A stretch of DNA of 29,967 bases from positions 1 through 29,967 of the IMG/VR virus record IMGVR_UViG_3300042307_002248; one strand, written 5' to 3'. Both the position numbers and the translations under genes were made by a program. Positions 1 to 29,967 of the stretch are shown piece after piece; positions within the stretch are counted from its first letter, which is position 1, and each line of letters starts with the position of its first letter. The notes under the pieces are model-generated. The model was not told the origin of the DNA and did not search any database. It saw nothing but the letters and a program-made list of their open reading frames with translations. Origin of the DNA: a virus.

Positions 1-2
1 TG

Positions 3-332
3 CGATTCCTCAAGCAGATCGACGCGTAGACGCCAGCGGATCGCGAGCTGCACCTGATCGTCGACAATTACGCCACCCATCAACACGCCAAGGTCAGAGC
101 CTGGCTCGCAAAACACCCCCTTTTCCAACTGCACTTTACACCTACAAGCGCATCGTGGCTGAACAGGGTGGAACGCTTCTTTCGAGACCTGACCACTCGT
201 CGTTTGCGCGAAGAAATCTTCCATAGCGTAGCTGAACTCGAGGCAGCCATAGCCGCATACATCGCCTCTCACAATCTCTCGCCAAAACCCTTTATCTAGA
301 CTGCCTGAGCCTCCGATATCCTATCCGCAAAA
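3..332 (+). pseudogene. IS630-family transposase, C-terminal remnant with several stops
   Basis: This is the C-terminal DDE-endonuclease part of an IS630-family transposase. The readable frame contains the signature stretches LIVDNYATH, LHFTPTSASWLNRVERFF and LTTRRLREE, followed by AELEAAIAAYI and NLSPKPFI. The frame is broken by an amber stop at 27-29, a second amber at 297-299 where the family normally has Trp (PKPFIW), and an opal at 306-308. Homologous codons (ASDILSAK) continue to about 332. The N-terminal part lies outside the window or is lost. With three stops it cannot encode a working transposase, so it marks an old insertion at the edge of the accessory region. Confidence 0.85.
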
Positions 333-352
333 CGGACACAGGTGTCCGTTTT
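329..352. repeat. 11-bp perfect inverted repeat (hairpin)
   Basis: The arms AAAACGGACAC (329-339) and GTGTCCGTTTT (342-352) are perfectly complementary and separated by 2 nt. The element sits directly after the transposase remnant and 18 bp before the stop of the convergent chimeric ORF. It could be the IS terminal region or a bidirectional terminator, since it has A-rich and T-rich flanks. I cannot decide between these. Confidence 0.6.
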
Positions 353-369
353 GTGGGTGGGGGTGCTGA

Positions 370-1575
370 CTAGGCGGCGATTGGCAGGTCTATACACGGT
401 TGTAGTGGATCGGCGGCCAGGTTGGTAGATGCGGTCGGAGCGATGTGCGCAACGTGGGCGGCAACGACCGGCGTTGGCAGGATGCCAAAGAACTGCTCGG
501 CCTGGGCGGGGGTTTTGAGGTCGAGGTAGTGCTTGCGGATGATGCTTTCCGAGTTGCCCGCCTGGAGCGCCGCCTCGCCCATCGACCTGTATTTGGCGAC
601 GTGCATCGAAATGAACGTGTGCCGCATGATGTCGTGGGACAGATCGAATTTTTCGGCAACCGGATCGAGGGAGGGCTCGCCACGCAGGCGGTTGAGCAGA
701 CCCACAGGGATAACAAGCGCCCCACCGAGGGCAACGGGGGTGCCGTTGACGATGTGACGCATGGATTGAAGCTCTTTACGGCGATTCTCCAAGCGGCCTT
801 CTAGGTCGGATACGGTGCGCCGGGTGTTTTCGAGATTCAGGCGCACGTCTTTGCCGGCGTCTTGGTCTTCCTTGAGCTTGAGCCAGCGGTCGGACCAGAA
901 GGCGATTTCCTGGGTCAGGCGTTCATGGACGGCGGCGAGGGTTTTATCGACGTGGGCGATGCGGCGGCTGGCGACTTCCTCGTAGTGCTGGGGAACGAGG
1001 TCACCGGCGGCGAGACCGAGGGCACGTTTTTCCTGGTCGGCGCAAATCCATGGCGCGTCCAGAATCGCGGTGAGAAGCGGTCGGTCTGCTGGGGCCAGCG
1101 GCTCCAGGTCGAGGTGAGGTGCCCAGCCGGCGAAGGTGGCCGAGCCGTCGGGAGAGACGCGGACGAATTGGAGGCGCTTGGACAACACCTGGCCATCACC
1201 GGAGGTGATTTCGTGGGTGAGGAGAAACAGCAGGTGGGGCTCGGTGCCCTCGTCGGCGGGGTCCACTAGGAGCGCGCCTTGGCGGAGCAAGTTGCCGTTT
1301 TGCTCCAGGATGAGGTCGCTCATCGAGAGCAGCAGCGGGTGTCCGGGATGAAGCAGTTGGGCGAAGGCTACGCCGGGGCGATCAAGCGGGCGGACGGCTT
1401 CCTTGGTGAAGCACACGCGCTCGTAGCGCTTGAGCACGGGGGCGAAATCGCGCCGGTTGCGGCCGGTGATGAGGCGGTCGCGCTCGCGGATGCCTGAGAG
1501 GGGGCCGGCGATGGTGAGGGCGAGGCCAGCGGCTTTGCCGAGAAAGGAGAGGACGTGGAGGAGTTTGGTGGGCAT
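370..1575 (-). pseudogene. Chimeric ORF: phage small protein + DISARM-type helicase C-terminus + integrase C-terminus
   Basis: An open frame of about 401 aa is assembled from three unrelated pieces. Residues 1 to about 28 (MPTKLLHVLSFLGKAAGLAL...) match the start of the intact small phage protein at 22551-22745. The next roughly 285 residues match the C-terminal region of SNF2-type helicases of the DISARM drmD kind, with DRLITGRN, GHPLL, LTQEIAFWSDRWLKLKEDQ and VALGGALVIPVGLL. The last 80 or so residues (LSHDIMRHTFISMHVAKY...KHYLDL) match the C-terminus of the integrase at 3905-5119. The helicase part has no Walker motifs, and the integrase part lacks the first catalytic Arg, so neither activity is expected. 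The start is ATG at 1575, as in the intact paralogue; the frame also extends upstream to a TTG at 1596. The frame has stayed open, so a recent origin or some retained function is possible. Confidence 0.75.
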
Positions 1576-1589
1576 ACGCCTCTCGCCTC

Positions 1590-1597
1590 GTGTCAAC
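1590..1597 (-). promoter_or_regulatory. GTTGACAC box before the chimeric ORF
   Basis: Read on the minus strand, GTTGACAC ends 14 nt before the ATG at 1575. The same box at the same distance precedes the intact paralogue at 22745, so it was copied together with the 5' end of that gene. Its role is unknown. Confidence 0.5.
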
Positions 1598-1605
1598 TCG
1601 GCGGA

Positions 1606-1635
1606 AGTAGCGAGTAGCGTGTAGCGGGTAGGTCG
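1606..1635. repeat. Degenerate heptanucleotide repeat, GAGTAGN type
   Basis: Successive 7-bp units of the form (G/A)AGTAGC, GAGTAGC, GTGTAGC, GGGTAGG lead into GTCGGAG units. The tract lies in the gap upstream of the chimeric ORF. The same unit family is found at 3314-3360, 24044-24080 and 27627-27680. Confidence 0.7.
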
Positions 1636-1652
1636 GAGACGGAGGGCGGAAT

Positions 1653-1713
1653 CGGAGGGTTACACAGAGGCGGATGGGAGGTCGGATGAGGGCACGGAGG
1701 ACGGTCGGGCGGA
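1653..1713. repeat. Dispersed ~60-bp phage intergenic repeat, copy A
   Basis: This block has the core GGGTTACACNGAGG followed by CGGATGGGAGGTCGGATGAG and GGCACGGAG. Near-identical copies lie at 2650-2710 and 22783-22829, with a shorter one near 3070-3092. The copy at 22783 sits between two small phage genes, so this marks a duplicated phage intergenic segment. From here to 1996 I see only short G-rich direct repeats, such as ACCTGAGGGCGG twice, and no gene. Confidence 0.7.
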
Positions 1714-1996
1714 GGGAAACCTGAGGGCGGAAACTTGAGACCTGAGGGCGGATGTCGATCCGAGGACAGATGCCAGAGGTCAGCGGTCAGTTCGGACTCG
1801 GCGGGTGAGAACGATTAAGAGTAGGAGAACGAGAACGATTGCCGGAGGGGCTAGGCGTGGACCGCGAGGCGAGCGTCCCATCTTGTGCTATAACAGGTCG
1901 GATTCACCGGGTAAAAGAAGCGGCAGGGGTTGAGAGGAAAAACTTGAATGGAAACGGCCGACTTGCCTGGCAGGTAGAAATGAGCAGAGTGGGCCC

Positions 1997-2188
1997 ATGA
2001 CCGCTTACGAAGTCATCGACCAAATCAAAGCCCTGCCGCTGGCCGAGCGCGCCAAGGTGCTCGACTTCGTGCACGAGTTGGATGCTCGCAGCGCCCCGGT
2101 GCGCCAAGCCGAAGACCGTGCATTTAACGAGGCGGCTGGATGGGTTTTTGGCGAGCACGCGGATTTGATGCGCAAGCTGAGCCAGTGA
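1997..2188 (+). CDS. Small antitoxin of a Doc/Fic-type toxin-antitoxin pair
   Basis: This 63-aa protein starts MTAYEVIDQIKALPLAER and continues KVLDFVHEL, a pattern shared by small antitoxins encoded directly before death-on-curing toxins. It would bind and neutralise the toxin encoded immediately downstream, and such antitoxins often repress their own operon. Its TGA overlaps the GTG start of the toxin (GTGA), the expected translational coupling. No strong ribosome-binding site is visible before the ATG. The assignment rests on size, the N-terminal motif and the neighbour; there is no recognisable DNA-binding domain, so autoregulation is uncertain. Confidence 0.75.
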   Translation: MTAYEVIDQIKALPLAERAKVLDFVHELDARSAPVRQAEDRAFNEAAGWVFGEHADLMRKLSQ

Positions 2189-2572
2189 ACGAGGAGCCGT
2201 TTTTTTTTATCGGTGCCGCAGGTTGCCGCGCTGCATCGCTTCGCCTTGGAGCAGCACGGCGGCCAGGACGGCTTGCGGGATGCCGCCGCCTTTGAAAGCG
2301 CAGTCCAGCAACCGCGCAACGTGTGGTTTTATGCGGGTGGCGATCTCTTCGAGGTGGCGGCGGCTTACGCCTTCCATCTGGCCGAGTCGCAAGCCTTCCT
2401 GGATGGGAATAAACGCACCGGCATGGCGGCCGCGCTGACCTTTCTGCGGCTTAACGGAAAAACCCTCACCCGGCACACCGACGAGCTTTACGCGGCGATG
2501 ATTGCGATTTCGGCCCGGCAAATGGGCAAGTCGGAGCTGGCTGCGTTATTCCGTCGGTTGTGTGGGGCGTAA
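2185..2572 (+). pseudogene. doc: Doc/Fic-family toxin, frameshifted at a T9 run
   Basis: The downstream frame gives PQVAALHRFALEQHGGQDGLR, an FYAGGD segment, and the Fic-like core HLAESQAFLDGNKRTG. This matches death-on-curing (Doc) toxins, which modify translation factor EF-Tu in the characterised case. The natural start is GTG at 2185, overlapping the antitoxin stop and reading MNEEPFF, but nine T residues at 2200-2208 throw it out of frame. With eight T residues the sequence reads MNEEPFFLSVPQVAAL, giving a normal length of about 128 aa. The catalytic His of the HPFxxGNKR motif is Gln here (QAFLDGNKR), a variant I have seen in other Doc-like proteins. The run may be a true mutation, a phase-variable or slippage site, or a sequencing error. 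An in-frame start at 2213 would lack the N-terminal helix. Confidence 0.75.
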
Positions 2573-3104
2573 ATGGGACCTCAGGGGGTGATTTTCAGGT
2601 TTTGAAGGAATCGTTCGAGGTCTTCCGCACGGTAAGGGAGGACGGATTTTGGAGGGTTACACCGAGGCGGATGGGAGGTCGGATGAGGGCACGGAGGACG
2701 GTCGGGCGGATTACCGGACTCGGGGGGAGGTGGACGGAGGACTGATGACGGGGGGCGGATTTCGGATTGGTACAAATAGGAGGGCGGACGAGCGATTGGG
2801 GCAAATTGAGCGCTTATTATGCCCTGCCTTTAATAAGGAGGTCGGTGCGGTCGCATGTTAAAGGTAGCGCATACTATGGCGCACGAACCACCACCCCTCG
2901 GCGCCCTTCGCGCGGGAATCCTGGCCAGAAATCGGCCAAAAGTTAACACGTCGGGTTAACATGTATTAAAAGTGGCGGTTTTCTTTACATGTTTTGGCGA
3001 CGTGCAAAGAAACCCTGGATTTCCTTGCAGCATGGTCACTGCCCTCACGCCATTTCACGGCGTAGTGCGGAGGTCGGACGAGGGCACGGAGTAAGGCGCT
3101 GGAA
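2573..3104. other. Intergenic region with decayed phage fragments and dispersed repeats
   Basis: No convincing gene is present. On the minus strand, 2580-2640 reads ...LPYRAEDLERFLQNLKITP then a stop, which looks like the C-terminal end of a lost gene running in from repeat DNA. Copy B of the dispersed phage repeat lies at 2650-2710, followed by G-rich degenerate repeats to about 2770. Two GTTAAC sites flank ACGTCGG near 2942-2960, a possible operator. A short copy of the dispersed repeat lies at about 3070-3092, just before the next gene. Confidence 0.55.
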
Positions 3105-3302
3105 TCAGTCTTCGGGGGCGGGTTTGGCGTTGCGGTCGCGGATCTCGCGGCGGATGCGGAGGCAGAGGTAAACGAGGGTCGCGAGGCCGACCATGAGGCC
3201 GACGTAAGCGTTGAGGCGTTCGAGGGTCGTGAAGGCGAAAAAGCCCACCGCGCCGTGGTACGGCACCGGGTCGCGGAGGATGGAAAGGGTGGCGGGGAGC
3301 AT
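3105..3302 (-). CDS. Small single-span membrane protein, holin-like (copy 1)
   Basis: The 65-aa protein starts MLPATLSILRDPVPYHGAVG. It has a hydrophobic segment (LNAYVGLMVGLATLVYLCL, about residues 30-48) followed by a basic and acidic tail, RIRREIRDRNAKPAPED. It is nearly identical to the protein at 22848-23045, differing in the tail at I/V. Size, one membrane segment and a charged C-terminus fit a phage holin or small inner-membrane accessory protein, but no lysis gene is visible nearby, so function is open. Here it follows a terminator and a small wHTH gene instead of the capsid gene, so this is a duplicated or displaced prophage segment. Confidence 0.65.
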   Translation of the reverse strand: MLPATLSILRDPVPYHGAVGFFAFTTLERLNAYVGLMVGLATLVYLCLRIRREIRDRNAKPAPED

Positions 3303-3313
3303 GGCTGGAAAAA

Positions 3314-3360
3314 AGTAGCGAGTAGTGAGTAGCGGGTAGCGAGTAGGTCGGAGGTCGGAG
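3314..3360. repeat. Degenerate heptanucleotide repeat, GAGTAGN type
   Basis: Units such as AAGTAGC, GAGTAGT, GAGTAGC, GGGTAGC and GAGTAGG run in tandem and pass into GAGGTCG units. The tract begins 12 bp upstream of the ATG of the small membrane protein on the minus strand. The other copy of that gene, at 23045, has G/C-rich repeat DNA but not this tract, so the tract is not a fixed part of the gene. Confidence 0.75.
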
Positions 3361-3397
3361 GGGCCGAGCTGGAGCTCCGCGGTCCGGGGGGAGGCAT

Positions 3398-3432
3398 AAA
3401 AAGGGGCGGCGGTCGTCTTCGACCGGCCGCCC
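3398..3432 (-). terminator. Rho-independent terminator (minus strand)
   Basis: On the minus strand a GGGCGGC-CGGTCG arm pairs with CGACCGCCGCCC around an AAGA loop, with one bulged C, and is followed by CTTTTT. It matches the terminator after the capsid gene at 23075-23108. It therefore looks like a copied capsid-gene 3' end that now separates the wHTH gene from the small membrane protein gene. Confidence 0.75.
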
Positions 3433-3502
3433 GTGGTGCGCTCTTTGTGGCTGGCGGTTATCCGATGCCCCAAACGCCCAAACAATGCGCCCCTCAGTCG
3501 AT

Positions 3503-3516
3503 TCCCTGCGCAGGGA
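3503..3516. repeat. 14-bp perfect palindrome
   Basis: TCCCTGCGCAGGGA is fully self-complementary without a loop, the form expected of a dimeric regulator's operator. It lies 29 bp downstream of the small wHTH gene. There is no direct evidence of what binds it. Confidence 0.35.
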
Positions 3517-3544
3517 CACGACGCAACACGACTCCACGCTACTT

Positions 3545-3790
3545 TTAACCTCGGGCGGGGATTTTGAGTTTGGTGCGGATATGGAGCGAAACCTCGGCTG
3601 GATCATAATAGACGAAGTGGCCAACGCGGTGATGAGGAATGCGGCGGAGTTTGGACCATTCGCGCAGGGTGCGGATGGAGGGCTCGCGACCGGCGGGGAA
3701 AATGCCACTGGCGCGAAGGCCGACGATGTCGGTGAGTTGCGCGTTGATTGGTAGGTTGAAGCAGGGAGGTGAAACGGTGGGTGGGTTCAT
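3545..3790 (-). CDS. Small winged-HTH / excisionase-like protein
   Basis: The 81-aa protein from ATG 3790 contains PSIRTLREWSKLRRIPHHRV, then GHFVYYDPAEVSLHI. This layout (HTH helix pair, basic wing, tyrosine-rich wing strand, short C-terminal helix) is that of MerR/excisionase-like DNA-binding proteins, such as 'helix-turn-helix domain' proteins of prophages. Position next to the integrase suggests a recombination directionality factor or a phage regulator; this is inference. A GTTGACAC box lies 14 nt before the ATG. The gene is bracketed by terminators at 3830-3859 (upstream, ending the integrase unit) and 3398-3432 (downstream), so it appears to be transcribed alone. An upstream start at 3829 would run through the box and is not favoured. 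Confidence 0.6.
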   Translation of the reverse strand: MNPPTVSPPCFNLPINAQLTDIVGLRASGIFPAGREPSIRTLREWSKLRRIPHHRVGHFVYYDPAEVSLHIRTKLKIPARG

Positions 3791-3804
3791 GCGGTGAACG
3801 CGGG

Positions 3805-3812
3805 GTGTCAAC
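3805..3812 (-). promoter_or_regulatory. GTTGACAC box before the wHTH gene
   Basis: GTTGACAC on the minus strand lies 14 nt before ATG 3790. Only about 40 bp separate the upstream terminator from this start codon. If the gene has its own promoter, that promoter must include or overlap this box. Confidence 0.5.
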
Positions 3813-3829
3813 GTGTCGGGTGACGGCAC

Positions 3830-3859
3830 AAAAAAGCCCGTACCGGTGAGGGTGCGGGC
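3830..3859 (-). terminator. Rho-independent terminator after the integrase gene
   Basis: On the minus strand GCCCGCACC pairs with GGTACGGGC (one mismatch) around a CTCACC loop, followed directly by TTTTTT. It is 45 bp downstream of the integrase stop at 3905. Confidence 0.75.
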
Positions 3860-3904
3860 GGTTTGGATGGGGTGGCGTGGTTGCGACCGGTGGTTCCAGT
3901 GGGC

Positions 3905-5119
3905 TTACGCGGCGATAGCCAGGGGCAGCGCATCCAATGGCGTGACCGTGGCCGTGGCGACGGCAACGACCGGCGTCGGCAGGATGCCGAAGAACTGGTC
4001 GGCCTCGGCTGGCGTCTTGAGGTCGAGGTAGTGCTTGCGGATGATGCTCTCGGAATTACCCGCCTGGAGCGCCGCCTCGCCCATCGAGCGGTATTTGGCG
4101 ACGTGCATAGAAATGAACGTGTGGCGCATGATGTCGTGGGAGAGGCCGAACTTTTCGGCGATGCGCGCCCGCTGGTGTTGCAGGTTTTTAGGGATGATCG
4201 GGAAGCGGCTGATTGGGTATGCGGTTAACCAGGCGGCGAGGTTGGCGGGAATGGTGACGTTGCGCTTCATGCGGACTTTGGAGACCTCGGGCTCGATCAG
4301 GATGACTCCGGTATCGAGCCGGATGTGTTCGGGCTGAAGTTTGAAGATTTCACCGGTGCGCACACAGGGACGAATCCCGGCGAAGAGCGCCAAGGCGAAG
4401 AACGGCACCAATGCTCCGCCGTCGATCTGCTCAACGTGGCGCATGAGGGCGGCGGACTGCTCGGCGTTCAGGGTTTTGGCCGAACCGCGACGATGGGCGA
4501 TGCGTAGGTGGGGCACCTTTTCCAGCGGATTGGCAGCCACCCAGTCCTGACAGAAGGCGAACTTGAAAAAGGTGAACAGGATGCCACGCCGGTTGTTAAA
4601 GGTCTTCGGCTTGGGGGTGCCGCGGTGGCAATGGGCGGCGAGGACGTCGCGGGAGAGCTCCGCCATTGCTTTGCGGGGAAACCACTTTTTGAGGTCTTCG
4701 AGGCGGACGCGGATGTCCTTGAGCTGGCACTCGGACAGCATGCCGTTGGTGTTCTCTCTTTTCTTGGTTTCGAGGTAGGCGGCGACTGCGTCCGCCAGAG
4801 TGATCTCGCGTTCAGGGGCGCGGTAATTGGCGAGTGCGTACTCTAAATAGAACTCAAGCGACTTGGGCGCACCGGCCAGACGACGGAACGCGGCCTCGGC
4901 TTCGTGGAGCTGTTCGTCGGTTAAACGGGTGGCAGTGCTGCGGATGCCGGTATCGGACTGAGCCGCCTTAATATCTAGAGCGTCTTTCTCGGCGCCGGCC
5001 TCGACGCGGGTTTTGAAGTTCTTGCGGATGCGCAGGCCATGGAGGCGGCCATCGACTCGCCAGGAGGTGATGCCGTTACGGTTTACGAAGCGGGAAACGA
5101 TGAATGCGGACGGGGACAT
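3905..5119 (-). CDS. Tyrosine recombinase / phage integrase
   Basis: This 404-aa site-specific recombinase would catalyse integration and excision at the tRNA-Ser site next to it. Residues 1 to about 60 form an arm-binding region, about 105-200 a SAM-like core-binding domain (LADAVAAYLETKKREN), and 210-385 the catalytic domain. Visible catalytic positions are Arg250 (LFAGIRP), a Lys-containing beta-turn (SKVRMKRNV), the HxxR box His329/Arg332 (SHDIMR), and the nucleophile candidate Tyr364 (IRKHYLDL). The usual second His of LGH is Asn (AGNSES), as in the chimeric copy. The ATG at 5119 is preceded by TTGACAT 12 nt upstream. A terminator follows. The gene looks complete, and its last 80 codons are duplicated in the chimeric ORF at 370-1575. 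Confidence 0.93.
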   Translation of the reverse strand: MSPSAFIVSRFVNRNGITSWRVDGRLHGLRIRKNFKTRVEAGAEKDALDIKAAQSDTGIRSTATRLTDEQLHEAEAAFRRLAGAPKSLEFYLEYALANYRAPEREITLADAVAAYLETKKRENTNGMLSECQLKDIRVRLEDLKKWFPRKAMAELSRDVLAAHCHRGTPKPKTFNNRRGILFTFFKFAFCQDWVAANPLEKVPHLRIAHRRGSAKTLNAEQSAALMRHVEQIDGGALVPFFALALFAGIRPCVRTGEIFKLQPEHIRLDTGVILIEPEVSKVRMKRNVTIPANLAAWLTAYPISRFPIIPKNLQHQRARIAEKFGLSHDIMRHTFISMHVAKYRSMGEAALQAGNSESIIRKHYLDLKTPAEADQFFGILPTPVVAVATATVTPLDALPLAIAA

Positions 5120-5123
5120 GTGA

Positions 5124-5132
5124 AGGTTGCCA
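5124..5132 (+). promoter_or_regulatory. Candidate integrase arm-type site AGGTTGCCA
   Basis: This 9-bp sequence is repeated, inverted, at 5336-5344 and 5347-5355 on the other side of the att core. It lies between the integrase start codon and the core, and partly forms an AGGTTG...CAACCT inverted repeat ending at 5149. The position fits arm-type binding sites of tyrosine integrases, but the sites could also be repressor operators. Confidence 0.4.
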
Positions 5133-5139
5133 TGTCAAT
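5132..5139 (-). promoter_or_regulatory. TTGACAT box before the integrase gene
   Basis: ATTGACAT on the minus strand ends 12 nt before ATG 5119. It is a close variant of the GTTGACAC boxes before six other phage starts in this window, and it overlaps the putative arm site by one base. Confidence 0.4.
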
Positions 5140-5192
5140 TGGACAACCTAGTCAGCCCGTTTTGTTAAGTTGCTCAATGTGAGCGAGATAAC

Positions 5193-5217
5193 TGGCGGAG
5201 AGGGAGGGATTCGAACC
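5193..5217 (-). other. tRNA-Ser 3'-end fragment, attachment-site core
   Basis: Read on the minus strand, GGTTCGAATCCCTCCC followed by TCTCCGCCA is the T-arm, 3' acceptor strand, discriminator G and CCA of a bacterial tRNA-Ser. The 5' acceptor, D-arm and anticodon are absent from the adjacent DNA, so this is not a tRNA gene. It is the kind of 3'-end copy left when an element inserts into a tRNA gene. It sits 74 bp upstream of the integrase start. No second copy is visible in the window; the intact tRNA gene should lie at the far end of an element. Confidence 0.8.
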
Positions 5218-5234
5218 GACTTCCCCTGTTTTGC

Positions 5235-5261
5235 CTAAGTCGCGAGTAAGCGCGGACTTAG
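5235..5261. repeat. Hairpin upstream of the att core
   Basis: CTAAGTC at 5235-5241 pairs with GACTTAG at 5255-5261, and GCG pairs with CGC inside the loop. It may be the former end of an element or a terminator; no U-tract is seen. Confidence 0.4.
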
Positions 5262-5335
5262 TTAATTGTTAATGAGTTAGAGCAGCATTAAAAATGCATC
5301 GAAATGCGACAAAGTGAAGCCAGAAACAGGGTTTC

Positions 5336-5355
5336 TGGCAACCTTGTGGCAACCT
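5336..5355 (-). promoter_or_regulatory. Two tandem candidate arm-type sites (AGGTTGCCA, minus strand)
   Basis: TGGCAACCT occurs at 5336-5344 and again at 5347-5355, i.e. two AGGTTGCCA sites on the minus strand separated by 2 bp. Together with the copy at 5124-5132 they flank the tRNA-derived core on both sides. Apart from the repeats in the next entries, I see no gene between the integrase start and 5530. Confidence 0.4.
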
Positions 5356-5402
5356 AGACGGAGCTCATCGCTCCGACACTCGTCGGTGAAATATGCGCCA
5401 AT

Positions 5403-5427
5403 TGTATCCATGTAACGGCGCGACCGC
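5403..5427 (+). repeat. Direct repeat, left copy, flanking the recombinase-ParB cluster
   Basis: A 25-bp sequence beginning TGTATCCATGTAACG is repeated in the same orientation at 9762-9786, with 23 of 25 bases identical (mismatches at positions 16 and 24). The two copies bracket exactly the zinc-finger, recombinase and ParB genes, so they may be the ends or att sites of one mobile unit. Confidence 0.6.
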
Positions 5428-5529
5428 GTTCGCCCCCCCCCACCACCCCGTTCGAGCCCCGTGACTAACGGCTGATAAAATACGGGCTGGGTCGCGATCC
5501 GGACGACCTTCCCTTCACCCTCTTTGCGC

Positions 5530-6058
5530 ATGAATTCATCACGCAAAAAAAACTACTCGTCAGCCCCAGTGTGCCGCGTGCGGTACACCGTTTATTCCTG
5601 AGCCGCGTGCCGCCGGTCGGCAAAAATACTGCACCCGGCCCGCGTGCCAAAAAGTCAGCCATCAGCTGAGTCAAAAGCGTTGGCTCAAAAACAAGAAGGG
5701 CCGGGACTACCACGCCGGTTCCGCCGCTCTCAACCGCGTCCAGGAATGGCGGAAAAACAATCCGAAATACTGGCAACGGCACCTTCCGCATGCGGATACC
5801 GTTGAGGATCAATCCCCTGATTTACGCTCCTTGCTGGCAGTGTTCTTTCCGAAAGATTCCTGCGCTGCGTTACAAGATTCCTGGCCGCCACAAGTCGTTG
5901 CCCTTGTTGGAATCATTGGGTGGCTCCGGGGCCATGCGTTACAAGATATCATCGCCGCCGATTTGAACGAAATCATGGTGCGCGGAAATGCCATCCTGCA
6001 CCCCAGCCCTGCCTCGACTTCTCAACGCAAAACCCGGTCCGCTCGGGCTCCCAGCTAA
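5530..6058 (+). pseudogene. Recombinase-associated zinc-finger protein, frameshifted at an A8 run
   Basis: From about 5552 one frame encodes TTRQPQCAACGTPFIPEPR, then QKYCTRPACQ and SQKRWLKNKKGRDYHAGSAA. The CxxC and CxxxxC pairs suggest a small zinc-binding domain, followed by a basic helical region (VQEWRKNNPKYWQRH). I recognise it as a hypothetical protein that recurs near serine-recombinase genes, with no known function. That frame has no normal start. The ATG at 5530 (MNSSRKK) is in another frame, joined across eight A residues at 5545-5552. With seven A residues it reads MNSSRKKTTRQPQCAAC and gives a 175-aa protein. This may be a mutation, a slippage-controlled gene or a sequencing indel. 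It ends 21 nt before the recombinase gene and probably belongs to its operon. Confidence 0.65.
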
Positions 6059-6079
6059 AACCCTCCGCCTGTCTTAATC

Positions 6080-7645
6080 ATGGGCGGGCCTACGCAACTC
6101 CCGCTCCCTTCGACGGGGGCCGCCGCGATTCCCGCGGCGGCCTACGTCCGTATGTCCACCGAGCATCAGCAGTACTCCACCGAGAACCAGCTCGACCGCA
6201 TCAAGGAATACGCCGCCCGCCGGGGTATGGAAATCGTCCGCGTGTTCGAGGACGCGGGTAAAAGCGGTCTCAACGTGCGTGGGCGCGAGAGTCTGCGACG
6301 GATGATCGACGAGGTCGAAAAGGGCCTGGCCGATTTCAAGTGCATCCTCGCCTACGATGTCAGCCGGTGGGGCCGGTTTCAGGATGCGGACGAGAGCGGC
6401 TATTACGAATACATCTGCAAGCGCGCCGGCATCACCGTCCACTACTGCGCCGAGCAGTTCGAGAACGACGGCTCCCCCACTTCGAACATCATCAAAAGCG
6501 TCAAACGCTCGATGGCCGGCGAATACAGCCGCGAGCTTTCGACTAAGGTTTTCCAGGGGGCCTGTCGGTTGATTCAGCTCGGTTATAAGCAGGGCGGCAC
6601 GGCGGGCTATGGGCTGCGCAGAATGCTGGTCGATCAGGCCGGGCAACCCAAGGGGGTCTTGGCCGTGGGTGAACATAAAAGCCTGCAGACGGACCGCGTC
6701 GTTCTGGCGTTGGGGCCGGATGAAGAGGTCGAGGTGGTGCGCGGGGTGTATCGTGCCTTTTTGGACGAAAGCGTGGCGGAGCAGGAAATCGCCGACCGGC
6801 TCAATGGTCGCGGACTGAAAACCGACCTCGGACGACCGTGGACGCGGGGCACCGTGCATCAACTCCTCACCAACGAAAAATACCTGGGCAACAACGTCTA
6901 CCACCGGACTTCGTTTAAGCTGAAACGGAAGCATGTGCAAAACCCACCCGAGATGTGGATCCGCGTTCAGGGCGCATTTCCGGCCATCGTGTCGGCCGAG
7001 GATTTCACCCGGGTGCAGGAGGTGATTATCGCCCGGGCGAAGCGCTTCAGCGACGACGAGATGTTGGACAAACTCAGGGATGTGCTGCGCCAACACGGAC
7101 ACATTTCAGGGGTGATCATCGACGAGCGGGATGACTTGCCGTCGAGTGCGGCTTTTAGGAACCGCTTTGGCAGCCTGGTGCGGGCCTATCAACTGATTGG
7201 TTACGTACCGGAAACGGATTTCAGCTTTATCGAGGTCAATCGGTTCCTGCGACAAAAACACCCGGAAGTGGTGCAAGAGGTGATCACTGAATTGGCGAAG
7301 ATCGGGGTGCGGGTGCAGCGCGACCCGGAGACGGAATTATTGGTGCTGGATCAGGAGCTGGTCGTGTCGCTGGTGTTGTCGCGGTGCCTGCGCACGGAGG
7401 CGGGGTCGACGCGCTGGCTGGTGCGCTTCGAGGCAAGTAACCGACCGGATATCACGGTTGTGGCCCGGATGGATGAAACGAATCAGGCAATTAAAGATTA
7501 CTACCTGTTCCCAGCGCTCGATCAGCTGGCGTTACGGCTACGGTTGGCCGAGTGCAACGACGCCCTGCTCGATGCCTACCGGTTCGATGACTTGGCTTTC
7601 TTTTACGAGATGACGGAGCGGATATCAATTGAGGAGGTCGCATGA
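6080..7645 (+). CDS. Large serine recombinase, atypical C-terminus
   Basis: This 521-aa protein has an N-terminal serine-recombinase catalytic domain (about residues 18-165) with AAYVRMSTEHQQYSTENQ, Ser26 being the expected nucleophile. It also carries the downstream active-site stretches YDVSRWGRF and SVKRSMAGEYSRELS. A 'recombinase' domain follows (about 180-300, including EIADRLNGRG and LTNEKYLGNNVY). The remainder, about 300-521, has no CxxC zinc ribbon of the phiC31/Bxb1 kind. Instead it has the stretch FGSLVRAYQLIGY, and the rest is unassigned. The protein would cut and rejoin DNA at paired sites, possibly the direct repeats at 5403 and 9762. Its stop overlaps the next gene by ATGA, so it is translated together with the two ParB-like proteins. 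Confidence 0.9.
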   Translation: MGGPTQLPLPSTGAAAIPAAAYVRMSTEHQQYSTENQLDRIKEYAARRGMEIVRVFEDAGKSGLNVRGRESLRRMIDEVEKGLADFKCILAYDVSRWGRFQDADESGYYEYICKRAGITVHYCAEQFENDGSPTSNIIKSVKRSMAGEYSRELSTKVFQGACRLIQLGYKQGGTAGYGLRRMLVDQAGQPKGVLAVGEHKSLQTDRVVLALGPDEEVEVVRGVYRAFLDESVAEQEIADRLNGRGLKTDLGRPWTRGTVHQLLTNEKYLGNNVYHRTSFKLKRKHVQNPPEMWIRVQGAFPAIVSAEDFTRVQEVIIARAKRFSDDEMLDKLRDVLRQHGHISGVIIDERDDLPSSAAFRNRFGSLVRAYQLIGYVPETDFSFIEVNRFLRQKHPEVVQEVITELAKIGVRVQRDPETELLVLDQELVVSLVLSRCLRTEAGSTRWLVRFEASNRPDITVVARMDETNQAIKDYYLFPALDQLALRLRLAECNDALLDAYRFDDLAFFYEMTERISIEEVA

Positions 7646-8529
7646 AGCCCGGCGACGAAAAGGAAGTCGTGATGGTGCCGGTGAAGGCGGTGCGGGTGGG
7701 CAATCCGCGCGTCCGGGATCCACGCAAGTTTGAGCTGATTGTGCAGAACATCGGTGCGGTGGGCCTCAAGAGGCCGATCACCGTGACGGAGGGACTGCCG
7801 GATGATGCGGGGCAACCGACCTATGAGCTGGTGTGTGGTCAGGGACGGCTGGAGGCGTTCATCGCGCTGGGGCAGACGGAAATCCCCGCCCTGATAAGGA
7901 CGATGACGAAAACGGACAGCTTGGTTGCGAGTCTGGTGGAGAATATCGCCCGGCGGCGCATCCGTGCAGTGGACCAAATTCGCATGATTCAGTGGATGCA
8001 GGGACAGGGTAATTCGGTCGCGGACATCGCGCGCAAGACCGGCCTCGCCGAGGGATACCTGAGTGGCATCATCAAACTTCTGGAAAGTGGCGAGGAGCGG
8101 GTGCTGGATGCCGTGCTACAGGGGCGCCTGCCGATCACCATTGCGGTGCCGATCGCCGGTGCCGATGACGAGGAGAGCCAACGTGTTTTGCTTGAGGCCT
8201 ATGAACGCAAGGAGATGAATCAGAAAACCTTGCTCACTTTTAAACGGTTAATGGATCAACGGAAGAGTTTTGGCCGTAGTTTTACAAGAGACTCACGACA
8301 GAGAGTCCGCACTCGCACCAGTGCCGACGGACTCATTCTTGCCTATAAAAAAGAAACCCAGCGGCAACGCTTGCTGGTACGAAAGGCGCAGATCGTCGAG
8401 ACGCGCCTGCTCTCGCTGACGGCGGCTTTCAAGGCGCTACTGGCGGACGAGAATTTCTCAACGCTGTTGCGAGCGGAGGCGCTCCAGACGCTGCCTAAAT
8501 TTATGGTCGAGCGGGTTCGTCAATCATGA
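7642..8529 (+). CDS. ParB/RepB-like partition protein 1
   Basis: This 295-aa protein has a ParB N-terminal domain (about residues 10-110) with VRDPRKFELIVQNIGAVGL, CGQGRLEAFIALG (65-77) and LVENIARR (98-105). These align with the CTP-binding boxes of ParB (GERRxxA and ENxQR), although the first box is altered. A KorB/ParB-type HTH follows (VADIARKTGLAEGYLSGII, about 125-145), then a RepB-like C-terminal half. Canonical ParB proteins bind parS and segregate plasmids or chromosomes with ParA, but there is no parA here. The association with a recombinase suggests a role in DNA-site recognition or recombination control. Both ends overlap neighbours by ATGA. Confidence 0.85.
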   Translation: MKPGDEKEVVMVPVKAVRVGNPRVRDPRKFELIVQNIGAVGLKRPITVTEGLPDDAGQPTYELVCGQGRLEAFIALGQTEIPALIRTMTKTDSLVASLVENIARRRIRAVDQIRMIQWMQGQGNSVADIARKTGLAEGYLSGIIKLLESGEERVLDAVLQGRLPITIAVPIAGADDEESQRVLLEAYERKEMNQKTLLTFKRLMDQRKSFGRSFTRDSRQRVRTRTSADGLILAYKKETQRQRLLVRKAQIVETRLLSLTAAFKALLADENFSTLLRAEALQTLPKFMVERVRQS

Positions 8530-9413
8530 AGAGTACCGCAAAGAAAATCCTGATCGGGTTTGAAAAGCAGGCCATTGAACTGCCGTTGAGTGCGATACTG
8601 CCGATTCGGCAGGTGAAGCCGATGGACGCCGGTTTTGGGAAATACCGCACGCTGCTCGCGTCCATTAAGGCGATTGGACTGGTTGAGCCGTTGGTGGTGT
8701 ACCCGAACCGTGCCGAGCGAGGGACTTATTTGCTGCTCGATGGGCATATGCGGCTGAAGGCGCTGCAAGAAATTGGCAAGGAAAGCGGGCTCTGCCTCGT
8801 GTCGACGACTGACGATGCATTCACCTATAACGACAAGATAAGCCGCATTGCGATCATCCAAGAGCATCGGATGATCTTGCATGCTCTCAAAGAGGGCGTG
8901 ACGGAGGCGGAAATCGCCAAGGCGCTGGACATTGATGTGAGGACGGTGGGTTTGCGCAAACGGCTGCTGGTGGGCATCCACCCCGAGGTGGTGCAGATAT
9001 TAAAGGACAAACCGATCACGCAGAACGCACTCACGCTGTTTAAAAAAGTGAAGCCGCTGAGACAAATCGAGATGGCCCAGCTGATGGCCAGCGGGAACAA
9101 CTACACGTATGCCTATGTGCAGGCGCTGCTGGTGGGGACGAGTCGCGACCAAATGACGAAGTCGAACGTGCCGAAAAAAGTACGAGGCCTAGCGGCGGAA
9201 GATTTGGCACGGATGGAGCGGGAAATGGAATCGCTGGGACGCGACTACCGACTTTTCGAGGATCGTTATGGGGAAAATACGCTGCACCTCGGGGCGGCCC
9301 AGCGCTATGTGCGCAGGCTTTTGGAAAACGCCAAGGTGAAGCGCTTTTTGAATCAGCGACACCCGGAGATTTTGGAGGAGCTCCAAGAACTCGCGGCCCT
9401 CGACGCGTTATAA
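8526..9413 (+). CDS. ParB/RepB-like partition protein 2 (RepB C-terminal type)
   Basis: This 295-aa protein has the same overall plan as its upstream neighbour and the same length, but low similarity. Residues 18-120 resemble a ParB fold (LSAILPIRQVKPMDAGFGKY, LLLDGHMRLKALQEIG). An HTH region is seen at about 118-145 (EAEIAKALDIDVRTVGLRKR). The C-terminal half ends with NAKVKRFLNQRHPEILEELQ, as in 'plasmid partitioning protein RepB C-terminal domain' proteins. The ENxxR box is replaced by QEHRM (112-116), so ParB-type CTPase activity is doubtful. Two non-identical ParB-like proteins suggest a heteromeric complex; this is inference. It is the last gene of the operon. Confidence 0.82.
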   Translation: MKSTAKKILIGFEKQAIELPLSAILPIRQVKPMDAGFGKYRTLLASIKAIGLVEPLVVYPNRAERGTYLLLDGHMRLKALQEIGKESGLCLVSTTDDAFTYNDKISRIAIIQEHRMILHALKEGVTEAEIAKALDIDVRTVGLRKRLLVGIHPEVVQILKDKPITQNALTLFKKVKPLRQIEMAQLMASGNNYTYAYVQALLVGTSRDQMTKSNVPKKVRGLAAEDLARMEREMESLGRDYRLFEDRYGENTLHLGAAQRYVRRLLENAKVKRFLNQRHPEILEELQELAALDAL

Positions 9414-9761
9414 CACTTTCACCCGAACCACGACCGACCTGAACCGAGTTTAGCGGGCTGGCACCCGAACGCCGCAACGACCAAAGCCGCGAGGCGAATA
9501 GGGGCACGAGGCTGCAAAGCCTGGTGAAACATTGTTCTTTCGTGGTCGGGTGATTACCGCTTCTGAAACGAAAAGGCGCCGACCCACTGGCAAACAGCGA
9601 CTGAGCGCTCCGGTCTGCTCCGAGTAGATTTGGATTTGAGTTAAAATCGCTGGGGCGACGTTCTCACCACCGCGGACAAAATTCGGCCCCGTGCCGTGAG
9701 AACCGTAAGGATCCTATATCTGCGGGTTATTCGTTTTTGGACCAGAGGACTGAACCGCCGA
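9414..9761. other. Intergenic region downstream of the ParB genes
   Basis: No gene is supported. The only structure I see is an 8-bp inverted repeat, GTTCTCAC (9660-9667) and GTGAGAAC (9696-9703), separated by 28 bp. It is a possible regulator or recombinase site just inside the right-hand direct repeat. Confidence 0.4.
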
Positions 9762-9786
9762 TGTATCCATGTAACGTCGCGACCCC
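9762..9786 (+). repeat. Direct repeat, right copy, flanking the recombinase-ParB cluster
   Basis: This is the second copy of the 25-bp repeat at 5403-5427 (23/25 identical, same orientation). It lies about 350 bp after the last ParB-like gene and about 185 bp before the defence island's first gene, so it marks a plausible module boundary. Confidence 0.6.
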
Positions 9787-9818
9787 ATTTTTAGCCGGCG
9801 ACCCCATTTTTAGCCGGC
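9781..9818 (+). repeat. Perfect 19-bp tandem repeat (two copies)
   Basis: GACCCCATTTTTAGCCGGC occurs twice head to tail (9781-9799 and 9800-9818), starting inside the end of the right direct repeat. IS21-family elements carry repeated blocks of similar look at their tips, so this may be an IS end without its transposase. The rest of the gap up to 9970 shows nothing I can name. Confidence 0.55.
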
Positions 9819-9970
9819 TCGCAGTTACATTGAAGCGTTCTTGTGGTGCGTTTAGCATGCGCAGTGGAGGCCCGACCCAATCGAACTCATTCTTGCTAAT
9901 CCAGCGGCGAACGTTGATCGGCGTTCATAGGAGTGAAATAAACGGGGTTCGTGCTTGTAGTGCGGTTTAA

Positions 9971-10639
9971 GTGAACCTAAACCCCTGCGCCGTGAACGCT
10001 CTTGGTGATAGCATTCGTCTGCTCATGGCCCGCCGGCAACTGACCGGCGTGCAATTGGCTGTGGACATTGGCCTGAGCGAAACCTCGTTGAGTCGGATCG
10101 TTACCGGTCACGCCAAACCCAAGCAGGTCACCCTGACTCGCTTGATGAAGCGGCTTTGCACCTCGACCCACGAGGAGCAGATGATCTTGCGTGCTTTCAC
10201 CGGCCCCTTGGCTGAGGCATTGGGCGAAGAAGCTTTAAGTGCTGATGCTCGTAACCCTGCAGAGGAACGCGAACGCGTCGAGCGGTGGCTGGAAGCTCGC
10301 ACTCAAGCGATCACCTTTAAAAACGCAGTCGGCCGCGAACTCGACAAAGTCGGCGTTACCTATCGGCGCGACGCGTGCGAGCGGATCGCTTCAGTGGACT
10401 TCCTCGTTGAGGCAAAGGGCAAGCGCATCGGCATTGAGTGTAAATTTAATGTCGGCCGGGATTTCGAGAAAACCGTCGGCATCGCCCGACGGCTGCGGGA
10501 GCTCATGCGGTGTGATTTGGTGATCATCGCGGTGCCGTTTGAGGGAGAATTTGCGGCCGTTGCCGATGTCGAAGCCCCGATGATTCGTGTGTTCACGGCG
10601 GCGGAGGCGGCTAGGCACGTGCAGGAGGCCATTTCATGA
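9971..10639 (+). CDS. XRE-family HTH fused to a PD-(D/E)XK nuclease-like domain
   Basis: This 222-aa protein starts at GTG 9971, directly after an in-frame stop. Residues 11-60 form an XRE/Cro HTH (GVQLAVDIGLSETSLSRIVTG). Residues 115-215 have the restriction-endonuclease-like pattern VDFLVEAKGKRIGIECKFN, with Asp143, Glu156 and Lys158 in D-x12-ExK spacing, followed by a helix and a VIIAVPF strand. It could be a transcriptional controller that kept a degenerate nuclease fold, or a sequence-directed nuclease. Its place 118 bp before hsdM suggests it regulates the restriction operon. A weak ribosome-binding site leaves the start uncertain; ATG 10025 is an alternative that would cut into the region before the HTH. 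Confidence 0.7.
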   Translation: MNLNPCAVNALGDSIRLLMARRQLTGVQLAVDIGLSETSLSRIVTGHAKPKQVTLTRLMKRLCTSTHEEQMILRAFTGPLAEALGEEALSADARNPAEERERVERWLEARTQAITFKNAVGRELDKVGVTYRRDACERIASVDFLVEAKGKRIGIECKFNVGRDFEKTVGIARRLRELMRCDLVIIAVPFEGEFAAVADVEAPMIRVFTAAEAARHVQEAIS

Positions 10640-10668
10640 GAACAAAAGCCCCCACTCGCCCGGTGATT

Positions 10669-10697
10669 TCTGCGTTCCTCGTGAATTACGACGCAGA
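10669..10697. promoter_or_regulatory. Inverted repeat upstream of hsdM, possible operator
   Basis: TCTGCGT (10669-10675) and ACGCAGA (10691-10697) form a 7-bp inverted repeat, 15 bp apart, 61 bp before the hsdM GTG. The XRE-HTH protein encoded just upstream could bind here. No convincing -35/-10 pair was found in the 118-bp gap. Confidence 0.3.
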
Positions 10698-10757
10698 CAC
10701 TTGGCCATGCGAAGTATACCGATTATCCACAAACGCTTTGCCTAATTTTTTACGCCT

Positions 10758-12434
10758 GTGATACAAAAAGCCTCATCAGATGAACAGCTGTTCCTCGAAG
10801 AACTCGACAAGAAGCTCTGGAATGCCGCCGACCGCCTTCGCTCGAATCTCGACGCGGCCGTTTACAAACATGCGGTTTTGGGGCTGATCTTCCTCAAATA
10901 CGTCTCCGACGCGTTCGATATGCGACGCGGTGAGCTGCGCGCCGCGTTCGCCGATCCTCAATGCGATTACTATCTCGACCGAGCCGATTATAATTCTGAG
11001 GCCGAATACGAGGCCGCGATCAATGCCGAGTTGGAGGATCGGGACTACTTTACGGAGAAGAACGTCTTCTGGGTACCCGCTCTCGCGCGATGGAAAACGA
11101 TTCAGGACAATACCGCCCTACCAGCCGGCACGGAGATAACGGTTAGCAACGGTAAGGAGGCGAAATACACGATCCGCTCCGTGGCGCGCCTGATCGACGA
11201 TGCGCTCGAAGAGGTGGAGAAGGAGAATCCCCGACTGAAGGGCATCATCGAGAAAAACCGGTACAGCCAACTTCAGATCGAGCCGAGCAAGTTGGTGGGC
11301 CTCATCAGCGAGGTCATATCGTCCATCCCCTTCAATCACGCCAGTCTCAACGCAAAGGACATTCTCGGCCACGTTTACGAATACTTTCTCGGTCAGTTCG
11401 CCTTGGCTGAGGGCAAAAAGGGCGGGCAATACTACACGCCCAAGAGCATCGTCTCGGTGATCGTCGAGATGCTGGAGCCGTATCAGGGTAAGGTTTACGA
11501 TCCCGCGATGGGCTCCGGCGGCTTCTTCGTGCAGAGCGAGGCGTTCATCGCGAAATATGGCGGCAAGATCGGCCAGATTTCCGTTTACGGGCAGGAGTCC
11601 AACCCCACCACCTGGCGCCTCGCCGCAATGAACATGGCGATTCGGGGCATTGATTTTAATTTCGGCAAGCAGCCCGCCGACACGTTCCTCAGCGACCAGC
11701 ACCCCGACCTACGAGCCGACTTCGTGATGGCGAATCCCCCCTTCAACATCAGCGAGTGGTGGGACGGCAAACTCGAAGGCGACCCGCGCTGGGTTTATGG
11801 CTCACCACCCAAGACCAATGCCAACTTTGGCTGGGTGCAGCACATGCTTTACCACCTCGCCCCGCACGGCTCGATGGCGCTGCTCCTTGCCAACGGTTCC
11901 ATGTCTTCGAATACCAAGGGCGAGGGCGAAATCCGAAAAGCTCTCGTCGAGGCCGACCTCGTGGAGTGCATGGTGTCGCTGCCGGGGCAGCTTTTTACGA
12001 ACACCCAGATCCCGGCCTGCATCTGGTTTCTCACCAAGAGCAAGACGGCGCGCGGCCAGTACCGCGACCGCAGCGGCGAGACGCTCTTCATCGACGCCCG
12101 TCAGCTCGGCTTCATGAAAGACCGCGTCTTCCGCGACTTCGCCCAGGCCGATCTCGATAAGATCATCGGAGTTTTCCGCGCATGGCGGCGGGGCAAGGGC
12201 TACGCGGACGAGCCGGGGTTGTGCGCGATAAAGAAGATCCCGGCGATCAAGGAACATGATTTCGTGCTCACACCCGGCCGCTACGTCGGCGCACTGGAGG
12301 GCGAGGCGGAGACCGAGCCGTTTGAGGAAAAGATGACCCGTCTCGTGGGCCAACTGCGCGCGCAGTTCAAGGACTCGGCCAAATATGAACGCCTCATCGA
12401 AGAGCGCCTGAAAGGACTCGGCTATGACAAGTGA
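10758..12434 (+). CDS. hsdM: Type I restriction-modification system, DNA methyltransferase subunit M
   Basis: The 558-aa protein methylates adenine (N6) in the bipartite target chosen by HsdS, using S-adenosylmethionine, and is needed for both the modification and restriction complexes. The N-terminal helical domain (about residues 10-190) starts LEELDKKLWNAADRLRSNL. The catalytic domain has GGQYYTPKSIV, the AdoMet motif YDPAMGSGGFF (247-257) and the N6-adenine motif NPPFN (326-330). The length is normal. The start is GTG at 10758. Its 3' end overlaps hsdS by 11 nt, a usual arrangement. Confidence 0.96.
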   Translation: MIQKASSDEQLFLEELDKKLWNAADRLRSNLDAAVYKHAVLGLIFLKYVSDAFDMRRGELRAAFADPQCDYYLDRADYNSEAEYEAAINAELEDRDYFTEKNVFWVPALARWKTIQDNTALPAGTEITVSNGKEAKYTIRSVARLIDDALEEVEKENPRLKGIIEKNRYSQLQIEPSKLVGLISEVISSIPFNHASLNAKDILGHVYEYFLGQFALAEGKKGGQYYTPKSIVSVIVEMLEPYQGKVYDPAMGSGGFFVQSEAFIAKYGGKIGQISVYGQESNPTTWRLAAMNMAIRGIDFNFGKQPADTFLSDQHPDLRADFVMANPPFNISEWWDGKLEGDPRWVYGSPPKTNANFGWVQHMLYHLAPHGSMALLLANGSMSSNTKGEGEIRKALVEADLVECMVSLPGQLFTNTQIPACIWFLTKSKTARGQYRDRSGETLFIDARQLGFMKDRVFRDFAQADLDKIIGVFRAWRRGKGYADEPGLCAIKKIPAIKEHDFVLTPGRYVGALEGEAETEPFEEKMTRLVGQLRAQFKDSAKYERLIEERLKGLGYDK

Positions 12435-13710
12435 GATCGAACCTTCGACCGAGGCACCGAGCTGGCTTTACAATCCGATCTTCCCGGCAGGGTGGACGCC
12501 CGCGCCCCTCTACTCGCTCGCGAGGTGGGTCAACGGGTTGGCGTTTCGCGACATTCAGTTTACCAAGACCGGCCGACCGGTGATCAAAATCGCCGAGATC
12601 AAGGGCGGCATCACGGGGCAGACCAAGTTCACCACCCAGACTTTTGATGAGAAGGTGCGCGTGCAGCCGGGCGACATGCTGTTTTCCTGGTCGGGCCAAC
12701 CGGAGACATCGATTGACGTGTTTCGCTGGGACGGGCCTGAGGGCTGGCTTAACCAGCACGTTTTTAAGCTTACTGCCGGGGAAAAGCTGCTACCGGATTT
12801 CTTGTTCTACCTGCTGCGCTATCTAAAGCCCAATCTCGTCGCCATAGCGAAGAACAAGCAAACGACTGGCCTTGGCCACGTAACCAAGCGCGATTTGGAA
12901 CGGATGAGCGTCGCTTATCCGACCAAGGATGAACAACGGGAGATCGTCGCGATCCTCGGTGCCATCGACGGTCGAATCGACGCGTTGCGCCGGATCAACG
13001 CAACCTTGGAAGAGATGGCTCGGGCCTTGTTTCAGAGCTGGTTCGTGGATTTCGACCCGGTTCGAGCGAAGGCGGCAGGGCTTGAGCCAGCGGGGATTGA
13101 TGCGGCGACGGCTGCCCTTTTTGCTGATAAAACTGAAAAATCAGAGCTTGGAGAAATCCCCTTTGGGTGGACAGTGCGGAAACTTGGCGATTTGATCGAA
13201 CTGGCTTATGGTAAGCCGCTGAAGGAAGAGCACCGCATGAATGGTGAAGTCGCCGTCTACGGGTCCGGTGGGCGTGTTGGGTGGCACAACGAAAAATTGG
13301 TTTCAGGTCCGGGTATAGTTGTAGGGCGCAAAGGGAATTCTGGGGCAGTTACGTGGTCGCACACGGATTTCTTCCCTATCGATACCACATTTTACGTGGT
13401 GCCTGCCATCAAGCCCATGAGTTTGCATTTTCTCTACCACGCATTGGTGGCTCAGGATCTTGCCCGGCTGGGTTCGGATTCGGCTGTGCCCGGACTTAAT
13501 CGTAATCAAGCCTATATGAGTAAGTTAGTCGTTCCCAATTCAAGTGTTTTGACCGCCTTTGATGATAAGGTAGCTCCCTTTTTTTGTAGCATTCATGCTC
13601 ATGAACTAGAATCGCGCACCCTCGACACCTTACGCGAAACCATCCTCTCGAAACTCATGAACGGTGAACTCTCACCTAAGCAAAGCGCCAAGGAGATTGA
13701 ACACGCATGA
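12424..13710 (+). CDS. hsdS: Type I restriction-modification system, specificity subunit S
   Basis: The 428-aa protein sets the DNA target of the HsdM/HsdR complex. It shows the normal two-half plan. Target-recognition domain 1 covers about residues 15-165. A central conserved helix region follows (KDEQREIVAILGAIDGRIDA, then FQSWFVDFDPV). Target-recognition domain 2 starts at SELGEIPFGWTVRKLGDLIE, and a C-terminal conserved helix (LDTLRETILSKLMNGELS) closes it. The second recognition domain, from about nucleotide 13130 on, looks more AT-rich than the rest, as expected if it was exchanged by recombination. The ATG overlaps hsdM, and the stop overlaps the FRG-domain gene by ATGA. Confidence 0.95.
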   Translation: MTSEIEPSTEAPSWLYNPIFPAGWTPAPLYSLARWVNGLAFRDIQFTKTGRPVIKIAEIKGGITGQTKFTTQTFDEKVRVQPGDMLFSWSGQPETSIDVFRWDGPEGWLNQHVFKLTAGEKLLPDFLFYLLRYLKPNLVAIAKNKQTTGLGHVTKRDLERMSVAYPTKDEQREIVAILGAIDGRIDALRRINATLEEMARALFQSWFVDFDPVRAKAAGLEPAGIDAATAALFADKTEKSELGEIPFGWTVRKLGDLIELAYGKPLKEEHRMNGEVAVYGSGGRVGWHNEKLVSGPGIVVGRKGNSGAVTWSHTDFFPIDTTFYVVPAIKPMSLHFLYHALVAQDLARLGSDSAVPGLNRNQAYMSKLVVPNSSVLTAFDDKVAPFFCSIHAHELESRTLDTLRETILSKLMNGELSPKQSAKEIEHA

Positions 13711-15032
13711 GCGCGGAGCCTTTGACAACGTCAGTGGAGCCAACGGAGGCGGAGAAGCTTGCGGCTTATTTCGCCAAAGTACCGCGGTGGGATGAGCCTC
13801 TGGAGAAGGACCGTTTCCAGTTAATGTACGATCCCGTCAGTGGTCGTATCCCGGTCACGAGGCTAGAGAGTTGGAGGGATTTTAACGGGCTAGTGGAGGA
13901 TGCGGTTTTCAACAAGCCGGGGGTGCATCTGGTGTTTCGAGGGCACCGTCGCTTTGACTGGGGCCTTACGCCGACACTAGGCCGACTCACTAAAAATGGC
14001 ATCGTCACGAAAGAACTGGCTGACGAACAACTGGCGAAGTTTCGTCGTGCGATTCGTGGCCGGATCGAGGACCGAGCCCTGCTCGAACAGGACGACGATC
14101 GCCAGTGTGACGAACTCTGGGCGGTGGGTCAGCACCACGGATTGATGACGCCGCTCCTCGATTGGACCTACTCGCCCTACGTGGCGTTGTTCTTCGCTTT
14201 CGCAACACCGGATCCTCTGGGTGGCGAAAAGGAAAATCCGTATCGGGTGGTCTATTTACTGAATAAGAGCTTCGTGGATAACGACGACCTGTGTCCGGAC
14301 ATCCGCGTGTTGGAGCCGCGCAAGGACGACCACGGACGGCTCGTGAACCAAGCAGGACTGTTCACCTTTTCGCCCTACGATGCCACGCTTGAGAATAAGC
14401 TCGGGGATGTGCTTACTGATCCTGATTTTCCCGACGACGAACTCCGGTCTGCCGAGCGGCAACCGGACCCCAATGATCCGGACGATTTCAAGAGCTCCGA
14501 GCCGGGCATTCTTGCTAAGTATATCTGTAAAATCTACATCAAGAACGAAGATCGGGATGGATGCTTGCGGCACTTGCGCCGGATGAACGTCCACCATGCC
14601 AGCCTTTTCCCCGATTTGCTTGGTGCGGCCGAATTCTGCAATACGCTGATCTCCGACCAAGCCGCAGACGACCGTTTCGCTAAAGCAGAGCCCCCTGCAA
14701 CCCCGGCCGCCGCGGTGCAGACCGCACCTGCACCCACGGTGTCCGGTCCGCTTGCCGTCCAGCTCGCGGATATGCTGCGAACACCGCAAGTAGAGCCGGC
14801 ACGGCTGGTTACTCTAACGGAGGAGATTGCAGGACTACTAGGCAGACGTGCTGAGGAGACCGAGGAGCAACGTGCCGAACGGCTCCGCACAGTGCTCCCG
14901 GTGACATTACGCCGCAACGCCTATCCGGCGAATCAGCGGGAGGCAACGGTGCGGAAGCTTCTTGAGCTTTCGCAGCCGCTGGCCGGGCCTGACGCTTTTC
15001 CTGTCGGTATGAGGGAGGCATCCAATGGCTGA
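13707..15032 (+). CDS. FRG-domain protein inside the type I RM operon
   Basis: The 441-aa protein has an FRG domain, named for its conserved FRG motif, with LVFRGHRRFDWGLTPTLGR (about 75-93). The second block is GQHHGLMTPLLDWTYSPYVA (141-160) followed by ALFFAF. FRG domains occur in predicted phage-defence proteins; the enzymatic activity is not established to my knowledge. After about residue 320 a Pro/Ala-rich linker (PPATPAAAVQTAPAPT) leads to a helical, Arg/Glu-rich C-terminus. It overlaps hsdS by 4 nt and the TIR gene by 8 nt, so it must be co-translated with them. It may sense or act on disturbance of the restriction complex; this is inference. Confidence 0.85.
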   Translation: MSAEPLTTSVEPTEAEKLAAYFAKVPRWDEPLEKDRFQLMYDPVSGRIPVTRLESWRDFNGLVEDAVFNKPGVHLVFRGHRRFDWGLTPTLGRLTKNGIVTKELADEQLAKFRRAIRGRIEDRALLEQDDDRQCDELWAVGQHHGLMTPLLDWTYSPYVALFFAFATPDPLGGEKENPYRVVYLLNKSFVDNDDLCPDIRVLEPRKDDHGRLVNQAGLFTFSPYDATLENKLGDVLTDPDFPDDELRSAERQPDPNDPDDFKSSEPGILAKYICKIYIKNEDRDGCLRHLRRMNVHHASLFPDLLGAAEFCNTLISDQAADDRFAKAEPPATPAAAVQTAPAPTVSGPLAVQLADMLRTPQVEPARLVTLTEEIAGLLGRRAEETEEQRAERLRTVLPVTLRRNAYPANQREATVRKLLELSQPLAGPDAFPVGMREASNG

Positions 15033-16047
15033 AGTCACGTTTCCCAAGCCGGTCACGGAGGTAATTGCGACCCTGGCCAATATTTTCAGGCATCAGGGCA
15101 AAACGGAGCTGGTTGAGGTTTGCGAGAGCGCCCATGCCCGTTTCGACGAGACGAATTACGATAACTGGGACGGGGGCACCTACACGTGGGCCTTGCGGTT
15201 GGAGGTGCCAGTTCCTCTGTGGGCGTCCCTCGACCCGCGCCTCGCAAGCATAGAGAAAGAGCTCGGAGCTAAGCTGACCGTTTTAGCGCGGCAATATCCC
15301 CGGCACATCCTAGGGGAGGTGACCATTTCGCCCATCGCCCCCGGCGAAACTTCATTAGGGCAACGGATGACACCGTCGGATGCCGAAGTTCAACGAATCT
15401 GGCCGGTGAGCCGATTCCGGCTATTTTTGAGCCATCTTGCCGTGCACAAGGTCGCGGTGTCTCGGTTGAAGCAGGAACTGGCGTGGCGAGGCGTAGCGGC
15501 GTTTGTCGCGCACGAGGACATCGAGCCGAGCCTGGAGTGGCGCAACGAGATCGAATTGGGACTGCGCTCCATGCACGCCTTGGCGACGCTGTTGACGCCC
15601 GCATTTCGTGAGAGCCCTTGGACCGATCAGGAAGTCGGATGGGCGCTAGGTCGCGGTCTGTTGGTGTTGCCGGTAAGACTGGGGATAGATCCATATGGTT
15701 TCGGCGGGAAGTATCAGGGTGTGAGTGGAACTCTGGAACAACCGGCGGTGCTCGCGTCCGCGATAGTGGACGCCTTGTTGCTAAATCCACAAACGCACGG
15801 GGAAATGCGCCGCTCATTGGTGAGTAGCTTTGAGGCAGCGACATCCTTCCAGATGGCTAAGGCATTGAGGGTCTCATTCGGCGGTATTTCTGATTTTACC
15901 GATGACGAGAAAGAGCGGCTGCGGCGCGCATGTATTGAGAACGACCAAGTCAAAAATGCGTTCGGGGTTACCGAAGCAATTTTTCAAACTTTCGGGAAGC
16001 CGCTAGACAAAGCAAAAGCCGCTACCAGCGAAGCAATTCCATTCTAA
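15025..16047 (+). CDS. TIR-domain protein with an N-terminal 'DNWDGGTY' domain
   Basis: The 340-aa protein has an N-terminal domain (about 1-115) with the motif ETNYDNWDGGTYTWALRLE, which I have seen at the front of several predicted defence proteins. A TIR domain follows (about 130-250): RFRLFLSHLAVHKVAVSRL, GVAAFVAHEDIEPSLEWRNE, then LATLLTPAFRESPWTDQEVG and PVRLGIDPYGF. Glu175 in the WRNEI helix is the candidate catalytic residue of a TIR NADase. Bacterial TIR effectors typically deplete NAD+ or make signalling nucleotides upon infection. It sits between the FRG gene (8-nt overlap, GGGAGG before the ATG) and hsdR (12-nt gap). No transmembrane segment is seen. Activity is inferred from the family. 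Confidence 0.85.
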   Translation: MAEVTFPKPVTEVIATLANIFRHQGKTELVEVCESAHARFDETNYDNWDGGTYTWALRLEVPVPLWASLDPRLASIEKELGAKLTVLARQYPRHILGEVTISPIAPGETSLGQRMTPSDAEVQRIWPVSRFRLFLSHLAVHKVAVSRLKQELAWRGVAAFVAHEDIEPSLEWRNEIELGLRSMHALATLLTPAFRESPWTDQEVGWALGRGLLVLPVRLGIDPYGFGGKYQGVSGTLEQPAVLASAIVDALLLNPQTHGEMRRSLVSSFEAATSFQMAKALRVSFGGISDFTDDEKERLRRACIENDQVKNAFGVTEAIFQTFGKPLDKAKAATSEAIPF

Positions 16048-16059
16048 TTTACGCCGGAT

Positions 16060-19000
16060 ATGATTACCGAAGACCAACTTGAACAACAGTGCCTACGCTG
16101 GTTTGAAGACACTGGCTGGAATGTCGCGTTTGGCCCCGACATCGCGCATGATGGCGGGACACCTGAGCGCGAGAGCTATCGTGAGGTGGTTTTGGTCGGG
16201 AGGTTGGCGCGAGCCCTTGCGTCACTAAACCCGCAAATACCTCCGCCGGTTTTAGATGAGGCACTTCTACGATTATTAAAACTCGATCACCCGGTGGCGG
16301 AACAACGGAATCGCGATTTTCACCGGTTGCTATTGAATGGGTTGGCGGTGTCGTGGCGGCAGGGCGACGACGTGAAACATGATCACGCCCGCTTGGTTGA
16401 TTTCACAAAACCGGACGCGAATGAATTTCTGGTCGTCAACCAGTTTGCGATTCGTGGCCCGCAGAAAACGCGGCGGCCGGACATCGTGGTGTTTGTAAAC
16501 GGACTGCCACTTTCGATCATCGAGCTGAAAAATCCTACTGATGAAAACGCCGACGTGTGGAAGGCATATCATCAACTCCAGACCTACAAGGAGGAGGTGC
16601 CGGATATTTTTAACTATAACGAAGCACTGATCGTCAGCGACGGGTTCACGGCGCGCGTCGGCTCACTTACATCGGACCAAGGGCGCTTTCTCCCATGGCG
16701 AACGGTGAAAAACGAGGACGACAAACCGGTGGTAGAGTATGAAATCGAGAAGATCATACGTGGATTTTTTGACCGCGCCCTCTTCCTCGACTATCTCAAA
16801 CACTTTATCCTGTTCGAGCAGGATGGGGATCGGTTGGTAAAGAAGATTGCGGGCTATCACCAGTTCCACGCTGTTCGCGAAGCTGTTCGGGTGACCGTCA
16901 TCGCCGCGCAGGCTGCCGCATCTGATTCAGTCGAAGAGCCGCGCGCGTCTTATGGTACTGAGGTCGTGCCCGGCTCGCGCAAGGCAGGCGTGGTCTGGCA
17001 CACCCAAGGTTCGGGCAAAAGCATCTCCATGGTCTGCTACGCCGGAAAACTCATCCAGCAGGCAGAGATGAAGAACCCGACCATCGTCGTCGTGACTGAC
17101 CGCAACGATCTCGACGGCCAACTTTATGAAACCTTCTGTCAGGCGCAGGAGCTCCTCAAGCAGACGCCCGAGCAAGCCGACAGTCGTGAAGAATTGCGCC
17201 AGAAACTCGCCTCTCGTCAGGCCGGCGGCATTATTTTTACAACGGTCCAAAAGTTCTCCCTCGATGAGGGAGAAAACGAAAAACACCCCGTGCTCTGTGA
17301 GCGCAGTAATGTGGTGGTGATCTCCGACGAAGCCCACCGTAGCCAATACGGGCTTAAAGCCCGGCTCGTGAACGTCCGGGACAAGGACACCAAACTGATC
17401 ACCGGAAAAAAGTATGTTTATGGCTTCGCGAAATATATGCGCGATGCACTGCCCGAGGCGTCCTTTATTGGCTTCACCGGTACGCCGATCGATAAAGGCG
17501 ACCACGACACGCGCGCTGTGTTCGGCGACTACGTCAGCGTTTACGACATCCAGGACGCAGTGGAAGATGGTGCCACGGTGGAGATTTTCTACGAGAGCCG
17601 TCTGGCTAAACTCGACGTCAACCGTGAAGAGATCGAAAAGCTATGCGCGGAGGTTGAGGAAGTCGTCGAGGACGAGGAAGACCTGGCCCTACGCGAAAGG
17701 ACTAAGGGGATCTGGTCTACCCTCGAAAAACTCGTCGGAGCCAAAGAGCGTACCGAGGAAATTGCCGCCGATCTGGTAAAGCATTTCGAAGCGCGCAACG
17801 CAGTGATCACCGGCAAGGCCATGATTGTAGGCATGAGTCGCGAAATCTGCGCCCGGCTCTACGCGGCAATCATTAAGCTGCGCCCGGACTGGCATAGCGA
17901 TGACATCGAAAAAGGTGTGATCAAGGTGGTGATGACCGGCACCGCGTCGGACATCGCCGCCGTACGCCCACATGCAACGACCAAGCGGCAGAAAAAACGC
18001 CTAGAAAAACGATTCAAGAACCCCACTGATCCGCTCAGCCTCGTAATCGTGCGAGACATGTGGCTGACCGGTTTTGACGCCCCGTGTTGCCATACGATGT
18101 ATGTCGATAAGCCGATGAAGGGGCACAATCTCATGCAGGCCATTGCCCGTGTGAACCGGGTCTTCAAGGATAAACCCGGCGGTCTTGTGGTGGACTACAT
18201 TGGGATCACCAACGATTTAAAGCTGGCGCTCAAGGTCTACGCTGAATCCAAGGGGCGCGGAGAGCCTAGCCAATCGAACAAGACCGGAGCAAAAGCCCTG
18301 CCGAAACTCCTTTCCAGCCTCGACGCGTGTCGCGGGCTCTTTCACGGCTTCGACTACTCGGCGTATCGCATCGACCCCATGGCGTTACTGGTGCCGGCGG
18401 CAAACCACATCCTTGATGTCAAAAAGTTGCCCGACGGTAAAAAGCGGTTTCTTGATTTAGTTGCGGAAATCACAAGCGCCTTTGCCCTTTGCGGTACACT
18501 CGACGAAGTGGCTGAGCTGAAAACTGAAATCGCGTTTTTTTCAGCGGTAAAGGCAGCCATCGTTAAATATACCACAGTCGACCGGAAGCGCACGGAGGCA
18601 GAGAAAAACACCACGCTGCGCCGCATCCTCGACAACGCTATAATCTCCGAAGGCGTAGCCGACATTTTCGCACTCGCTGGCCTGAACAAGCCTAACATAG
18701 GCCTTCTTTCGACGGATTTCTTGCAAGACGTTCGCAACATGCCGCAGAAGAACCTTGCGGTGGAGCTGCTTGAGAAACTCCTGCGTGATGAGATCAAAGC
18801 CCATACGCGGTCCAACGTGGTTTTGCAGAAAAAATTCGGTGACCGCCTGATGGAAGCCCTGCGCAAGTACCACAACCGAGCGATCGAAACCGCCCAGGTG
18901 ATCGAGGAGCTCCTCAAGATGGCCGGTGACTTTAAGGAAGCGCTGAACCGCAATGACGAGCTGGGACTAGGGTCGGATGAAATCGCTTTTTACGACGCCT

Positions 19001-19251
19001 TGGCGGAGCGTCCGGAAGTGTTGCGTACGATGGGCGATTTGACGCTTAAGCAGCTCGCGACCGAACTCACCGAGCAACTCCGTAACAGCACGTCGGTTGA
19101 TTGGCAGGTTCGAGAGAGTGTGCGGGCCAAGATGCGAATTTTGATCAAACGGCTGCTGCGAAAATATAAATACCCACCGGACGGACAGGACGAAGCGGTC
19201 GCGCGCGTCATCGAGCAAGCTGAGGCGCTGGCGGATGTGTGGAGTAAATAA
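16060..19251 (+). CDS. hsdR: Type I restriction-modification system, restriction/translocase subunit R
   Basis: The 1063-aa protein cleaves unmodified DNA after ATP-driven translocation, in complex with HsdM and HsdS. The N-terminal nuclease has RRPDIVVFVNG (Asp141) and SIIELKNP (Glu155, Lys157). Helicase motif I is HTQGSGKS (314-321), motif II is SDEAHRSQYG (DEAH at 423-426), and motif III is FTGTP (472-476). The second RecA lobe includes RDMWLTGFDAP and MQAIARVNRVF. The C-terminal helical part contacts HsdM. The length is normal and no damage is visible. The ATG at 16060 follows the TIR gene by 12 nt. Confidence 0.96.
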   Translation: MITEDQLEQQCLRWFEDTGWNVAFGPDIAHDGGTPERESYREVVLVGRLARALASLNPQIPPPVLDEALLRLLKLDHPVAEQRNRDFHRLLLNGLAVSWRQGDDVKHDHARLVDFTKPDANEFLVVNQFAIRGPQKTRRPDIVVFVNGLPLSIIELKNPTDENADVWKAYHQLQTYKEEVPDIFNYNEALIVSDGFTARVGSLTSDQGRFLPWRTVKNEDDKPVVEYEIEKIIRGFFDRALFLDYLKHFILFEQDGDRLVKKIAGYHQFHAVREAVRVTVIAAQAAASDSVEEPRASYGTEVVPGSRKAGVVWHTQGSGKSISMVCYAGKLIQQAEMKNPTIVVVTDRNDLDGQLYETFCQAQELLKQTPEQADSREELRQKLASRQAGGIIFTTVQKFSLDEGENEKHPVLCERSNVVVISDEAHRSQYGLKARLVNVRDKDTKLITGKKYVYGFAKYMRDALPEASFIGFTGTPIDKGDHDTRAVFGDYVSVYDIQDAVEDGATVEIFYESRLAKLDVNREEIEKLCAEVEEVVEDEEDLALRERTKGIWSTLEKLVGAKERTEEIAADLVKHFEARNAVITGKAMIVGMSREICARLYAAIIKLRPDWHSDDIEKGVIKVVMTGTASDIAAVRPHATTKRQKKRLEKRFKNPTDPLSLVIVRDMWLTGFDAPCCHTMYVDKPMKGHNLMQAIARVNRVFKDKPGGLVVDYIGITNDLKLALKVYAESKGRGEPSQSNKTGAKALPKLLSSLDACRGLFHGFDYSAYRIDPMALLVPAANHILDVKKLPDGKKRFLDLVAEITSAFALCGTLDEVAELKTEIAFFSAVKAAIVKYTTVDRKRTEAEKNTTLRRILDNAIISEGVADIFALAGLNKPNIGLLSTDFLQDVRNMPQKNLAVELLEKLLRDEIKAHTRSNVVLQKKFGDRLMEALRKYHNRAIETAQVIEELLKMAGDFKEALNRNDELGLGSDEIAFYDALAERPEVLRTMGDLTLKQLATELTEQLRNSTSVDWQVRESVRAKMRILIKRLLRKYKYPPDGQDEAVARVIEQAEALADVWSK

Positions 19252-19265
19252 ACCGGAGAATTTAT

Positions 19266-21167
19266 ATGACCAAACCTTTAGTTAGTTTCGACTCATTCCG
19301 TGCCGAGTGGCTTGCAGAAATCAAGGCCGGTAATCCATCGACTACGGCGAAGGGGCATCGCTTTACGCACAAGCTGATGACCGAGTGGCTCGACCTACCT
19401 GAAAACGGTCCGGAGTTGATCTATTGTGATGGAGCCGGAGACGGCGGGATTGATCTCGCCGTCTTGTTAAAGTCCGAGGATTCCAATGACGACACCATCA
19501 GCGGAGACACGTGGTATCTCGTGCAGGGTAAATACGGGACGGCGTTTACCGGAGAGGACACACTGATAAAAGAAGCCCGCAAAGTATTTGAGACCTTGTC
19601 GGGTGCGCGCCCTAGATTGCACTCGCTGGCTGAGGGATTGGTTGAGCGGCTGCGCATTTTTATGAAGTCGGCGTCGGAGCGGGATCGGCTCGTCCTCATT
19701 TTCGCTACCGTAGAACCCTTAACGCCGACAGAGCGGGATGCATTGGATGATGTGCAAACGCTAGGTCGCAAGCGGTTGGGCGCGTTTTTCAACGTCGAGG
19801 CGGTTTCAGTTGAAACAATCTTTGAAAACTTGGGAGACACGCCCACTGAGCCAGCAATTGGGCCAATTGATCTGGTCGCAGAGTTTGCCAGTTCCGGTGA
19901 ACATCTGTGGGTCGGCACGGTACGCTTGCGCAGCATCTACGAATTCCTCCAAGGCTACCGGGCGAAGTCAGGAGAACTTGATCGAATCTACGAAAAAAAT
20001 GTGAGGCGTTATCTAGGCGGACGCCGCAAGGTAAACGAGGCGATTCGGAACACTCTAGAGGATCAGCCCGAGCATTTCGGTTTGTTTAATAACGGTATCA
20101 CAATCGTCGCGCAGAAGGTGGATTCGGCTGCGGATAAGTTAGGGTTGACCACGCCTTACATTGTAAACGGGTGCCAAACCACGCGTACTCTTTGGGACGT
20201 GTTAGATCGACGGCTAGATGCTGGCGGAACAGGTGAGAACCCAGAGCTAAAAGCTTGGATAAAGCAACTCGATCACGGGTGTGTCGTGGTTAAAGTCGTG
20301 CAGGTTAACGAATCGAACGGAGCCTTGCTGACTGAAATCACCCGATTTACGAACAGTCAGAACTCTGTGACAGAAAAAGACTTTTTGGCGCTGACCGGCG
20401 ATTTCAAGACGTGGGCACGCGAGATGGCCGAGACGCATTGTATATTCTTGGAGATTCAACGCGGTGGGTGGGACTCGCAGAAAGCCTACCAGAAACAACA
20501 CCCTGAAACGCCCCAATTTAAGTCGGCGGCCAGCGCGTTCGGGTTGATGAAAGTCTATGGTGCCGGATGGCTGGAAGAGCCAGGCACAGCTTGGGGGAAA
20601 AACCCTCCGTTCTTGCCTGGTGGCACGATCTATAATGCCATCGTCAATCGAACTGATGGAAGCGAACGGGCATTTGGCGTAGAGGATTTCTATGCCGCAT
20701 ACTTGTTGGATACAGAGGCGGATCGGCTCAAATTTGGCCGTGGTGCGCAAACGCCAACCCGCGGATCGAGCCGGTATCTATTCTGTTTCGTCGTGATTTC
20801 ACTGCTCAAGGGCGTGATGTCGGCCGAGGGCATGGCAACGACTCATGAGCATATCACGAATGCAGTCATAAAAATCCTTTCCGCGAAGGATCGAGGCGCG
20901 GCGGAAGCACTATGTGACGATGCTGCTAACCTAATCGACGAATACCTTACGCAGGGCCAGCCCGAATCCACAAACACCGTAGAGAAAGAACCTGGGTTCG
21001 GTGGTGACCTAAATCAGTTCCTAAAATCGGATAAGTTGGCCAAGCCCACAGGCTCGTCCCCCAAATTGCTTACCCTCATAGCCGAATTCCGCAGAACTAT
21101 GTCGCGGGCCTCGAATGGGCAACCGTCGCCTCGATCTATAATTAAGAGCATTATAACCGCCGAATAG
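19266..21167 (+). CDS. AIPR-family abortive-infection protein with an N-terminal nuclease-like motif
   Basis: This 633-aa protein belongs to the AIPR (abortive infection phage resistance) family. The family core is visible as LFNNGITIVAQKV (273-285), YIVNGCQTTRTLWDVL (298-313) and ITRFTNSQNSVTEKDF (358-373). The N-terminal part has DGAGDGGIDLAV (Asp63) and WYLVQGKYG (Gln87, Lys89), the arrangement of Mrr-like PD-(D/E)XK nucleases, so it may cut nucleic acid. An AGGAG-like site (CCGGAGAAT) precedes the ATG, and hsdR ends 14 nt upstream. AIPR genes are often found beside restriction systems. Here the spacing suggests a true operon member. Confidence 0.85.
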   Translation: MTKPLVSFDSFRAEWLAEIKAGNPSTTAKGHRFTHKLMTEWLDLPENGPELIYCDGAGDGGIDLAVLLKSEDSNDDTISGDTWYLVQGKYGTAFTGEDTLIKEARKVFETLSGARPRLHSLAEGLVERLRIFMKSASERDRLVLIFATVEPLTPTERDALDDVQTLGRKRLGAFFNVEAVSVETIFENLGDTPTEPAIGPIDLVAEFASSGEHLWVGTVRLRSIYEFLQGYRAKSGELDRIYEKNVRRYLGGRRKVNEAIRNTLEDQPEHFGLFNNGITIVAQKVDSAADKLGLTTPYIVNGCQTTRTLWDVLDRRLDAGGTGENPELKAWIKQLDHGCVVVKVVQVNESNGALLTEITRFTNSQNSVTEKDFLALTGDFKTWAREMAETHCIFLEIQRGGWDSQKAYQKQHPETPQFKSAASAFGLMKVYGAGWLEEPGTAWGKNPPFLPGGTIYNAIVNRTDGSERAFGVEDFYAAYLLDTEADRLKFGRGAQTPTRGSSRYLFCFVVISLLKGVMSAEGMATTHEHITNAVIKILSAKDRGAAEALCDDAANLIDEYLTQGQPESTNTVEKEPGFGGDLNQFLKSDKLAKPTGSSPKLLTLIAEFRRTMSRASNGQPSPRSIIKSIITAE

Positions 21168-21191
21168 TCGGACGGGATTGTAAAACCATCC

Positions 21192-21902
21192 ATGAAAACC
21201 ATTTACAACCTCTACTGTGACGAGAGCTGTCACCTCGAACACGATCACCAGAAGGCGATGGTGCTGGGAGTTGTTTGGTGCCCGGAGGACAAGGCGCGTG
21301 CGATTGCCGAGCGACTGCGTGAAATCAAACAGGCGCACGGATTATCTGCCACATTCGAGGCGAAGTGGACGAAGGTCTCGCCGGCGAAAGTAGATTATTA
21401 CCTAGCGGTCATCGACTATTTCTTCGACGCCGACGATTTGCATTATCGTGCGTTGGTGGTGCCGGATAAGTCGAAGCTTACCCATGACAAGTTCGGGCAT
21501 GATCACGACACCTGGTACTACAAAATGTATTTCCAGCTTCTCAGTGTGCTGTTTAACCCGGATTCCCATTACCGTATATACTTAGACATCAAGGACACGG
21601 TTGGCAGTGCGAAGGTGACGAAACTCCATGATGTGCTTTGCAAGAGTCAGTATGATTTTGACCGACAAATTATCGAACGGGTGCAGACCGTGCGGAGCCA
21701 TGAGATTGAGCAACTCCAGGTGTGTGATCTACTCTCCGGGGCCTTGGCCTACGTGCATCGCGGACTTACGGGGAGTGCCGCCAAACAACAGTTGATCGAG
21801 CGGATTAAGCACCGGTCGGGATTGCAGCTGACCCGCAACACGCTGCTGCGGGCGCGGAAGTTCAACCTGTTTTGCTGGGAGGCAGGGCAGCCAAGCGTAT
21901 GA
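21192..21902 (+). CDS. DUF3800-family protein
   Basis: The 236-aa protein shows the DUF3800 pattern: an N-terminal strand with an acidic motif (YNLYCDESCH; Asp10, Glu11), a central RIYLDIKDT strand, and a C-terminal QLQVCDLLSGALAY helix (Asp179). The layout suggests an RNase H-like metal-dependent fold, but no activity is established to my knowledge. DUF3800 genes are common in mobile and defence regions. It begins 24 nt after the AIPR stop and its TGA overlaps the next ATG (ATGA), which pairs it with the following small gene. Confidence 0.85.
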   Translation: MKTIYNLYCDESCHLEHDHQKAMVLGVVWCPEDKARAIAERLREIKQAHGLSATFEAKWTKVSPAKVDYYLAVIDYFFDADDLHYRALVVPDKSKLTHDKFGHDHDTWYYKMYFQLLSVLFNPDSHYRIYLDIKDTVGSAKVTKLHDVLCKSQYDFDRQIIERVQTVRSHEIEQLQVCDLLSGALAYVHRGLTGSAAKQQLIERIKHRSGLQLTRNTLLRARKFNLFCWEAGQPSV

Positions 21903-22399
21903 GCGAACTACCCGCATTGGTGGAAGTGGATGATTTTCCCGGTGAGGATTTTGTCGCGCGTTTTAGAGCCTATCTGGACGGCATCTACGGGATTTACCTG
22001 AGCGAAGTCGCGCGAGGTGGGCTTACGTTTAAAGGCCAAAAGGTGAGTTGCCGGTTTCAACCCGAGACCTTCGGCAAGCATTACGCCTTTTGGCACATGA
22101 TGCAGGAAGGGCGTATAGAGGACGACCGGACGGCCGATCCCGAGCGCTGCAAGCGGGTGCGGTGGATTGCGTGGGTGATCAAGGCCGCAGAGGCCGCTGA
22201 TCCGCGGGTGAAGGTGTTTCCAGAACAGAAACGCGGTACGGATCAGCCGTGGGCGCTCTGGATGGAGGAGGCGAATTACGTAGTGATTCTATGGGAGCGT
22301 AACGGCTACTATTTGTTGAAAACCGCGTTTCCCGTCAGCTACGCAGGAACACTCAAGGCGTTGAAGCGGGACTGGATGCTCCATAACCAAGGCCGCTAA
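21899..22399 (+). CDS. Unrecognised protein, possible RelE/Barnase-fold nuclease
   Basis: The 166-aa protein begins MSELPALVEVDDFPGEDFVA at ATG 21899, overlapping the DUF3800 stop by 4 nt. A longer frame from 21872 would overlap that gene by 31 nt and is less likely. Its end (EANYVVILWERNGYYLLKTA, then FPVSYAGTLKALKRDW) has the alternating strand and helix pattern of small RelE/colicin/Barnase-like RNases. This is a weak resemblance only. A mid-region WHMM...ERCKRVRWIAWV precedes it. The two genes look like a pair at the end of the defence operon; toxin or partner of DUF3800 are both possible. Confidence 0.6.
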   Translation: MSELPALVEVDDFPGEDFVARFRAYLDGIYGIYLSEVARGGLTFKGQKVSCRFQPETFGKHYAFWHMMQEGRIEDDRTADPERCKRVRWIAWVIKAAEAADPRVKVFPEQKRGTDQPWALWMEEANYVVILWERNGYYLLKTAFPVSYAGTLKALKRDWMLHNQGR

Positions 22400-22406
22400 A
22401 AAGACT

Positions 22407-22435
22407 GAAACCGCCTCCTTTAGAGAGACGGCTTC
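22407..22435 (+). terminator. Possible terminator hairpin after the defence operon
   Basis: GAAACCGCCTC (22407-22417) pairs with GAGACGGCTTC (22425-22435) allowing two non-Watson-Crick positions, with a 7-nt loop. No clear U-tract follows, so efficiency is doubtful. The remaining gap to 22550 holds no gene; GGGTCAA near 22465 and TTGACCC near 22543 are complementary. Confidence 0.4.
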
Positions 22436-22550
22436 GAAAATTCCTTTCACACATGGTGAATGAACAGGGTCAACATCGGCACTTTTTCCGGAAAATCAAG
22501 TTTTTCGTGTTACTCGCAACTGGACAATGGGTTGAGAGTAATTGACCCGG

Positions 22551-22745
22551 TCAGGGTTTGAAGGAGTCGTTGGGTTTGCCGTCGTCGGCGAGGTCACCGA
22601 AGTGGTTCACGGCGTCTTTGAGTAGGGAGGCGGCGGCAAAGACGGTCAGGCCGATGGGCGTGCCGGACAGGGGGCCGGCGATGGTGAGGGCGAGGCCAGC
22701 GGCTTTGCCAAGGAAGGAGAGGATGCGGAGGAGTTTGGTGGGCAT
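22551..22745 (-). CDS. Small hydrophobic phage protein (intact copy)
   Basis: The 64-aa protein from ATG 22745 starts MPTKLLRILSFLGKAAGLAL and continues TIAGPLSG, then GLTVFAAASLLKDAV. The two hydrophobic stretches (about 5-25 and 31-43) suggest a membrane-associated protein. It lies at the end of the phage head gene run and could be a holin-like or accessory protein; no family recognised. An AGGGAGG site precedes the ATG, and GTTGACAC ends 14 nt before it. Its first 28 codons were copied into the chimeric ORF at 1575. It is the last phage gene before the defence island. Confidence 0.6.
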   Translation of the reverse strand: MPTKLLRILSFLGKAAGLALTIAGPLSGTPIGLTVFAAASLLKDAVNHFGDLADDGKPNDSFKP

Positions 22746-22759
22746 ACCTCCCTGGAACG

Positions 22760-22767
22760 GTGTCAAC
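22760..22767 (-). promoter_or_regulatory. GTTGACAC box before the small phage gene
   Basis: The box ends 14 nt before ATG 22745, with a good ribosome-binding site (AGGGAGG) in between. Here, therefore, the box is not a substitute for the ribosome-binding site. Confidence 0.5.
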
Positions 22768-22782
22768 CGGCGGACGGATTTC

Positions 22783-22829
22783 GGAGGGGTTACACTGAGG
22801 CGGATGGGAGGTCGGATGAGGGCACGGAG
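22783..22829. repeat. Dispersed phage intergenic repeat, copy C
   Basis: GGGGTTACACTGAGGCGGAT continues into GGGAGGTCGGATGAGG. It matches copies A (1653-1713) and B (2650-2710). It lies between the two small phage genes, probably its original place. Confidence 0.7.
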
Positions 22830-22847
22830 TAGCAAGGCAGGCCAGAA

Positions 22848-23045
22848 TCAGTCTTCGGGGGCGGGCTTGGCGTTGCGGTCGCGTACTTCCCGGCGGATGC
22901 GCAGGCAGAGGTAAACCAGAGTCGCGAGGCCGACCATCAGGCCGACGTAGGCGTTGAGGCGTTCGAGGGTCGTGAACGCGAAAAAGCCGACCGCACCGTG
23001 ATACGGCACGGGGTCGCGGAGAATGGAAAGGGTGGCGGGGAGCAT
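22848..23045 (-). CDS. Small single-span membrane protein, holin-like (copy 2)
   Basis: This 65-aa protein is almost identical to the one at 3105-3302 (MLPATLSILRDPVPYHGAVG; membrane span LNAYVGLMVGLATLVYLCL; tail RIRREVRDRNAKPAPED). It follows the capsid-gene terminator on the minus strand, so it needs its own promoter or readthrough. Its upstream DNA is G/C-rich repeat without the GAGTAGN tract seen at the other copy. Holin is a guess from size and topology. Confidence 0.65.
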   Translation of the reverse strand: MLPATLSILRDPVPYHGAVGFFAFTTLERLNAYVGLMVGLATLVYLCLRIRREVRDRNAKPAPED

Positions 23046-23074
23046 GGCGGCGGGGGGACGGTGGACGGGGGCAT

Positions 23075-23108
23075 AAAAAGGGGCGGCGGTCGTGGTGACC
23101 GGCCGCCC
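23075..23108 (-). terminator. Rho-independent terminator after the capsid gene
   Basis: On the minus strand GGGCGGC-CGGTC pairs with GACCGCCGCCC around ACCAC (one bulged C), followed by CTTTTT. It is 26 bp after the capsid stop and ends the head-gene transcript. Confidence 0.8.
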
Positions 23109-23133
23109 GTGGTGCGCTCTTTGTGGGTGGCGA

Positions 23134-24036
23134 TTAGCTGGCGGTGAGCTTGCGGGCGCAGACCGGGCTGGTGACGCGGATGTCTTCGCTCCAGTCCACC
23201 GCAAGGATGTCGGACCGGGCGGCGTCGTCGCGGTAGGTGCGGACGACGTCCACCCCACCCCGGCGTAACCGGAAGGTTTTCATAAAGCTAGGGTCGTAGA
23301 GCGTCGGGCTGGCGTTCGCATGGAAGATCACCAGTTGCTGGCCGATGATGTTCACGTTGGCTTTGACGCCGCCCAACTTGGTCGTGTCCTTGGCCAAAAT
23401 ACCGACGCGGATGTCAATGCTGGGGTTGAGCAGTAGCGAGCTGAACTGGGCCATACTCACCCCGATCGAGGCCGCACCGGGGAAGCGAGCGATCACTTTG
23501 GCGTTGTTGCGCAGCTTGTTCCAGAGCGGCAGGCCAATCACCAGGCGGTTTGGCATGCGGCCGGTGTCAGTCGCGAGGGACTCGATTTGCTCGTCGAGTT
23601 TGGCGATGGGGTCGTCACTCGCCAGAGTGATGTTGGCCGCGGCCGCCAGCGAGGTCAGCGCGGCAAACACTTTGGCTTCGTGGGAGGTGACGGCGGAGGA
23701 GACGAGGGTTTGGGTTTTCGCCTCTTCCAGGCGGAGGGGATCGCCTTGGCCGGCTTCGTCGCGTTCGTGGTCGTCGATGGCGATTTCCAACGCCTGCGGG
23801 AGACAGTTGTAGGTGGGGTCGCTGGCCGCGAATTCCAGGCGTTTGGCGGGACCGCCGACGGCGCGCGAGGTGTCGATCACCTGGAAGGTGTTCTTGTCGT
23901 CGAAGTTTTTATATTGGCCGGTGGCGGCCGGGACAACCACCTCGGGGGCGAGGAAGTTAGCGAGCGTAGCGGAGAGGTCTTGCGACAGGCCGCGGGCGTA
24001 GTTGGTCAGGGTGACGTTGTATTTGGAGGAGGACAT
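23134..24036 (-). CDS. Phage major capsid protein
   Basis: The 300-aa protein starts MSSSKYNVTLTNYARGLSQD. It contains a capsid-like N-arm (FLAPEVVVPAATGQYKNFDD), a central helix (LRLEEAKTQTLVSSAVTSHE) and the stretch RLVIGLPLWNKLRNNAKVIA, typical of HK97-fold capsid P-domains. The C-terminal strand region is RRGGVDVVRTYRDDAARSDI. It forms the virion shell. Order after protease and decoration-like genes supports this. No ribosome-binding site is seen before the ATG; a heptanucleotide repeat lies directly upstream. Confidence 0.8.
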   Translation of the reverse strand: MSSSKYNVTLTNYARGLSQDLSATLANFLAPEVVVPAATGQYKNFDDKNTFQVIDTSRAVGGPAKRLEFAASDPTYNCLPQALEIAIDDHERDEAGQGDPLRLEEAKTQTLVSSAVTSHEAKVFAALTSLAAAANITLASDDPIAKLDEQIESLATDTGRMPNRLVIGLPLWNKLRNNAKVIARFPGAASIGVSMAQFSSLLLNPSIDIRVGILAKDTTKLGGVKANVNIIGQQLVIFHANASPTLYDPSFMKTFRLRRGGVDVVRTYRDDAARSDILAVDWSEDIRVTSPVCARKLTAS

Positions 24037-24043
24037 TTTTTTG

Positions 24044-24080
24044 AAGTAGCGAGTAGCGGGTATTGAGTAGCGAGTAGTCG
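24044..24080. repeat. Degenerate heptanucleotide repeat, GAGTAGN type
   Basis: Units AAGTAGC, GAGTAGC, GGGTATT, GAGTAGC and GAGTAGT lie between the capsid start codon and the upstream decoration-like gene. The spacing to the ATG is only about 8 nt. Confidence 0.75.
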
Positions 24081-24097
24081 GATGCGGAGGACGGAGG

Positions 24098-24490
24098 TTA
24101 GGCGGCGGGGGTGTAGGTCGGGACGTAGAGGGCGGCTTCGATCAGTTCACCGGTTTTCCCTGCTTCGAGGGCCACCCCGACGACCATCCGCGGGGCGTCG
24201 TTGCTGTAGCCTTCAACGCAGCCGGTGGAGGTGAGTTGCAGCAGTTCCCCAAAGCTGATCGGGCCGTAAATTTTCACTCGGACCGTACCCGCAAGTCCGC
24301 CGGGAATCGCCAAGGTCACGCGTTCGTTGGCTTTGCCGCCCGTAAGAAGCAGCCCGAGGGGTTTTTCGAGGGCGTAATCAACCAGGCAGATGCTTTCGTT
24401 GTTACTAATCCGAACGAACCGGCCTTCTTGGCCGGTCAGATCGACGTCGGCGACAACCGAGATAATGGCATTGGTGCGGGTAAGGTGCAT
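24098..24490 (-). CDS. Head decoration-like protein 2 (paralogue)
   Basis: The 130-aa protein starts MHLTRTNAIISVVADVDLTG and has the core KPLGLLLTGGKANERVTLAI, then PGGLAGTVRVKIYG. It ends with a TGELIEAALY strand. It is a clear paralogue of the next gene upstream (shared LTG..GRF, KPLG, GGLAGTVRVK, TGELxEA). Small beta-rich proteins beside the capsid gene are usually decoration or capsid-stabilising proteins (DUF2190-like); the exact family is uncertain. Confidence 0.65.
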   Translation of the reverse strand: MHLTRTNAIISVVADVDLTGQEGRFVRISNNESICLVDYALEKPLGLLLTGGKANERVTLAIPGGLAGTVRVKIYGPISFGELLQLTSTGCVEGYSNDAPRMVVGVALEAGKTGELIEAALYVPTYTPAA

Positions 24491-24493
24491 GGG

Positions 24494-24533
24494 AATGAGC
24501 TGGGAGCTATGAGCTTGGAGCTGTGAGCCGGGC
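24494..24533. repeat. Degenerate heptanucleotide repeat, GAGCTNN type
   Basis: Units GAGCTGG, GAGCTAT, GAGCTTG, GAGCTGT and GAGCCGG follow one another exactly between the stop of one decoration-like gene (24534) and the start of the next (24490). Confidence 0.8.
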
Positions 24534-24929
24534 TTAGGTGAGGGATTGGGGGGCGATGAGGATGGCTTCGACGAGTTCGCCGGTGACGCCGGTTTCGAGG
24601 GCTTGCGCTACGAGAGTGCGGGCACCGGTGCCGGCGTCGGTTTGAACGCGGCCGTCAGCAGTGGTTTGCAGGAAGGCTCCAACGGTCGAAACCGTGGCGG
24701 CGAGTTTGACGCGGACGGTGCCAGCGAGGCCGCCGGCGCCGAGGGCGACGGTGACGCGTTCATCGGCTTTGCCGTCACAGAGGAGCACGCCGAGGGGTTT
24801 GACGGTGGCCGAGCTGAGGAGGGTGGCTTTGCCTGCGGTGAGGATGATGAAGCGACCAACGTAACCGGTGAGGTCGCCGTTGGCTTCGAAGGACAGGATC
24901 GCGTTGGGACGGGCGAGAGAGGTTTTCAC
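24534..24929 (-). CDS. Head decoration-like protein 1 (paralogue)
   Basis: The 131-aa protein is read from GTG 24929 (MKTSLARPNAILSFEANGDL). It has the same core as its downstream paralogue: KPLGVLLCDGKADERVTVAL, GGLAGTVRVKLAA and TGELVEAILI. A tandem duplication is the simplest origin, and the two copies have diverged to well under half identity by eye. The probable role is a capsid decoration protein. A GAGCTNN repeat occupies the short upstream gap, and no ribosome-binding site is evident. Confidence 0.65.
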   Translation of the reverse strand: MKTSLARPNAILSFEANGDLTGYVGRFIILTAGKATLLSSATVKPLGVLLCDGKADERVTVALGAGGLAGTVRVKLAATVSTVGAFLQTTADGRVQTDAGTGARTLVAQALETGVTGELVEAILIAPQSLT

Positions 24930-24935
24930 GGGAAA

Positions 24936-24966
24936 ATGAGCTGGGAGCTAAGAGCTAGGAGCTGAG
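24936..24966. repeat. Degenerate heptanucleotide repeat, GAGCTNN type
   Basis: Units GAGCTGG, GAGCTAA, GAGCTAG and GAGCTGA fill the gap between the scaffold stop (24967) and the decoration-like start (24929). Confidence 0.8.
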
Positions 24967-25437
24967 TTAGCGGAAGAGCTCGGGGGATTCGGCCTTGGCT
25001 TTGGCGTAGATGGTTTGGAAATCGGCGCTGGGGTGAGCGGCGCGGATGGTGGCTAACTTCTGCTCTTGGCGGGTGATTTGGCTGGCGGGAGTGGCGGTGT
25101 CATCAGTGCCGGTGGTGAGGCGGGCGAGCACGGGGTTGATCGTGAGCGATTCGAGGGCTTTCACCGCTTTGGTTTCGTCACGGAGGAGCGCATCGACCCA
25201 GAAACCGCGGGTGTCGGTGTCCTTGGCAGGCAGGCGACCGGCGTGCACGGCGGCATCGACGTGGGCCTCGGCGCGGTGGCGGGCCTGGGCCGCCATGATC
25301 AATTTGAGCCCGGCGAGTTCGCTTTTGAGCGCGGTGGCGTGGCGGGTCACTTGGGCAACGAGGTCGGCTTCGTCGGTGGCAGAGGCTTCGACGAGCGAAA
25401 GAGACCGGAGGGTGGAGATAAGGTTTTGCATGGGCAT
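24967..25437 (-). CDS. Proposed internal-start scaffold protein (Mu gpZ-like)
   Basis: In phage Mu the scaffold Z is made from an internal start inside gene I and shares its C-terminus. Here an in-frame ATG at 25437 (MPMQNLISTLRSLSLVEASA) is preceded 13 nt upstream by GTTGACAC, the box seen before other phage starts in this window. It would give a 156-aa helical scaffold. The box falls inside coding sequence (PVDTV codons), so chance must be considered. Confidence 0.5.
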   Translation of the reverse strand: MPMQNLISTLRSLSLVEASATDEADLVAQVTRHATALKSELAGLKLIMAAQARHRAEAHVDAAVHAGRLPAKDTDTRGFWVDALLRDETKAVKALESLTINPVLARLTTGTDDTATPASQITRQEQKLATIRAAHPSADFQTIYAKAKAESPELFR

Positions 25438-25542
25438 CGACTCAGCCACCGTGTCAACCGGCGCGGCGGCGAACAGGGGCGCGATGCGCTTGAATGCGGC
25501 GCGATTGACCAAGCCGCCCATGTTGATTTCGGAGCCGGTCAC
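24967..25542 (-). CDS. Mu gpI-like protease, C-terminal (scaffold) half
   Basis: The 191-aa frame from GTG 25542 reads TGSEINMGGLVNRAAFKRIA at once, which in Mu-like gpI proteins is the direct continuation of the protease domain. The rest is helical and charged (QVTRHATALKSELAGLKLIM, ITRQEQKLATIRAAHPSADF), typical of scaffold. The GTG overlaps the TGA of the upstream half (GTGA), one base out of frame. Either translation is coupled, or a -1 shift makes a full protein of about 335 aa, or an old frameshift split the gene. No obvious slippery heptamer is present. A separate scaffold start is proposed at 25437. Confidence 0.7.
   Translation of the reverse strand: MTGSEINMGGLVNRAAFKRIAPLFAAAPVDTVAESMPMQNLISTLRSLSLVEASATDEADLVAQVTRHATALKSELAGLKLIMAAQARHRAEAHVDAAVHAGRLPAKDTDTRGFWVDALLRDETKAVKALESLTINPVLARLTTGTDDTATPASQITRQEQKLATIRAAHPSADFQTIYAKAKAESPELFR
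25451..25458 (-). promoter_or_regulatory. GTTGACAC box inside the protease gene
   Basis: The box lies 13 nt before ATG 25437, inside the reading frame of the longer protein, as expected for the signal of an internal start. Confidence 0.45.
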
Positions 25543-25976
25543 TTGGCCGGAGCGTCCAGGTGGAAGGTCGGCGAGAATCGGCGGAAGGTGCGGCCTTCGA
25601 CCGACTTTCTACCCGCGTCGGACCAGTCGAGGCGGGCGCGGACGCCGCCGGTCTGCGGGTCGTCACCAGCCCAGTAAAATTCAGTCGGCCAGGCGGAGGC
25701 TTCGCGATCCTCGTGGTTGAAATCGAAAAAGGGCCGGTCTTCGCGGCCCTCGGCAGCGGCGGTGAGTTTACCGGCGAGGAAGGTTTGCAGGACGGCAGCG
25801 GTGGCGGCGTTCACTGCCACTTCGACCGAGACGGGTTTGCCGCCTTGGGACGCCCGGATGCGGTGGCGGCCGGGCGGCATGTATTGGATGTCGGTGGGAA
25901 GCGCGGCGCCTTCGGTCAGGGCGTTGGCGAAGGCGGCGTGTAACGGTGCGTTTTTGTTGGTGGTGGTGAGGGCCAT
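25539..25976 (-). CDS. Mu gpI-like prohead protease, N-terminal half
   Basis: The 145-aa protein from ATG 25976 contains IQYMPPGRHRIRASQGGKPV, PFFDFNHEDREASAWPTEFY and VEGRTFRRFSPTFHLD. These are hallmark stretches of the Mu-like gpI protease family, which processes scaffold and capsid during head maturation. It ends early at a TGA overlapping the GTG of the C-terminal half. Family members run on without a break at this point. Whether the short form is an active protease is unclear. A GTTGACAC box lies 12 nt before the ATG. Confidence 0.75.
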   Translation of the reverse strand: MALTTTNKNAPLHAAFANALTEGAALPTDIQYMPPGRHRIRASQGGKPVSVEVAVNAATAAVLQTFLAGKLTAAAEGREDRPFFDFNHEDREASAWPTEFYWAGDDPQTGGVRARLDWSDAGRKSVEGRTFRRFSPTFHLDAPAK

Positions 25977-25988
25977 ACCACGCGCGCA

Positions 25989-25996
25989 GTGTCAAC
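25989..25996 (-). promoter_or_regulatory. GTTGACAC box before the protease gene
   Basis: The box ends 12 nt before ATG 25976 and lies in the 30-bp gap after the portal stop. No Shine-Dalgarno sequence is visible between box and ATG. Confidence 0.5.
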
Positions 25997-26005
25997 GGGT
26001 GGCGA

Positions 26006-27616
26006 TTACTTGGGCGGCTGGTAGCTGGCTTTGGGGACCCGGATCAGGGAGCTGCGGCAGTTGTAGTGTGCGGGCGGTGGCGAAAACCAACCGTCTCCCC
26101 AGCGGTGACCATGGCGACCGAGACAGATTTCGGTGGTGCGGCCGTCGAGGACCGCGTCCCAGACGAGGTAATCTCCGGCGGCTTCGGCCTGGGCGAGTTG
26201 CGCGGGGAAAGCCGATTCTGCGGCAGCTTGGCGGCCGGCGAGGGATGCGGCGGACTCGGAGGCCGCGTCGATGGGATCGCCACAACCGCAGGCGCAGGGT
26301 TTGGACTTGGCAGGTGGCACGGACGACGTCGGCACCAACGGGGCGATGGGTTTGGCCGGCTGAAATAGTGCTTCGCTCGGGGCTGGCGACGGGACCTTGT
26401 GGCGTTCGTACAGGTATTGCAGGGAGACCGGGAGGCCCATGTCGACGAACAGGGTTTTGTCACGGGTGGCCATTTCCTGCTCACGCTCGGGGCGGGTGAT
26501 TTCAACTTCGACGAACGGGACCTCGTCGGCAGTGCCCCAGTTCTGGGCGATCAACTGGGGGATAAGTTGGTCGTTGAGGACGGCGACGATGTATTCGGCG
26601 TAGGTCTCGAAGAGGTCCAACTCCACTTCGCGGTGAACCTGAGTCGCGGCCCGACTACCTTCGCCGTTGTGTTCCACCGATAAGTTTTGACCCAAAAGCA
26701 TGATGTCACAGGCGCGGTCGGCGATGCCCATGAGGCGTTCGCTCGGGTCGTTGGGACCGGACACGCCGGGCGTCGTGCCCTGCATGATTTGCAGGTTGGT
26801 GCCCTGGGGAAACGCGCCCCATGACGCCGTGCCCATGTTGCGCAGGGCGGAGGTGATGGCGTCGATTTCGAGCTGGGTGGCGGTAGCTGGATAGTTGGCC
26901 CAACGTAACGGCGTCCCGAAAAGTTCAGCCTTCTGGACGAGCCACTCCCAACCAAGCATGTGACCGAGCCAAAGCGGTGCCAGCGCGCGGAGTTGGGCGG
27001 CTTCACCGAGGGCGCCTGACTTGGACTGAAAGATGCCGGTGAGGAATTTTCCGGGGTGTTTGGCGAAGGGGGTGAGCTTCCGATCTGAAGTGGCGACGTT
27101 GTTCCCGTTGAGGCGGAGTGCGAGGGTGCCGTCGGTGTCGATGCCGAGGTAACGGGTTGGCACGCGGCGGAAACCCACCGGCACGACGTAACCGGCGGTG
27201 TCGTTGGTCCAGTCGATTTCCACCACGGACAGGCCGCGGGCAACGGCGTCCATCAGTTCGTAAACAGCCGAACCGAGCGGGGCGCGGGTGGTGTCCACGT
27301 AACCGCGTTGCAGATGGAGCGCCGACTCGACGAAGGCGGCTTTTTCCTGCGCCGTGGCCGACGGTTTGCCGTTCTTTGGGGTGTAGGGCTGGACGTTGAG
27401 CGGCAGCTTGCGGATGGCATTTTTGAGCTTTTGCAGGTTGGCGCGGAGACGCGGCCAGGTGTCTTCCATCAGGTTGAACAGGTCACTTTGCGCGGCGAGG
27501 TCACCGCGGGCGCCGGAGTCGAGGAGTTCGCCAATGGCGTCGGGCGAGAGGGAGCGGCCGAAGAGTTGCGGTTCAAAGTCGCGAGCGGTGGGGCGAATGA
27601 TGGGTGATGGTGACAT
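26006..27616 (-). CDS. Mu-like (DUF935) portal protein with a gpF-like C-terminal tail
   Basis: The 536-aa protein starts at ATG 27616 (MSPSPIIRPTARDFEPQLFG). Residues 1 to about 400 are DUF935/Mu gp29 portal: VARGLSVVEIDW, VPVGFRRVPTRYLGID, WLVQKAELFGTPLRWANYP, GQNLSVEHNGEGSRAATQVH. A Cys-rich linker (CACGCGDP) follows. The last 100 residues (DAVLDGRTTEICLGRHGHRW, then PPPAHYNCRSSLIRV) match the end of Mu gpF/gp30-type minor head proteins, usually a separate gene. The portal forms the dodecameric DNA channel, and the fused tail may join head assembly. A longer frame to 27697 runs through a heptad repeat and is rejected. Confidence 0.88.
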   Translation of the reverse strand: MSPSPIIRPTARDFEPQLFGRSLSPDAIGELLDSGARGDLAAQSDLFNLMEDTWPRLRANLQKLKNAIRKLPLNVQPYTPKNGKPSATAQEKAAFVESALHLQRGYVDTTRAPLGSAVYELMDAVARGLSVVEIDWTNDTAGYVVPVGFRRVPTRYLGIDTDGTLALRLNGNNVATSDRKLTPFAKHPGKFLTGIFQSKSGALGEAAQLRALAPLWLGHMLGWEWLVQKAELFGTPLRWANYPATATQLEIDAITSALRNMGTASWGAFPQGTNLQIMQGTTPGVSGPNDPSERLMGIADRACDIMLLGQNLSVEHNGEGSRAATQVHREVELDLFETYAEYIVAVLNDQLIPQLIAQNWGTADEVPFVEVEITRPEREQEMATRDKTLFVDMGLPVSLQYLYERHKVPSPAPSEALFQPAKPIAPLVPTSSVPPAKSKPCACGCGDPIDAASESAASLAGRQAAAESAFPAQLAQAEAAGDYLVWDAVLDGRTTEICLGRHGHRWGDGWFSPPPAHYNCRSSLIRVPKASYQPPK

Positions 27617-27626
27617 GGGAGGGCGG

Positions 27627-27680
27627 AAGTAGTGAGTAGCGGGTAGCGAGTAGTGAGTAGTGAGTAGATCGGAGGTCGGA
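27627..27680. repeat. Degenerate heptanucleotide repeat, GAGTAGN type
   Basis: Units AAGTAGT, GAGTAGC, GGGTAGC, GAGTAGT, GAGTAGT and GAGTAGA run between the terminase stop (27685) and the portal ATG (27616). Confidence 0.8.
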
Positions 27681-27684
27681 AGCG

Positions 27685-29085
27685 TTACCGCGTCCAAGCG
27701 CAGCGGTAGCGGGTGAGTGCGGGGCGGTGGCGGGCGTTGAGGCCGGTTGGGACTCGTTCAGCTGCGAAGGCACCGGTGCCAGCGGAGGGGTTGCGTTGGG
27801 CGGCATGGATTGCGAGGGCCAGTGCGGTGGAGCGGTCGGCGTGGCCGTCAGCAGTGCGGGCGGCGGCGTAGCGGATCGTGCCGCCTGGGCTGACTATCCG
27901 TTGCATGCTGCCGAGGTCGTCACGGATCACGGCGGCAGCGGGCAATGAAACTGTACGCGCTTGCAGTGCTTTTTTGAGCCGTTCGAACAACTCCCGTTTG
28001 CGGTCGCTGGTGAAGGTCACGCCTTCGAAGCGGGTTTCGTCGAGGGCTGAGGCAAGGTGTTCGCTCACGGGTCCGCCGATGCCTGTCGCGTCGATCGCGG
28101 TGAAGGCTGCCGCCATCACTCGGGGGAGGAGGATTTCCTCTTGTTGCGGGAACGGCACGCGGTCCAACACGAGTACTTCTCGGGTGATGAGTTGGCCTCC
28201 GTGCAGACGTTCGAGGGTCCAAGCTACGGTTAGATCCCGTTTTCGACCGACGTCGATGCCGATAAAAAGTGCGGGTCGTGGCCTTGAAACTAGAGAAAAA
28301 AGGCCCGTAAGCGGATCGAGTGTAGCTTCCTCACATTCACAGCCTCTGACTAGCTCTGCTGGGAAAACCTGCGACGAGTGCTCCATGAATTGGCACTCGA
28401 ACTCCTGTGCCCAACCTTCGGGATCGGCCAAGTTGGCCCGCAGTTCGTCCACGTTGAGGGCAAGCCCCTGCGCCACCGCGTCGTAGACACTGGTCTTGTG
28501 GCGCGAGAACGCCGGAGCGTGCTCCCACAGGTCAAAATACTTGTTGTTACGCCCCGCTGGTGTGGAGATCACCCGCAGTTTCAAGGCACCGCGTAGCGGG
28601 TTGGAGATGATCGGGTAAACGGCGCGCCAGATTTCCTCGGGGTTTTCGTGAAACGCGAACTCGTCCAGTACCAGGTTGGCCGAGTAACCACGGGCGGTGG
28701 AGGGATTGGCGGGGAGTGCGATGACGCGGGCCCCGTTGGGGAAGCGTAGCTGCGACTTCTGGATCTCAGGGCGGTACTCTTGGCCGGTCGAGTAGCTGAC
28801 CGCGTCACAGAAAATACCGGCGGCGCGGTTCACTTTGTCCATAAACTCCAACGCTTGCCGCTCACCGGCGCTCAAAATAACCCAATCGCCACCCGTTTCT
28901 ATGGCGTCGGCCACCACCTCGAAGGACGCGGCCAGCGAGCCGCCAATCTGTCGCGATTTGAGCCAGATTTTGAATCGGGCTTTGTCCTGCACCCAAGCGC
29001 GTTGGTAGGGCAAAAGGAGATCGAGAGGCGTGACCGCGAGGCGGCGGTCCGGCTTGTACGGCTTTTTCGGCGCGGCGCGGCTCAT
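27685..29085 (-). CDS. terL: Phage terminase large subunit
   Basis: The 466-aa protein packages DNA with an ATPase domain and cuts it with an RNase H-like nuclease. The ATPase has KSRQIGGSLA (42-51), an altered Walker A in which the usual Lys of GKS is Gly, with Lys43 nearby. Walker B is LVLDEFAF (138-145), followed by the coupling motif VISTPAG. The nuclease acids are Asp278 (FIGIDVGRK), Asp332 (IDATGIGG) and Asp417 (GHADRSTALA). The ATG at 29085 overlaps the terS stop (ATGA). The longer frame to 29148 lies inside terS and is not used. Confidence 0.93.
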   Translation of the reverse strand: MSRAAPKKPYKPDRRLAVTPLDLLLPYQRAWVQDKARFKIWLKSRQIGGSLAASFEVVADAIETGGDWVILSAGERQALEFMDKVNRAAGIFCDAVSYSTGQEYRPEIQKSQLRFPNGARVIALPANPSTARGYSANLVLDEFAFHENPEEIWRAVYPIISNPLRGALKLRVISTPAGRNNKYFDLWEHAPAFSRHKTSVYDAVAQGLALNVDELRANLADPEGWAQEFECQFMEHSSQVFPAELVRGCECEEATLDPLTGLFSLVSRPRPALFIGIDVGRKRDLTVAWTLERLHGGQLITREVLVLDRVPFPQQEEILLPRVMAAAFTAIDATGIGGPVSEHLASALDETRFEGVTFTSDRKRELFERLKKALQARTVSLPAAAVIRDDLGSMQRIVSPGGTIRYAAARTADGHADRSTALALAIHAAQRNPSAGTGAFAAERVPTGLNARHRPALTRYRCAWTR

Positions 29086-29609
29086 GGCGTAGTCGTCGCA
29101 CTCACTGGTAACGCGGGCGCTTCGCTGGCACCGAGGCGCGAACGCCACTCGCGCATGATGTCTTTTTCGCGGTCAGGCGTGATGTTGACCTGAGTCGCCA
29201 CGACGGTGGTCGGCTGGTCGCGGTAGGTGTCGGGCTTATGGGCCTTCAAAAAGAAGATTAAGCAGGCGTCGGAGTAGCGTTTGCGCTCACCGCATTGCTG
29301 GCCCTTGGCGTCGAACACCGGCTCGCTCCACCCGTCGATGCCACGGCGCTTGAGTTCGAGCTCGGCCTCCTCGATGCGGGAGGCGTTACGGACGCGGTCA
29401 CGCTCGAGCTGGGCCGATTGAAGGACCGGCACGAGGTCAGGCTGGCGCTGCAAGTGGCGGTAGAACGTGGACTGGTCGATGCCTTCTTTCTCGATGGCGT
29501 TGAGCGATGGCGAACCGTCGCGGATGTCCTGCACGACGCGGTCAAAGAGCGCTTGGCTAAACTTGGGCGAGCGGCCGAGCTTGGCGGCTTTGGGTACGGC
29601 GATGGGCAT
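29082..29609 (-). CDS. terS: Phage terminase small subunit-like protein
   Basis: The 175-aa protein from ATG 29609 starts MPIAVPKAAKLGRSPKFSQA. It has a helix-turn-helix-like N-terminal region (GSPSLNAIEKEGIDQSTFYR), then a long charged helix (QLERDRVRNASRIEEAELEL) and a short C-terminal part. It would recognise phage DNA and recruit TerL. It overlaps terL by 4 nt. The frame runs upstream to 29834, but that part is repeat-like and lies above a GTTGACAC box 13 nt before the chosen ATG. Confidence 0.8.
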   Translation of the reverse strand: MPIAVPKAAKLGRSPKFSQALFDRVVQDIRDGSPSLNAIEKEGIDQSTFYRHLQRQPDLVPVLQSAQLERDRVRNASRIEEAELELKRRGIDGWSEPVFDAKGQQCGERKRYSDACLIFFLKAHKPDTYRDQPTTVVATQVNITPDREKDIMREWRSRLGASEAPALPVSATTTP

Positions 29610-29622
29610 TGTGTAAGGCGAC

Positions 29623-29630
29623 GTGTCAAC
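29623..29630 (-). promoter_or_regulatory. GTTGACAC box before terS
   Basis: The box ends 13 nt before ATG 29609, the first gene of the packaging run seen here. No Shine-Dalgarno sequence lies between them. Confidence 0.5.
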
Positions 29631-29967
29631 GGGCGGGCGCTCGCCCAACGGGATGAAAGGGAGGGCGGAATAAGCGCGCGCAGGCGGATTTGGCGGTGGT
29701 TCGAAAACGCGCTGGTGGCTCGGGGCTCGGGGTTCGAGGTTCGGGGCGGGCGTAGCCCGCCTCGGGCGCGGAGTCGGGCCGCGGCGAGGCTGGGCGAGCA
29801 CGGCACGACGGAGCCGCGTGCCAGGGGCACGCAAAGCGCGCCGAGTCGCCAGCGGAGCGATGCGGCGAGGACGCGCGGGGCCACCGCGCCGGCTGGGCGG
29901 CGGGGGGAAGCTCCCCCCGTGAACGAGCTTGCGAGTGAACTTGGGGGGGCGCCTGGCGGCCGGCCGG
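29631..29967. other. GC-rich region upstream of terS, with a heptad repeat and a strong hairpin
   Basis: No gene is supported in this stretch. A heptanucleotide repeat of the GGNTCGN type (units GGCTCGG, GGCTCGG, GGTTCGA, GGTTCGG) lies at 29717-29750. A perfect 8-bp hairpin CGGGGGGA-AGC-TCCCCCCG lies at 29901-29919. The open frames here on the minus strand are composition artefacts of very high GC content. Confidence 0.55.

Follow-up and report, generated by a model that had tools for sequence, protein, structure and literature searches.

In the 29,967-nucleotide window analysed here (positions 1 to 29,967 of the IMG/VR virus record IMGVR_UViG_3300042307_002248), the gene on the minus strand between 25976 and 24967 is probably a nested protease/scaffold gene of the Mu I/Z type that has lost one base in this lineage, and in which the start of the free scaffold is marked by a box. 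In phage Mu, genes I and Z encode a protease with a scaffold nested in the same frame. According to the arrangement favoured by our comparisons, the full frame would give a fusion of protease, hinge and scaffold, with the scaffold alone arising from a second hinge start, the ATG at 25437 and/or the one at 25431. The loss of one base late in the protease domain ends the full product after 145 residues, and the scaffold start, located 105-111 bases downstream of the break, is unaffected. The motif TTGACAC, 13 nt upstream, would mark this free scaffold start; the same signal is placed 12-14 nt before the genes of the terminase small subunit (TerS), the protease and a small ORF, and in a host with few Shine-Dalgarno (SD) sites it would have a probable role in start selection or regulation.

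Two frames make up the gene in the window. The protease half (25976..25539) stops early, giving 145 residues that end in RRFSPTFHLDAPAK before the stop codon, and matches the head maturation protease family phrog_328 (E 2.2e-6); PF10123, scanned against this half from the window only, gave E 2.3e-4 and 21.2 bits, under its cut-off of 25.2. The second frame, of 191 residues from a GTG (25542..24967), contains the last strands of the protease domain, the hinge and the scaffold, and matches phrog_2976, also a head maturation protease family (E 6.6e-6, residues 67-154). This frame is at -1 relative to the first, and the stop of one overlaps the start of the other as GTGA (25542..25539). A sequence-only reading of the window had described the frames split at this overlap, the GTTGACAC box (25458..25451) and an in-frame ATG (25437..25435), all of which are present on the minus strand, and had proposed that the family continues through the break point, which the relatives bear out. 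Retrieval with each half gave 51 loci (L002-L052, a set in which several entries repeat a contig), and in 48 of these, representing 35 distinct DNA versions, the motif that spans the junction lies in one open frame. Of the other three, L009 is broken at the same place as the window, and L041 and L042, both distant, have an open frame that lacks the motif. In L041 and L042 a distant protease homologue lies inside an open frame of 812 residues that has no GGLVNR motif.

When aligned with 14 continuous relatives, the window and L009 are one base short in the stretch 25546..25556. The idea that the split is an organised feature of the family does not hold in this alignment, since it is shared by L009 only and the relatives are continuous. 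The dN/dS values obtained against L002 and L003 were 0.06-0.13 for the N-terminal half, the C-terminal half and the scaffold, and 0.15 and 0.26 for the stretch of 37 codons before the scaffold (4 amino-acid and 5-8 silent changes). Both halves would have been under purifying selection until the recent past, and the lesion would therefore be recent. The invariant N152, the GGLVNR motif (154-159) and the predicted strands 146-148 and 154-157 are all downstream of the break, which we take to be the loss of the full-length protease, leaving a protease that would be inactive. As judged from these comparisons, the break is a recent lineage-specific lesion and not a designed split.

It is unlikely that the break is instead a sequencing or assembly error in a gene that is intact in nature. 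Such an error would fit a record of the metagenome type, the intact frame of all other relatives and the strong purifying selection on both halves; against it, the stretch is not a homopolymer run, and the break is also present in L009, a second contig with another IMG/VR dataset number (IMGVR_UViG_3300042446_002878) that is 99.94% identical to the window, with three mismatches and no gaps over 4865 bases. A frame error is unlikely because these two separately named contigs, three SNPs apart, both carry the break, and the deletion is probably a real allele; L009 could nevertheless share its sample with the window or derive from a linked one, and the break could then be an error common to one read set. 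The junction sequence of the window was found in no contig besides L009 in the viral collection searched, from which records very near the window may be omitted.

The scaffold start is located at the hinge. A methionine following GGLVNR.AF is present in 31 of 32 sequences (the window and 31 relatives), down to 35% identity, and the only sequence that lacks it, L050, has a longer insert. Two ATG codons are found in this region of the window. The first (25435..25437), proposed in the sequence-only reading as the scaffold start, is indeed in frame and shows the same kind of spacing, 13 nt, as is seen at the other boxes; however, it is present in only 12 of 19 close sequences, whereas the second (25429..25431) is present in all 19 and is the best conserved start of the scaffold. 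In the seven close sequences that lack the first ATG, the distance from box to ATG becomes 19. In several relatives protease and scaffold occupy different frames or ORFs: L033 has an ATGA overlap between the protease stop and the scaffold ATG, L031 starts its scaffold in another frame with an ATG that overlaps the protease end, and in L030 and L034, as well as in PunC9, the scaffold is a separate ORF. The arrangement of L031 or L033 could result from frame errors in single contigs; L030 and L034 are not so explained. The lowest synonymous variation of the gene is found at the hinge, and a value as low anywhere in the gene was reached in 318 of 10000 permutations (19 rows, L010 omitted); where valine is changed to isoleucine at the hinge, with GTT or ATT, the letters of the box are preserved. 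The model of the intact relative L002 shows a folded domain, a disordered hinge (159-181) and a helical scaffold from residue 182 (mean pLDDT 75, pTM 0.44); a PDB fold search with this prediction gave nothing better than E 0.19, so that the protease fold is unconfirmed by that route. SD-like stretches ahead of the internal ATG are weak in the close group and clear in L036, L038 and L039. In 28 of 29 sequences the region of the internal start is less folded (of higher energy) than the average of the gene; the window is the exception (z of -0.8, versus a mean of 1.1 in the relatives). The claim that a free scaffold arises from an internal start thus gains support from the hinge methionine, the separate frames of relatives, the low synonymous variation and the box associated with the start; the nested start is probably real, and we infer that the scaffold is produced from it.

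The window gene sits in a virus-like island of a Verrucomicrobia-type bacterium. In the window, one island extends from TerS as far as the att-like site at 5217-5193, beyond which a second, degenerate island follows; the head genes, the two small ORFs, the att-like site, the integrase 3905..5119 and the boxes described below are on the minus strand. The head genes begin with those of TerS (29082..29609; phrog_4044, E 2e-17 on the longer ORF 29082-29834), the terminase large subunit, TerL (27685..29148; PF03237, E 8e-20), and a Mu-type portal fused to a gpF-like end (26006..27697; PF06074, E 1e-64; PF04233, E 7e-4). After the protease/scaffold gene there are two ORFs of the family phrog_673 (24534..24929, E 8e-13, and 24098..24490, E 2e-12), which PHROG labels as a head scaffolding protein and whose position suggests a decoration protein for the first of them, then the major capsid protein (23134..24036; phrog_1005, E 5.5e-36). 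Two small ORFs complete this part: one of 65 residues (22848..23045), membrane-protein-like by eye and kept after the capsid gene in relatives, whose homologue has no PHROG match, and one of 64 residues (22551..22745), with a box of its own. The defence cargo at 10758-22399 includes type I restriction-modification genes and an AbiU-like protein, and a pair formed by a replication-protein-like gene and phrog_3732, also found in island A (see below), is part of the cargo of the window. At 6080-9413 a serine recombinase is followed by two ParB-like genes, the same trio being present at the right end of island V006. The right end of the island is at 25 att-like bases that resemble the 3' end of a tRNA-Ser gene (5193..5217). 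Directly past this site, the degenerate island (1-5193) carries a tyrosine integrase (3905..5119), 70% identical to that of island A, and copies of the post-capsid small ORFs; its fused ORF 370-1596 ends in the C-terminus of a second integrase.

Complete islands were delimited in related genomes. Strain IMCC26134 carries island B, at a tRNA-Glu gene with a 25-bp attachment repeat (37.1 kb), and island A, at a tRNA-Ser gene with an imperfect repeat of 24-25 bp (37.2 kb); island V006 is at a tRNA-Glu gene with a 29 bp repeat (37.4 kb). These three show attL/attR pairs, while the window shows one island end only. The order of genes is integrase, replication genes (Sak4-like, helicase, primase and RusA-like), TerS, TerL, portal, protease/scaffold, phrog_673 ORF, capsid, two small ORFs and a variable cargo. 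In B this cargo consists of Ssp genes, in the window of type I restriction and AbiU-like genes, and in V006 and A of restriction-type genes. The PHROG scans took in 21 proteins of B outside the head genes, 18 of V006, 8 of the cargo of A, and the head genes and 10 cargo proteins of the window. No tail module was recognised in B, V006 or the cargo of A in these scans, which left aside small ORFs and the head genes of B and which divergent tail genes would escape. Two ORFs matched tail-labelled families, one of 332 residues in V006 (phrog_7043, E 9e-12), which also matches hydrolase families and is of the metallo-beta-lactamase type by eye, and one of 195 residues in B (phrog_27577, E 0.003), which also matches DUF3102; both were judged unrelated to tails. 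Of the sheath and tape-measure families tested, PF04984 matched one of 11 (G003, off the island contig) and PF10145 none of 11; the latter test is insensitive, since PF10145 also failed to match in G184 and G227, which probably have tails. Of 387 genomes sampled from the phylum, 46 have capsid protein homologues, some of which (in G184 and G227) lie in apparent tailed prophages. In G003 the capsid gene occurs several times, as copies or fragments, on contigs C46, C47, C54 and C80, which suggests repeated integration. The islands of two records titled Akkermansia muciniphila (L043 and L047) are of almost the same type as the islands of IMCC26134; the isolate names of these records suggest lake samples, so the titles may be wrong.

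The TTGACAC box is found six times in the window, each time on the coding strand and 12-14 nt upstream of an ATG: before the scaffold (25451..25457, inside GTTGACAC, 13 nt from the ATG at 25437), the protease (25989..25995, 12 nt), TerS (29623..29629, 13 nt from the ATG at 29609), the small ORF 22745-22551 (22760..22766, 14 nt), an ATG in the degenerate island (3805..3811, 14 nt) and the second copy of the small ORF (1590..1596, 14 nt). A variant, TTGACAT, lies 12 nt ahead of the integrase ATG (5132..5138). For the form TTGACAC-N12-14-ATG, 0.10 occurrences were expected and none of 100 shuffles reached six. The bare motif was expected 2.8 times and six were reached in 8 of 100 shuffles, so that its count is not rare and the non-random aspect is its placing. 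In islands A, B, V006, Erk, Akk and V012 the motif is found mostly before TerS, the protease, the scaffold or the 64-residue ORF, with the exception of one copy inside the integrase of B, one inside the portal of A and one on the other strand in Akk. Among 52 distinct contexts, host and distant sequences included, the first ATG was found at 12-14 nt in 36 and at 19 nt in five, the latter being the scaffold boxes of the group without the first ATG; the remaining 11 comprise one each at 8, 15 and 21 nt and eight with no ATG. Matches to the TTGACAY form numbered two in L055, three in L063 and two in L061, where 0.04-0.09 were expected, and two were reached in 1 of 200 shuffles of L061. The DNA upstream of the protease box in V006, L013 and L045 is unrelated to that of other islands, and the box and its 12-nt spacing are retained. 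The box is absent before TerL (which was not scored), the capsid gene and the phrog_673 ORF. Distant marine-type relatives (V010 and PunC9) have no such site either, and the box is therefore dispensable for nesting as such. On this pattern of occurrence, the GTTGACAC box looks functional.

Given that TTGACAC includes TTGACA, the box could be read as the -35 hexamer of a promoter, which would make the internal start transcriptional; this is rather improbable. In 22500-29967 no sigma-70-like pair was found (0.8 expected), and a sigma-70 promoter was rejected for this reason; moreover, a transcript start 35 bases downstream would land inside the genes, past their ATGs, and in 400 kb of host DNA from IMCC26134 none of 12 TTGACAC had an ATG at 12-14 nt. 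A role of the box in translation is also preferred here over a promoter with a very short leader, in which the transcript would start between the box and the ATG. In IMCC26134, an SD-like stretch was seen at 10 of 163 ATG-starting ORFs chosen by a crude procedure, and PMC10783764 names this strain as SD-scarce.

Regarding the GTGA junction, it had also been suggested that the C-terminal half is translationally coupled to the first. A split by design, in which termination and reinitiation at GTGA couple the two halves into a two-chain protease, is very unlikely. GTGA is a usual coupling overlap, and the N-terminal part retains the invariant H88 and S135, for which a catalytic role may be proposed. 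However, this was rejected as the main reading because the split is not conserved, being limited to the window and L009; the break also interrupts the protease domain ahead of its final strands, the GTG at 25542 is preceded by no box and no SD-like stretch, and the other relatives with a split divide at the hinge. The overlap needs no selection because at this point the second half encodes Val-Thr with the ordinary codons GTG ACC, which contain TGA in the frame created by the deletion, and the unbroken gene of L003 has identical letters at this site; from these letters, the overlap is best seen as a by-product of the deletion. That programmed -1 frameshifting unites the frames is scarcely credible: the C-terminal frame does lie at -1, but no slippery heptamer of the form X XXY YYZ was seen by eye at the junction, for which this reading was rejected, the arrangement is not conserved and the nearest relatives need no shift.

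The nested protease/scaffold gene resembles genes I and Z of Mu in its N-terminal protease, its C-terminal scaffold, the single frame of most relatives and the hinge methionine, and a Mu-type portal with a gpF-like end adjoins it, as in Mu. It differs in that the frame is broken in the window and L009 and in having a start box 12-14 nt upstream that is common to other genes; unlike Mu, the islands show no transposition or tail module. Capsid-forming PICIs (cf-PICIs), as PMC10690885 and PMC10803314 describe them, integrate site-specifically, carry their own replication genes, terminases, portal, protease and capsid, lack tails and measure about 14 kb. Set against that description, the islands are alike in having an integrase and att sites at a tRNA gene, their own TerS, TerL, portal, protease and capsid, and no tail genes recognised in PHROG scans; they differ in their size (37.1, 37.2 and 37.4 kb versus about 14 kb), Mu-type head genes, about 15 kb of defence cargo, a verrucomicrobial host phylum and no known helper. 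Also in contrast with cf-PICIs as described there, the stretch from the capsid gene to the cargo showed no recognised head-tail connectors, although connectors too divergent for PHROGs would escape. The apparent tailed prophages of the same phylum in G184 and G227 have homologous terminase and capsid genes (capsid 36-52% identical); however, downstream of their capsid gene come long tail-like genes, one of which is an ORF that is tape-measure-like by length and position and has no PF10145 match. In gene content, these 37-kb defence-carrying islands with a head module integrated at tRNA genes resemble capsid-forming satellites. Searches with a coverage short of most subscription journals returned no paper on TTGACAC with phage, and none on phage satellites of Verrucomicrobia or Verrucomicrobiota.

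The split that drew attention is, taken alone, an ordinary lesion; of all the parts, the box is the one that deserves work. It is tentatively proposed, as one possible interpretation, that TTGACAC-N12-14-ATG is an island-specific start signal that sets the output of packaging genes, including the free scaffold, in a new family of tail-less, capsid-coding and defence-carrying islands of Verrucomicrobiota, whose particles would be completed by the tails of a helper phage. This gives a testable rule, namely that TTGACAC is placed 12-14 nt before chosen start codons of the islands, including one that is internal to a gene. Should the box act in translation, it would be a non-Shine-Dalgarno start signal in IMCC26134, a host listed as SD-scarce. 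The islands, for their part, would extend capsid-forming satellites to another phylum, as 37-kb units that carry whole defence systems.
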